From Lunularia cruciata (taxonomy: Eukaryota; Streptophyta; Marchantiopsida; Lunulariales; Lunulariaceae), in assembly GCA_948567375.1 (NCBI GenBank), contig OX419757.1:76515836-76579835 (forward strand): DNA of 64,000 nucleotides, read 5' to 3'. A program made the translations under genes and the position numbers. The number at the start of each line of letters is the position of its first letter. The stretch's first letter is position 1. This document shows positions 1 to 64,000 of the stretch, piece after piece. Under the pieces are notes generated by a model. It saw only the letters and a program-made list of their open reading frames with translations, was not told the origin of the DNA and ran no database searches.

Positions 1-1165
1 GCCACATAACATACACCTCAAGCCTGCACGTACAAGTGCCAAGCTTGGGTCCATAGTACCATCAATGTTTGGGAGGTGGCATGGCGCACAATTGTGCACA
101 TGATCCTTCCAAACAACACCATCACGTCCTTCTAACACAAGGACTCCAGATGGCAAAACCTCACGCACTCTCAAGATAGTGCGGCCTATAGAAACATCAA
201 GTGCCGTTGGTGCTATCTTTTGTAGATATACATAGTCGCCTGGATGAAATTGACGGATCGAGGGTCTATAACCTCCTCCTCGAATGGTAGCATAGGGTAA
301 AGTATCTCTATGTTGAGCAATCGCCAAGTTCTCAAAGGCCATCGGCATCACTCTCCGAAAGATTTTTGCCCGCTGAGAACATGTGCTCATCCATACATCG
401 GGGTCATCCAAGTCCAAAACTACAGTAGCATCTCGATGAATGGCTGCAGGTAAATCTAGATCTCGTCCATAGAGTAGAAAGTATGGAGAGAAGGATGCTA
501 AGGAGGCTTGCCGGCTGAACCGATAGCCCATGGCCAACCAAGGTAACTGGAGATCCCAATCTCCCAAGTGGCTTCTCTGCAAACCATACTTTTGCAATCC
601 TCTCTTCACCGTCTGAACCACTCTCTTTGCTAAGCCATCTGACTCAGGGTGATCTCGGGATGTAGTATGATGATCAATCAAAGCCTTGTCACACAAGACC
701 TGAAACTCTCCCAAGAACTCTGTACCCTGATCAATCAAAACCTCAGCTGGTGCACCAAAATGACTAAGAACTTGATCCAGGAACGAGTAAGTTGTCCCTT
801 CACTAGACTTGTCAGGAAGTGCCACCAACTCAATCCACTTGGAGAAGTGCTCCACCATCACCAAAACATACCGATGATGTCTCACAGTCAGCGGTAAAGG
901 TCCGGCAAAGTCCAAACTCCAATGGTAACCCAATCCCATGATAGGTAATGGGTGTAACTATGGCGTAGGAGCATTGAATGATGCTCTAACTTGGTCACAA
1001 ACCACACATCTGGCAACAAACTGTTGTACCTCGGTCTGCATACCGCGCCACCAATAATGACTCTGGAGTAAGCTATATGTACGCTTTACTCCAAAATGTC
1101 CTAGCTCCTCATGAGCATGACGGACTAACTATGGTCTCTGTGATGGAAGTGGTACTACTTGCACT
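1..1165 (-). pseudogene. A1 integrase, decayed, with GPF-like C-terminus and start of PHD finger
   Basis: Reading on the minus strand from about 1165 to 1, this stretch aligns base by base with the integrase of copy A2-left (57.7-58.9 kb). The HHCC zinc region, the DDE core (about 940 to 600) and the C-terminal module with the FHPGDYVYLQ signature (about 250-200) can be recognised. A 2-base deletion near 1182, relative to A2-left, shifts the frame after RNase H, and further stops break the core. The final codons in the window (positions 1-12) correspond to the first CxxC of the PHD finger, so that domain lies just outside the window for this copy. Confidence 0.75.
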
Positions 1166-1876
1166 CTACCATCCTCCCATACACAAAAGGTGTCTACCCT
1201 CCAATCTGAACCGTCTGGCTTGCTGAAGAACACGGTCTCTCTCCTTGGCCCCAACTGTGCCACCCACAACACCAGTGCAAAGATAGTCCATCACTAAGAC
1301 ATCATCATGAATGTCTCGCTGAATTGTACCAATATCTTCACTCTCTGGATCTGTGACCTCAATAACTCCTCCTGTATGCGCTGAGAGAGATACCACCAAA
1401 GTCTCTACAAATATACACAGAAAGGCCAATGCATGCCAACCTGGCACCATCTCCTCATCTGTCTCACCATGCCAACGTGCTCCGGTCTGATCCTGCTGGC
1501 TGGGACATGGGTTTCTACTCAACCCATCTACATCACGGTTCACCACTCCAGGTCTGTGAACAACCGTGAAATCATACTCTTGTAAAATCAGAGCCCATTG
1601 TGCAAGCTTCCCTGAAAGCTTGTCGGACTCCATCAACCACTTCAGTGGCTGATGATCAGTGATGAGAGTGAAGGAGTTACCAAATAGGTAACATCGGAAA
1701 TGTGCTACTGCCCAAACTGCTGCCAAGCACTCTCCCTCATATGAACTATACTTCGCCTCCGCTGAATTGTTGGAGCGACTAGCATAGGCCACCACAAACT
1801 CCTTCTCCTCATCATCATGCTGGGTGAGCACCGCTCCAAGCCCCAACATACTCCAATCAGTGTGAACCTGAAATGG
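1166..1876 (-). pseudogene. A1 RNase H domain
   Basis: The 227-codon open stretch 1166-1849 encodes a gypsy-type RNase H: the opening GLGAVLTQ, the YASR box, the YEGECLAAVWAV helix, the TDHQPLKWLM block and the NRDVDGLSR tail. It follows the reverse transcriptase in the same frame but is separated from it by a TGA at 1877-1879. The open stretch ends early at a frameshift (LLCMGGW then stop), where copy A2-left reads on into the integrase. In the intact element this domain would degrade the RNA strand of RNA:DNA hybrids during reverse transcription. Confidence 0.85.
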
Positions 1877-2527
1877 TCATCCCCTGATCGGTCTCCTCAA
1901 AATAGGACCAGATGTCAACCTCTCCTTGAGCTCTACAAAAGCTCTCTCCTGCTCATCTCCCCAACACCACTCCTGTGTAAGCTTGGTCAGCTTCATCAAG
2001 GCCTTGGCAATGGCACTAAATCCTCTAACATAGCGGCGATAGAAGTTTGCCAACCCAAGGAATGCTCGCACTCTGCTCACATCCGTAGGCCGAGGAATAC
2101 GTGCAATAGCCTCCACCTTGGTCTGCTGGACACCAAGTCCTCTGGGGTAGAAAGTGTGACCCAAATACTCAACCTGCTCGTGGAAGAACCTACACTTCCC
2201 AAGATGTAATTTGAGTCCATGAGATTTCAACCTCTCAAACACCTCCAACAACTGTCTCTCATGCTCCTCCACAGTAGTGCTATAGACCAAAATGTCATCA
2301 ATATAACACCGAGCAAAATCCAATCTAGCTAGGATCCTATCCATGACCCTCTGGAACTCAGCGGGAGCGTTCTTCAACCCAAATGGTAAGAACCTCCACT
2401 GATATAACACATCCTTGCCGTGAGGATCAATAGCCCCAAATGTTGTCTTGGACTTATCTTCCTCCCTAATTGGCAACTGATGATATCCCGCTCGAAGATC
2501 CAAAGTACTGAAGACCTTTGCATGCCC
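1877..2527 (-). pseudogene. A1 reverse transcriptase, C-terminal part, cut by B1
   Basis: This piece carries the palm and thumb of a Ty3/gypsy reverse transcriptase: FSTLDLRAGYHQLP with the first catalytic Asp, the FLPFGLKNAPAEFQRVM fingers, the catalytic YIDD box in CYIDDILVYS, and the FLGLANFYRRYV thumb motif. The N-terminal part lies at 10330-10651 on the far side of element B1. The two join in frame once B1 and one GCCC copy are removed, as the uninterrupted A3 copy confirms. It ends at a TGA just before RNase H. That stop is also present in A3, so it is either old or arose twice at a CpG-containing codon. Confidence 0.88.
2524..2527. other. Left target-site duplication of B1 (GCCC)
   Basis: GCCC precedes the 5' LTR and is repeated at 10330-10333 after the 3' LTR. 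The unoccupied site is visible in copy A3 near 21377, where a single GGGC (reverse complement) stands. A 4-bp duplication is within the range of Ty3/gypsy integrases. Confidence 0.85.
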
Positions 2528-3206
2528 TGTAACACACATTTGTGCATGTGTGTGGTATTGTGATATTTAGCTTGGTATTACAAGTACTTAAGAGATATTA
2601 TTTATATAGAGATAAAGGATGGTTCTATATTAGTCATGGTTAGCTAAAGTTAGTCATAGCTAAGATAGATGGGACCTTACTTTAGAGGAAGTAGAAAAGA
2701 TGAGCACCACTATTTTGGATTTTAGTGTGTTGACTTGGTATTATTCCTAGGTGTTTGGCTTTGGGGAAAGAGTTGAGAACTCTTGGGCCCGCAAGCCTTT
2801 TTGTTTTGGATTCTTCTTTAGTCCAAGGATAGCCCATGTGAAGGAATCCTTGCTTTAGTGGTTGGGTCAAGATAAGGGGAATATGCCCATGTGAATGGAT
2901 ATTCCTTTCTACTTTTTGACTTTACTTGACTTTTAGTCTAGTAACTTGAGTTACTACGGTAATTAGTAACTTTGGTACGTAACTATTTCACAAGTATATA
3001 AACAAGGAGTGAGGAGGTACTCATCATCCTTTCATTTGCAACTATCTCTCTCTCATTGAGTTCTCTAGTGAGCAATGTCTTGAGTCTTGGAGTGTTAGCC
3101 TTGGAGGAGTATGATGGAGTTGGGGTTCCTTGCCTTCTTAGTCCATGGTGCGCTACCATAATAGCCATCAGAGGTTCATCCTGAGTGAGAGACAGGCCGG
3201 CTCACA
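2528..3206 (+). repeat. 5' LTR of B1
   Basis: It begins TGTAACACACATTTG and ends GGCCGGCTCACA. The same 679 bp recur at 9651-10329, and 692-bp versions occur at 21734 (solo) and 62532 (B2). The B1 LTRs lack a 13-bp piece (ACCACATGCTTAG) present in those two. A TATA box (TATATAAA) lies at 2995-3002. The first 30 bases contain an inverted repeat (ACACACAT, 6-base loop, ATGTGTGT). Confidence 0.95.
2995..3002 (+). promoter_or_regulatory. TATA box in B1 5' LTR
   Basis: TATATAAA about 205 bp before the LTR end, the usual place for the promoter that starts the genomic RNA. Conserved at 10118-10125 in the 3' LTR and at 63012-63019 in B2. Confidence 0.7.
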
Positions 3207-3210
3207 TTTT

Positions 3211-3227
3211 TGGTTCCGTTGCCAGGA
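3211..3227 (+). other. Primer binding site of B1
   Basis: TGGTTCCGTTGCCAGGA starts four bases after the LTR. It resembles the tRNA-Asp type PBS used by plant Athila/Tat elements (TGGCGCCGTTGCCGGGGA), with a few mismatches. B2 has a closer match (TGGTTCCGTTGCCGGGA at 63228). Confidence 0.65.
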
Positions 3228-3247
3228 CCTCTCTAGAAGGCAAGATA

Positions 3248-3442
3248 ATGTTCCGCGTCCAATTCTACATTAGGCAGAAGGAGGCTATGAGAGCTCACTT
3301 GGAGAGAACATTAGGAGAGGAGAGGGCTGAACTTATGTTAGAGAACCAAGATCCATTTGTATACCCTGTAGTTCATTATGATGTCTTTGAGGTGATTTTT
3401 GTACATCTTGTACACATGAGAGGAATTGGAGAGATTGTGTGA
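3248..3442 (+). CDS. B1 leader ORF a, small, unknown
   Basis: A 64-codon ORF that starts MFRVQFYIRQKEAM and is kept unchanged in length in B2 (63265-63459). It contains the peptide DPFVYPVVHYDVFEV. A similar peptide (EPFVFPRVDYSQMV) can be read near 4640-4680, between the next ORF and gag, which hints at a diverged internal duplication or at exons of a spliced leader product. No known domain is recognisable. It may be coding or simply part of the untranslated leader. Confidence 0.35.
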   Translation: MFRVQFYIRQKEAMRAHLERTLGEERAELMLENQDPFVYPVVHYDVFEVIFVHLVHMRGIGEIV

Positions 3443-4043
3443 GGTGGATTGCAGATTTTGGGGATTAAGGTGATTTTGGGCAAAATCTCAAGTTTGAGAT
3501 CTGGACTTGAGATTTCTACACATGATAGCTTGGGTTATCTTCCAGTTAGCACACTTGAAATTATTGAGAGAGCTTCTATGCGCACTGGGCTAGAATGTTT
3601 GAAAGTTGATAGGGTAAAGTGCTCCCGCAACTGCATGCTCTCTGGAAAATTGTACAGAGTCTGCCATTTCTTCAATTTTTAGTGAATTGTCCTGAAAATT
3701 TCCAAGAAAATTCAGTGCATTGTATCCTACCTGGTGCCACAAAAATTAGAGAGAGATCATTTTTGCGCAGTGCGTTATGAGTTTTTGAAGTGAGGGGGGT
3801 GGTTTTCAGACCAAATCTGAAATATGGGTGCTGAATAGAAAGGTGTCTAGGCCAAATGGCTCGATGAAAAGATCTAAAATTTTGCAGGGAGGGACGCCCT
3901 AGAGTTGTGATCAAGTGTGGAAAATTTCAGAGGACTGTGACATATTCGTTGGGAGATTTGAGTGACATTGTGAGGAAGGGTCAATTCTGCAGAGTGGAGA
4001 TCTCATGCATGAGAAGTTTGAGATCAACAAAAAGCATGTTTGA

Positions 4044-4541
4044 GTGTTTAGATTCATCTTTGGGAACATGGAGGGTCATCAAGAGTGGAAATTGAGATTA
4101 TGCAAGGTTCCCCAAGGGTTTGAGGTGATTGTAGGGGTGGATTTGAGGAAAAGAGAGTTTACAATAGAATTTGAAGAGAGTGTTGAGAGGATCCAAAAAC
4201 CTACACCACTTGGAGGAAAGAGTGAGTCTAAGTGCTTTCTATGTGGAGAGAAGGGACATAAGGCAAGTTCATGTCCATTAACCTTTGAGAGCAAGAGATT
4301 GAGGGAAAGGAAAGGCTTACTTGACTTGGGTTTGCATGTTGGACCTTCTTCACCAAGATTGGGAGGGAGAAGATCTAAGACCAAGGAGTTGTGTGAGGTT
4401 TGTGGAGTTGAAGGACTTCCAAAAGGACATGAGTGTAGTGGAGTAAAAGCACTTTTGGAAACTTTGGTGAAGGATCTTGGAGAGAGTCTTAGTACAGCTA
4501 CAGAAATACTACCACCTTCATCAGCTAGCTCTCAAGATTAG
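4044..4541 (+). CDS. B1 leader ORF b with CCHC zinc knuckle
   Basis: A 165-codon ORF upstream of gag-pol. It carries a canonical retroviral-type zinc knuckle, CFLCGEKGHKASSC (CX2CX4HX4C, residues about 63-76), and a second cluster CEVCGVEGLPKGHEC (CX2CX8HXC, residues about 117-131), separated by a basic stretch. It ends in a Ser/Thr/Pro-rich tail. This is a separate protein from the gag-pol ORF, which has its own knuckle. Such motifs bind single-stranded nucleic acid, so a chaperone or packaging role is possible. Translation would need a subgenomic or spliced RNA or reinitiation, which the sequence does not show. The function is inferred only from the motif. Confidence 0.55.
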   Translation: MFRFIFGNMEGHQEWKLRLCKVPQGFEVIVGVDLRKREFTIEFEESVERIQKPTPLGGKSESKCFLCGEKGHKASSCPLTFESKRLRERKGLLDLGLHVGPSSPRLGGRRSKTKELCEVCGVEGLPKGHECSGVKALLETLVKDLGESLSTATEILPPSSASSQD

Positions 4542-4775
4542 TGATGGAGATAATCTTTCAACTTATGGATAAACTATCCATGAGAGTTAGATTAATATGC
4601 ACTCTAGGATTTGATGTTGCTATAGAAATCTTGGAGCAACCTGAACCTTTTGTGTTCCCTAGAGTGGATTACTCTCAGATGGTGTTAGTCATGTATATAC
4701 TCTATTAGTAATAGAGTGAGAGAAAAGAAAAGAGAAAAAAAAATTAAGAGAAAAGAAAGATAGTGAGGGGTTAAG

Positions 4776-7700
4776 ATGGGGAAACTTCCGGTTTTCTTTG
4801 GCAAGGATGGAGAAGATGTGGAGGCCTTTGTGAGAGACTTCAAGAGAGCTTGCATAGGAAACAATGAGAGGAGGAAGAATGAGTGGGCCTCATTATTACC
4901 AGATTTCTTTGAGGATGCAGCACTTACATGGTATGAGTCAGAATACCAAAAGAGAGAGAGGAGAGAGGGGGAAGAGGAGTCTTGGGAGACTTTGACTTCA
5001 GCACTCATTGAGAACTTTCTTCCTGATGAGAGTTATGAGAGATTGATGAGTGAGGTTACATTTCTCAAGCAAGGAGATGGAGAGAAAGTGAGGGTCTATG
5101 TGGAAAGAGTGGAAAAGTTGGAGTCCAGATTTCGCATAGTGTTGAGGAAGGGTGGGGATGATGTGGAGACTACAATGATTGGCATAGGGGCCATGCTCAC
5201 CAAGAATTTTGTGGGAGGATTGAGACCACAAATTAGAAGCAAGGTGAGATATGAGAAACCTTCTTCCAAGGTTGAAGCTATCAAGATCGCAATTCGTATG
5301 GAGGAGAGTTTGGAAGGGGATGAGAGTGATTTGGTGGTGAAGGAGGTTGTGCATCCTCCTCAAGGCTACAAGTATGGTGGAACTTCTGATACTTTGGTGA
5401 CAAGGGTTGCACCACAAGTAGTAGTTGCTCCAATTCTTGCACCTCCACCAAAAGATCCACTCCAAACCATCACAGAACAACTTGCGGATCTCAAGATCAA
5501 TGTGGTGCAACTATGGGAGAAGAGAGAGGTGGATCAGAATGTAGGGAGAGGACCTAGGAGTTATGGAAACTATCCATATAGAGGAGGCCAACCAGCCAAC
5601 AATTTCAATGATAGAAATTGTTTTGGTTGTGGAGGAAGAGGCCATATCCAAAGGAATTGCCCAAATTCCACTTACCATGGAGGAAGGGGTTATGAGGGAG
5701 CCAATAGAGGGAAAGAGGGAGGTAGTGAAACCCAAGTGGCTCCTAATCCCAACAAAGGTAAGGGGATAGCATCCATAGATGTGGTTGAGAGCAAGTATGA
5801 GAAGGGAGAGTGCTCAAACTCCAAGGGTCCTAATTTGGAGCTTTTGGCACAAGAGAAGAAGAGAGCTCGTTTTGCAGAGGATGTTCACTCTTCTCAAGGA
5901 TTTACTTCAAGCAAGGATACTCCTATGTCTACTAGGAGCACTCGCACCTCAGCACCATCAACAACAAAGACTCCAAGGAAGAAGTTGGGGATGGAGGACT
6001 TCTTGATCTCAAAGCAACAATGGAACTACAATGTGTTGGAGGATGTTGGTAGTCACAAGGCTAACATCACAGTGGGCCAATTAATTGCTTTGAACCCTAC
6101 CTTGAGAAAGGAGCTTAGAGGTGGTTTGAGTTCTACAAGGAGCAAGAAGAAGAAGAAGGCAAAAGTTCCAGTATCAATGGGGGTGGTGGATGCCAAGCCA
6201 GCACCATGGGAGGCTTGTGAATATGCCTCCAAGATTGATGTGAGAGTGAATGGTCACAACATCAAGGATGCATTGGTTGATGGAGGATCAACAGTGAATG
6301 CCATGTCAGAAAGGTTGATGAAGAAGTTGGGTATGATACCCTCAAGACCTTCAACATTTGTGGTGAGCATGGCAAACAAGCAACAAGTTCGACCAGTAGG
6401 AGTGATGGATAAGGTGGTAGTTTCAGTTATGGGAGTCCAAAATCTCATGACTTTCCAAGTCTTGAAGGATTCAAGCTATGACTTACTTCTTGGGAGGCCA
6501 TGGTTGAGAGCAGCACGCACAACTGATCGATGGCACAAAGGGTACTTAAGGATTGGGCCATCAAACCATAGAGTCACTGTTCCTGTGACTAACACCACCA
6601 ACACTTCACATTCAGATACCCCATCTTCTGATTATTGGGAATCAGATTCTGAAGGAGGAGCTTTAGGTGTGGACACAAGCATGGAAGAGGAGACTTCCAC
6701 GGAGGAGGATGAATCTGAATCTGATTCAGATGTGTATCCTTTATGTGCTATGGATTTTGCACCTAAGCCAGAGGTTTTGAAGGACCCAGATAAATCACCA
6801 TTGACACTTGAGGAGGTAGAGAGAAGGTTATCTACCCTCAAGTATGGCCCAAATGTTACCAAGGAGGAGAAGGTGAGATTTGAGGAGATTTTCCGCAAGT
6901 TCATCCATGTGTTTGCTTTTAGTTACAAGGATTTGAAGGAAGTCACCTTGGAGGAGCACAAGATAGAGGTGGAGTCACATGCAAGACCAATCCGCCAAAA
7001 GCAACGTCGCATTAGCCCACCAATATCTTTGGTTGTGAAGGAGGAGATTGATAAGCTCAAGGAGGCTGGATTTATCTTTGAGGTGGAGAATTCAGAATGG
7101 GTGTCTCCAATTGTCATTGTGAAGAAAAAGAATGGCAAGCTTCGGGTATGTGTGGATTACAAGAAGCTCAATGCTGTTACCAAGAAGGACTACTACCCAT
7201 TGCCATTCATTGATGAGATCTTGGAGGAGGTTGCAGGTCATGAGAGGTACAGTTTTGGAGATGGTTATAGTGGATATAACCAAATCAAGATTGCACCAGA
7301 GCATCAACAACTCACCACATTCACCACACCTTGGGGAACTTACGCTTTCAAGGTCATGCCTTTTGGGCTTTGCAATGCTCCAGCCACATTCCAACGGTTC
7401 ATGAACAAGGTATTTGAACCTTTCATTGGGAAATTTGTGAGAGATTTCATTGATGACTTTTGTGTCTATGGGAGCAAGGAGGAGCACTTTGAGCACCTAA
7501 TCAAAGTCTTGCAACGCTTGGATGAGGCAAATGCATCACTCAACCCAGAGAAGTGCATTTTTGGATGTGAAGAAGGTCTACTTTTGGGGCACATCATCTC
7601 CAAGGATGGAATAGCAGTTGATCCTGAGAAGGTGAGGAAAATCTCAGACCTTCCATTCCCTTCAAGCTTGACAAAGTTACGCCAATTCTTGGGAATGGTT

Positions 7701-9602
7701 GGGTACTACAGGAGGTTCATCTTCTCATTTTCCAACAAGGCTTATGCATTGACCATCTACATGAAGAAGGGTGTAGATTACATGGTGATTTTGGAAGACA
7801 AGGAGGCTCTCAAAGCTTTTGAGGAGCTCAAGCAATCCCTTGTTGTAGCTCCAATTCTTGCTAAACCTGATTGGAGTAAGCCTTTCATCCTCTACACTGA
7901 TGCTTCTAATGTAGCTATAGGATGCACTCTTAGTCAATTAGACCAAGATGGGCATGATCATCCAATAGCTTATGCTAGTAGGCAGATGGTTTCAGCAGAG
8001 AAGAACTACTCTGTCACAGAGAGAGAAGGGTTGGCAGTGATCTTTGGTCTCAAGAAGTTTAGACACTACTTGATTGGAGGGAAAGCCACAATTGTCACGG
8101 ATCACAAGGCTTTGAAGTACATCTTCAACAAGCCTAATGTTGAAGGGAGACTAGCAAGGTGGATGATACTCTTGTCTGAGTATGACTACACAATTGAGGA
8201 TAGGCCAGGAAAGAAACATGCAAATGCTGATTTGTTATCTAGAGCCTATGATCATGATGGAGATGAGCCAGTAGATGATTTCTTCCCGGATGAGGAGCTC
8301 ATGACAATCTTAGTCACTCAAGAGATTCCAATGGAGTACAAGGAGATTGTGGATTTTGTGACAAGAGGTAACTATCCAGAAGGGATGCATGCTAGGGAGA
8401 GGAAGGCCCTTGCAGCAAGATCTAGACCTTACACAATGGTGGAGGATATTCTTTTTCACCAAGGAGCAGATGGTCTACTTCGAAGAGCAGTGGGTAAGGA
8501 AGAGTCTATCTTACTCATAAAGGAGTTTCATGAAGGTTTAGTATGTGGAGGACACTTTGCAGGAAAGGTGACTGCTTTCAAGATTCTAGATGCAGGTTAC
8601 CATTGGAGAGGGATTTTCAAGGATTGTCTTGATTATTGCAAAACTTGTCATGTTTGTCAAGCTTTTGCTAGAAAGTCTACATCCACTCCACCACTTAGAT
8701 CAATTCCATTGCTAGGACCTTTTGAGAAGTGGGGAATTGATTTTGTAGGACCTCTCAATAGAACCCCAAGGAACAATCGGTACATTGTGGTAGTTACTGA
8801 TTACCTTACCAAGTGGGTTGAGGCTAGACCATTGAGGGACAAGAATGAAGATGAAGTGGGTAGATTTCTTTATGAACGCATTATCACTAGGTTTGGATGC
8901 CCTTTGGAGTTGGTTTCTGATAGAGGAGGAGAGTTTACAGGAAGCATTACTACAGCCATGCTACGACATTTCTCTATCACACATAGAGTAACTACATCCT
9001 ATAAGCCAAATTCCAATGGCTTGGCAGAGAGAACCAATCAGACCTTGTGCATGATGTTGGCCAAAGATGCAGAAATGGAGGGGGCTAAACATCATTGGGA
9101 CAAGAGGATTCATGCAATTTTGTGGGAGTATAGGACAACCATGAAGACTTCCACTGGATATTCTCCATTCCAATTGGTGTATGGTATTGAGTCTACCTTA
9201 CCTATTCACTTTGATCTTCCTACCTTCCAAAGCATTCATAGGAGATTGAAGAAAGCACAAGGAAGTGATGCAAGGAAGTCAAGGAAGGATCAACTCATGG
9301 AGTTGGAAGAGGCAAGAGCAGTTGCTATGGTTCGAGTGGAGCAAGCCCAAAGGAAACAAAAGGAGAGCTATGACAAGAGGCAAGGCAAGAAGAAGGTGGA
9401 GCCTTTCAAAGAAGGTGATTGGGTAATGTTGTTTGATTCCATTCGATTCAAGAGAGTGCAAAAGAAGTTTTTGCCTAAGTACTTTGGACCTTTCATAGTA
9501 GAGAAGGTGTGGGGCAATTACACCTATGATCTCAAGGAGTTGGGAGGAAGACACTTTGATAGGATTAACCATGATAAGTTGAAGATGTACCATAGAAGGT
9601 AG
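4776..9602 (+). CDS. B1 gag-pol polyprotein, intact (1608 aa)
   Basis: A single ORF encodes all replication proteins of the element. Residues about 1-180 are the gag capsid region. A zinc knuckle CFGCGGRGHIQRNC lies at 282-295. The aspartic protease has the DGGS active site at about 502-505 and LLGRPWL at 571-577. Reverse transcriptase follows, with YSFGDGYSGYNQIKIAP, VMPFGLCNAPATFQRFM and the catalytic FIDD box near 892. RNase H has FILYTDAS (about 1037) and TDHKALKYIF (about 1108). Integrase has an HHCC zinc domain (1251-1295), the DDE core (IDFVGPL, SDRGGEF, NSNGLAER) and a C-terminal FKEGDWV/GPF module. The protein ends KLKMYHRR with no chromodomain. FIDD in place of YVDD is common in this branch of plant gypsy elements and does not mean loss of activity. 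There are no stops or frameshifts. The start is the first ATG after the purine-rich leader. Confidence 0.95.
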   Translation: MGKLPVFFGKDGEDVEAFVRDFKRACIGNNERRKNEWASLLPDFFEDAALTWYESEYQKRERREGEEESWETLTSALIENFLPDESYERLMSEVTFLKQGDGEKVRVYVERVEKLESRFRIVLRKGGDDVETTMIGIGAMLTKNFVGGLRPQIRSKVRYEKPSSKVEAIKIAIRMEESLEGDESDLVVKEVVHPPQGYKYGGTSDTLVTRVAPQVVVAPILAPPPKDPLQTITEQLADLKINVVQLWEKREVDQNVGRGPRSYGNYPYRGGQPANNFNDRNCFGCGGRGHIQRNCPNSTYHGGRGYEGANRGKEGGSETQVAPNPNKGKGIASIDVVESKYEKGECSNSKGPNLELLAQEKKRARFAEDVHSSQGFTSSKDTPMSTRSTRTSAPSTTKTPRKKLGMEDFLISKQQWNYNVLEDVGSHKANITVGQLIALNPTLRKELRGGLSSTRSKKKKKAKVPVSMGVVDAKPAPWEACEYASKIDVRVNGHNIKDALVDGGSTVNAMSERLMKKLGMIPSRPSTFVVSMANKQQVRPVGVMDKVVVSVMGVQNLMTFQVLKDSSYDLLLGRPWLRAARTTDRWHKGYLRIGPSNHRVTVPVTNTTNTSHSDTPSSDYWESDSEGGALGVDTSMEEETSTEEDESESDSDVYPLCAMDFAPKPEVLKDPDKSPLTLEEVERRLSTLKYGPNVTKEEKVRFEEIFRKFIHVFAFSYKDLKEVTLEEHKIEVESHARPIRQKQRRISPPISLVVKEEIDKLKEAGFIFEVENSEWVSPIVIVKKKNGKLRVCVDYKKLNAVTKKDYYPLPFIDEILEEVAGHERYSFGDGYSGYNQIKIAPEHQQLTTFTTPWGTYAFKVMPFGLCNAPATFQRFMNKVFEPFIGKFVRDFIDDFCVYGSKEEHFEHLIKVLQRLDEANASLNPEKCIFGCEEGLLLGHIISKDGIAVDPEKVRKISDLPFPSSLTKLRQFLGMVGYYRRFIFSFSNKAYALTIYMKKGVDYMVILEDKEALKAFEELKQSLVVAPILAKPDWSKPFILYTDASNVAIGCTLSQLDQDGHDHPIAYASRQMVSAEKNYSVTEREGLAVIFGLKKFRHYLIGGKATIVTDHKALKYIFNKPNVEGRLARWMILLSEYDYTIEDRPGKKHANADLLSRAYDHDGDEPVDDFFPDEELMTILVTQEIPMEYKEIVDFVTRGNYPEGMHARERKALAARSRPYTMVEDILFHQGADGLLRRAVGKEESILLIKEFHEGLVCGGHFAGKVTAFKILDAGYHWRGIFKDCLDYCKTCHVCQAFARKSTSTPPLRSIPLLGPFEKWGIDFVGPLNRTPRNNRYIVVVTDYLTKWVEARPLRDKNEDEVGRFLYERIITRFGCPLELVSDRGGEFTGSITTAMLRHFSITHRVTTSYKPNSNGLAERTNQTLCMMLAKDAEMEGAKHHWDKRIHAILWEYRTTMKTSTGYSPFQLVYGIESTLPIHFDLPTFQSIHRRLKKAQGSDARKSRKDQLMELEEARAVAMVRVEQAQRKQKESYDKRQGKKKVEPFKEGDWVMLFDSIRFKRVQKKFLPKYFGPFIVEKVWGNYTYDLKELGGRHFDRINHDKLKMYHRR

Positions 9603-9641
9603 AGAGACCTTCACTTTGAGGACAAAGTGAAAACTTAGTCC

Positions 9642-9650
9642 GGGGGTAAA
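9642..9650 (+). other. Polypurine tract of B1
   Basis: GGGGGTAAA directly abuts the 3' LTR, the usual site from which plus-strand DNA synthesis is primed. Confidence 0.65.
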
Positions 9651-10329
9651 TGTAACACACATTTGTGCATGTGTGTGGTATTGTGATATTTAGCTTGGTA
9701 TTACAAGTACTTAAGAGATATTATTTATATAGAGATAAAGGATGGTTCTATATTAGTCATGGTTAGCTAAAGTTAGTCATAGCTAAGATAGATGGGACCT
9801 TACTTTAGAGGAAGTAGAAAAGATGAGCACCACTATTTTGGATTTTAGTGTGTTGACTTGGTATTATTCCTAGGTGTTTGGCTTTGGGGAAAGAGTTGAG
9901 AACTCTTGGGCCCGCAAGCCTTTTTGTTTTGGATTCTTCTTTAGTCCAAGGATAGCCCATGTGAAGGAATCCTTGCTTTAGTGGTTGGGTCAAGATAAGG
10001 GGAATATGCCCATGTGAATGGATATTCCTTTCTACTTTTTGACTTTACTTGACTTTTAGTCTAGTAACTTGAGTTACTACGGTAATTAGTAACTTTGGTA
10101 CGTAACTATTTCACAAGTATATAAACAAGGAGTGAGGAGGTACTCATCATCCTTTCATTTGCAACTATCTCTCTCTCATTGAGTTCTCTAGTGAGCAATG
10201 TCTTGAGTCTTGGAGTGTTAGCCTTGGAGGAGTATGATGGAGTTGGGGTTCCTTGCCTTCTTAGTCCATGGTGCGCTACCATAATAGCCATCAGAGGTTC
10301 ATCCTGAGTGAGAGACAGGCCGGCTCACA
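9651..10329 (+). repeat. 3' LTR of B1
   Basis: 679 bp, matching the 5' LTR with no difference noticed, including the lack of the 13-bp ACCACATGCTTAG segment. It is followed by the right target duplication GCCC (10330-10333). Confidence 0.95.
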
Positions 10330-10792
10330 GCCCAATCGCATCAAAAATCTCCTCCGGTGTAGGCATGGCATACCGATCAGCCCTGGTCTGTCGGTTGATA
10401 GGACGGTAATCTCCACACATCCGCCTATCTGTATAGTTGCCATGCATATCCTTCTTGGCTGGCATCACTGTCGCTGATGCATACTCTCCATGTGAAATCT
10501 CCACCAAACCAGCCTCAAAAAGGTCACTACTCCGGCTCTGAATCAATGTCCTCTCCATATCACTATATCGATAAGGACGTCGGAAAACAGGTGTGTTGCT
10601 AGTCAGCTCAATCCGTATACTAGGTCCCTTCAGAGCACCCAAATCCTTCATACTAAAGGCAAAACAACTCGTGTGACTCCTCGAGAACCTCCAAACCCTC
10701 CGTCTTTCCTCTCCAGTAAGCTTGGGTCCAAGATCTGGCTCCCAAGTATCCTCTGTAACTGTAGTAGGAGTGGAAGACGTACTGACTAGCTG
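10330..10792 (-). pseudogene. A1 reverse transcriptase, N-terminal part
   Basis: The stretch 10330-10651 reads through SMKDLGALKGPSIRIELT, the PVFRRPYRYS block (the usual RT entry motif), GEYASATVMPAKKD and the CGDYRPINRQT box, and ends at PTPEEIFDAIG, where B1 is inserted. The bases to 10792 join it to the methyltransferase C-terminal fragment, after a TAG at 10793-10795. Together with 1877-2527 it makes a full gypsy RT. Confidence 0.88.
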
Positions 10793-11275
10793 CTACATTG
10801 GGCCCTTGGGAGCAATGGTGTCATGCTCCCGACCACTAGAGGTCCTAACCTCTGTGTGAAAAACTCCCTCCACTCTGGCTGCAAGCTCCATACGTCCTCT
10901 GGCTGCATCCCATGTGGACCAAGGGTGTAATCCAAGTAGCCCACGCTCACCTGGATGGACTCCAAGTAGACCACTCTCCCTAGTAGCTACTGGATGTGTC
11001 CCAAGAATACCATGTCCACTCGGTCCATCGCCCCCAGCATGTGCCTGAATCGTCTCGATAGGCACAGGGCTCACAAGTGTCTGAGTGGTGATGCCTATCA
11101 AGTGCATCCTACGCTGCTCTGCCAAACCAAGGCTCACAATCCAGGTCAAACAGTTCAGGTCCATAGCCTGACCTAACACGTGACGCCTAGATGCCTCTGA
11201 CACTACTGGAACAGCGGTAATATTGGTGCAAAAACCCATCACACGCTCTCTCTCATCATCATTGGGCTCCACCAA
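10793..11275 (-). pseudogene. A1 methyltransferase C-terminus (motifs IX-X) and linker to RT
   Basis: In the same frame as the large fragment at 11477-13267. It contains ERERVMGF...ITAVPVVS and then RRHVLGQAMDLN, which match the pattern of motif IX and motif X in DNMT3-type enzymes (ER-[IV]-x-GFP, ...VS, R-x-x-LLG-x-S). This is the segment that completes the SAM-binding fold. About 80 further codons up to the stop have no recognisable domain and probably form a linker to the reverse transcriptase. Copy A3 keeps the equivalent at 20607-20876. Three stops between 11275 and 11476 separate it from the catalytic part. A3 shows sense codons at two of those positions, so they are mutations and not the end of the gene. 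Confidence 0.75.
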
Positions 11276-11476
11276 CTACTGTAACTGTGAGTCCCAAACA
11301 AGTCCAGGTCCTCCTTCTCAAAAAGCATGAGAGCTTGGGAAACTCATGAGTGTGGGAAATGCAGCTCTAGGCTGTCCAACTAGGTTCACCACTGCCATAG
11401 GTGACCTATCAGCCACTACCAATGTCTGAGACTAACGTCCAACATCCAAGATATCATCAACAAGAATGTGGTCTAG

Positions 11477-13267
11477 TCATTGAATCCCATCATAACTATG
11501 TTGTAGAACCTCTCTTGGTAAAAGGTTTGTCCACCAAAGACGAAGACGATGAGCCCATGATCCCACTCTGGCTGCATCTAACAATGCAGCAGGTCCCATC
11601 CATAAATGGACCTGATGTATACTTGCCACCACTCTAGTGCGAGAATCACCCATCAATGGAACGTTCTCCAAAAGGTAAGCTGGAGAAACAGACTGATGAA
11701 CCTGGAGATGTCGTAGTATCCGTAACATCTCCCAAAACACACCAGAACAAGGATCCTGAAGACCCAAACCACGGCCGGCACGTGTATGTCCCTGACATGG
11801 CCATCCAGAAATCACCAAGTGAATAGGCCCATGTCTCTCTAGGTCATGCGCCCCCAATAAGGAAATGTCTCCTGGTAAGGCCTTCTGGTAACCTCTGACT
11901 GCTGACATCGGTAATAACTCCGGATACCGATACGCCAAGTGTGCCACATGATGTAGAGAGACTCGCCTAGCAGTCTCATCTCTCTCTACATACAAGTACC
12001 TCTGTACTCGGATACCCGCCTGTAACACCGCAGCTAGTCCGGTGCTGATCCCACCAAAGAACTCCAATAGACATATCCCCTCTACTGGGTACTGCCAAGC
12101 AATGAGTGTGGTATCCAGAGGTGTCAAAGCAATCGCCTCTGGAGGCTCATCCTCACACTCATCCCCTGATGGTACGAAGGCTCCACTCCAAGCCTGTTGC
12201 ACCAACTGATCTGCATGCTGCTGCAATGCCTCCTCTGAACTCCACAATGGAACATCCAAGGTGGATGGAACAATCCCACTCGTACTCCATAGCCGAGTGA
12301 TCTCCTCTGGTACTGGAGTATCCTCTGCATGGGCGTTCCCCTCCAACAAGTCACCAGGCCAAGTAACTGCACCGCTGAAAGCTAAAACTGATGCTGTCAT
12401 GGTCCCGGACTGTAGTGAGCCAAGACTGCCACTACTGAAGCATACTGGTAGGCAACATACCCATCCCTCACCAGACTGCCAACCAGGTCTATAAGAGGCT
12501 GTCTCCTCCCAATAGTCAATGCTGAAACCCATAGGGTATAACACTGCTCCCCCAACTAGCACATCGTATGACTCAGCTATCGTCGCAATAGCCTGAGCTC
12601 TCACCACCGAGCTATCAGTCGGATGACCAGGCTGAACCTGGACAACAAGCTGTCCACGTGTAATGTATTGTGTCGAACCACCACCAAGAGATGTCTGGAT
12701 CTGAAATGGACACCTCTCCACATCGGTCTTTTGTAACTCCAGACCAACAACTGCAGTCTTCCCCAACATAAGGGGCTGCGCACCAGAGTCTAACAAGACT
12801 CTCTGTGGTGTATAGACCTTCCTTGAAGGTCTCACCAAACAAAAAATCCCCCTCTGGTTATCCAATAGGACAACACCAGGTGTAAACCGCGCTCTCTCAA
12901 AGGCCGGTCTAGCTAGCAACTCCTCCAATCTAGCCATTGCTGCCTGCCATAAACCACTGGTCGCTGAACGGACCCCATGCTCCTCAACCAAGTCAGCTCC
13001 ACTACCAACCACCTCTGCTCTAGTAGTAGGAACTGCACCATCCCTACTCTCACACAACGTGGCAGCCAACCGGAACACTGGGGCTGGGTCAACTCCTAAT
13101 GTTAACATGTCACTAGCTGAAAATAAAGGATGCCGCATAATCAGCTGAGCCGCCCCCAACATCATGCTAGACTCAATCTGTGTAGAAGCAGCTGGCTGAC
13201 TTGCAAGTACTCCATCAAGTACTCCATCACCCCCTACCACACCTGCACTGGGACATCTAGGAACCAT
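11477..13267 (-). pseudogene. A1 aspartic protease plus C5 DNA methyltransferase domain (596-codon fragment)
   Basis: Residues 1-130 are a linker. A retropepsin-like protease follows with VLLDSGAQPLML (active Asp about 160) and a downstream YDVLVGGAVLYPMGF block (about 234-248). Residues about 397-585 form a cytosine-C5 methyltransferase: motif I CLLEFFGGISTG (399-410), motif II YLYVERD (424-430), motif IV ISGWPCQG with the catalytic Cys at 491, motif VI LLENVP (532-537) and motif VIII AHRLRLWWTNLLP (572-584). The VIII block and the C-terminal motifs at 10793-11275 look most like DNMT3/DRM enzymes, which transfer a methyl group from SAM to cytosine in DNA. The domain sits between protease and RT, in frame with both. 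The frame ends at a TGA where A3 has GGA. Residues 270-395 match nothing I recognise. Methyltransferases captured by retrotransposons are known in dinoflagellates and a charophyte alga, so the class is not wholly new. Confidence 0.88.
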
Positions 13268-13339
13268 GGATGTCGTCTACAATGCCTCAGATAGCATGAA
13301 AGACTGGGGAAGTCTGACCTATCTCCCAACCTCTCCTCT

Positions 13340-13882
13340 CTATGGGTCCAACTCCACTGATGCTCCTCTAGGCTCTGGAGCACGTACTGCACTCCTAGTC
13401 ACTATTGCAGATGCATCCACCTGTGCTGCTCCGCACATGAAGTCCAAAGCATCTCTATCACCAGCATATGAGGTGGAAGCCTCAGCACCCGAATCTGATC
13501 TCCTCTGTGCAATAGCCATACTAGCCAATCTTTGCTCCAACTGCTCAATCCGAGTAGCCATAGCTGTGTCAGAAGTAAGGGCAGGTACTGCACCCCTACT
13601 AGGTGTAGATCCTCTACCACCACCTCTACCACCTCGTCCTCCATGAACTGGAGCTCCTCTACTACCTGCCATAGCAGCCCTACCACTCCGTAACTCCGGG
13701 TGTAGGTCAAAACACCGGTCACTAGTGTGACCAAATCTGTGGCAATGCTCACATTGCCTCTGTGCTGGCTGTGATGCACCAGAGGTATCAGGTCCGCTGC
13801 CCTGAGTACACTCTCTCCTATGGTGAGGTCCACCACAAGTCCAACAAGCAACACCACCACTCATTGGCTGATGCTGACCCAA
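13340..13882 (-). pseudogene. A1 gag, nucleocapsid part with two zinc knuckles
   Basis: A 180-codon open stretch in the same frame as the protease-methyltransferase part. It has two CCHC knuckles, CWTCGGPHHRREC and CEHCHRFGHTSDRC, then a Gly/Arg-rich run (GGRGGRGGGRGS) and a coiled region (ATRIEQLEQRLASMAIAQRR). These are typical nucleic-acid-binding features of the nucleocapsid end of a gag protein. A stop at 13340-13342 and another before 13267 separate it from pol in this copy. Confidence 0.85.
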
Positions 13883-13954
13883 AAATGAGGGTAAGGGTCT
13901 AATTCCACTAGGCCCTCCACTCGCTCCATAGGATCTGGGCTGTCCACCCTGTCC

Positions 13955-15081
13955 TCAAAAACCAACTGGGCGTGGTGCACTCTGCTGCACTCTAGAAGAA
14001 GTCATAACCGTGGATGAGGTCTCTCTACCAAATCCAGCTGTCACCACTCTCTCCTCCACCATGTTGAGCTCAATACGCTCAGCCAAACCAAAGACTACTG
14101 CCAAAGTGGGCAAAGTAGCCTGCAACAACGTAGCATCACGAACTCTACGTCGCAACTCCCTGTCCAATATCCCATACCAAAACTGGACGGCCTGGGCCTC
14201 AGTAACTCCCTGAGTGAAACTGATCAGCCGCCTCATGCGAGTGTATGCCTCGCGTAGGCTCTCTCCAGCCTTCCGCTGGAACTCCTGCAAGCTCCTCAGC
14301 TTGTCAGTCCGCACTCCCTGGTAGTTCTGCCTCAAACATAGGAAGAACTCCACCATGGGGTTAAACCCCGGTACCACACCACCTCCTGCAGCGGTACCTC
14401 CACTCGTAGTAGCACTATCTCCAGCTAGTGCACCTCCACTAGCTCCACCAACACTACTCGAGCTAGAACTCGTGGGTACAGCCGATCTAGTCCTGGCCAC
14501 CGAGCCTCAAGTGATGGAGACATAGTGTGGAGACCAATACTGTCTCCATAACTCAATCTCCTCCAAATGAGCTCTCCTGAACTCATGGTAGTCGTCCATC
14601 GGTGGACCCTCCAAGTGCTGAAACAACTCCTTCCATGCCATGAAGGGTGTGAACAAAGTCGGGTTCCGCATCTGCTGCAGATCACACCAACTATCAAACT
14701 CCTGGATGAAGTCATCCAACTCAATGGTACCCACTGTACCAGAGTAACGGGCCTAGGGCCTTTGGAGGCCCCATAAATCTCGTCCATGTCCTACAACAAC
14801 GGTGCAGGCACACCAAGTGCACTCTCAACTGAATCAGCTCCTGTGTCAAACTCCAACTCAGAGTCAATCTCCTCCCTCACTGGGACCTGAGATACAGGCT
14901 GATACCGAGCACCACTCCGAGTAAACCCACTGCGTACTGCAGGGCTAACTCCTCTGGAATCTCCAAAGAACTCCGTCGTGACCACGTAACTGCAACAGCA
15001 AACCCGAACCACCAACTGCAACCGCAAGTCGCAACCGCAAGTACCCCACCAAGTGCCAACACCACCTCGTGCCAACACCAA
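13955..15081 (-). pseudogene. A1 gag, capsid region, broken
   Basis: Three open pieces (14791-15081, 14507-14734, 13955-14500) together match the open 302-codon gag of copy A2-right. A conserved gag core can be read: MVEFFLCLRQNYQGVRTDKL, LQEFQRKAGESLREAYTRMRRL and VQFWYGILDRELRRRVRD, the pattern of the Retrotrans_gag family. A low-complexity Ser/Gly run follows residue 5 of the last piece. A1 has a stop where A2 has Trp (LL-stop-DMD), an indel near 14750 and a TGA where A2 has Ser (near 14505). The start is uncertain because both copies have more than one in-frame ATG after the PBS. Confidence 0.8.
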
Positions 15082-15385
15082 CTAAACACCACCCACTAAT
15101 GTAACTCTACCAAGATAACTACACTAGGGGAAGGGCAACCTGTAACCTGCCATCATAACACGCACTCTCACGGTCTGCAGGTCATCACTTCCTGCCTCAC
15201 CGGAGAGAAACAAAGGTAGTCTGACTGGTCATCACTCCAGCCTCACCACCGAGAGCACACCAGAGCACCAACGCTCAAAAGTCAGGGCACCTCACACAAA
15301 CGTGGTGCACAAACAGGAAGCAGAGAATGGAAGGGATCCAATCACAAGAAATCTAAACAAAAACCCTCCATCTCATAACACAACA

Positions 15386-15405
15386 CGGGACTGACTCTGC
15401 CACCA
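15386..15405 (-). other. Primer binding site of A1
   Basis: Read on the minus strand, TGGTGGCAGAGTCAGTCCCG lies two bases inside the proposed LTR end. It shares TGGT..CAGAG.CAG with the initiator-Met tRNA PBS of plant elements. The same site in A2-right is at 61020-61039. Confidence 0.6.
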
Positions 15406-15407
15406 TT

Positions 15408-16750
15408 TGGCATTTGACATAAGAGTAGTTTGTATCTAAGTCCTAAGCTACCAGGATCACCAAGAATGGGATCAAACTGCCTCTCCTAGCCAAAGCTACA
15501 TGTGTATAGGTAACAGTGGCACAGTCACTATGACAGAAAGTGAGGGTGGACCAATTGGCTAGGGCAGTAGTCTAGGAACAAGAGATCTAGGGGTCAAACC
15601 TTGTTGCGCACAATCTAGCAAGAAAGGCAGATTTTTCCAACCAATGACCAAGATCTACACTAAACTAGCTAGCATCACGCCAACAAGCTGGCTTGTTGGC
15701 CCTTCTAGGCCTTCGTAGCTTCTCATAGCCCACAGCCCTATGCCTCGAAGCCTCGAAACGCCAAATGAGGCCTTTCTTGTTGCGACTTCAAACCTCCTCC
15801 AAAATTGGCAAAACTTCTCCAAATCTGCAAAACTCCTCCAAACTAGCAAAACTTCTCCAAATCTGGCCAAACAGCAAAACTCCTCCAATTCTGGCCCAAA
15901 ATCTGACGTAAATCTGACATAAACCCTAAAGATGGATGTCCGCCAAATCCCCCGCTAACTTTCCACTCGAGCCAAATTGACAAAACGGGTTTTTCCAAAT
16001 CACAATTTCATGAGAAGAGCTTTCCAACTCCACCTTCAATTTCACTTTCTGAGCCCAACTCGGAGCAAATTGGTCTTGCCTTCACCTCCTGAGCTCAAAA
16101 TCACAACACTGCTCAAAAATTGCTCCTTCTTTGCTCAAAATTTGGCCAGCGCTTCCGCACATTGTCCGCCTAACTGCCAAATTTGCATCAACTACACGAG
16201 CTTCTGCACACTAGGGAAACAGAGAACCTGAATCGAGCTACCACGATCCACCGAGCTTGGAGATACCACCAACACTCAACGTTCCTGCACCCAATTTCCC
16301 CCTGACTTCACTCTTTGATGTAATCAGATTGCTTAACACTCTCAACTCAACTCAACTCAGATCAATACCTGATCTATCACTCTATAAACTGCCACCAACT
16401 GGGCACTGATTACAGTCAAGCCACACCAACTCAAGCATAGAGAATCCAGGTGACGCTCACCGGCCTCTGTCCACCATAGCCAGGAACTCGAAGGCTCAAC
16501 ATCAGAGAAGTGAGCTCACTTCAAAACTATACCCCCTGGACTCAAGCTAGCCCTGAAACCCTAACGGTCCCGCTGACGGCACACTCGACGGTGCAAAGTG
16601 ATGGTGGGCCCCACCGTGAAGTCAGTACCCCGAACACCAAATCAAACTATCGGAAAGTAGTCCCTGAGAAACTGCTAGAATAACTCTAACTACTATCACT
16701 GGAACTCCAGTGTCCGAGCAACTAGATGCGGAACTAAAAATGGCGTGACA
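15408..16750 (-). repeat. 5' LTR of A1 (about 1.34 kb)
   Basis: It begins TGTCACGCCATTT (16750 leftwards) and ends ...AATGCCA two bases before the PBS. The homologous LTR of A2-right is 59655-61017. Both start at exactly the same base, next to unrelated sequence (element C here, element A RNase H there), which fixes the outer border. The inner part has a purine/pyrimidine-asymmetric tandem repeat of about 20 bp (TTTGGAGAAGTTTCGC and variants on the element strand, 15795-15905) and a tRNA-like segment (15547-15604). Confidence 0.8.
15547..15604 (+). other. tRNA-like segment (A-box and B-box) inside LTR of A
   Basis: The sequence GGACCAATTGGCTAGGGCAG followed 25 bases later by GGGGTCAAACC resembles the A and B boxes of a tRNA gene or tRNA-derived SINE, on the strand opposite to element A. 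The same segment is kept in A2-right (about 60827-60884, minus strand). Paired stems are imperfect and no functional tRNA is claimed. Confidence 0.3.
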
Positions 16751-17530
16751 ACTGTGCCAAGTGGTCTTCGTTGGATAGTATCAATCTCTATTGGTACCGG
16801 TTCTTCCACTTGTGCGTAGTGTACTGATAGGCTTTGTGTAGGTCAAGGTCGAGACCAAGTTGTTGCAACCAAAGAATCAAAATGCTCAACCAATTGCATG
16901 GCTTCTTCTATGTTTTGTGGCTCCCGCATGGTCACCTCCAATTTAGTTTGTGACTTCAATCCTCGCACAAATCGATCCAGAACGTCACCTTCTTGGATAT
17001 CTGGAATTTGCATGATGATGTTCTGAAATTGTATGATGTAGCTTCTCATTGAGCCAATTTGCCTCAACTCCACCAATTTATCTCGTGCGGCTCGGGTGGC
17101 ATTTATAGTTTGAAATCGACCAAGTATTGCATCTTTGAATTCTACCCATGTCAAAATCAGTGTAACAATTTGTTGTTTAGCTCTTTCTACTCGGAGTCGC
17201 CACCAAGTTTTGCCATGCCATCCAATTGGCTAGAAGCTAAGAGAATTTGTTTCCGCTCATTTTGAAGATTGGTGGCTTCAAAGTAACGTTTGTAGTCAAA
17301 CACAAAATTCTCCACTATGCTTGGAAGATTCTTGCCTTCAAACACCTTGGGTTTCGGAAATCAAATGCAATCTTCTCCATCTCGAACTAGCGCTCTATCT
17401 ATTTGTTCTTGTTGTTGTTGGTCTCATTCATCCAACAATCAAGTAAGATGCTCAATTTGTTGTTGCATTGCAAGGATAACATATGGTATTGCCGCCATTG
17501 CTACTACTCTATTCCACTACCCTAAATTTA
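16751..17530 (-). pseudogene. Element C gag
   Basis: On the minus strand this encodes a Retrotrans_gag-type capsid: a phrase like FVFDYKRYFEATNLQNERKQ near 17260, then WVEFKDAILGRF, ARDKLVELRQIGSMRSYIIQF, ILDRFVRGL-like GDVLDRFVRGLKSQTKLEV and the acidic tail IEEAMQLVEHFDS. The open part is 16843-17154. Upstream, stops and a frameshift break it. The region before it has a glutamine-rich run (QQQQ). A1 interrupts the gene just after the capsid region. Confidence 0.75.
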
Positions 17531-17748
17531 TCTAATTGATTAACACATAGATACAACACCTCCACCATTCTCCATAAGTTACAACTGGAAGTATCAAGGG
17601 TTCCTCAAACACAGTGATCATATGTAGAAAATCTTGCCCAAAGCGCGAGGTGATGAATTGTGTGAAACAATGCTTTGGTAATATCTGGACATGAAAATCT
17701 CAATGGTTTGGCGGAAGTGGATTTGGTGGTCCATAAATTCCATCCATC

Positions 17749-17768
17749 CCATTCCTGCTCTAATACCA
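17749..17768 (-). other. Primer binding site of element C
   Basis: TGGTATTAGAGCAGGAATGG on the minus strand, one base after the LTR. It matches the plant initiator-Met tRNA PBS (TGGTATCAGAGC) with one change in the first twelve bases. Confidence 0.8.
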
Positions 17769-17873
17769 ATGTAAAAGACCAAAACCGAGGAGAGAAATAG
17801 GAGAATGGAAACTCACATTGGGACACTTGAATGAGGGAAAACTCCGAGTGCCTCGCATGAGCTTTGGCTATGG

Positions 17874-17881
17874 TATTTATA
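17874..17881 (-). promoter_or_regulatory. TATA box of element C LTR
   Basis: TATAAATA on the minus strand, about 20 bp downstream of the GAAGCTTC repeat array and about 105 bp before the LTR end, the spacing expected of an LTR promoter. Confidence 0.65.
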
Positions 17882-17900
17882 GGTAGCATACAAGACCCTT

Positions 17901-18125
17901 GAAGCTTCTCAAGAAGCTTCCTTGAGTGGCTTTCTTAGAGTGCAAGCCAAGTTAACCAAGAAGCTTCTCAAGAAGCTTCCTTCTAGAAGCCACCTACTTG
18001 GCGTGCAAGCTAAGCTAGTTAGAAGCTTCTAGAAGCTTCCTTCTAGAAGCTACTTGCTTAGTGCACAAGTTAACTAGTTGGGAAGCTTCCTAAGAAGCTT
18101 CCTAGATGCTTCTAGAATATTCTAG
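17901..18125 (-). promoter_or_regulatory. Array of heat-shock-element-like repeats in LTR of C
   Basis: Four tandem units start at about 17901, 17960, 18022 and 18082. Each holds alternating GAA and TTC triplets. The cleanest are GAAGCTTCTAGAAGCTTC (18022-18039: GAA-2-TTC-2-GAA-2-TTC) and TTCTAGAATATTC (18110-18122). These fit the heat shock factor consensus nGAAnnTTCnnGAAn. In the other units the spacing between pairs is four bases. The array lies just upstream of the TATA box, where an enhancer would act. Confidence 0.65.
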
Positions 18126-18192
18126 GCTATTTTTTCTTATTCTCTACTTTGTAAGCCCGACTAACTTTGTCGCTAAACTCCATATTGTTACA

Positions 18193-18567
18193 TTGTCCTT
18201 CTAAGCTTAGAACTCATTTTATTGGGCATTTTTCCATCCTTTGTCAAATTGGCATTGTGGCTTACCACCTCAAGCTACCACTACACATGAAGATCCATCA
18301 TGTATTCCATGTTTTCTTACTATGCAGATATGCACTCAAATTGTTGCACTCCCTTTCCATAAAGAACTTAGACATTGTCCAACACTCATTGATGGTACAA
18401 AGGAATATGAAGTTGAAAGCATTCTCCATAAGCATATTCATGGTACCCACCATCTGCATGTAGAATATCTTGTACATTGGAAAGGGTATCCATTGTATGA
18501 GGTAACATGGGAGCCAATAGCCAACTTGACACCTGCACTAGTGTTAGTGCAATCTTTTAGGCAATAG
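18193..18567 (+). pseudogene. Element D integrase tail and chromodomain
   Basis: Plus-strand remnant of a chromovirus pol gene. Frame one reads THFIGHFSILCQIGIVAYHLKLP...IHHVFHVFLL, the GPF/Y end of integrase. After a frameshift the ORF 18241-18567 reads EYEVESILHKH...EYLVHWKGYPLYEVTWEPIANL, a chromodomain with the usual aromatic and WKGY..TWEP residues, and ends at a stop. Chromodomains of such elements bind methylated histone H3 and steer integration. Everything upstream of the integrase tail is missing, cut by element C. Confidence 0.85.
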
Positions 18568-18592
18568 CTTTGCAATGAGGATGTTGCATTTT

Positions 18593-18605
18593 AAAAGGAG
18601 AGAGG
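18593..18605 (+). other. Polypurine tract of element D
   Basis: AAAAGGAGAGAGG just before the proposed 3' LTR at 18608. Confidence 0.55.
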
Positions 18606-18607
18606 TT

Positions 18608-19203
18608 TGTAATACCAATAGCTAGACACATTTTCTAGAGGTGGAAATTGGCTTAGTAACATTTAGAAAGATGTTATATAAGATGGACTAAGTAGATCAA
18701 ATAGTGGTACCACCAAAAGAGTACGTCCAATAATAGAGCAAGAGCCAAAAACATCTTGAAAACTTTAGAGCCAATTTTGGAGGCCTAGATGGATGAATTA
18801 AGCCTCAACAATGAAAAATACATTTATTTCCAAAGGAAAAGGCTTGCTTTCTCCCCCTCCCTCCTCCCATTGTTTGTCTCATTGAGAGCTTTCCAACAAT
18901 ACTTCATCCATACAATTTTGAGCTTCATACAAGAAGATTCACTCTAATAAAACTTGTTTGACCAACGAGATAAGACAAGAACCAATCATCTATCCATCCA
19001 TCCATCCATCCAAGACTAGAGCTTTCTGACATATCACCAATCTAGGTATTTGATCCAAGGATGGAGCTTCCTTTGAGGTGATCCTCTTTGCTATACAATG
19101 AAGATAAGTTGCTTGTTTGGGACACCAAAGTATTGAATGTGAAGCTTTTTGTGTTTTCTCTCTTGTGTTTCTCTTGGAGATTCTCATGTCCTTGGGTCTT
19201 ACA
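18608..19203 (+). repeat. 3' LTR of element D
   Basis: About 596 bp, from TGTAATACC after the polypurine tract to TCTTACA, where element A3 sequence starts abruptly. It contains a (TCCA)n microsatellite (about 18990-19011). No second copy is in the window, so the borders rest on TG...CA ends and on the A3 junction. Confidence 0.55.
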
Positions 19204-20900
19204 GGTGAGAGCTCAAGCTATTGCAACAATAACTAAGTCATATGATGTGCTAGTTGGTGTGACAATGTTACACCACATGGGTTTCAATATTGACTATCGG
19301 GGAAGAGATAACCTTATATAGACTAGGTTGGTAGTCAGGTGAGGGATGAGTATGTCATCTACTAATACACTCTAGTAGTAGCTCACTATAGTTAGGAACC
19401 ATGGCATTAGTCTTAGTTTTTAGTGGTTTTGTTCTTGGCATAGTGATTTACTAGAGGAGAATGCCCATGTAGAAGATACTCCAATACTAGAGGATATCAC
19501 TTGGATTTGGAGTATGAGTGGGATGATTCCATCCACCTTGGATGTCACATTATGGAGTTCTGAGGAGGCTTGCAGCAACATGAAGATCAATTAGTACAAT
19601 AGGCTTGGAGTGGAGCCTTTGTACTACCAAGAGACTAATGTAAGGATGATCCTTTAAAGTCTTTTACCTCGTCACCTTTGGATACCACACTGACGTTTGG
19701 TAGTACCTAATAGATGGAGTATGTCTGCTGGAGTTGATTGGAGGGATTAGCACTAGACTAGTTGCAATATTACAGGTAGGTATACAAGTACAAAGTTACT
19801 TGTAGAGAGAGATGAGACTACTAAGCAAGTCTCTCTACATCATGTGACACACTTGGCCTATTGATATCTTGAGTTATTATTTATGTCAACAATTAGGGGT
19901 TACCAAAAGATCCTACCAATAGACATTTCCTTGTTGGGACTTAGGATTTGGAGAGAGATGGTGTTATTCATTTGGTGATTTATAAATGGCCATGTTAGGG
20001 ACATATCTATGTAGGCCAAGGTTAGGGTCTCTAGGATCTCCATTTTAGTGTGTTTTGGGAGATGTTACGTATACCATGACATCTCCAAGTTCATTGGTCC
20101 ATTTCTCTAGTCTACATTTTGAAAAATGTCCCTTTGATGGGTGATTCACATACTCGGGTGGTGGTGAGTACACATCAGGTCCATTCTTGGATGAGACTTG
20201 CCATGTTGTTGGAAGTAGCCAAAGTAGGAATAAAAGCTCATCATCTTTGTCTTTGGTGGACAAACCTCTTACATTAAAAGGGTTCTACAACAAGCTTATG
20301 ATGGGATTCAAGGACTAGACAACCATACTATTGATGATATTTTGGAGGTTAAGAGCCAGTCTCAAATGGTGGTAGTGGTTGATATGTCACTTATGGTAGT
20401 GGTGAACCTTGTTGGACAACCTAGAGCTTCTTTATCCACACTTATGAGTTTCCTTGGCTCCTATGTTTTTCAAGAAGGAGGTCCCGGACTTGGGACTCAT
20501 AGTTATAGTAGTTGTGGAGTCCAACGTTGATGAGAGGGAGTGGGTGATGGGTTTTCATACTAATATTAATGCTATTATAGTAGTGTCAAAGGCATCCAAG
20601 CATTAGGTGTTAGGTCAAACTATGGATCTGAATTGTTTGACTTGGATTGTGAGCCTTGGCTTGGCAAAGCAATGTACAATGCGCTTGATAGACATCACCA
20701 TTTGGACACTTGTGAGCTCTATCCCTATCAAGATGATTCAAGTTGATGATGGGGGTGATAGACCAAGTGGGCAAGGTATTCTTGGGACACAGCTAATTGC
20801 TAGTGATGAGAGTGGTCTACTTAGGATCCATCTAGGTGAGCCTTATAGCCAGAATAGAAAGAGTTTTCCACGTTGAGGTTTGGAACTCTAACGGTTTGGC
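19204..20900 (+). pseudogene. A3 protease end and DNA methyltransferase
   Basis: Decayed counterpart of A1 11477-13267 and 10793-11275. The protease block reads VRAQAIATITKSYDVLVG at the start. Methyltransferase motif I is readable near 19723-19765, the motif IV region near 19975-19995 (TGGCCATGT kept, next codon now TAG), motif VI near 20120, motif VIII near 20245-20275 and motif X (LGQTMDLN) near 20607-20640. It continues past the two A1 stops as GIQGLDN... and LEVKSQS, showing that the ancestral frame was open there. Confidence 0.75.
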
Positions 20901-20929
20901 GCATGACATTATTGCTCTTAAGGGCCTAG

Positions 20930-21733
20930 TACGGCAGCTTGTAAATATGTCTTCTACTCCTACATCAATTATAGAGGATACTTGGGAGGCAAGTATTGGA
21001 TCCAAGCTTATAAGAGGGGAAAGACAAACAATTTGGAGGTTTTTGAGGAGTTACATGAGTTGTTTTTCCTTTAGTATGAAGGATGCTCTAAAAAGGCCTA
21101 GTATTTAGATTGAACTTACTAGTGATGCACCAATTTTTTGACATCCCTAAATTTATAGTGCCATGGAGAGAACATTGATTTAGAGCCAAGGTAAAGAACT
21201 TTTTGAGGTTGGTTTGGTGGAGAGCATGCTTCAACTACTATGATGCTAGCCAAGAAGGATATGCATGGCAACTACACAAATAAATAGATGTGTAGAGATT
21301 GCTATCATATCAATTGATAGACTAAGGCTGATTGGTATGCCATGCCTACACCAAAGGAGATGTTTGATATGATTGGGCATGCAAAAATCTTTAGTACTTT
21401 GGATCTTCAAGCAAAATATATCAATTGCCAATCAAGGAGGATAATAAGTCAACAATAACATTTTGGGCTATTGATCTTCATGGTAAGGATGTATTATTTT
21501 AGTGGATGTTCTTACCATTTGGGTTAAAGAATGCTCTTGCTGAGTTCTAGAGGATCATAGCATGGATTGGATTTTGCTTGGTGCTATATTGATGATATTT
21601 TAGTCTATAACACTATTGTGGAGATCATGAGAGATATTTGTCGATGGTGTTTGAGAGGTTGAGATCTTATGGACTCAAATTATATCATGGGAAGTGTAGA
21701 TTTTCTTCCACAAGCAAGTTGCATATTTGGGTC
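20930..21733 (+). pseudogene. A3 reverse transcriptase
   Basis: Homologous to both halves of the A1 RT, but without the B1 insertion. The junction site GATTGGGCATGC is whole near 21373-21384. The catalytic box is kept as TGCTATATTGATGAT (CYIDD) near 21581. Many stops. The gene is cut at 21733 by the solo B LTR, which lies near the start of the GHTFYPRGLG motif. Confidence 0.75.
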
Positions 21734-22425
21734 TGTAATACCCATTTGTGCATGTGTGTAGTATTGTGATATTTAGCTTGGCATTACAAGTACTTGAGAG
21801 ATATTATTTATATAGACATAAAGGATGGTTCTACATTAGTCATGATTAATTAAATTTATTCATAGCTAGGATAGAGTGGACCTTACTTTAGCGGAAGTGG
21901 AAAAGATAAGTACTATTATTTTAGATTCTAGTGTGTTGATTTGATATTATTCCTAGGTGTTTGGCTTTGAAGAAAGAATTGAGAACTCTTGGGCCTGCAA
22001 GCCTTTTTGTTTCGGATTCTCCTATAGTCCAAGGATAGCCAATATAAAGGAATCCTTGACTTAGTGGTTGGGTCAAGATAAGATCACATGCTTAGTGGAA
22101 TATACCCATGTGGATAGATATTCCTTTATACTTTTTGACCTTACTTGACTTTTAGCCTAGTAACTTGAGTTACTCCGATAATTAGTAACTTTGGTGCATA
22201 ACTATTTCACAAGTATATAATCAAGGAGTGAGGAGGAACTCATCATCCTTTCATTGGCAACTATCTGTCTTTTATTGAATTCTCTAGTGAGCAATGTCTT
22301 GAGTCTTGGAGTGTTAGCCTTGGAGGAGTATGATGGAGTTGGGGTTCCTTGCTTTCTTGGTCCATGGTGCGATATCATAATAGCCATTAGAGGTTCATCT
22401 TGAGTGAGAGACAGGCCGGCTCACA
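21734..22425 (+). repeat. Solo LTR of element B (B3)
   Basis: 692 bp with TGTAATACC and GGCTCACA ends, clearly the same LTR as in B1 and B2 but with many substitutions, so it is older. No B internal sequence follows. The flanks are GGTC (21730-21733) and TGTC (22426-22429), a 4-bp duplication with one change, and the target sequence in A1 has a single GGTC. Solo LTRs arise by recombination between the two LTRs of one element. Confidence 0.9.
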
Positions 22426-23150
22426 TGTCACACTACCCACCCTAGAAGATTTCATGTTTAGCAGACTAAGGTGGAAGCTATTGCACATATTCCTTGGCCT
22501 TAGGATGTGAGCAAAGTGCAACGTTTCTTGGGTTTGTGAACTTCTATAGCCAATATGTTAGAAAATAGTGCCATTGCCAAGGCCTTGATGAAGCCAAACA
22601 AGCTTACACATGAGTGGTGTTGGGGAGATGAGCAAGAGAGAGCTTTTATAGAGCTCAAGGAAAGGTTGACATTTTCCACTATTCTTTGAAGATCAATCAA
22701 ATGATGACCGTTCTAGGGTTATATTGATTGGAGTATGTTGGAGGTTGGAGAATTCAATGGAGGCAAAGTATAGTTCATATGAAGGAGAGTGCTTGGCAAT
22801 AATATGAACAATAGCACATTTTTGATGTTACCTATTTGATAACCTCTTCACTCTCAACAATGATCATCAACCACTTCAATGATTGATGGAGTCCGACAAG
22901 CTTTCAAGGAAGCTTGCACAATGATCTCTAAACCAAAGGCTTTGGTGGTATCTTTGTCAATGCATATAGGAGGAGTTATTGAGGTCATAGATCCAAAGGG
23001 TGGAAATATTGATAAAGTTCAATGAGACATTCATGATGATGTCTTAGTGATGGATTATCCTTGCACTAATGTTGTGGATTATCCTTGTACAATTGGTGCC
23101 AAGGAGAGAGACCGTGTTCTTCAACAAGCCAGGTGGTTCTTCATGTATAG
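22426..23150 (+). pseudogene. A3 RT thumb and RNase H
   Basis: After the solo LTR the A homology resumes with the thumb region and RNase H (GATTGGAGTATGTTGG... equals DWSMLG; TATGAAGGAGAGTGC equals YEGEC; GATCATCAACCACTTCAATG equals DHQPLQ). Stops and deletions are frequent, including a missing stretch in the middle of RNase H. Confidence 0.65.
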
Positions 23151-23199
23151 GAGGATGGTAGAGTGTAAGTAGTACCACTTCCATCTCAAAGATCACAGT

Positions 23200-24284
23200 T
23201 GGTCCATCATGCTCATGAGGAGCTAAGACATTTTGGAGTAAAGCATACATATAGCTTACTCCAAAGTCATTATTGATGGTGCGGTATGCAGACCACTGTA
23301 TAGTAATTTATTGCCAGATGTGTGGTTTGTGATCAAGTTAGAGAATCATTTAATGCTCCTACACCATAGTTTCACCCATTAGCTATCATGGGATTGGGTT
23401 ACCATTTGAGTTTGGGCTTTGTTGGACCTTTATTGTTGATTGTGACATATCATTGGTATGTTTTGGTTATGGTGGAGCACTTCTCCAAGTGAATTGAGTT
23501 GGTGGTACTTCTTGACAAGTCCAATGAAGAGATGGCTTACTCGTTCTTGGTTTGGGTTCTTAGTCATTTTGATACACCAACTAAGGTTTTGATCGATTAG
23601 TGTATCAAGTTCTTGGAGGAGTTTTAGGTCTTGTGTGACATGGCCTTGATTGATTCATTGTACAAACTCTTGAGATCACCTTGAGGCAAATGGCTTAGTA
23701 TAGAGAGTGGTTTAGATGGTGAAGAGAAGATGGCATAACTATGGTTTGTAGAGAGGCCACTTGGAAGATTGGGATCTTTAGTTACCTTGGTTGGCCATGG
23801 GCTATTAGTTAAGCCAACAAACCTCCTTAGCATTAGTCTCTACTTACTTTCTAGATCCATTAATTTGTTAATTGATCCATTAATTTAGATCCATTAATTG
23901 ATCTGTTAATTTCATCCAAGTGACTATGTATATCTATAGTAGATTGCATCAAAGACACTTGATATTACTATAGACCGTATTTATTAACTTGAGAGTGCAT
24001 AAGGTTTTAGCTTTTGGAGTCCTCATGTTGGAATGATGTGATGGTGTTGTTTAGAAGGATCATGTGCACAATTATGCACCATGCCAGCTCCTAAACATTG
24101 ATGGCACTATGGACCCAAGCTTGGCACTTGTATGTGCATGCTTATGATGTATGTTATGCTGCTCTTCTAGTGGAGTTGCTACTATGTTGGTGTGTGATAG
24201 TTTTTCAAGAGGATGGCATATGGTATGTTTGATTTCTCCCCTCATGGTGGATGCTCAAGGACAATGATTATGACCTAAATGTAC
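23200..24284 (+). pseudogene. A3 integrase and PHD finger
   Basis: Decayed integrase: the zinc domain with TGTGTGGTTTGTGATCAAGT near 23320, the core near 23410-23700 and the C-terminal module near 23990-24080. At about 24146-24284 a PHD finger homologous to that of A2-left can be read as ATMLVCDS.SRGWHMVC, with two Cys positions already changed. This shows that the PHD finger belongs to the family and is not peculiar to one copy. Confidence 0.65.
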
Positions 24285-24546
24285 TTGACCTATAGTTAGT
24301 TCATCCTTTATGTGATATAAATTACAGACTGGCAATTAATAATGAGGCTCGATAGCACTTGGCCTCCTTATCCTTGCCCACCATAGGATATATCACATAC
24401 TTGGAGTAGATGGCTATTTGGAGTTAGAGGGACCTAACTGCTAGCTAGGGAGAGATTATGACACTTTAGAGTTCATGTATGACGTATGTATGAGTTGTGC
24501 TTCTATAATGTATGATGTTGATAGTGATGTATGTATGCGCAAGAAT

Positions 24547-25015
24547 TGTCATGACATTTGTTGTGCCAAAGCTAGGTTGCTTGGACATTGGAGTGATAGT
24601 GTTGGTAATCATAGGTATTTTGGTAGTACTCATGGACTACTTGTTGGTGATCCAATTTTGTGTTAGGGCTATTGATCATATGGTGGGACTCCTTCATCAT
24701 GTGCACCAATGGATGTTTGGTCAATGGCACCATTAGGGCCAGAGACCTAGGTTGAGTAGAGGGGTATACCTTTGAAGTGTAGCTCCAAAGAGCTCCTTCT
24801 TTGATGTTGAAACTTTTGAGTTCTAGATTATGGAGGACAGAGGTTGGCAAACATCACCTGGGGTCTTTTAGCTAGAGTGGATGTGACTTGACTATAATTA
24901 GGGTCTTTTAGCTAGAGTGGATGTGACTTGACTATAATTATACCCAACTATTAGCAAATTATTGAGTAAAAGGATTAAATAAAAATCTGATTTGAGTAAA
25001 AATTAGTTTATTATT
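24547..25015 (+). repeat. A3 3' LTR segment
   Basis: It starts TGTCATGACATTTG, aligned with the LTR start TGTCACGCCATTTC of A2-right, and follows that LTR for about 450 bp to the motif AATCTGATTTGAG. After this it does not continue along the 1.36-kb LTR but passes into a repeat (24975-25100) that also precedes it (24456-24546). Confidence 0.6.
24861..24940 (+). repeat. Perfect 40-bp tandem duplication
   Basis: The 40 bases starting GGGTCTTTTAGCTAGAGTGG occur twice head to tail without a mismatch, inside an otherwise heavily mutated LTR. This is a recent slippage event or an assembly artefact. Confidence 0.9.
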
Positions 25016-25694
25016 ATAACACTTTAGAATTCATGTATGACTTGTGTGAGTTGTGTTTTTATAGTGTATGATGTTGATATTGATATATATTGTATAACAA
25101 TCTCATAATCTATATTGAGGGAGAGTAAAATTCCTTGAACTGTATTGTCCGTGCACATGGGAGCAATTGAATTTGAACCAAGTTAGTTTTGATGTGTGTG
25201 AGTATATTTTTCTACATTTTTCTTTTTTCTCCTTTATATGTCTTTCCTTCCTACTTTGGGTTGATCTCAATAGTTGAAGAGGGATATTAGAGCAATTGAT
25301 AAATCAGAAGGGATCCCCACCGATATGTCTTTGCTTCTTGCGCCGGGTTGATTTCATTAGTTGAAGATCTCAATAGTCGAAGATTGACATTAGAGGAACA
25401 GATCAATCAGCAGGGATCCCCAACATGGTTATGTCACTATAGTTGAAGACTGACATTAGAGGAACGGATAAATCAGAAGGGATCCCCAACATGGATACCA
25501 TCACTTACGGTTCATTCAGTATAGAGATTTGGGTTGATCTCAATAGTTGAAGGACTGATATTAGTGAATCAAATACAAATCTGATTTGAATGAAAAATGA
25601 ATAAATTATTTATGACACTTTACAATTCAGAAATGAATTGTGTTTCTATTATGATAATGAATGATGCTGATATATATCGTATAACAATATATAC
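24975..25694 (+). repeat. Repeat pair (about 125 bp) flanking a short tandem array
   Basis: 24975-25100 and 25566-25694 are diverged direct copies (AAATCTGATTTGA... CACTTTA.AATTCA...GTATAACAAT). The first also resembles the flanks of the A-family LTR segments. Between them, 25258-25564 holds about four diverged units of 65-80 bp built on GTTGATCTCAATAGTTGAAG and ATCAGAAGGGATCCCCAACATGG. No coding capacity is seen. Confidence 0.7.
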
Positions 25695-25699
25695 ATGCA

Positions 25700-28600
25700 C
25701 CACAAAATTAACGAGTATGGCTGTACAAGATTTAGTATCTTCTTGAAATATTATATTGAAAATTATATGGTGTGACGATAATTCTAGTCAAAGTCGGGTA
25801 ATGGCATTAAACCTCCCGGTCACACTCAACAATTTTACGTGGTGTCACCGGGCATATTAGCATGTACTGTACTGTTGGAGCGATTTTGGTCAAACTCGTC
25901 GGCTTCTAGTATGTACGCTTTCTAATCCAGCTGTACGTGCAGCCAAGCAGCTATGTCCCTCACTACACGCGGTTCCCCACTATGCTTCTGGAGTGAGTGA
26001 CATGGCTTCTCGACCTGCCCATACACCTGGGTTAGAAAGCCTACGTACTGGACACGGATGAATTTGACGCACAACCATCAGTGTTCACAATACAATTTGG
26101 TGAAATACCAAACACTCTTCTTCTCTACTCTAACCATCGAGATAGGGATCGCAGTAGTTGCGGGATCTGCCATCGTCGGCAATCTATCTATCTGCTGCAC
26201 CGGCGATGTCCTGGCCACGTTACGCGCCATTGAGGCATGGGGCAGGACGCTATCCAACCAGGAACTATGCTGTCTTGGGAAAAGTCGAAATATTTGCTCG
26301 CACGCCGTTGAAATGATTGAAAGGTCCCAAATTGTGCGTCGTAAATCGCGTTAGAATTTTGGGTCTCTTCCATCCATCTCACGGAACAATGGACGGGATT
26401 CTGTGAGCTGCCAGGATGTTTATGGGAGACTCAACAGTAGGGGTGCGGCGTGCTTCGTCTCTGATTGGCAGACTGGGCAGAAACTCTCGGTGGTGGTGGG
26501 GCTGCCCAGCAGCTGGGAGCTGCCGATATATTTGCATACGATAGGGCAAGATAAGAAAGTCAGAGGACCCGGTATTCTGCCTTGGATTCGCTTCAGCAGT
26601 GGTCTGAGCCTAATTCTAAAGCTAGATCCGGATTGCCGTGTTTCTCCTCCGAGAACTATTCCCTTCAACTTGCGCTGCAGTAAGTAGGAAACATTCTACC
26701 TTCCCTTTTTGATAAAACGCTGTGCCATGGGAAATTCCCAAACTTGTTTCTTCTTTTGCTAGCGGAAAGACAACAACAACATCCCCAACAACAGTAGTTG
26801 CACAAAAATGTTTGCCATTCTTCAGAAGATTGGATAATGCTGTGCGTGTTGTATCACAGATGCGATCCAATCATTCTCGTAGTGAGAAAGAATCAAACTC
26901 CTCTCACACTCTACACTGCACAAACGCAGCTCCCGCTTGGTTGTTCGAAACGAGAACTTGTTCGCATCGAATCATTGGCTGCTCTATTCCTCGTCTTTCC
27001 TCAACAGTAACCCGTGCTTCGATGTAATCTGATAGGTATCTCTAGAGGAAAGAAACTTTCCGCCAAATTTTAGGGTCATCCGAAGCCGACTACTCCGCTA
27101 GAGGGTTTGGAACGCAGCCTTGCGTGGATGTTGTATGTGGACCATAGAACTTTGGATGCTTCTCCTCTCCTCAATTTGATCAGTGTGTGGAACACCCCAG
27201 TTACCGGGATGCCTGTGTACCGTAGTAAGAAGTTTAGAGGGCCCCATTGTCGGGCAGTAGGTTTTGCCTGCTGTTTAGCCCAATCTCACCGCCGGAGAGA
27301 GCTGACAGGTACGGGCATGGGTAGGCTTTATCCATGGGGAAGGAGAATGGGTCACATGTTCCGTACTATACTTTTTTTAATACGATTGTCCTGTGGACCA
27401 GTATACAATTCTTCGAGAATATCTTTTGGAGTACTCAAAACTTGATTTGCGCCGACCTGTAAGCCATGGATGGAGCTTGAACTTGTACTGAAATTGAAGA
27501 GAACTAAGAGGTAGATGTCTTTTTCACACAGTCCGTTAAAGATCTGCTTTGCTTTTCCTGCTTTGCTTTACAGACTAGGTGAGTTCATTCTACTTCGCTG
27601 CCGAAGTCTACAGTCAGCAGAGACTGAAAATTAAGCGATTGAATTTCTTACAATCTCCTTTACACAATATTCATGGTAATCAGATAAGTTCTTCAAAGTC
27701 TACAGTGTACCTAAAAGGCCATGCGTACTGTAGAAGTCTACGTGCAAGGATACAATGAAGACAAGCGTGAGCCTATGAAGATTTTTCACGCAAATGTCAT
27801 ACAGTGGTTAACCTGGGAAAAGAGCATAGCATTGGGAGTGAGACGATTACACAGCTGTTGAGACTATCATTACTCTACGCGAAAAGGTCTTCAGAGCAAA
27901 GGTTGGCTGCGCAAGTTTGTCATGAGGCGTGGTTGTACGGTCTAATGTTTCAGTAGTGGTTAGACTCACAATAAAATAGGTTTGAGCTTATCATCACCAA
28001 GCGTGAGAAGGTCCGGAGCACTAGCTCATTGTGCAGAATTTTCCGTGGGTTTATGCAGAATCATTACCCCACGTTAAATAGTCCGTAGACAAATTAGCGC
28101 ATATTGTTGACATTTTGAGACCCTATTCATAGTTGCAGTTACATTGAAGTAATTGGTTCCAACTGAAAGTTATATAGGACATATTTGCGTATTACAAATA
28201 CGCAATCGAGACAAACCGAGACACAATAATATGCTTGGCAACTGAGCTCCAAGTTTCCCAACATGTTGGTGGTCTCCGGTCCCTATTCGGAACTGGAGAT
28301 ATACCAGTGGATAAATTGGTGCACTGGAGACGATAACAAATATGAATTACCAAGAAAGGTTCTCGTATTCCAGTACTGTATAGTAAAAGAACTATCTGCA
28401 GTTTCTCAGGGGTTCCACGCAGGTAAACTTTGGTAAATAATAATGCATAATACAATGTTGTCACAGCCATCTGCCCAATTCTGAACTCATCCCTTACAAT
28501 TCGAACAGCAATTATTGACTTTCTCATACTCAGTACATCAACCCCCTTTGGTTGATGCAAGATTTCACTGCAATGCTAGTCATCCCTTCATCCGTAGTAA

Positions 28601-30856
28601 GACAGGAAATTCCCTTTGATGGCTTTTTCGAGAACTTACCAATTCGAGCAAAGTTTCTGGTTGGGAGCAACAATCTGATCAAGTGTAGACTAAATTTAGT
28701 TGACTGATGTTCATTCTTGCACACGGAATCTTTTCTAAGGTGCTCCAAGAACACTTGAAAATTTGTTTCGCCCGCGAACAAACTACTACGGTAGTCAGAC
28801 TGGAATCATTGAGGTTACGAAAGAACTACACAGACACACGTGGGTATCCGTGAAAGTATCCACGCACATAATATTTCGTCACTGTGTATGTCTGGGCTTA
28901 AACTCGAACGACTCAAGGGAACGTCCTACAAACCTTCGAAGGTTTGAACTGACTGGACAGTTCCCATACCCGGCTGGATTTGCCCTGGTTGCAGCTTCGG
29001 TCTTACTTTCCCACTATGTTAATATCTCATCTCACTTGTCCATGGTACAGTTTAAATTTGGAGGTACATCTCGGGTAAAAGGATCCCTTGTTTAGCTGTT
29101 CGGTCCAGATCTAGCTGAAATGTCCGAATATTTTCTTTCTAGCTTTTGCAGGCAATAAGTTAACAAGATGGATCCAAAGTTTACCTGTCGCTGTTTTGCT
29201 ATTATAGAAGTAACCTCCTCAAAATACAGACAGAATCCGAAGAACTCAAATCGGAAATCAACGAAAAGTACAGTCGCATCCACGACCCACCGTGCAAGTC
29301 AGGACTTCCACATATTCGTGCATCGGATTCTGAAGTTTTATGTAGATTAACCTGAAGTGGAAGAACCTTGTGACGAATTTGACGAATTTGACGAATTCAA
29401 CGTCACTACAACCAAACTAGTTCCATCTAATGTACCGTAATCTGACTTAATTCAAAACAGCTCAAACATAGTCGCCAAAAAGCAGCATCCACTTCGTGTC
29501 GGAGTCAGTGTCAACTGGGATGGCAAATCCGGAAGGATCCAATGTTCAAGCGCAGCTGGGTTTGACCTGATTTTGAGTCCACAGTATCACGTCACACTGT
29601 TGACTCGCATCTATGGGTGAATGTCCTCGTCAGAAGAATCTTGGAAAGAATTTGAGATACGCACCGTCGATTTGCGAATGTGTATCTAAAGTGTTGCGTG
29701 AAAGAACAGGAAAGGGGTGTAAGATAATTCTGTCCTCCAGAATAGTGACGATGGAAAACCCGTGTTTAATCCGACTCGTGAATGTGGCGTGGTGCGCATC
29801 CGAACTGCGTATGGGAGAATATGACGGGTTTTGGATCGCGGGTAGGGATTGCACCGTGTCGTTGTAATAGGTGAGTCGCGAGGCTTCCAGCTGACAGGCC
29901 GTTGTCTGGTGTGACGCACTGCAAGGTACAGGAACAAGAGGCGTTGTAGAACCGGCGTTTGCTACACGATACTTGCTATGAGTGGATTGTCGGAGAGACT
30001 CTACTGTTGTCACCAGCCCTTTTGGCGACCGTCGCGAGGCAGGCAATGTACCGTGGAGTCGAGAGAGGGGCCTGGGAATTTAAGGAACGGGAAGGAGGAG
30101 GAGGAGGAGGAGGGGCATCATGGGGGAGCGGTGGCAGGATCGTGAGAGCGTGGTTGAGAAGTACGGACCCGAACAGAGCGGCGCGCGGCGCGCGTCCTTT
30201 GCACCATGGCCCAACAGTCAACGCCATGCGCACTGCCAGTCGTTGTCGGACGCGCAACACGCGCTTAGTGGCCGACAGAAGTATTCATTACAAGGAAGCT
30301 GACGTCATGGCCTGCTTCTCGCGCGGCTCTCCCGCTCGTGTCCCGAATCCCCGCGTACCGTGAGGCGTGGCCCACCGATGGGGGACCCGCTCTGGTGGAC
30401 GGTGGCTGTGCCTTCCGTCCCCCACGCCCGCGCCCGGCTTAACGCTCCGCCAGGCATGCAGGGGCCCCATTGGCACAGCCCACCGGTGGCAGCCTAGATT
30501 CGAGCTCTGGCTGTGCAGGCCCGGTTCCCCAGGGTTCGGTTCACTGAGTCCGCGACCCGACCCGACCCGACCTGCGACGATGCCCGACTGTTCTTTCGTG
30601 GGTCACTATTCTACATCAAATTTGCGACCGGACCCGCCCTCATCTGGCCGGACCCGAGTTTCTCCTGTACTATTGTTTGTTGCCACTGCTGCTGCCCTGC
30701 CCGGGCTGGCTGCTGCCCCAAAACAAACAGTGAGAGAGTCGTCTGCCTGCCAGAGAGACAGGTAAATGCGGGCCCGCCAGGCAAGTCGAGCCATACTACC
30801 ATACCACCAGGCACTTCAGTTCTCCATCCATCCATCCATCATTTCTTTCTCCTTTC
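25700..30856. other. No gene recognised; probable upstream region of the bHLH gene
   Basis: There is no transposon homology to the other parts of the window and no ORF with a recognisable domain. A (GACGAATTT)n triplet of repeats lies near 29373-29400. From about 30000 the DNA becomes GC- and CpG-rich, with a GGAGGAGGAGG run near 30090-30113 and a (CATC)n run near 30826-30840 just before the start codon. This is compatible with a promoter and 5' UTR, but no clear TATA box is assigned. Confidence 0.5.
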
Positions 30857-33800
30857 ATGGCAGCGCAGCAGGGCGTCGTCGTAGTCTCTTCGTCGTCTCG
30901 CTTGCTTGGTCCCCACCCCTCACCGTCCTCCTGTTCCAGGACTCTCCTCTGCTCCTTGCCCCCAGCAGCAGCATCAGCCGCAGCTGCACTACTACCTTCT
31001 AGTTCTACCCAGCAGTATCGGTTTCCTGCGGCTGCGCCTTCCGCTGCAGCCTTCCACCATCACCAGTTGAACCAGAACACCACCACCCAGCAGCTGCAGC
31101 AGCAGCCCCCATTCTTGAGCCCTCCTGCTTTCTCCTCCGGACTCCATTTAGAGATGCAACCGGCTTCCATGCTGGGCTCTCGTGGCCCGGTGCCCGGCGT
31201 CAGCAGCGCTCGCCCCTCGCTTAGCAATGCGGCGCTTGCCATGCCTTCTCTCCTGAGCCCCCCTCACCAACAGCCCGCTATGCAATTCGAGCAAGCGGAG
31301 CAGACTCCTCCCGCCATGGATGAATTTCTCGAGCAAATGTTCTCTCTCCCTTCTTGGTCCGAAATGGCGGGCGCTGGACGCGCCCCCTGGGACTTCAATG
31401 CTGCCGCTGGTGCGGCAACGCGCTTGGGTGTCGATGCCCAGAAACTCTTCACCATGTCGTTGCTGCCCCCCGGATTGATGGGTTCTCACAATCGAGATTT
31501 GCAAGACGGAGCTGATAGTGCTCATGTCGGCGACAGTGTTCTCGGCTACTCCAACGACGATCACCTGCTCGGTGCTCGCCTGCGCGGACTGCAAGAAACG
31601 TCCACAGCAGTTCCAGGTACCCGCCTCGTTGTTTACTCATCGATCGCATTGCAAATTGTGACCTCACAGAGTTGCATTTGCCGTGCGTCTCGAGGAAGAG
31701 TAGTAGGAGGAATAAAGCAAGCTCCTAAAGAAAGATTATTAATAGTTCAGCATATGTAAGGAGACACTTTTAGAGCATTTTCTCGGCTGGATTTGCCTTG
31801 ACAGTAATGCTGCAGGTTCTAACTGAGCCGATTCGATACAATTCCAGGCATCGGAACTCGAGGAGGAGCGACTCTCACGAGGTCGCCTTCTGTAGGAAGC
31901 AGTGGAAGTGAGGGATCAGGTGGTCCTCAATCCCCTCCTCCCATTGCCCCGACATGGAGGCAGCCGTATGTTGGTGGAGTTCCACCCTTGCCTCTGGGTT
32001 TAGGACAAGCAAAGCCAGAAACACTCCTTCGAGGAGACTCCGGGGAGGCACATCTTCTTGGGAAAAGGTCTCGTGATGAAGACGAGGTGTCCATGAGAGA
32101 TACTCATACAGGGAACAATGTGAGTGACTTAAGGCAATTGAACCTACTTCTCACTCAATAGGAGCTCATTAAGGCAACGCAATTGGAGATTTAGGGACCC
32201 TCTTTTTATGTACCTGCCTCCTGATTACCATGCTAGAGTTTTCAGTAAACAGTTACTGATGGATTGGCGACAGAGACCTTCAGTCATTTAACATTGGGAA
32301 ATACATATCTTACCATCGCAGGTTCGCGATGCTCCTCAAGGCCTTTTTGCCTCGTTTGCGGGCGGGCAAGTATCTCAGACCCAATTGCCCCGTTCAGCTG
32401 GTCAACAGTCCCATCAACAGGTCGGTTTCTGAAATGGCAAACTTATTGTCGTCAGCTGGGCTCAGCCTGACTTAGGAATTTCAGCACATTAAAAGAAATG
32501 CAAGCTGAAAATTTGCAGCGTACTCCTCTACGCAGGGAAATGGTGCATCGTCTCAAGGTGTGCAGCAAGGGCAAGCGGTTCCCACCTATGGAAGTCCATC
32601 TACAGGAACGCAACCTCATTCAAATTCCGGTGTCGCGGTTGCAGCTCGACCTCGAGTACGAGCTCGACGTGGGCAAGCAACGGATCCTCACAGCATTGCC
32701 GAGAGGGTAGCGTTTCCCGCTCGCTTCAACTTTTACAATTCAGTACATCCAGCCTGTCGTGAATGTCAAGACGTGTGTAGTCTAGAGTTGGGTAATTCGA
32801 TGTTCGGGGCCATTCTACGAGGGTATTTCAAATTTAATCTTCACTTCCGACAATGCGCGTTCCATCACGTGAGTGACTTATTTTGGTTTTGCTTGGGCTT
32901 TGCAGCTCCGAAGAGAGCGGATAGCAGAGAGAATGAAGGCACTGCAAGAGCTCGTTCCCAACTCCAACAAGGTAAGATCTTACATTTTCCAATTTTGGGC
33001 TCTTTACTGAATCAGGCACACCGTTGGTCCAGAGTTGGAGGACGTCGCAGGTCGCCTGAATTGGATGCACTACCTGCTTCATTAGCCTATTCCGATAAGG
33101 GTACTCAATAGTTAAGGAGGATCGTCACCCCACAAGCCACCTGGACGAGAATGAGGAGTTCAAACACCTGGGCTAGGTAGCGCGCTTCATTGTCCCAGCA
33201 AGCAGGAACTCAGGGTCGAGACGAATTCCTTGCGGGGAGTATGTAGAGGACCATGACTATCCTATTTGGAGGGTGCAAATTTGGTGTACTCGGCAATTTC
33301 TAGGGGAAGGTTTGGCGTAAAGTGTCATCTTAAGCAGCGGGCTGGAGAACTCATCCTCCTTCCAACGTTATCACCCTTGGGGAACTTTCAGTAAAGTAGT
33401 GGAAGTGTAAACTGGATTTACGATCTCGTCATCTTCTGAGTCAGATTGAGCAATATCGGCCATTCTTTACAGTTCAGCTAAGGCTGTAGTGAGCGGCAGG
33501 TGGAAACAAAGAACGCACCTTGGGTTTTGTAAGGATATCAGAGTGGGAGTATCTAATCACGTTGAACCTGGGCAGTTTCCCCGGAGGGAAAGTGGTGAAT
33601 TTGGACGCCGGCAGTTGCATTTACTGCTCGACGAGTTGCGCTACTATTCCAGCTTGGGTGAAGTACGAAGTTTCGACAGGAGTGTTCCCTCTATGAGTTC
33701 GGCTTTGAAAATACTTAGAAACTGCCAGTAAGCTACTTATTTACGATTATTGCCCAACGCATCTAGCTGTACATCAAAGCCGACCAATTAGGTTTCCTCA

Positions 33801-35511
33801 GATGTTTTCAACGAGGATGTAGAATTCGCGAAACCCAATCTCGTGACATATTACAGCACCGCGCTTACATTCATCGGGGAATGTGTGGACCCTTATCTAT
33901 GATTATCTTGGTATGAGAATCATACCCGGTCATCCGTGCAGATTACCTCATAAGGATTCTTCTTGGGGGACAGCTTGTCCCCACAGTGGTCATAGTTAAT
34001 GTCGACTCTCTACCCGACCAGATCGGATCGCCGTTTTGTTTTCTCAAATACCTTTAAATGAAATCGTTCGGTGCTTGTGATCATTCGTGAACTGAAGTTC
34101 GGGATGGAGAGTTGCTCAACCCATTCTGTGTGATAGAGCACGAATTCAATGAGCGAGATGTTTATTAGGACCATGATTTCCCCGAAGCCCAGGTCTTACC
34201 CAATTGTACGCCAGGTTTAGGAGGAGTCGAGAATTACTTTTAGTACCCTCGAGTGTCTTGAGCACGTTACGTTGTCAGAAGTGATGCGGTTGAGTTCATC
34301 TTCTGATCCGACCGTGTAGTTGGCGGTCCATTAGCATATTTGAGTCAGCAAGTTGGAATCCTTGCTCAAGGTTATACTTACGCGCACCAAACTTGAAACC
34401 TCTTGTTGGCGGATACCGAATCAAGTCGATCGTCGTCGTTGCGTTTTGACCTGTCTTGATACTTGGCATCTAATCCATCCACTGACTCGAATTTGAAATT
34501 TATTTTATGACCACGTACGGCCATACGCAGTTTGACTTGTCTGGTTGGCTCTTTGGTGAAGTTGTCATGATATTTGTCACGCTGTTTAGCCACATTCGTG
34601 ACGTTGGTTATGGTGCATCTGCAGACCGATAAGGCGTCCATGCTTGACGAGATTATCGACTATGTGAAGTTTTTGCAATTACAAGTGAAGGTGAGAGATT
34701 ATATTTCCGTGGAAGGCAGTTTTGTTGGGCCATATTTATTAGTTGCCTGCAGAATCAGGAACCATTTCTCATGTTCTCGTCTCGCTTTGCCTCGGTCTTG
34801 CAGGTGTTAAGTATGAGTAGACTCGGAGGTGCTGGTGCAGTTGCGCCACTCGTCGCCGACTTACCCTCCGAGGTAGTGGTATCCTGACTTCTCTCGGTGT
34901 CATTTGCCTTCCATCAGAGTAGATCGTGGAATGGATTTCTTCAAACTGTTGAAGAATATTACACTGAATACGACGGCTTGTGCTAATGCATTTCGCAGGG
35001 TCCTAGCAATTATGTGAATGCCACAATCGGTCGCGTCAACGGAGCTCCGAGCCCATCTCAGGACGGATTAGCGCTCACGGAGAGACAAGTAGCTCGTCTC
35101 ATGGAGGAAGATATGGGTTCCGCAATGCAGTACTTACAAAGCAAGGGCCTTTGCCTTATGCCTATTAGCCTTGCATCATCAATCTCCAGTGCGAATTCAA
35201 CCCGAGCTCAAGGAGGAGGTGCACCACAAGGTTCTGGTGACAGGCACCGATCAGAAGTGTCAGCATCGGCAGCGGTAGTTGTGAGCAGCGCCCCGTTGAA
35301 CTCAACAGCGGCCCCATCCGTCAGTGCAAGTATTGATGGAGACAGCGCCAATAAGATGGGAAACGGCGCTGCCAAGAACAACACCAAGGATGGCAGAGAC
35401 GTAGCAGTCGTCGATAACAAGACCAGTGGAGGCGCAAGTACCCCATCAAAGCAGTCCCCAAAGGCTACCAAATTCAAGGGAAAGGAAGAGTCTCAAAGAC
35501 GAAGCCAATAA
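30857..35511 (+). CDS. LRL: bHLH transcription factor, LRL type (subfamily XI), eight exons
   Basis: Exons inferred by reading frame and GT-AG sites: 30857-31616, 31848-32119, 32322-32420, 32536-32706, 32906-32971, 34625-34690, 34804-34872 and 34999-35511. Joined, they give 671 codons and a stop with no frame conflict. The N-terminal third is Ser/Pro/Gln-rich. Near residue 152 lies the conserved [13 protein letters not shown] block of LRL proteins. The bHLH domain (exons 4-7) has the basic region [15 protein letters not shown] with the H-E-R residues that read the E-box, helix 1 [10 protein letters not shown], loop SNKTDKAS and helix 2 [25 protein letters not shown]. The C-terminal [33 protein letters not shown] block is also family-specific. 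LRL factors are nuclear regulators of root-hair and rhizoid development. Intron 5 is long (1653 bp). Exon ends rest on frame and homology, not transcripts. Confidence 0.93.
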
Positions 35512-38500
35512 TTCCGTCTGGCAGGAAAGCAGGTCCTCGCTCAGTTTCCGGTGAACGAAGTCAGCCGGCCACCCAAAGCAATTTTGCTAGCGTCCAGGTA
35601 CTCCGTGCTGGGAGATGAGGGTGCCGTAGGTCTGGCCTAAGCTTCGCATCTTGAGATTGGCGTTATCTCGCACCCAGACCCCACGACTACGGCAACGACG
35701 ACCTTAACACAACCTCTGGTTGGTGCCTGTGCTGTGTAGCACGCTGCCACTTGGCGGCCGCTCTTCGAAATTTTTAGTCATGCGGTTGAAGCATCCATGT
35801 TGAGAACGTGCAGAGCAGCGAATCAGAAAAACCTCGAATCTGAAACCTCACTTCATGGTACGGGTCCCCAGTGTCCCGATTGATTACCTTTGTTTCGGCG
35901 GAAAGTCGTCTCCTCTCGTAGAAGCAGTAGGAGGTATCGTCCGGTCCATCCATCTGATCGGTACAATGAACAAAGAAGAAAAGTCATCCGGGAAAATTTA
36001 CGACCTCTGAAATTTCCTCGAGTCTGACACCAACCATCTTTGTGTGCAGAGTTTGGAAGAATTACAAACCAGGGTGTTATCTAGTTCAACTTACTCTGTA
36101 TTTCTTCCATTGCTTACAGACTTCATAAACTTGAACGCGCAAACTACTGTTTATCGTAGCTTTGCTTTGTACCAAATTCAAGACCGCTTCTTGTTGTGCT
36201 CTGCTTAAATTTATGCAAGAGCCACCTGAGCAGGAAAGTCTCAGGCAAGCGGCGTGCGCTCTTTAACAATGAAGTGAAAGTTTCATTCAAATCACAGCCT
36301 GTGTCTCTTCAAGATGAATGACTTAAGATTAATGTTGGCCTCTTGCATGGATGTCGCTTTTCGAGTCCCGCACTTCTTGTTATTACTCGCTCCCAGGCAT
36401 TGTTTACCACACTTCTCTTTTGCATCAGGTCATCTAGTGTGGGGATCCGGGAAATCGATCGGTGTCTCATGTTGGGATCAAACATAACGGACCCCCGTCC
36501 CTAGCTAGTGTCATGTTGTTTTAAATGCTTTTGTACCCCTATGAAGAAAAGCTTGCATGCCGAATCTGAGTCGCGTTGGCTTTTAGTAGGACACGTTCGT
36601 CCTTTGCCCATACAGGTTGCAGACGGATACATCTACATGAAGATGTTGGGTCCCAGTCGATCTCCATGATGCAACTCTCCGGGTCTTCAGAAAATTGGTC
36701 GGGTCTGTTTTTGCGGCCACCTTGGACTCTTTCTTCGTGTAACGAACTAAAGTGTGCGACTCCCGACGGATATGAGACAATAACGGGAATTTACGGATGA
36801 ATATTGGTCGAAAACCTGCGGTCTTGTGTCATCCCATCTTTTGGGGACCAGCTGTCATCGCCCCCAATTTCGTTCGCGACGTAAAAGAAGAGTTGTCGGA
36901 ACCTTCTCCGTGCTGCTTGGGTATGAAATTGGTTTTGACAATACCATCGGTGACAGTTTGCGGTTCTAATTCGATGTTCCCTTTCCAGCTGACTTCCATT
37001 TCTGGAACCACCATTCTATAAACTCGAGGAAAGAATGGGCTATCAGTTATGAGCTAGGGCCATAGGTTCTTTACTTTGGTCGCCTCATACAGTATAATCT
37101 TTGGCCCCGGGGATCAGTGGACCATATAACAAGAAGTCACTAAATGAATCTTTGTCGTCTGCTCTAGCCAGCTACTCGGTTGGTGCACAGATGAACTCTT
37201 ACTGGCCGATCTTCAGTCAAAAGATATTATCACAGACGTTCACGGTCACTGTCTTTTTCTCTCCCAGGACTCTTATCTTAATTCGGACAGGCAGGGCGGC
37301 AAGCACGATGTCTTCAAGTATGAGCGGAATCAAGCCGGACAATTTTCTCATCATCGTCACCTGACTGGCCTCGCACCTACTGCAAATTACGATTTTGCGA
37401 GCAATCAGACCAAGGCACGATCATTACAGGAGGGCGGGACAGAGGTAGTCGACCCGAATGAGCACTCGCGATAACTCAAGGAACCGAATAGTTGGATGTT
37501 GAGGAGCGCGAATGACCAGTGAAAGCTGGGCAGGGATCCGCGCATTAGACGCACTGATCCTCACCCCAAAGTTGACCAAAGCACTAGGGATGTGCATGTG
37601 GCTGATGAAATGATGAGAATTTTCAGTCGCTCTTAACTTCAACGATATCTGGATAATTACAGCTATTGCTTAAACGTGCGAGCGGGCTATGTCGAGCTAG
37701 CTTGAGCTCGACACAAAAAAGATTGACACCTTTTCCCTTTCTGTACGAGATGATTGAGACGGAATGGATGGACCCAGTCTCCAAGGTCGGTGACTCATCA
37801 TGAATCGCGCCTGCCTAGTACATACTGCGGAAGTTCGACAAACCACAAGAGATCTTTTTCTCGGAAAATCACATCTGTTGTACTCAAGATTTGGAAAGTC
37901 TCATCCATCATTAGATAACTGAAACTGAGCTTTTTGTGGACCACTGTCACTCCAACTGATCCAGTGGAAGTGGACATAGATCTGGTGCTTTAGAGGTGAA
38001 GGCCATGACACCACCATCGTCGTCATCTCAAAGTCAAGGAATTAGACAGGTTTACTTCACAGAGCTTTAATTAAACAACTCCAGACTGACGTCTGATATA
38101 ATTTCTACGCTCTGCACCTGACTAAACTAACAGCGCTTAGAGATGTAACTTTGTTCCCCGACAGAAAGACTACAACAAGGCAGATATTATTCTGTTCAAA
38201 TCCTCTCCATGTAGTTCAACCTGGAACCGGGAAGCTGCCTGACACGGCATGTGTTATCTTAATGTTAGGTACATGAAGCTATTGCTGCTATGAGGCGTTG
38301 TGATGAATATACAGAACTCCGAATGGATTTCTCTTGAGATAGTTTCATCTCGAGGCAGACATGGTGATTATTACACTCTGCACACGGCGCGACCATCCTT
38401 CCACAACTACCTCATCACTTTCAACTTCAAATTTTGGCAAAATGCTAACGAAGAATTTAATTCTGATTTTGCTCTTCTGAACGTGTATCTGAAGACCCCA

Positions 38501-41500
38501 ATTTCGAATTCGCCATCATTATGGCTTTTGTGTAACAATCAACTAGGGATTCCTTTAACTGTAATCCATTCGGGTATATATTCCATTTAAATAAATTCAG
38601 ACATCCTTTCAACTCCTGAAGTTCTCAAGCACCACGTAAACATGGGTACGATGCCAATCTATTCAACCAAGAGAGATTTGGCTGTTATTAGCTCGTCCTG
38701 GACTGTGTTAAAGATAGATCAGATACGGTCCTCTTTCTCCATAGCATCAGGATAGATCAGATGTGACTTAACTTAGATGTGACCCAGAGTAAGCACTGTT
38801 CCCATGGGGTCCATGAAGATGACGCTGAAAGACGAGACACAATCCCATCAATACCCAGAATCCGCCATAGTAGTAGTAGTTGCAGCCGTGCATACTCGTA
38901 GACTTGAAATTTCAACTACTTCTGTTCGATAGTAGGTTTTCCTTTGGCAGCGTAGGTTTCGTCACGAATGAACTATTTTGTGTGCGATTGAATTCGTGGT
39001 GCAGTATGTGCGCGTGTACATTAGTGGTGATCTTCCAGTTGGAAGGTGATATATATTTCCCATCCTTCTTGTTATCCTACGCGGTCGCCTTTTTCTTTCG
39101 CTGCATCCTCAATTGGTATCGAACCGACAGCTCAAGTGAAATCACCACCAAGTAGTGATACCACGAACGAAAGCGAGAGAGAACCAAGGCCACAAATTAA
39201 AGTATAGAGAGAATAATGTATGGTGGGAGTAGTGAATGGATTTCAACGAACTTCTTTAGTATTCCATGCAGATCGATTGTGGTTGTACCTGTACATCCTG
39301 AGGCTGGTGAGTGGAAAAGAATGCAGGGAGCAGGGAGAGTTTCTGCAAGGTGCTTGTTTGTTCGTTCCCAGAAAGAAGTCGAAGCATCGAAGGCACTGTG
39401 TCTTCCCGTCTAAGGAGTTGACGTCTATCCCATGTGAAGGATATCCCTTTCTATGTTTCCCGCTTTATTCTTCTTTGTCTTCTTCCTCATAGAAAGGGAC
39501 TTGGGCGTAAACATACAACGGCAGTAAACATAAAACGTTCTATTTTCAAATGGATTGGCTCGTAAGGAGAAGACGAAGAAGAAAGAATCGAGCCAATCTA
39601 GATGAAAATTCAACAATCGCTACATTGTTGAATTTTCTCATATAGTACTTGCAGTAACAGGACGAGGAGGGAAGGAGACCAAAAGTAGATTGCGTTCAAT
39701 TACCCACAGTGAAAGCCGTCAAATGATGAAAGGAAAATGAGAGATAATTGAATCCCCCGCTCGTGTACGCGTACAGCGGAAAGTCTTGCTTGTCACGGTA
39801 GAAGTTCAACTCAACATGCTCGAAGATGCGATCGTGGGTAATGAGCACCCACCAAAGTAGGTAGGAAGTACTTGTCCGTATACTATATCAACTCCTCGCT
39901 GCCATCCTTCTCGATTCTAGAGGTACCGACCCACACCATATTTCCTTAAGTGTTGCAAGTAATTAACCAATCGGACACGTAACGACACGAACCTCCTGTT
40001 ATTACCTCATTTTCACGAAGATGCTATTCGAGATCAGTGACCTGTGATGAATCTCTCGAACCGGCGTTAGCATATTCATATCCTCACGTCGTCGAGACGT
40101 GCATGATCCAGTACAGCATTACTACTGTCCTCACTATACAGGATTTTCCGTCAGTTAAGACGGATGTTTTTCCAAAAATCCCTTGATGGAACTGCCAACT
40201 AGAATCCGGGGGTCAACGCTGCGACCGAACAGAATCAGCTGCCCATCAGTTTCCCTGCACAGACTGCGCTTGCCTTCTCGATAAAGAGCCCGATTCATTA
40301 TATCTTGGACCACAACAAAGCTGGCAATTCTGCGACCAGCCATTACCAGTGACCTTCCGAATATGGAAAGGTCATGAATTCGACGACACGGTTTCAGAGC
40401 CACCGCCTACTAACTTCTCTCGATTTGGCAAGTTCCTTCCGTCTTCCTCTCAAATCCGCTCTGTTCATCAGCATCTCTTTGCAACAGAGTTTTACATTTC
40501 ACTTTCTTTGCGGACCTTTAAATGTTTACAACCAGAACAGAAGTGACAAAGTTGACAAAAGAAATGTCTGTAGTGGTCCATTAGCTGTACGTACTTTAAA
40601 ATCGCAGGAAGGAGAACTGACGTGAAACCATGAATAATTCTAGAAGCGTCATACTATTTATCCTCTTAAGGTTTTCAAACTTCACATTGCACCATATTTC
40701 ACAATACCGTTCTCTCCATAGATTGACGAATTATTGTGGAAATAAATACTACACGAAACTGAACACCACATAAGATATCCAATATAGCCAAATCATTTGG
40801 CATAGATGATACTTTTGAAGATATATTGCATTCCGACTTGGAAGAGCTATTTAATCTATCCAAAAGTCAAAAGAATTTAGTGGAGAAGATCCTCTAACGG
40901 TAATTATCACACGGAACGGTCCCTGAACCATTGTGGAGGGATGTAATTCCTCTTTCCATCTGTCAAGACTTCGGACAGGTGAAAGTCCTAGTAGTTTCTT
41001 TCCCGCATCGAGATCACCTCTGTGCTTAACTCACTCTCGGTCTTGTTCCTAAAGCAAACTGACAGAGAATTCTCCTTAGACAGGAGGGGAATGCAGGTGG
41101 TTCAGACCGACGGAGGATAAAGCATGCAGCAGGTTCACCCCAAAGAACAGACAAAGACTTTACTGTATCTGGCTGATGATGAGAATGATGGGACTGGCTC
41201 CCACAAACAGACAATCCCTGATTAGAGACACAGCGTGTCGTTGTCCTTAACATCGTAGCGTAGCTACGCCAAAGTGAAATCGCAATTGTAATTTTTCACC
41301 ACGAATCTTCTCATTAGTGAAATTACCGAGGACCAGCTTGACCCTGCGGCCAAGGTTCTCGAAGGAGAAATCCCGTTGAGAGTAAACCTACGCAACTACA
41401 TCGTAACAGTGGTCACAAAAGCTGGTTTGATCCAGCTAAAAGAATCAGAAACTACCAGTGAATGGTTTGGCGCGTTTCATCCACCTACCCAACACAGATA

Positions 41501-43950
41501 GACGACTGGCACACGGTAAAAGTGTGCTCTCCTTAGAAGGACAGAGTGTACTGTGTACTATTTGATTCTCAATAAACTGAACCAGAGCTCTTACGTGGTA
41601 CAGTCCGCAAGAATAGCACTCTTTTCCCATGCACATTATTATCAACTTATTCATCATTTCTGGAATTACCTTCTCCTGCTGCTATGGAGAAAAAGATGAA
41701 GAAGAGGACCAGAGAAACATAACCGTACGACTACTGCTTTTCTCATTTCAATAGGACTCCGAAATTGCAGTTTAAGGTTTTTTTTATCTAGTCAAGATAC
41801 TATAAGTCTATGTATAGATCTCAGCACTTGAATCGTCCTCAGCTGGAACTGACAGGCAACCTTCAGCTCAAGGATGATATAGAAGTCAAATATTTTGAAA
41901 TGTTTTATATCTACCTTTCGTCAACTCTTATCCAGAGAATTTCAAATTCTGAAAGCTGGATCTTTCACTATGTTTTGACCCCCCAGAATTGATCAGTTTA
42001 GACTACCGTACTGTTTCTCTCCTCCTGCGATCAGCTTGTTCAATATCAAATATGGATCTTACAGCATACCTTGAACAAGGTTTGCCACGTTTCCCTTTTA
42101 ACCTCATGTATGAAATAGCCAGACGCACAAATTCAAGGGGAACATCTTGATTATCTATGTACTTATCTAGGAAAGGCGACCGCGTAGGAAACTTATGTAC
42201 TTATCGATGGGAAAGCTTGGGTAGGCCAATTGTCAATAAGATTACATAGATGTCAAGCACTTCAGATTCTCCAGCTGTTAAGATGTCACTATCAATCCTC
42301 TTTGACTACCCAAGTCTCCTATTTATGATCATTACCTGCACAGACATCACTCGAGAGAAAGGCACAGCCAGCTCCTAGTTGATGTTGGTAGGCTCATGGG
42401 TTATCGCATGAAACTTCCCTAAAAAGTACATGATGATAAAAGAGCTATGATACATGGATATCGTGCTGCTTGAATGCATAGAGCAGTAAATGCTCTGATT
42501 GCGAATCATGGCATGATCTCGAGCAAGATCAATCAGCCTTGACCAGGTTTTGGAGCTCGTAGAGAGAATAAAAAATGTCAAAAGTTTTAGACTTGCTTGG
42601 TTCCTTGTCATAGAATACTATTTACCTCCCATTGCTGTCTAACTATTTCATGTGCTCGACACAAAGAAAAATCATGTAACTGGACGTTAATAGTGATTCT
42701 CTGATACAGTATCCCATTCCATTGTTTGGCTACTTAAGACCTGGAAAGGGACCTTACATCTACGTAGTGTAGATAATTGACGCATAAATGCATGCACACA
42801 TTTTATACATGCAACATCATGGCATGATGATCCGAAATTATTTATTTATTTTCGTGTTCACATAGCTTCTTGAACTAGCAGTAGTCTACTGTTCCTCATC
42901 AGCCTGGTGAAAGTTGTACGGACTTCTTGATCTTGAGTCCTTGTAAAAGGTCCTCTATACAAATAAATGAATGAAAGTGCATAAATGTTATTCACCCTCA
43001 TGGCATGCTATGCGTTGTAGCTGTCAGAGATTTATAGTTTTTAAAGGACAAAAACTGCGATAGAGAGGGACTATACGGGGCATCTACCGGTTACCAGATT
43101 GTCAACGTACATACATGTGTTCTTTGAGACCAGAGTAATAGGAGGTATGACACTCTGATTTCTGAAGCAGTTGCAAAGTTGGTAGGATAGCAACAAGGCT
43201 TTATTAGTTGATACTTATTTTGTCACATATTTTAGCAAAAGCATGGCTGAGTGAGTTGGTGTAATAGTGATATAACAAGTGCGTTTTCATGACGGAAAAA
43301 GGTCTCAAGTTGACGTAGGACCTTCATAAAACAATAAATCTGGCTTGTCAGCAGGTAGAATAAAAGAAAATAGAGACTGTGAGACCAAACAGTGTCTTTT
43401 CAAAGAAAGATGGGAAAACTTAGTTGAGAGTACCATATTGTCCATTGAACTTCAAAGCCTCCACCAAGATGGAATGGGCTCAGTATCATAAACTTTATCC
43501 CCATGATTGAGATTTGCCGCATAACATCGAAAGTTGTACGGTGCCGCTTGTCCATCTGGTTCTACCATGACGATGTCTCCATATCATGATTGTCTCATCT
43601 GCTTTCCTCTACAATGTACTCGCAACGTTCCTCAAATCATCGGTGAGCAGAGCGTATTAGGGTCTTGTTTTCCTCACTCTCCTGTGCTTCTCGAGTGGGA
43701 ATGCGAACACATCTTACGGAAGCATGTAAGACACCTAATTAGTAAAAGAAAAATTTGATAGTACTTGTCAAAGTTTGTTATATATATGATTCCTTCCTAA
43801 TGTATTTTTGGTTTACTTATACTAGTTTACGAAATTAGTTTTGCAAGTAGCACGACAAGTAGGTACTACAAAGAAAGTTGTTTGTATTTAAATCGAATTT
43901 CGCAGAAATTATTTTACGTAAATGATGTAGTTTGACTTTTATTGTTTCAT
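35512..43950. other. No gene recognised; 3' flank of bHLH gene and intergenic DNA
   Basis: There are only short, unrelated ORFs and no domain I recognise. The first several hundred bases probably include the 3' UTR. Two small remnants of the non-LTR tail motif CTACGCGGTCGCCTTTTTC occur at about 39057-39097 (+) and 42172-42190 (-). Otherwise the sequence looks single copy and AT-rich. Confidence 0.45.
39057..39097 (+). repeat. Short remnant of non-LTR element tail
   Basis: TTTCCCATCCTTCTTGTTAT followed by CCTACGCGGTCGCCTTTTTC matches the end of the tails at 48005-48135 and 48295-48436. A shorter piece (GGAAAGGCGACCGCGTAGG, minus strand) is at about 42172-42190. Confidence 0.45.
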
Positions 43951-44729
43951 TCCATTTTCGTAAATTAAAGTGGAACATTCGAATGTATTCTAAGGGTTAC
44001 AAGGTTACACATCAAACGAGTACAAAGCACCAAGGAGTGCCGGATATGAACCGAGCTCGGAGCCCCAAAGGATAAGGACCATACAAACCGAAGCCACACC
44101 AAGACCCCAAACCCACATAGGGGAAACCACAAGGTCGTTTGGTAGGAGCATCAGATTTTCATTCCACTAGTTCAGGTTAGTTTTGAGATTGCTGTGGACA
44201 GAATACGAATGTCGTGTAGTGCTGTAGCATTCTAAATAGGAATAAGACAATATTAGAATAAAAAGAAGGCAACCACATAGAACACAAGAAGGATGGGAAG
44301 ACCCCATCAAGCCGGACAAGGGAGAGACAATAGGGGCAGAATGAGGCTAGGTCCCAATAGTATTGATATGAGAAATCTGCCCTACCGCACCTAAGATATC
44401 CGAGCTATGCAAGTCGTAAGGTCTACAAACTATGGGAGCATCCAAAGAAGCATCACCTAGAGTGATTGCTTTCCTATGGATTGTACCAGCCAATGCTCTC
44501 TGTAAAGCAATGGACATGCTATCTAAAGTATGCTACAAAGTATGAGAGTGAGAGTGAGAGTGGTACCCCCAGGGTCTAATATGATAAGCTCTCATGCACT
44601 CCCTTGACAAATTTGTCGAATGCCATGTCCATCGCTCCATATAACTCCAAGGCTATAAGAACAAAGAGGTGACTTTGCTACATACCCCTATACTAGGAGA
44701 CCTTGCATGCTTTAGCTCAGTTTGCACCC

Positions 44730-45090
44730 CATCTAGGAGGATGAGTAATCACTCCCTCCAAAACTGCATCACGCATAGTGTCTGTAACCACAACATCTAT
44801 CATTGTCACTTGATCATCTAGGACAAAGTATAAGTCTGCTCTAACATGTGTTGTCTGCAAAGAATATGAGCGTTCCGTCCAAGCAAGGTATCCACTCTCT
44901 TATGCCATAGCAAACACTATATCCTTGATGGCATCATAGGTAGCTATCCTCTATCCTCCATAAGGACACTGTGTTATATGGACCGTTGTTGCATTTAAAG
45001 TAAAACCACACTCACAAGTGAGTAACAAAGATGCAGACGGGTGGACCAAACCTAGGTGGAACCTCATTGCTATAAAGAAAGTGGCTGGTG
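44730..45090 (-). pseudogene. Non-LTR element C-terminus: Cys/His cluster and nuclease-like region
   Basis: Minus-strand reading gives SLLLTCECGFTLN...HITQCPYGGYRIATYDAIKDIV (a C-x-C ... H ... C cluster) and then TRADLYFVLDD-like VRADLYFVLDDQVTMIDVVVTD. The R-A-D...D...IDVxVT pattern resembles the catalytic core of restriction-like endonucleases of R2-like elements. A TAG and indels break it. The assignment rests on motif pattern only. Confidence 0.5.
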
Positions 45091-45257
45091 CGAGTTGAAA
45101 TGCCCTAATGCATGGTCAAGCTAGGATCCAAGAGCCTACATCCTTGTTGGAGCAAGAGCAAACATGTGCTCTAGTGGCCCAAGGAATGGACAAGTCAACT
45201 AAGAAAGAATGTAGCATATGTTGACAGTGTCGCTCCATCAAGGAAAACTGCAAACCT

Positions 45258-46510
45258 CTAGTCCAATCTAACAGTAGTGAAGCAAAGGATGGAGTGTCCT
45301 CTTTTGCTTGTGGAGATAGACCATCTCTCATCTGCCACAATAACACTTGGAGAGAAAAGGATCCCTCCTCCCACATAAGTCTCCAAAATTGGCCTATCAG
45401 CAACCACAAAATGGGAGAAAAGTAGGGGTGTCAAGAGGGCATAACTACCCAAAAACACTATAGGTGCCATCTCCTCCATAGATAATAGGCCTACACTTCT
45501 GCACAAGATTAGTAGAGATGTCTATCTACATGCCAAATCCCCCATCACACACTCAAAAATCCCTAGTTCAATGATAACACCAAAGACTCCCATAATCCTC
45601 CTATCAAAAGCTCTCAAACATGATAGAAAAGTCAAGGAAGGGAGAACCATGCGGAGAAAGTAAGTCAGTTGACGGGTAATACTAGAGGAGAGTATACCAA
45701 ATGCCACCTATAGATCTCTTAGTAGAGGAAGGTTATCCACATGGAGAATATCCTCTACAAGAGCAGGGTCTAAGAAGCATGTGACAAAATCCTTGGATCC
45801 TATTGGCACTCCAAGTATAAATAGTCCATCTATGGATATGACACACTCCTCTAGAAGCTCAAGGTGGAGATGGATACTTGAAGGGGACCATGCTCTGGAC
45901 TTTGACACCTTGACTCTCAAGCCTACAATATGTAGCTCAATAGTCAAGTGATCAAAGGCTTGCCTAATCTACGGGGCACACAATGTGTGTATCATTTGCT
46001 AAAGAGGGAAATACACAACCTAGCATGGCCAAAGTAATAGATAAGAGAGCTTTGAAGTGAGCCATGGTAAACAAAGGTGCCCTTAAAGGATCCCCCTATC
46101 ATGTACCAACAATTGACTCCAAGACGGTGACTCTCTCCTATGACCACACATGTTGGTAGTAAAGGGAAGCAAGAGAGCCATAAACAACCATACAAAGGGA
46201 ACGAGACTTGCCAAGGATCCACTGGCCTCCATAAGCTCTCTAAAGATGGATGCCCAAGAGATGATATTAAAAGTGTTCTCAACATCCACCTATAGGACAA
46301 CCCACTCTAGATGGATATCTAGCCGTGTCTTGATGCCTAGGAAAATAGCCTTGCAACCTCTAAATGTAGCTACTCCAAATTGATGTGGGCTAAGGTGCTC
46401 TTGGAGGTGGGATCAGTGTTGAAGGATGATGGTGTAGCTAACCAAGCATAAAAAGATCTCTCTAATAGCAATCAGTCTAATGCTCACCATGCCCTTCTCC
46501 ATCACGAGAA
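45258..46510 (-). pseudogene. Non-LTR element reverse transcriptase
   Basis: Minus-strand fragments carry successive RT blocks: VSIRLIAIREIF (the RPIA entry motif), HQFGVATFRGCKAIFLGI, VVLQVDVENTFNIISWASIF with the first catalytic Asp, then GSLASLVPFV, VKVSKSRAWSPS, FILGVPIGS, SITRQLTYFLRMVLPS, and PIVFLGSYAL near the end. The FADD-type box is not readable in this copy. The pieces lie in different frames, so the gene is dead. Confidence 0.7.
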
Positions 46511-46511
46511 G

Positions 46512-47592
46512 TCAATTAGCCCCTAACACATGACTAACTAACGTAGGGATATCTTGTCTTGCTACTATTGTAGCCACATGAAATAGCTTGGTAAATCTAC
46601 TAGAACGATCATCTACCTGAAAGCAATATCTGAGATGCTCATATACCATCCTTGACAAGCCTCTTGAGGAGAGGTGAGGAGCAATGCACAATGCTTTTGC
46701 AAAAAGTGACCTATCAAGATATAAAAGCTGCTTAGGTTGATAATCTAATACCTTTAATGGTACTCCCTCTCCTACCATAGGATGTAGTGAACTTAGGAAA
46801 GAGATAGTCACATCAATAGGACTAGCCATAAACAAAGGGTGTAATGCTCATGCTGCTCTACTAAACTCTCATACCTAACCCAATGTCCTACACCATCATA
46901 TTAAGTGGACTCTATGGTATCCTATGGTAGAATCTATCTCCAAAAATATGCAGCCCTAACCACTCCTCTTGTAAGGGCGCCCAATCTCCCACATGGAATT
47001 GAAAAAATCTAGCAACAACCTCTCTATGCCCCGTACGTCTCACTCTAGCATAACAAAGACACCATCAAGGGAGTAAGAGGAATAAAAACCATGCTAACTC
47101 ATCCAAGGGATCACATGCCAAACGATCAAGTGGTAGGCACAAAACCTGTCTAACATCATTATGAAGTGTACAGGGTAGCCTATGGAATAGACGTGGACAT
47201 GGAAAACTAGTCTCAAATAACCCCAAAATACAATCTGCCGGAGATACTAACCATTCCAACAATTCAATTGCTATCCCTAGAACAGTCCATAAAGAGATAG
47301 AGGAAGCATGCATAATCCCAAGTGTCACCGTTGTCGATGTGGTCGCTCACCTCACATAAGCATCTCAAGTGGTCCGATCATAGTCCTTGTGCATCCTTCC
47401 CACAGGGGTCTTTAACCCTTGCAAGATAAAGCTTTGATGACACACTATGCATGGTGCATCCCGAGCTACTCTAGGCGGCCCCACATGGGGAAGTATAGCC
47501 ATGGCTAGCACAAGAATAAGGACCGTAACACAATGTTCCTCTCCATATCTCCCCATATCTGCAAAACCACAATCCTTCACATCCCAATTCAC
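46512..47592 (-). pseudogene. Non-LTR element N-terminal region
   Basis: Upstream fragments in three frames (46512-46835, 47065-47328, 47365-47592). The last contains APCIVCHQSFILQGLKT...H, which looks like a decayed C2H2-type finger common at the N-terminus of site-selective non-LTR elements. The first includes KALCIAPHLSSRGLSRM and leads into the RT. The start codon cannot be fixed. Confidence 0.45.
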
Positions 47593-48004
47593 ATGAGTAA
47601 GTACAATCTCTACAAACCCTAAAAACTATAAACTCTCATGACATTCAATTCCCATCTCAAAAATTTTCAAACTAAGTTCCCATAGAACTCAAGCATGAAT
47701 ACCAAGAAATTAGAAATGAAAATGTATGACCTGTTACTCTCAATGTGTGAAGTAGTCACTCTAAACCTTAAAGAACCTAAAAGTACTCATAACTTTCTAC
47801 TCCTCCATATCCTTCAATCTAAGTACCAATGGAACCAAAATTGGAAAACGATCTGAATCAACTATTCGCTCATGTGAGGTATGCACATGAACTCTCTAAA
47901 ACTCTAGAATATCATTGCCTCCTTTCTCCCTCTCCCATTCACTCTAGTCTCCTCCTATTCCTTCCTCCCATTATTATGCAGATACTTACAATTCTATTTC
48001 CATC

Positions 48005-48135
48005 TTGCAATGGGACTTAGCCCCATTTTGACTCTATTGGGGCTTCGTCCCCTTTTACCCATTTTGTCTCATCCTTATATGGCTTGATGGGGTCTTCCCA
48101 TCCTTTGTGTTTTCTACGCGGTCGCCTTTTCTTCT
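48005..48135 (+). repeat. Tail copy 1 of the non-LTR element (opposite strand)
   Basis: TTAGCCCCATTTTG ... GGCTTGATGGGGTCTTCCCA ... CTACGCGGTCGCCTTTTC matches the minus-strand tail of the element at about 44255-44400, so the two are in inverted orientation. Confidence 0.65.
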
Positions 48136-48294
48136 TCTTGCAATGCCAATGTATTGATGCCCATCAATATTCACAACTGATAGAGTCCTGCATGTGTAGA
48201 AGTGAAGAATTGGACTCGTACCCATGGGCTACTGTCATGTGTAGGGTTTAGGGTGTAGCCCCGTTAACACACACAACATTCTAATCACTAGAAT

Positions 48295-48436
48295 ATCTTA
48301 GATGCAGTATGGCAGATTTCTCATATTGATACTATTGGGACCTAACTTTTTTATACCTCTTTTGTCTCTCCTTTGTGCAATTGTTTGATGGGCCTTCCCA
48401 TCATTCATGTGTCATGCGTGGTCGCCTTTTTCTCTA
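48295..48436 (+). repeat. Tail copy 2 of the non-LTR element
   Basis: GCAGATTTCTCATATTGATA, CTATTGGGACCTAAC, TTTGATGGGCCTTCCCATC and GTGGTCGCCTTTTTC follow the same order as in the 44.3-kb tail and extend the match upstream to about 140 bp. Confidence 0.65.
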
Positions 48437-49169
48437 AACTAGGTTGTTTAGGGTTAGGGTTAATGGACTCCTACACGCCCGCAATTCGCAACTGCGGTGG
48501 CAGTGGAATTACTTATTGGACAGCACAATCCTCTCGATAAATTACTGTCCGTCACTTGGTACATAATGGTGGCCACTACACGTTCATATCGAATAAATAT
48601 CTTTCCCGAACGCATGCTCTCCAATATCTGAAGTTCTTTTTCCGAATATAAATCCTTCAAGGCCAACGGCACCTATATTTAAAGACCAAGGAACCCAATT
48701 TTAGAAGGACAATAAAAACTATGCCAGCTAGGCAGCACCACAAAGTTCATAATATCTTGAACTGGTAACTTTGTGCTTGCTAAATAGTAGCCTATAGCTT
48801 TGAATATGGTTGTGTGTTATCTATGTATGTGAGAAGCAAATGTTTGATTGCCGATAAATGTAGCAACTCAGTTACGCAGAACAAGTTTTCCTAGATGTGA
48901 AGAGTTATGCTCTTAACTGTCATCAAAAACTTAGACTCTACAAGGGACACGGTATCAGGTCGTATTGAGTAAGCACACTCAGACTCAACTTGAATATGAA
49001 AGAAACTCTGAATAACCTAGAAACACCCTCAGAAGACTACATTTCGAGACAAGTTACATACATCATCGCCACAGCAGCAAGAGAGGGGAGGTGAAGAAAC
49101 CCCCAAGTACGGAGAAAGCAAACAGCAGTTTACTGGGGTGAACTTGGACAGAACCACCAGTCCTGTGTC
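48436..49169. other. No gene recognised
   Basis: A 70-codon minus-strand ORF (48460-48672, beginning MPLALKDLYSEKELQILESM) is present, but it has no domain I know and no support as a gene. The rest shows no recognisable feature. Confidence 0.35.
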
Positions 49170-49270
49170 GAGAAAAGGTTGACCGCATAGAGAACACGAA
49201 GGATGGGAAGGGCCCATCAAGCCGAACAAGGGAGAGACGAAAAAGGTAAAATGGGGCTAGGTCCGAATAA
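49170..49270 (-). repeat. Tail copy 3 of the non-LTR element
   Basis: On the minus strand, CCTAGCCCCATTTTACC, CTCTCCCTTGTTCGGCTTGA, TGGGCCCTTCCCATCCTTCG and ATGCGGTCAACCTTTTC. Upstream of it the sequence differs from the other copies. It is probably a 5'-truncated insertion. Confidence 0.65.
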
Positions 49271-49815
49271 AGTCCCAGTAAAGTCTCGGTATTCGTCTCG
49301 GCCGGCAGACCTTACCGTCGCAGTAATGATCACAACACTGCAGAGAGGAAATCCCTCGGCTCTTCATTACACCCGACATTCCTAAGGACCCGCTGTACAG
49401 TGCAGTATGAGGGCCAGCCTGCCCGAGGAAATAAGTTCTCTAGTCAGACACGGACACAGAAACAGCTATCGATACTAATCGAGAGAAAACGGCGTCCCCT
49501 GCCCGGGTGCATGTCCTACTCTATTCACGAATGCCTCTATATGTGGGAAGGATATGTCCGAGCAACATGGAAGGCTGTTTAATAAAAACTGTGCACATAC
49601 TGGTTACGTCGCTATAGTCTACCTCGGTGTCACTTTCGAAGTTTTCAAAAAAATAGGGATTAACCAGATTGGTAAACGAGTAGTAACATAGAATTTGATT
49701 TCATAATTTTATGAGTTTTGAGGTGGTAAATGTATAGTTTTGATTACTCATTTCATTCATTTTAGAAGTGACTTGCTAGTTACGTTGTTCACCAAAGAGG
49801 TTGCTAGGTCACTTC

Positions 49816-50028
49816 TGTTAGAATATAGCAACTGTTTATTTTATATTTTGCATGCATATGATAATTAATTTCGATTATGATTAGTCCTTGTCAATAATGT
49901 CTGTTCATATTAACAGACATCCTGCAAATGGTGACTGTTGGCTTATGAGAGATCTACCTTTGTAATCTTTAGTTCCAAGCACACAAGTTTGTAAATTCAT
50001 TATGTGAACATAGCATTGACAAAGTGAC
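49816..50028 (+). repeat. 5' LTR of element E
   Basis: TGTTAGAATATAGCAA at the start; CATTGACAAAGTGACA at the end. Aligns with 53330-53541 with many differences, so the insertion is old. The end is uncertain by several bases. Confidence 0.75.
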
Positions 50029-50719
50029 AAATTTGGAATGCTTCTGCTGCTTGATCTGGTTTTCAACCAGATTTTTCATTTTCATCAGGACTTTTTTCTA
50101 CAGAAAATCAAAGAAATCCTAATTAAAAGATGGAATGTTTCTACTGCAGTCTTAGTCTTATTGGACATCATTTTAAAGATTGCAAAAACTGAAATTTTTG
50201 ATGAATATACAACTAAATCAAATAGAAAACAAGCTCAAGCACATTCACCCATTTATTTATAAATTCTAATTTCTTATAGTACTACTTCATGGTCAAACCA
50301 AGATCATTCTTGGTATCTTAAATCCTGTACTACTCATAATATAGCTCACTCCATAAACAAATTTTCTATTTATGAGCCTCATGCTATACCACAAAAGGTA
50401 TACCTTGGTGATAATTCCACTAAAGATATACTCGGATAAGGATAAGGCCAAGTGATTGTTCAACTTCCCCAAGCTGATTTTAGAATTATTCAACACGTTC
50501 TTCATATATCAAGCTAAAGGAGAAATATTTCTCATCAAGTAGTTGAACCTCACAGGTGGATCCACATTGATAAGCAATAAAAATTGTATATTACATGATC
50601 CAAATGGAAATTTAAGTGCAATTTTCCCGTTGATAAAAGATCTATATTATCTTGTAGTCACAAATTTTCCTTCTTGAATCAATTTTTGCCCCATTGTTCA
50701 TGTTAATCCTCCTGATTTA

Positions 50720-51061
50720 TTGCACAATAAATTAAGCCATATCAACATTGATAGACTACATCAACTCTTTTTGAATGATATGGTTGCAAGTGTTCCCAAT
50801 TACACCCATAAACATAACCCTTCCCAATGCATTGTTTTTTTATGGGAAAAAATCATGACAACCATTTCCCCATCATTTACCACTCAAACAAAGGAGTTGC
50901 TTGGTCTAATCCACTCACACATTTGTGGTCCAATATCCCCTCCTACACAATCTGTTCACCATTATTTTATATCCTTCACCAAGGATTTTTCTCTATACTA
51001 TTCTTTATACTATTCTTTCCTCTTGCAAAACAAGTTCCAAGCTTTAACTCATTTTACCTAG
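50720..51061 (+). pseudogene. Element E integrase, N-terminal remnant
   Basis: It begins HNKLSHINIDRLHQLFLN, the H..L.H pattern of the copia pre-integrase domain, and reaches LIHSHICGPISPPTQSVHHYFISFTKD, equivalent to the D-containing DxxGP...YF..F.D start of the integrase core (first Asp replaced by His). It stops soon after; the rest of the core is missing or unreadable. Confidence 0.65.
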
Positions 51062-51237
51062 TATTCTACTAGCATTGAGACACATCATTTCATTACAAAG
51101 ATTGAAATGCTTTGATGTGACAATGCTGTATATTTTGTGATAATACTGGAGAATATACAAGTACTTCCTTCAACAAATATTGTTCTTTTAGAGCATATAT
51201 TTTCCTAGGATACAAGCAAGAAAGCAAAGGCTATTGA

Positions 51238-51717
51238 TTGGAACAAAGGAGTGATCATAAAATAATCATTTCACAAAATGCATTGATTCTCAAAGACCAT
51301 ATTTGCATTGATAACATACAGCCATCTGATCATTCTCATGGAGATGAAGATCTCATTCTCCAATCTGATCCTCAATTCTTTAGAGCATCTCCTCACCTTG
51401 GCATTCCTTCATCCTCTCCCTTGAATTTACCTGCTTCAATGGGAGTTCCTCCAAATATTTCATATTTGGTGGAAGTTCGTCCAATTTGTATAAATTCTCA
51501 AGCACCTTCTCAACCCTCTACTATTATTTTTCCTACAATATCTACACCTCTTATTTCTCCCTCCTCTGATATGCAAGGAAATACTCCTCTTTATTATCAA
51601 AGAGAATCTACACCTTCCTCTACTCCTTTTCTTGATTCTCCTACTCCTCCTTATGCACTAAGATGCAACTCTCATATTTCCAAAGTAGTTAAAACAACCA
51701 AGTGTTGGAAAATGTAA
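51238..51717 (+). pseudogene. Element E linker between integrase and reverse transcriptase
   Basis: A 159-codon open stretch rich in Pro and Ser (HLGIPSSSPLNLPASMG, STPSSTPFLDSPTPP). It sits exactly where copia polyproteins have a variable low-complexity linker before RT, and has no catalytic motif. Confidence 0.55.
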
Positions 51718-51799
51718 AGCATAAACATAGAAAATGGTCATTTCTATCTACCCTTCATTCCCTTAACAAACCTTTCACATACAAAGTAGCTATTTCATG

Positions 51800-52700
51800 A
51801 CCTGGTTCAAAGCATTGGAAAGTTGTTATCAATGTTGAGTTACAAAACATGGTTACAATGCAAGCATGTACACTAGTACATTTACCTACTGAATAGACTA
51901 TTGTTAGATGTCAATGGGTACTCAAAATACAGAATACAAACCTTGTTTGGGAGTGAAGTGATCTTCTCAAATCCTTGGAATTGACTATATTGAAACTTTT
52001 CTATGATTGTTAAACTTCAATCCTTGTAGACTCTATTTGCCTTGGCAGAACATTTTGACTTGGAGCTACACCAACTTGACATTTTTGCTACTTTTCTTTA
52101 TGGAAAAATCCATGAATGGTATACATAGCTCTTCTTGAAGGTTTGATGGTGTATGTTCCTAGTCTCATTGCCTTTGTAACCAATCTATTTATGGTTTGAA
52201 GCAATGAAACAAATTTGGAATGAACAATTGCATTATGCTCTATTGGACATTGGATTTATCAGGTCCACAGTTGATAACAATATCTTTGTTCTATGCAAAG
52301 ACTTTGCCATGATCATTTTTGCATTATATGTTGATGATCTTATATTAGCTACCTCAAATCTTGCATTACTCTAGACTGTTAACATTTTACTTATCCAAGA
52401 GTAAAAAATGACAAACTTAGATGAAGCCTATCATGTCATTGGTATGCATCTCCAAAAAGATAGAAAGCAAGGCTAGCTTAAGCTAAATCAAACTATCTTC
52501 ATTCAAAACAAGTTGAAACAATTTGAACTTAATGAAAAATTCAACTTATTGAATTGTAAACCTATGTCTACAATTGCTTTGCTTCATTTGTCTCTAAGGA
52601 TTGATCAATCACCCTCTACTCAAACTGAAATTGACTATATAATAACAAATCCTTATGAAAGTGTTATTGGCAATTTTATGTGCACAATGATCTATTCTTA
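51800..52700 (+). pseudogene. Element E reverse transcriptase
   Basis: Copia RT blocks can be read across several frames: TIVRCQWVLK, the FATFLYGKIHEWY-like block near 52085-52120, HYALLDIGF-like ALLDIGFIRSTVDNNIF, and the catalytic YVDD (52327-52338) in ALYVDDLILATSN. Many stops. Confidence 0.7.
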
Positions 52701-52846
52701 AGCTGATAATGCTTATTTAGTTAGTAGTCCTGCTTAGTACATGTCCAATGTTGAACTGCACATTGGATAGCTATTAAAAGTTTTTTTTCTGCTATTTGCA
52801 AGGGACTTAACATTTTTTGCTTAAGTATTCTAGTTGAGGTTCAACA

Positions 52847-53281
52847 TTGCATCTACAAGGATTTGTTGATTTTGCTTATAGTGACAATGTGGATTCTTGT
52901 AAGTCTACTAGTGGACTTTGCTTCCTCCTTGCAAGAGGAGTAGTAAGCTGTGCAAGTAAGAAGAAGAAGTTATTTGCATTCTCAAGTACTAAAGCTGAGT
53001 ACATGGCTTTAACCAAAGCCAATACTAAAGCAATTTGGATAAGATTTCTACTTTCATACATTGGTTATCCTCAAACAACAATAAGGATCTTCTGTGATAT
53101 GAGAGAAAAATTCTTATTGCTTCTACAAGAAAGAATCATGTCAAGACCAAACATATTGATACTCAATATCATTTTTATCAAAGATCAATTTTTCAATGGA
53201 GAAATCAGTATTAGCTATTTACCTATTGAAGATATTTGTACTTATGCATTGACAAAGTTTTTACCTAAAGGACTTCATTAG
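52847..53281 (+). pseudogene. Element E RNase H
   Basis: A 144-codon open stretch with the copia RNase H pattern: GFVDFAYSDNVDSCKSTSGLCFLLARGVVSCASKKK cut into recognisable blocks (VDxAYSDN, CKSTSG, SKKKKLFAFSSTKAEYMAL) and IWIRFLLSYIG. It ends shortly before the purine-rich GAGTGGGAG (53321-53329) and the 3' LTR. Confidence 0.75.
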
Positions 53282-53329
53282 AAGCAGATTATTATGTTAG
53301 GAACATGATGAAACACAATTGAGTGGGAG

Positions 53330-53541
53330 TGTTAGAATATAGCAATCAGTTATTTTATATCATTTGGATGATCACTTAATCTCAATTTGGTTAATCTAAG
53401 CCAGTCATGTTTATTCATATTGAATGCGCATCATGTAAATGGTGACTATTGGCTTATGAGAGATGTACATTTGTGATCTTTCTAGTTCCCATCACACAAG
53501 CTTTGTTAATTCATTTTGTGATTGCAACATTGACAAAGTGA
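53330..53541 (+). repeat. 3' LTR of element E
   Basis: TGTTAGAATATAGCAATCAG at the start; ATTGACAAAGTGAT near the end. Preceded by the polypurine tract GAGTGGGAG. Confidence 0.75.
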
Positions 53542-53544
53542 TCT

Positions 53545-56500
53545 CTTTTTGTCCATGTCTAATTTCTCACATTCAAAGTTGTCAATGGTGTAAGTTCAGT
53601 CTCATATTGGGGAATGGGGGCTGCTATAGGAGAGCAAGAAATGATGGTGTAGTCCTTGTAAGGCTGGCCATTTACTTGAGATGGGAAGTTATGGTAGTCG
53701 AGGTTCCCATAAGCGGCCATAGTCCCATTGAGGGGCTAAGGCTTCTTGTAGAAACTTACCCTTGGGGATGGCTCAAGGGTCTATCACTCTCACAAGCCCT
53801 TTGGCCTCTGTGTTTTTCACTAATACTTAAGAGATGTCTATGAGAGGTAGGTTCCTAATACAAGATCTTGCTTGTCCAAACAATGCAATGAGTTGCCAAG
53901 GATTCATAAAACAACAAACATAACTACAAAAAATGAACAAAGAAACTTATCTTTTTGCATCATATGTCAAGATAGGTTAGGACTTAATGGGTCTCTATAT
54001 GTATTATTGGTCACAATCGTAAGACATAGGATGGTGTTTATAATCCTAAGAGGAAGGAGGATGACCAATTCTTGTCCTACTTGGTCAACCCTTCCTATAG
54101 GTACCAAGAGTCACAATTCTGTAGTCTCTCTTTATCATAGAGTATCCTCCTCTACCAGGTGTTTAGATTAGGAGGATTACCCACAAGGGGAGACAATCCC
54201 CTTTAGATAGCTTGATCTAACTCTAATAGGAATTTCCTATCTACCCTCAACATTGTACTAGTTGCAACCCCCACTTCCTTCATAGCCTATGCCATAAATG
54301 CCAATTGGCTCTCTTCCTTTAGATGCTTCCCTAGATGTACACAACCTACTTTGTACGCATGCCATTGATGTCTTAAGTAATTCCTTCTAAGTATTATACA
54401 TTTCCATAGATCTTGTCACGCACTTGAACCTTGCTCACAAACATTTTATTCCCATATCTATTATTTGCCCACAACTTGTACTCCCATAGAAGACCTTTTG
54501 TCTCCCATGACATAACATTCTCCTAAGTCCTTGCACTCCAAGCAAGACTAAAAGGGAGTTACCTCTTCTTCTTGTTTTTATTACCTTGTGGGAAGAACTG
54601 AGCCCTCATCCAATAAAAGGTTACCATACAATCCTTCTCTACATAATCTTTGAAGTTGGTATCTTGCACATCAACAAACCCATCCATGTACATCAATTCC
54701 AAGGTCCTACCTAGATAGCAACCCCACATACTTGCTTACTGCACAAGGTACATGAAGATGATAGTCAATAATTGTCTACTTGAAGGGGTTGAACATGCTC
54801 TCTTCCTTGCCATCTCAACCCAATCAATTGTACATTTGGGTAGTACATTTAGAGGTACATTTGGGTGGTACATTTAGAGGCTTACAATTTATTGTAATGC
54901 AAAACAATACAAGATCCTTGGTGGTATATCATAAGTTCTAGTAGCTCTCCAATATGTTCATGGTCTCTTGTAGTCCTACAAGGCGTGTTTGCACCATGGG
55001 CCAACAATATGGCATCTTCTCATACAAAAAGGGATGAATCCCTCTAGAATGGGTTACATCCAAAGCGAATCTTTCCTTGAGTTCCCTTTTGAGGCCTCTA
55101 GGAAGTGCATCTAGAGGTGGAGGTAGTTCTATTGGCTCCATGTCAAAGAGAGCAACATTGATAGGTGTGAGACCCAGGAAGCCAAGTGACATCTAACACA
55201 AAAAGGTGTTGGTTGATACCATTAATCTTGTGTGGATAATCTTATGTGAATCAATAGATGGGGAATTTGGTCATGCCTAAGTACATAACTAAAATCCTCA
55301 TGCATTATTCCAGGAATTATGGGGCTCCTTACCCAAATCTTCCAATTTGGGTGATAAGCCAAAAGTAGCCCTATGACTATAGGCTTGCTTGACTCAAGCA
55401 TGTATGAGATAGCTCCATGGAAATTGGAACCACTTGAATCAACTTCCTCATCATTGAGGTTTGTGTCTTGTACCTTGTCATAAAACTTGATCATACATGA
55501 GCTAAGTGCATCATATGTCAAAGAGTACTTGAAGGCATGGTTGCATCCACTTTGTATCCATTTCTCTAGGATTGCAAGAGCTTGTCCTACACTATGGGCA
55601 ATGCTAGTTTGAGTTCTTTCTTCCAATTGCTCAAAGGCGGTCTTAAGTTGCTAGATTTTGATATTGATTTGAACATTTTGCAACCCTATATCATTGTTGT
55701 TGATGGTGGTGTTGTGGGAGCCTTGCAGCTGAGTATCCTTGTAGATCATGATCTCCTTTTTAGATATCAGGGTTACTTTGATGCATTATCATGTTGGACA
55801 TATATGCAGTTTCAATGCTAACCCTCAATTTGCAAACTTGAGACAATCCACTAAACCTCAAGGTGAAATACAGGAAATTTATTCCTCAATAAGTCAGTTT
55901 TTGAGGGTTTCTTAATGTGATATCCCCTTGCATTATAGCTTTGACCATTACACATTGGGTAATCCAAAGTTCCCAAGAGTCAATCTTTTATACCCACAGC
56001 ATGGAAAACTGCTCTATACTAATTGTTGTCCATTGTTGCTCCCATAGTAAGAAGGGCCAGGTTGAAATAATAGATCTGGTCCACCAAGGTAAACGCCAAC
56101 ATTTCCCATTGTAGCCAACTGAAATAAGCAAATATCTCCCAATGCATATCTTACATTAGATTTAGCCTAACAAGGAAGGATACCAAGCCAAGTATTCCTT
56201 ATCTACTTGATAGAATTTTATGGCCACTCCTTTGACTTGGATCAGATTTATTATTTTTGGGGCACAAAAAATATTGAATAAGGGCAAGGTGGTGATGGCA
56301 ATCAGGTTATAGTTGGACTTGTGGATTGGTAGAATCACCAACTAGAACCAAACTTGGAAGTCATGAGATTCTTGTGTGACCTGCTTCACTAGCTTCAAGG
56401 AGAGAACAACTCCTAGTTCCAAGGGTTGGATATGCATCATTTTTAGGGTGATTATTACCTTGTCTTTGGGATCTTGAGGTTTTGAGGCCTGAAATGAAAT

Positions 56501-56810
56501 CATGAAGAACAGAAATTCCTTGTTCCAAGTGGCTATACTCTCCACTAGTTGCTTCACTAGCCCAATGGCTTTTGGATCAATTGAGCTCTTGCTTGATCTG
56601 CCATACCAAAAGTTACAACTTCCTCACACTTTACCTCCTTAGTTGCTTTTGCTGATGGAAAATGTAGAGTTCCCATGGTATTCCCTTCTTGCAGGTTCAT
56701 TCCTTTTGCATGATCTTAGTTGCTGGTGCCTTGTCCTATATCTCTTAGCTCAAGATGTTGCTCCCTAGTTTCATATGGACTTATTTGGCTCATCTTTTCT
56801 TCTGTCGTGC
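53545..56810. other. Unclassified, repeat-like AT-rich region
   Basis: No recognised domain on either strand. A short repeat of GTACATTTGGGT/GTACATTTAGAG units lies at about 54829-54880. Two minus-strand ORFs are described separately. The region lies between a copia element and element A, and may be a decayed mobile element of unknown type. Confidence 0.4.
54938..55626 (-). other. Two consecutive minus-strand ORFs of unknown origin (134 and 84 codons)
   Basis: 55222-55626 encodes a peptide with IAHSVGQALAILEKWIQSG and YDALSSCMIKFYDK. 54938-55192, in a different frame, contains PIELPPPLDALPRGLKRELK. They are separated by only 29 bases and may be one gene broken by a frameshift. I recognise neither. 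Their length in AT-rich DNA is modest, so they may also be chance or remnants of a transposon protein. Confidence 0.25.
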
Positions 56811-57481
56811 GTATATACATCGCTACACAACATACATCGCTGTCAACATCATACACTATAGAAGCACAACTCACACATAAGTCATACATAGACTCTAAAG
56901 TGCCACAATAATCAGATTGCTTAACACTTTCAACTCAACTCAACTAAGATCAGTACTTGATCTGTCACTCTATAAACTGCCAACAACAAGGCACTGATTA
57001 CAGTCAAGCCACACCCACTCAAGCATAGAGAATCCAGGTGACGCTCACCGGCCTCTGTCCACCATAGCCAAGAACTCGAAGGCTCAACATCAGAGAAGTG
57101 AGCTCTCTGGAGCTCACTTTGAAACTATACCCCCTGGACTTGAGCTAGCACTGAAACCCTAATGGTCCCGCTGATGGCACACTCGATGGTGCAGATGGTG
57201 CAAAGTGACGGTGGGCCCTACAGTGAAGTCAGTACCCCGAACACCAAATCTGACTGTCGGAAAGTAGTCCCTGAGAAACTACTAAAATAACTCTAACTAC
57301 TATCACTGGAACTCTAGTGTCTGAGCAGCTAGATGTGGAACTACAAATGGCATGATAGCTGTCATGCGTATATACATCGCTACACAACATACATCGCTAC
57401 ACAACATACATCGCTGTCAACATCATACACTATAGAAGCACAACTCACACATAAGTCATACATAGACTCTAAAGTGCCACA
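56811..57481 (-). repeat. A2-left 3' terminal repeats (LTR segment between direct repeats)
   Basis: On the element strand a purine tract (AGGGGGGCAAT, 57482-57492) is followed by TGTGGCACTTTAGAG (57481 leftwards, about 120 bp), then the LTR-like segment TATCATGCCATTT... (57357-56911, homologous to the first 450 bp of the A LTR), then a second copy of the TGTGGCACTTTAGAG block (56909-56811). The 120-bp block contains a local duplication of CTACACAACATACATCG. A3 has the same order, so this arrangement is inherited. Which base is the true LTR start is unclear. Confidence 0.6.
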
Positions 57482-57656
57482 ATTGCCCCCCTAGCTGGTG
57501 GTTAGGTCCCTCTAACTCCAGATAGCCATCTACTCTAAGTATATGGTATACCCTCTAATGGGCAAAAATCAGTGGGCCGGGTGCTATGGAGCCCCATCGT
57601 TAGTCGCTTGTCTGCAATCTATACCATATAAAGAATGAACTAGCTATAGGTCAAGT

Positions 57657-57791
57657 ACATCTAGGACATAACCATTGTCCCTGAGGAACCACCGTGAGGG
57701 GAAGAGTCATACATGCCATATGCCATCCTCTCGAACAGCTATCACACACTAACATAGTAGCAGCTCCACCAAAAGAGCCACATAACATACA
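57657..57791 (-). pseudogene. PHD finger at the C-terminus of element A pol (A2-left)
   Basis: At the end of the pol frame lies a complete C4HC3 zinc finger: CMLC, then LVCDSC, then SRGWHMAC, then WLCPRC followed by one Thr and a stop. Spacing is C-x2-C-x11-C-x2-C-x4-H-x2-C-x14-C-x2-C, with the conserved Trp two residues before the seventh Cys. PHD fingers read the histone H3 tail (Lys4 unmodified or methylated). It follows the integrase GPF-like module in the same frame (57651-57944), the place where chromoviruses carry a chromodomain, so a targeting role is likely by analogy. The domain looks intact here; its gene is broken upstream by a frameshift. Confidence 0.85.
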
Positions 57792-57944
57792 CCTCAAGCC
57801 TGCACGTACAAGTGCCAAGCTTGGGTCCATAGTACCATCAATGTTTGGGAGGTGGCATGGCGCACAATTGCGCACATGATCCTTCCAAACAACACCATCA
57901 TGTCCTTCTAACACAAGGACTCCAGATGGCAAAACCTCGTGCAC

Positions 57945-58208
57945 TCTTAAGATAGTGCGGCATGTAGAAACATCAAGAGTCGTCAGTGCTGTCTGCTGTA
58001 GATATACATAGTCGCCTGGATGAAATTGACGGATTGAGGGTCTATAACCTCCTCCTCAAATGGTAGCATAGCGTAAAGTATCTCTATGCTGAGCAATTGC
58101 CAAGTTCTCAAAGGCCATCGGCATCACTCTCCAAAAGATCTCTGCCCGCTAAGAACATGCGCTCATCCATACATTGAGGTCATCCAAGTCCAAAACTATA
58201 GTAGCATC
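57945..58208 (-). pseudogene. A2-left integrase C-terminal module
   Basis: Same frame as the PHD finger. After the stop ending the core ORF the reading gives ...RPSIRQFHPGDYVYLQQT...TILRVHEVLPSGVLVLEG, the shape of the small beta-barrel (GPY/F-like) domain of gypsy integrases. Several stops interrupt it. Confidence 0.6.
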
Positions 58209-58817
58209 TCAACGAATGGCTGTAGGTAAATCTAGATCTCTTCCATAGAGTAGAAAGTATGGAGAGAAGGATGCTAAGGAGGCTTGCCGGCTGAACCGAT
58301 AGCCCATGGCCAACCAAGGTAATTGGAGATCCCAATCTCCCAAGTGGTCTCTCTGCAAGCCATACTTTTGCAATCCTCTCTTCACCGTCTCAACCACTCT
58401 CTCTACTAAGCCATCTGCCTCAGGGTGATCTCGGGATGTAGTACGATGATCAATCAAAGCCTTGTCACACAAGACCTGAAACTCTCCCAAGAACTCTGTA
58501 CCGTGATCAGTCAAAACGTCAGCTGGTGCACCAAAATGACTAAGAACTCGATCCAGGAACGAGTAAGCTGTCCCTTCACTAGACTTGTCAGGAAGTGCCA
58601 CCAACTCAATCCACTTGGAGAAGTGCTCCACCATCACCAAAACATACCGATGATGTCTCACAGTCAGCGGTAAAGGTCCGGCAAAGTCCAAACTCCAACG
58701 GTAACCCAATCCCATGATAGGTAATGGGTGTAATTGTGGCGTAGGAGCATTGAATGATGCTCTAACTCGGTCACAAACCACACATTTGGCAACAAACTGA
58801 TGTACCTTGGTCTGCAT
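58209..58817 (-). pseudogene. A2-left integrase core
   Basis: A 202-codon open stretch with the second half of the zinc domain (CVVCDRV) and the full DDE core: SLDFAGPL, DVLTDHGTEFLGEF and HPEADGLVERVVET, followed by YRFSRQASLASFSPYFLLYGRDLDLP, the usual end of the gypsy integrase core. It is cut from RNase H by a 1-base deletion near 58867 and ends at a stop where A1 has Arg or His codons. Confidence 0.88.
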
Positions 58818-59654
58818 ACCACGCCACCAATAATGACTCTAGAGTAAGCTATACATACGCTTAACTCCAAATGTCCTAGCTCCTCGTGAGCATGACGGAC
58901 CAACTGTGGTCTCTGTGATGGAAGTGGTACTACTTGCACTCTACCATCCTCCCATACACGCAAAAGGTGTCTACCTTCCAATCTGAACCGTCTGGCTTGC
59001 TGAAGAACACGGTCTCTCTCCTTGGCCCCAACTGTGCCACCCACAACACCAATGTAAAGATAGTCCATCACTAAGACATCATCATGAATGTCTCGTTGAA
59101 CTGTACCAATATCTTCACTCTCTGGATCTGTGACATCAATAACTCCTCCTGTATGCGCTGAGAGAGATACCACCAAAGCCTCAGAAAATATACACAAAAA
59201 GGCAGATGCATGCCAACTTGGCACCATCTCCTCATCTGTCTCACCATGCCAACATGCTCCGGTCTGATCCTGCTGGCTGGGACATGGGTTTCTACTCAAC
59301 CCATCTGCATCACGGTTCACCACTCTAGGTCTGTGAACAACCATGAAATCATACTCCTGTAAAATTAGAGCCCATCGTGTAAGCTCCCTTGAAAGCTTGT
59401 CGGACTCCATCAACCACTTCAGCGGCTGATGATCAGTGATGAGAGTGAAGGGGTTACCAAATAGGTAACATCGGAAATGTGCTACAGCCCAAACTGCTGC
59501 CAAGCACTCTCCCTCATATGAACTATACTTTGCCTCCGCTGAATTGTTGGAGCGACTAGCATAGACCACCACAAACTCCTTCCCCTCATCATCATGCTGG
59601 GTGAGCACCGCTCCAAGCCCCAACATACTCGAATCAGTATGAACCTGAAATGGT
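58664..59654 (-). pseudogene. A2-left RNase H and integrase zinc region
   Basis: The open stretch 58664-59626 begins MLGLGAVLTQHDDEGKEF and holds YASR, YEGECLAAVWAV, TDHQPLKWLM and NRDADGLSRNP (RNase H), then a spacer and QLVRHAHEELGH, the His part of the integrase zinc domain. The frame is lost near 58867 through a missing A in a run of A's. It is truncated at 59654 by the insertion of A2-right. Confidence 0.85.
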
Positions 59655-61017
59655 TGTCACGCCATTTCTAGTTCTGCATCTAGATGCTCGGACACTGGAG
59701 TTCCAGTGATGGTAGTTAGAGTTATTCTAGCAGTTTCTCAGGGACTACTTTCTGACGGTTAGATTTCATGTTCGGGGTACTGACTTCACGGTGGGGCCCA
59801 CCGTCACTTTGCACCGTTTGCACCGTCGAGTGTGCCGTCAGCGGGACCGTTAGGGTTTCAGGGCTAGCTCGAGTCCAGGGGGTATAGTTTCGAAGTGAGC
59901 TCTAGAGAGCTCACTTCTCTGATGTTGAGCCTTCGAGTTCCTGGCTATGGTGGACAGAGGCCGGCGAGCGTCACCTGGATTCTCTATGCTTGAGTGGGTG
60001 TGGCTTGACTGTAATCAGTGCCCAGTTGTTGGCAGTTTATAGAGTGATAGATCAAGTACTGATCTGAGTTGAGTTGAGTTGAATTGTTAAGCAATCTGAT
60101 TACATCAGAGAAGTGAAGTCAGGGGGAAATCGGGTGCAGGAACGTTGAGTGTTGGTGGTATCTCCAAGCTCGGTGGATCGTGGTAGCTCGATTCAGGTTC
60201 TGTGTTTCCCTAGTGTGCAAAAGCTCGTGTAGTTGATGCAAATTTGGCAGTTAGGCGGACGGTGTGCGGAAGCGCTGGCCAAATTTTGAGCAAAGAAGGA
60301 GCAATTTTCGAGCAGTGTTGTGATTTTGAGCTCAAGAGGTGAAGGCAGGACCAATTTGCTGCGAGTTGGGCTCAGAAAGTGAAATTGAAGGTGGAGTTGG
60401 AAAGCTCTTCTCATGAAATTGTGATTTGGAAAAACCCGTTTTGTCAATTTGGCTCGAGTGGAAAGTTAGCGGGGGATTTGGCGGACATCCATCTTTAGGG
60501 TTTACGTCAGATTTTACGTCAGATTTTGGGCCAGAATTGGAGGAGTTTCGCTGTTTGGCCAGATTTGGAGAAGTTTCGCTAGTTTGGAGGAGTTTCGCAG
60601 ATTTGGAGAAGTTTCGCCAATTTTGGAGGAGGTTCGAAGTGGCAACAAGAAAGGCCTCATTTGGCGTTTCGAGGCTTCAAGGCATAGGGCTGTGGGCTAT
60701 GAGAGGCTACGAAGGCCTAGAAGGGCCAGCAAGCCAGCTTGCTGGCGTGAGGCTAGCTAGTTTAGTGTAGATCTTGGTCATTGGTTGGCAAAATCTGCCT
60801 TTCTTGCTAGATTGTGCGCAACAGGGTTTGACCCCTAGATCTCTTGTTCCTAGACTGGTGCCCTAGCCAACTGGTCCACCCTCACTTGTTGTCATAGTGA
60901 CTGTGCCACTATTATCTATACACATGTAGCTTTGGCTAGGAGAGGCAGTTTGATCCCATTCTTGGTGATCCTGGTAGCTTAGGACTTAGATACGAACTAC
61001 TCTTATGTCAAATGCCA
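59655..61017 (+). repeat. 5' LTR of A2-right (about 1.36 kb)
   Basis: From TGTCACGCCATTTC to ...AATGCCA, two bases before the PBS. Matches A1 15408-16750 inverted. It contains the TTTGGAGAAGTTTCGC tandem repeat at about 60535-60640 and the tRNA-like segment at about 60827-60884 on the minus strand. Confidence 0.8.
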
Positions 61018-61019
61018 AA

Positions 61020-61039
61020 TGGTGGCAGAGTCAGTCCCA
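61020..61039 (+). other. Primer binding site of A2-right
   Basis: TGGTGGCAGAGTCAGTCCCA, the same initiator-Met-like site as in A1 with one change at the last base. Confidence 0.6.
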
Positions 61040-61382
61040 TGTTGTGTTATGAGATGGAGGGTTTTCGTTTAGATTTCTTGTGATTGGATCCCCTCCATTC
61101 TCTGCTTCCTGTTTGTGCACCACGTTTGTGTGAGGTGCATTGACTTTTGAGCGTTGGTGCTCTGGTGTGCTCTCGGTGGTGAGGCTGGAGTGATGACCAG
61201 TCAGACTACCTTTGTTTCTCTCCGGTGAGGCAGGAAGTGATGACCTGCAGACCGTGAGAGTGCGTGTTATGATGGCAGGTTACAGGTTGCCCTTCCCCTA
61301 GTGTAGTTATCTCGGTTAGAGTTACATTAGTGGGTGGTGTCTAGTTGGTGTTGGCACTTGGTGGGGCACTTGCAGTTACGAC

Positions 61383-62527
61383 TTGCGGTTGCAGTTGGTG
61401 GTTCGGGTTTGTTGGTGTGGTTACTTTGTCACGACGGAGTTCTTTGGAGATTCCAGAGGAGTTAGCCCTGCAGTACGCAGTGGGTTTACTCGGAGTGGTG
61501 CTCGGTATCAGCCTGTATCTCAGGTCCCAGTGAGGGAGGAGATTGACTCTGAGTTGGAGTTCGACACAGGAGCTGATTCAGTTGAGAGTGCACTTGGTGT
61601 GTCCGCACCGTTGTTGTGGGACATGGACAAGATTTATGGGGCCTCCAAAGACCCTAGGCGTTACTCTGGTACAGTGGGTACCATTGAGTTGGATGACTTC
61701 ATCCAGGAGTTTGATAGTTGGTGTGATCTGCAACAGATGCGGAACCCGACTTTGTTCACACCCTTCATGGCATGGAAGGGGTTGTTTCAGCACTTGGAGG
61801 GTCTGCCAATGGACGACTACCATGAGTTCAGGAGAGCTCATTTGGAGGAGATTGAGTTATGGAGACAGTATTGGTCTCCACACTATGTCTCCATCACTTC
61901 AGGCTCGGTGGCCAGGAGTAGATCGGCTGTACCTACGAGTTCTAGCTCGAGTAGTGTTGGTGGAGCTAGTGGAGGTGCACTAGCTGGAGATAGTGCTACT
62001 ACGAGTGGAGGTACCGCTGCAGGAGGTGGTGTGGTACCGGGGTTTAACCCCATGGTTGAGTTCTTCCTATGTTTGAGGCAGAACTACCAGGGAGTGCGGA
62101 CTGACAAGCTGAGGAGCTTGCAGGAGTTCCAGCGGAAGGCTGGAGAGAGCCTACGCGAGGCATATACTCGCATGAGGCGGCTGATCAGTTTCACTCAGGG
62201 AGTTTCTGAGGCCCAGGCAGTCCAGTTTTGGTATGGGATATTGGACAGGGAGTTGCGACGAAGAGTTCGTGATGCTACGTTGAGTTCGTGATGCTACGTT
62301 GTTGCAGGCTACTTCACCCACTTTGGCAGTAGTCTTTGGTTTGGCTGAGCGTATTGAGCTCAACATGGTGGAGGAGAGAGTGGTGACAGCTGGATTTGGT
62401 AGAGAGACCTCATCCACGGTTGTGACTTCTTCTAGAGTGCAGCAGAGTGCACCACGCCCAATTGGTTTTCGAGGACAAGGTGGACAGCCCAGATCCTATG
62501 GAGCGAGTGGAGGGCCTAGTGGAGTTA
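61383..62527 (+). pseudogene. A2-right gag, frameshifted by a 19-bp duplication
   Basis: An open 302-codon stretch (61383-62291) covers the N-terminal region, the acidic EEIDSELEFDTGADS segment, LDDFIQEFDSWCDLQQ, the Ser/Gly low-complexity run and the gag core (EFFLCLRQNYQGVRTDKL, FQRKAGESLREAYTRM, WYGILDRELRRRVRD). At 62263-62300 a 19-bp segment (AGTTCGTGATGCTACGTTG) is repeated in tandem, shifting the frame so that it ends in DATLSS. The continuation is readable in another frame (62299 on: LAVVFGLAERIELNMVEERVV) until the B2 insertion. A1 shows the single, unduplicated form. Confidence 0.85.
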
Positions 62528-62531
62528 GACC

Positions 62532-63223
62532 TGTAACACCCATTTGTGCATGTGTGTGGTATTGTGATATTTAGCTTGGTATTACAAGTACTTAAGAGAT
62601 ATTATTTATATAGAGATAAAGGATGGTTCTATATTAGTCATGGTTAGCTAAAGTTAGTCATAGCTAAGATAGATGGGACCTTACTTTAGAGGAAGTAGAA
62701 AAGATGAGCACCACTATTTTGGATTTTAGTGTGTTGACTTGGTATTATTCCTAGGTGTTTGGCTTTGGGGAAAGAGTTGAGAACTCTTGGGCCCGCAAGC
62801 CTTTTTGTTTTGGATTCTTCTTTAGTCCAAGGATAGCCCATGTGAAGGAATCCTTGCTTTAGTGGTTGGGTCAAGATAAGACCACATGCTTAGGGGAATA
62901 TGCCCATGTGAATGGATATTCCTTTCTACTTTTTGACTTTACTTGACTTTTAGTCTAGTAACTTGAGTTACTACGGTAATTAGTAACTTTGGTACGTAAC
63001 TATTTCACAAGTATATAAACAAGGAGTGAGGAGGTACTCATCATCCTTTCATTTGCAACTATCTCTCTCTCATTGAGTTCTCTAGTGAGCAATGTCTTGA
63101 GTCTTGGAGTGTTAGCCTTGGAGGAGTATGATGGAGTTGGGGTTCCTTGCCTTCTTAGTCCATGGTGCGCTACCATAATAGCCATCAGAGGTTCATCCTG
63201 AGTGAGAGACATGCCGGCTCACA
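62532..63223 (+). repeat. 5' LTR of B2
   Basis: TGTAACACC at the start and GGCTCACA at the end, with the 13-bp ACCACATGCTTAG segment that B1 lacks. TATA box at 63012-63019. Confidence 0.93.
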
Positions 63224-63227
63224 TTTT

Positions 63228-63244
63228 TGGTTCCGTTGCCGGGA
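63228..63244 (+). other. Primer binding site of B2
   Basis: TGGTTCCGTTGCCGGGA, one base closer to the tRNA-Asp type site than that of B1. Confidence 0.65.
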
Positions 63245-63264
63245 CCTCTCTAGAAGGCAAGATA

Positions 63265-63459
63265 ATGTTCCGCGTCCAATTCTACATTAGGCAGAAGGAG
63301 GCTATGAGAGCTCACTTGGAGAGAACATTAGGAGAGGAGAGGGCTGAACTTATGTTAGAGAACCAAGATCCATTTGTATACCCTGTAGTTCATTATGATG
63401 TCTTTGAGGTGATTTTTGTACATCTTGTACACATGAGAGGAATTGGAGAGATTGTGTGA
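63265..63459 (+). CDS. B2 leader ORF a, small, unknown
   Basis: Same 64-codon ORF as at 3248-3442 in B1, with the same start and end. Its retention in two copies is only weak evidence for coding, because the copies are young and the surrounding leader is equally similar. Confidence 0.3.
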   Translation: MFRVQFYIRQKEAMRAHLERTLGEERAELMLENQDPFVYPVVHYDVFEVIFVHLVHMRGIGEIV

Positions 63460-64000
63460 GGTGGATTGCAGATTTTGGGGATTAAGGTGATTTTGGGCAA
63501 AATCTCAAGTTTGAGATCTGGACTCGAGATTTCTACACATGATAGCTTGGGTTATCTTCCAGTTAGCACACTTGAAATTATTGAGAGAGCTTCTATGCGC
63601 ACTGGGCTAGAATTTTTGAAAGTTGATAGGGTAAAGTGCTCCCGCAACTGCATGCTCTCTGGAAAATTGTACAGAGTCTGCCATTTCTTCAATTTTCAGT
63701 GAATTGTCTTGAAAATTTCCAAGAAAATTCAGTGCATTGTATACTACCTGCTGCCACAAAAAGTAGAGAGAGATCGTTTTTGCGCAGGGCGTTATGAGTT
63801 TTTGAAGTGAGGGGGGTGGTTTTCAGACCAAATCTGAAATATGGGTGCTGAATAGAAAGGTGTCTAGGCCAAATGGCTCGATGAAAAGATCTAAAATTTT
63901 GCAGGGAGGGACGCCCTAGAGTTGTGATCAAGTGTGGAAAATTTCAGAGGACTGTGACATACTGGTTGAGAGATTTGAGTGACATTGTGAGGAAGGGTCA

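Follow-up and report, generated by a model that had tools for sequence, protein, structure and literature searches.

A bryophyte Ty3-type retrotransposon family with a putative DNMT3-type cytosine methyltransferase in its Gag-protease reading frame

Retrotransposons are main targets of DNA methylation, and a conserved, high-copy element that itself carries a methyltransferase raises the question of what it gains from writing the mark: such a parasite may write on DNA the same mark with which its host silences it. The question is posed by a 64,000-nucleotide stretch of the Lunularia cruciata genome (the window), in which a Ty3/gypsy-type element on the minus strand, element A, contains a C5 cytosine methyltransferase between its protease and its reverse transcriptase (RT). 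The parts of element A, numbered from the start of the window, are as follows.

16321-16750, minus strand: 5' terminal repeat A1, starting TGTCACGCC, about 430 nt (self-blastn match to 56909-57362 and 59657-60102; start set by pattern)
13340-14790, minus strand: gag region with a CCHC knuckle (13849-13742) and several stops (PF03732 E 0.0054, below cut-off)
12125-12796, minus strand: aspartic protease (LLDSGAQ) and spacer, in the same frame (motif; Asp_protease_2 in relatives, above cut-off in P0187, below it in L003 and P0185)
11105-12124, minus strand: putative DNMT3-type C5 cytosine methyltransferase with canonical motifs I, IV, VI, VIII, IX and X and four internal stops (PF00145, PDB profiles, model and fold of the relative P0027, dN/dS)
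10793-10795, minus strand: conserved stop TAG, followed by CAG CTA (CARYYA), between methyltransferase and RT (copy counts; L003)
10330-10792, minus strand: start of RT, in frame beyond the stop, truncated by the nested element (frame reading)
2528-10329, plus strand: nested ordinary LTR Ty3 element, outside the family, with 100% identical LTRs at 2528-3206 and 9651-10329; splits element A
1-2527, minus strand: remainder of element A with RT, RNase H and integrase (PF00078, PF17917), leaving the window at the start of a PHD finger (LRCMLCG at 21-1)

The sequence-only reading had placed a methyltransferase between the DSGA protease and RT, in frame with both, and same-frame translation bears this out: gag, protease, methyltransferase (12124-11105) and RT share one frame, in which the protease DSGA lies at 12796, motif I at 12070, IV (PC) at 11809, VI (ENV) at 11674, VIII at 11560, motifs IX and X at 11254-11162 (IX 11254, X 11188) and the RT signature at 10417. 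The motifs thus follow one another from I to X in unrearranged order, and a profile search matches the domain to the DNA methylase family PF00145 (E 2.3e-6, 27.7 bits, cut-off 22). The element order of Gag, protease, RT, RNase H and then integrase is that of Ty3/gypsy (Metaviridae-type) elements. The frame from gag to RT (14506-10331) contains nine stops and no frame shift, with a further stop directly upstream of 14506 and a change of the gag frame near 14757, and the RT is interrupted by the nested element. Element A is a dead copy; its stop at 10795-10793, however, is conserved in the family and does not reflect decay.

Further copies of the family are present in the window.

19204-24534, plus strand: decayed element A3, with methyltransferase remains at about 19695-20760 (tblastn, self-blastn)
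57654-59654, minus strand: element A4, with RNase H and integrase, then a C-terminal PHD finger (57797-57654) that precedes the stop (PF00628)
56803-57482, minus strand: 3' split repeats of A4, namely B1 57482-57360, A2 about 57357-56909 and B2 56908-56803
59655-62530, plus strand: additional inserted copy with A1 (59655-60102), leader and gag, cut off at 62531, where a repeat resembling the LTR of the nested element begins

A3 is 79% identical to element A at the nucleotide level (aligned part 19204-21377), and its methyltransferase part is disrupted by 11 stops and by seven small indels, in agreement with the claim that it carries the same gene in a decayed state. A repeat resembling the nested element's LTR lies inside A3 at 21733-22426.

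The class of the enzyme had been given as DNMT3/DRM-type. Among PDB sequences, phmmer ranks DNMT3A at the top (35.7 bits), and a profile scores DNMT3A at 61.9 bits, DNMT3B at 55.1, 4onj, which we take to be a plant DRM, at 37.2, HaeIII and HhaI at 25.8 and DRM2 at 25.6. DNMT3A and DNMT3B also lead the matches of a fold search with the modelled relative P0027 (pLDDT 83 from 78 sequences; an earlier model from 12 sequences was poor, with pLDDT 54), and the absence of DRM among the best 50 fold matches listed is no evidence against DRM. In a tree that includes human DNMT3A as a 165-residue piece, the family stands beside a group of DNMT3 and DRM whose joining branch is weakly supported (84/55); tree and profile scores disfavour a simple capture from bacteria. 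The DRM class is rejected because DRM enzymes are rearranged, with motifs VI-X before I-V, whereas the order from I to X in element A is canonical and fits DNMT3; a DRM-like host gene (L006) has the rearranged order. The DNMT3 half of the earlier assignment is thereby retained and the DRM half abandoned, and best profile match and motif order together point to a DNMT3-type enzyme. Its catalytic residues are retained in 68 of 70 rows and in 73 of 76. The DNMT3-like host genes L005 and L008 of bryophytes share DNMT3-like motifs with the family, including PCQ in motif IV, but they bear introns and cluster with DRM and human DNMT3A, outside the family.

Relatives of element A were sought by protein searches whose reach was constrained by word sharing, candidate number and protein length: at least 88 are listed for a piece of element A, 390 were found with eight family domains (the best 120 listed), and divergent members gave 80 matches down to E 1.2e-4, the weaker of which are bacterial-type. 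The matches with a named plant host come from Marchantia polymorpha, Calypogeia fissa and several Sphagnum species; many other matches are metagenomic, one is filed under a bacterial MAG, and a search of viral_contigs returned two remote matches (28-34%). The family tree comprises about four subfamilies. Annotated relatives thus occur in Marchantia, Calypogeia and Sphagnum. The earlier view of a DNMT3-class methyltransferase captured into a Ty3-type polyprotein of a land plant is supported, as is the link with the elements that de Mendoza et al. 2018 described from charophytes (PMC5890265). Two Marchantia gene models (P0013 and P0193) fuse the methyltransferase with RT and RNase H, a third (P0044) contains methyltransferase pieces and a PHD finger, and counts of bryophyte methyltransferase genes may mix host genes with elements of this family.

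The Lunularia assembly searched comprises 565.8 Mb in 74 contigs, and the listed matches lie on eight contigs of 60-85 Mb, about 558 Mb together. From 2161 first-look candidates for PF00145, 123 places were scored, all above cut-off; a few are host genes, and some matches lie within open frames of up to 1428 residues. With an RT query, 40 of 3271 first-look candidates were scored, the unscored ones not being confirmed copies. From the 123 places, 40 copies were taken by rank, with host genes excluded and also, by no fixed rule, seven family rows within that range (L009 and six more), and these are 90-97% identical to element A across about 2.4 kb. Intact copies of the domain, without stop or frameshift, do exist (6 of 40), the other 34 being broken. 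A second sample was drawn from the top of the list of 40 RT matches: once the window itself and four copies already sampled had been passed over, the next 20 were taken. This sample represents the copies closest to element A in RT, and no copy lacking the domain was found in it, the methyltransferase lying upstream of RT in all 20 with the full 1020-nt query aligned. A one-off chimera is rejected on this count and on the existence of intact copies and relatives, and the methyltransferase is a family trait.

All 40 copies have a stop at the junction between methyltransferase and RT (39 TAG, one TAA), with CARYYA next in 38; in the RT-chosen sample TAG occurs there in 20 of 20 and CARYYA in 19, and the second most frequent stop across the copies' stretch is found in 16 of 40. 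Within the window CARYYA follows 6 of 2123 TAGs and, among the nine stops of element A, the junction stop only. As these 40 and 20 copies are close kin, stronger evidence for a conserved junction signal comes from L003. This 9285-nt contig is filed under a cyanobacterial MAG but is by content a eukaryotic element, and its methyltransferase, 50% identical to P0027, belongs to another subfamily. There an open Gag-protease-methyltransferase frame runs from the contig start to TAG CAA TCA and is followed in the same register by an open RT-RNase H-integrase-PHD frame, in which no methionine precedes residue 117, arguing against re-initiation. Among 43 proteins with the motif X pattern, 32 end 71-157 residues after it, nine end earlier and two continue into RT, both without the junction segment, as in spliced gene models; when the window's own piece is left out, 31 of 42 relatives end in that zone, in counts where stop and contig end are indistinguishable for most proteins and the search favours certain lengths. 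A3 reads CGG CAG CTT at the junction, with no stop, and plain decay, which this would suggest, is rejected as the source of the stop on the evidence of L003 and the protein end positions. UAG CARYYA is described as the type I (tobamovirus) readthrough signal of plant viruses (PMC5382211). Because the conserved signal separates Gag, protease and methyltransferase from RT and integrase, the methyltransferase belongs to the Gag-protease ORF, ahead of a stop in leaky context at which readthrough is predicted.

Comparison of element A with A3 yields a dN/dS of 0.38 (0.27-0.54) for the methyltransferase, with 0.35 for RT, 0.32 for the protease region and 0.75 for the linker that precedes RT. Like these figures, branch-wise estimates over 41 sequences (the 40 copies and element A) are rough, since copies decay after insertion; they give a mean of 0.41 for the methyltransferase (internal branches 0.21, terminal 0.50) against 0.95 for the adjoining tail (internal 0.84, terminal 0.96), which serves as internal control; the corresponding values are 0.69 for RT (internal 0.33, terminal 0.79) and 0.53 for protease and spacer (internal 0.87, terminal 0.54), and the 15 codons past the junction stop give 1.52. 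This pattern indicates that the methyltransferase is under purifying selection, although the terminal-branch ratio of 0.50 is also below 1 and dN/dS may be partly compositional. The internal-branch value of 0.87 in the protease region is at odds with a simple story. Mean dS falls from 0.093 in protease and spacer to 0.072 in the methyltransferase, 0.040 in RT and 0.033 in the tail, median identity of the copies to element A is 95.4% in the methyltransferase and 97.4% in RT, and recombination among lineages is a possible source of such regional differences. Singleton C-to-T changes among the copies show no enrichment at CG: their rate per site is 0.14 there, compared with 0.25 at CHG and 0.19 at CHH. 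They thus give no sign of CG self-methylation.

Beyond the integrase, PF00628 identifies a PHD finger in A4 (E 9.2e-11, 42 bits, cut-off 24) and in L003 (E 4.3e-10). The ends of the family are split direct repeats: the 5' end has A1 and the 3' end B1-A2-B2, the A repeat being 430-450 nt long. The A1 start is present in 10 of 10 fetched genome copies, two B copies occur in 8 of these 10 (L013 and L049 have one each) and in A4, and the B1/A2 junction is GACAGCTGTC, identical in L003. A1 could be aligned to A2 in 9 of the 10 fetched copies at 97.3-99.8% identity, indicating that some insertions are young. The outer ends are TG..CA, with identical 4-bp flank duplications in 7 of 8 assessable copies compared with 2 of 56 mismatched pairings, and no tRNA primer site was recognised by eye after A1. 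An ordinary LTR element, with the 430-450 nt repeat taken as its LTR, is rejected because the 3' A copy is followed by B sequence and two complete outer LTRs are lacking. DIRS/PAT-like elements have a tyrosine recombinase and no target duplication, and the Pfam matches of L003 include the rve integrase and no tyrosine recombinase. The original description of a methyltransferase built into a Ty3/gypsy polyprotein accordingly needs two amendments: the domain sits in the Gag-protease ORF before the conserved stop and not in pol proper, and the element ends in split repeats instead of plain LTRs.

Collectively, the sequences show the architecture A1-Gag-CCHC-protease-methyltransferase-UAG CARYYA-RT-RNase H-integrase-PHD finger-B1-A2-B2, together with its conservation and purifying selection. 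We lean towards an abundant bryophyte family of Ty3 type that acquired a DNMT3-class methyltransferase in a single ancient capture, and that makes the enzyme at Gag level, methylates its own copies and tethers its integration through the PHD finger. Most ribosomes would stop at the UAG, so that the methyltransferase would be produced at the level of Gag and enclosed in the particle, and readthrough of a few percent would supply the RT-integrase-PHD product. The leading guess is that the enzyme would methylate the element's double-stranded DNA copy, either inside the particle or on exit from it. The integrase would then join this copy via its TG..CA ends, generating the 4-bp duplications, while the PHD finger would tether integration to a histone state, and the split repeats may take over from the tRNA-primed LTR cycle. 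DNA methylation by such domains finds support in the SymbioDIRS enzymes expressed in yeast, and the null result of KnitGypsy-Dnmt3 in yeast, inconclusive in its authors' view, counts against self-methylation (both PMC5890265). A bolder version, which we regard as tentative and on balance rather doubtful, sees a retrotransposon that both writes and reads chromatin marks, with a Gag-level methyltransferase produced via the leaky UAG, a pre-methylated DNA copy and a PHD-guided integrase, assembled once before the moss-liverwort split and perhaps going back to the streptophyte algae; if true, the parasite would have had the host's silencing mark at its disposal for hundreds of millions of years.

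It is unlikely that the methyltransferase acts on RNA, or structurally in the particle, and not on DNA. The Gag-side position would fit a particle function, an RNA role has been discussed for the LINE enzyme, and both the LINE enzyme and KnitGypsy-Dnmt3 were null on DNA in yeast (PMC5890265); however, SymbioDIRS-Dnmt3 domains methylate CG in the same host (PMC5890265), and the family's enzyme clusters with DNMT3/DRM, has DNMT3A/B as its leading fold matches and keeps its catalytic residues in nearly all aligned rows. We also think it improbable that the enzyme's target is the host genome, for example to silence competitors or to restrain the element itself, instead of the element's new copies. 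High copy number, as suggested by the 123 PF00145 places and the 3271 first-look RT candidates (40 scored), could yield much enzyme, the PHD finger suggests contact with chromatin, and de Mendoza et al. consider both effects on the host and self-restraint (PMC5890265). Yet the enzyme is encoded in the Gag ORF and the PHD domain in the integrase product, so that the two probably do not form one mature protein.

The junction UAG could instead be a fixed nonsense mutation in a non-autonomous lineage that obtains RT in trans, with no recoding. One ancestral event would suffice for the 60 examined copies, which are close relatives with a common stop, and A3 is without it; yet a member of another subfamily, L003, has the same UAG and CARYYA with an intact, in-frame ORF2, CARYYA is rare after the window's TAGs, most relatives end in the same zone, and RT has an internal-branch dN/dS of 0.33, all of which make such a mutation quite unlikely. 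Hardly credible, finally, is a functionless passenger domain or an annotation artefact: element A and 34 of 40 copies are indeed broken, but the low dN/dS, the presence of the domain in 20 of 20 RT-chosen copies and its conservation over about four subfamilies speak against it.

The favoured reading, a bryophyte family with a Gag-level DNMT3-class enzyme, widens the 2018 case from charophytes to mosses and liverworts and adds to it the Gag-side enzyme, a chromatin-reader domain on the integrase and uncommon repeats; with Marchantia, a tractable laboratory plant with annotated relatives, the question becomes directly testable. In searches of the open-access literature no match was found to a land-plant methyltransferase retrotransposon combining PHD finger, leaky stop and split repeats. 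The Marchantia methylome paper describes five host methyltransferases in three classes, and the word DNMT3 is not used in its available text (PMC5784723). The streptophyte and dinoflagellate cases recur in a 2025 survey, where the LTR element is given as Copia (PMC12344493).

The closest known system is KnitGypsy-Dnmt3 of Klebsormidium nitens, described with a DNMT in the Pol polyprotein ORF, a Ka/Ks below 0.2, fewer copies than the Symbiodinium elements and repeats whose layout its authors describe as 'the same as that of a DIRS retrotransposon' (PMC5890265). It methylated no DNA de novo in yeast, which the authors considered inconclusive, as human DNMT3B failed too (PMC5890265). The main text of that paper contains no 'PHD', Marchantia, Sphagnum or liverwort, and Klebsormidium is not named among the matches listed in our three protein searches (the best 120 of 390 in one), which does not prove its absence. 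By published description, the two share the Ty3/gypsy domain set, an unrearranged DNMT3-type domain, purifying selection and DIRS-like repeats, and they probably belong to one lineage; they differ in that the DNMT lies in the Pol ORF of KnitGypsy-Dnmt3 and in the Gag-protease ORF before UAG CARYYA in bryophytes (PMC5890265). The dinoflagellate elements SymbioDIRS-Dnmt3 and SymbioLINE-Dnmt, independent captures according to the authors, are likewise retrotransposons with a captured DNMT, but of DIRS and LINE type with unrelated pol; two tested SymbioDIRS-Dnmt3 copies methylate CG de novo in yeast, whereas SymbioLINE-Dnmt did not, and an RNA role is discussed for the LINE-borne enzyme alongside host effects and self-restraint (PMC5890265). 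The junction motif UAG CARYYA is common to the family and to type I viruses, which have it in the replicase gene (PMC5382211), and SIRE1 has an in-frame stop with stop suppression between its reading frames, although that stop divides other retroelement frames, whereas the family's divides Gag-protease-methyltransferase from RT (PMC2194720). PAT-like, Ngaro and VIPER elements share the split direct repeat layout, in which the 5' end carries A1 and the 3' end carries B1, A2 and B2 (PMC6681497), but are tyrosine-recombinase elements, whereas the bryophyte family combines TG..CA ends and 4-bp target duplications with an rve (DDE) integrase. We judge the family to be a new land-plant variant of the KnitGypsy-Dnmt3 kind.

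A copy resembling element A, the decayed Ty3-type retrotransposon that carries a DNMT3-type methyltransferase, lies approximately 24 kb before the window (G000:C6:76491594-76492010, L053). The start of its reverse transcriptase is near-identical to that of element A (100%), and its methyltransferase/reverse transcriptase junction reads TAG CAG CTA, as in element A. Despite this, the methyltransferases of the two copies share only 96.1% identity, which makes L053 a mosaic, perhaps originating via recombination. Among the 40 methyltransferase-element copies from the same genome (L013-L052), mean dS varies by region within the same element, from 0.03 to 0.09.

Within this one window, methyltransferase elements have received three insertions, comprising the nested LTR Ty3 element and two repeats resembling its LTR:

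Window 21733-22426, LTR-like repeat inside A3, the second decayed copy
From window 62531, LTR-like repeat after the copy starting at 59655

In addition, window 30734-35511 contains exons resembling those of an LRL-type bHLH gene; a Pfam search with three single ORFs of this region returned no match. The highest GC content (0.594) occurs in the 2-kb interval at 30001.

The contig of L003, a distant relative of element A (1-9285, CADCWO010000201.1), is filed under a cyanobacterial MAG, and 127 nt are repeated at both of its ends, resembling a circular assembly. Judged by its content, this contig is an intact eukaryotic retrotransposon. The host genome encodes two DNMT3-like genes with introns (L005 and L008), in which motif IV is PCQ rather than PCN. 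Methyltransferases of viral contigs and Streptomyces (L001, L002, and L004) are remote matches to the family profile, with 28-34% identity.
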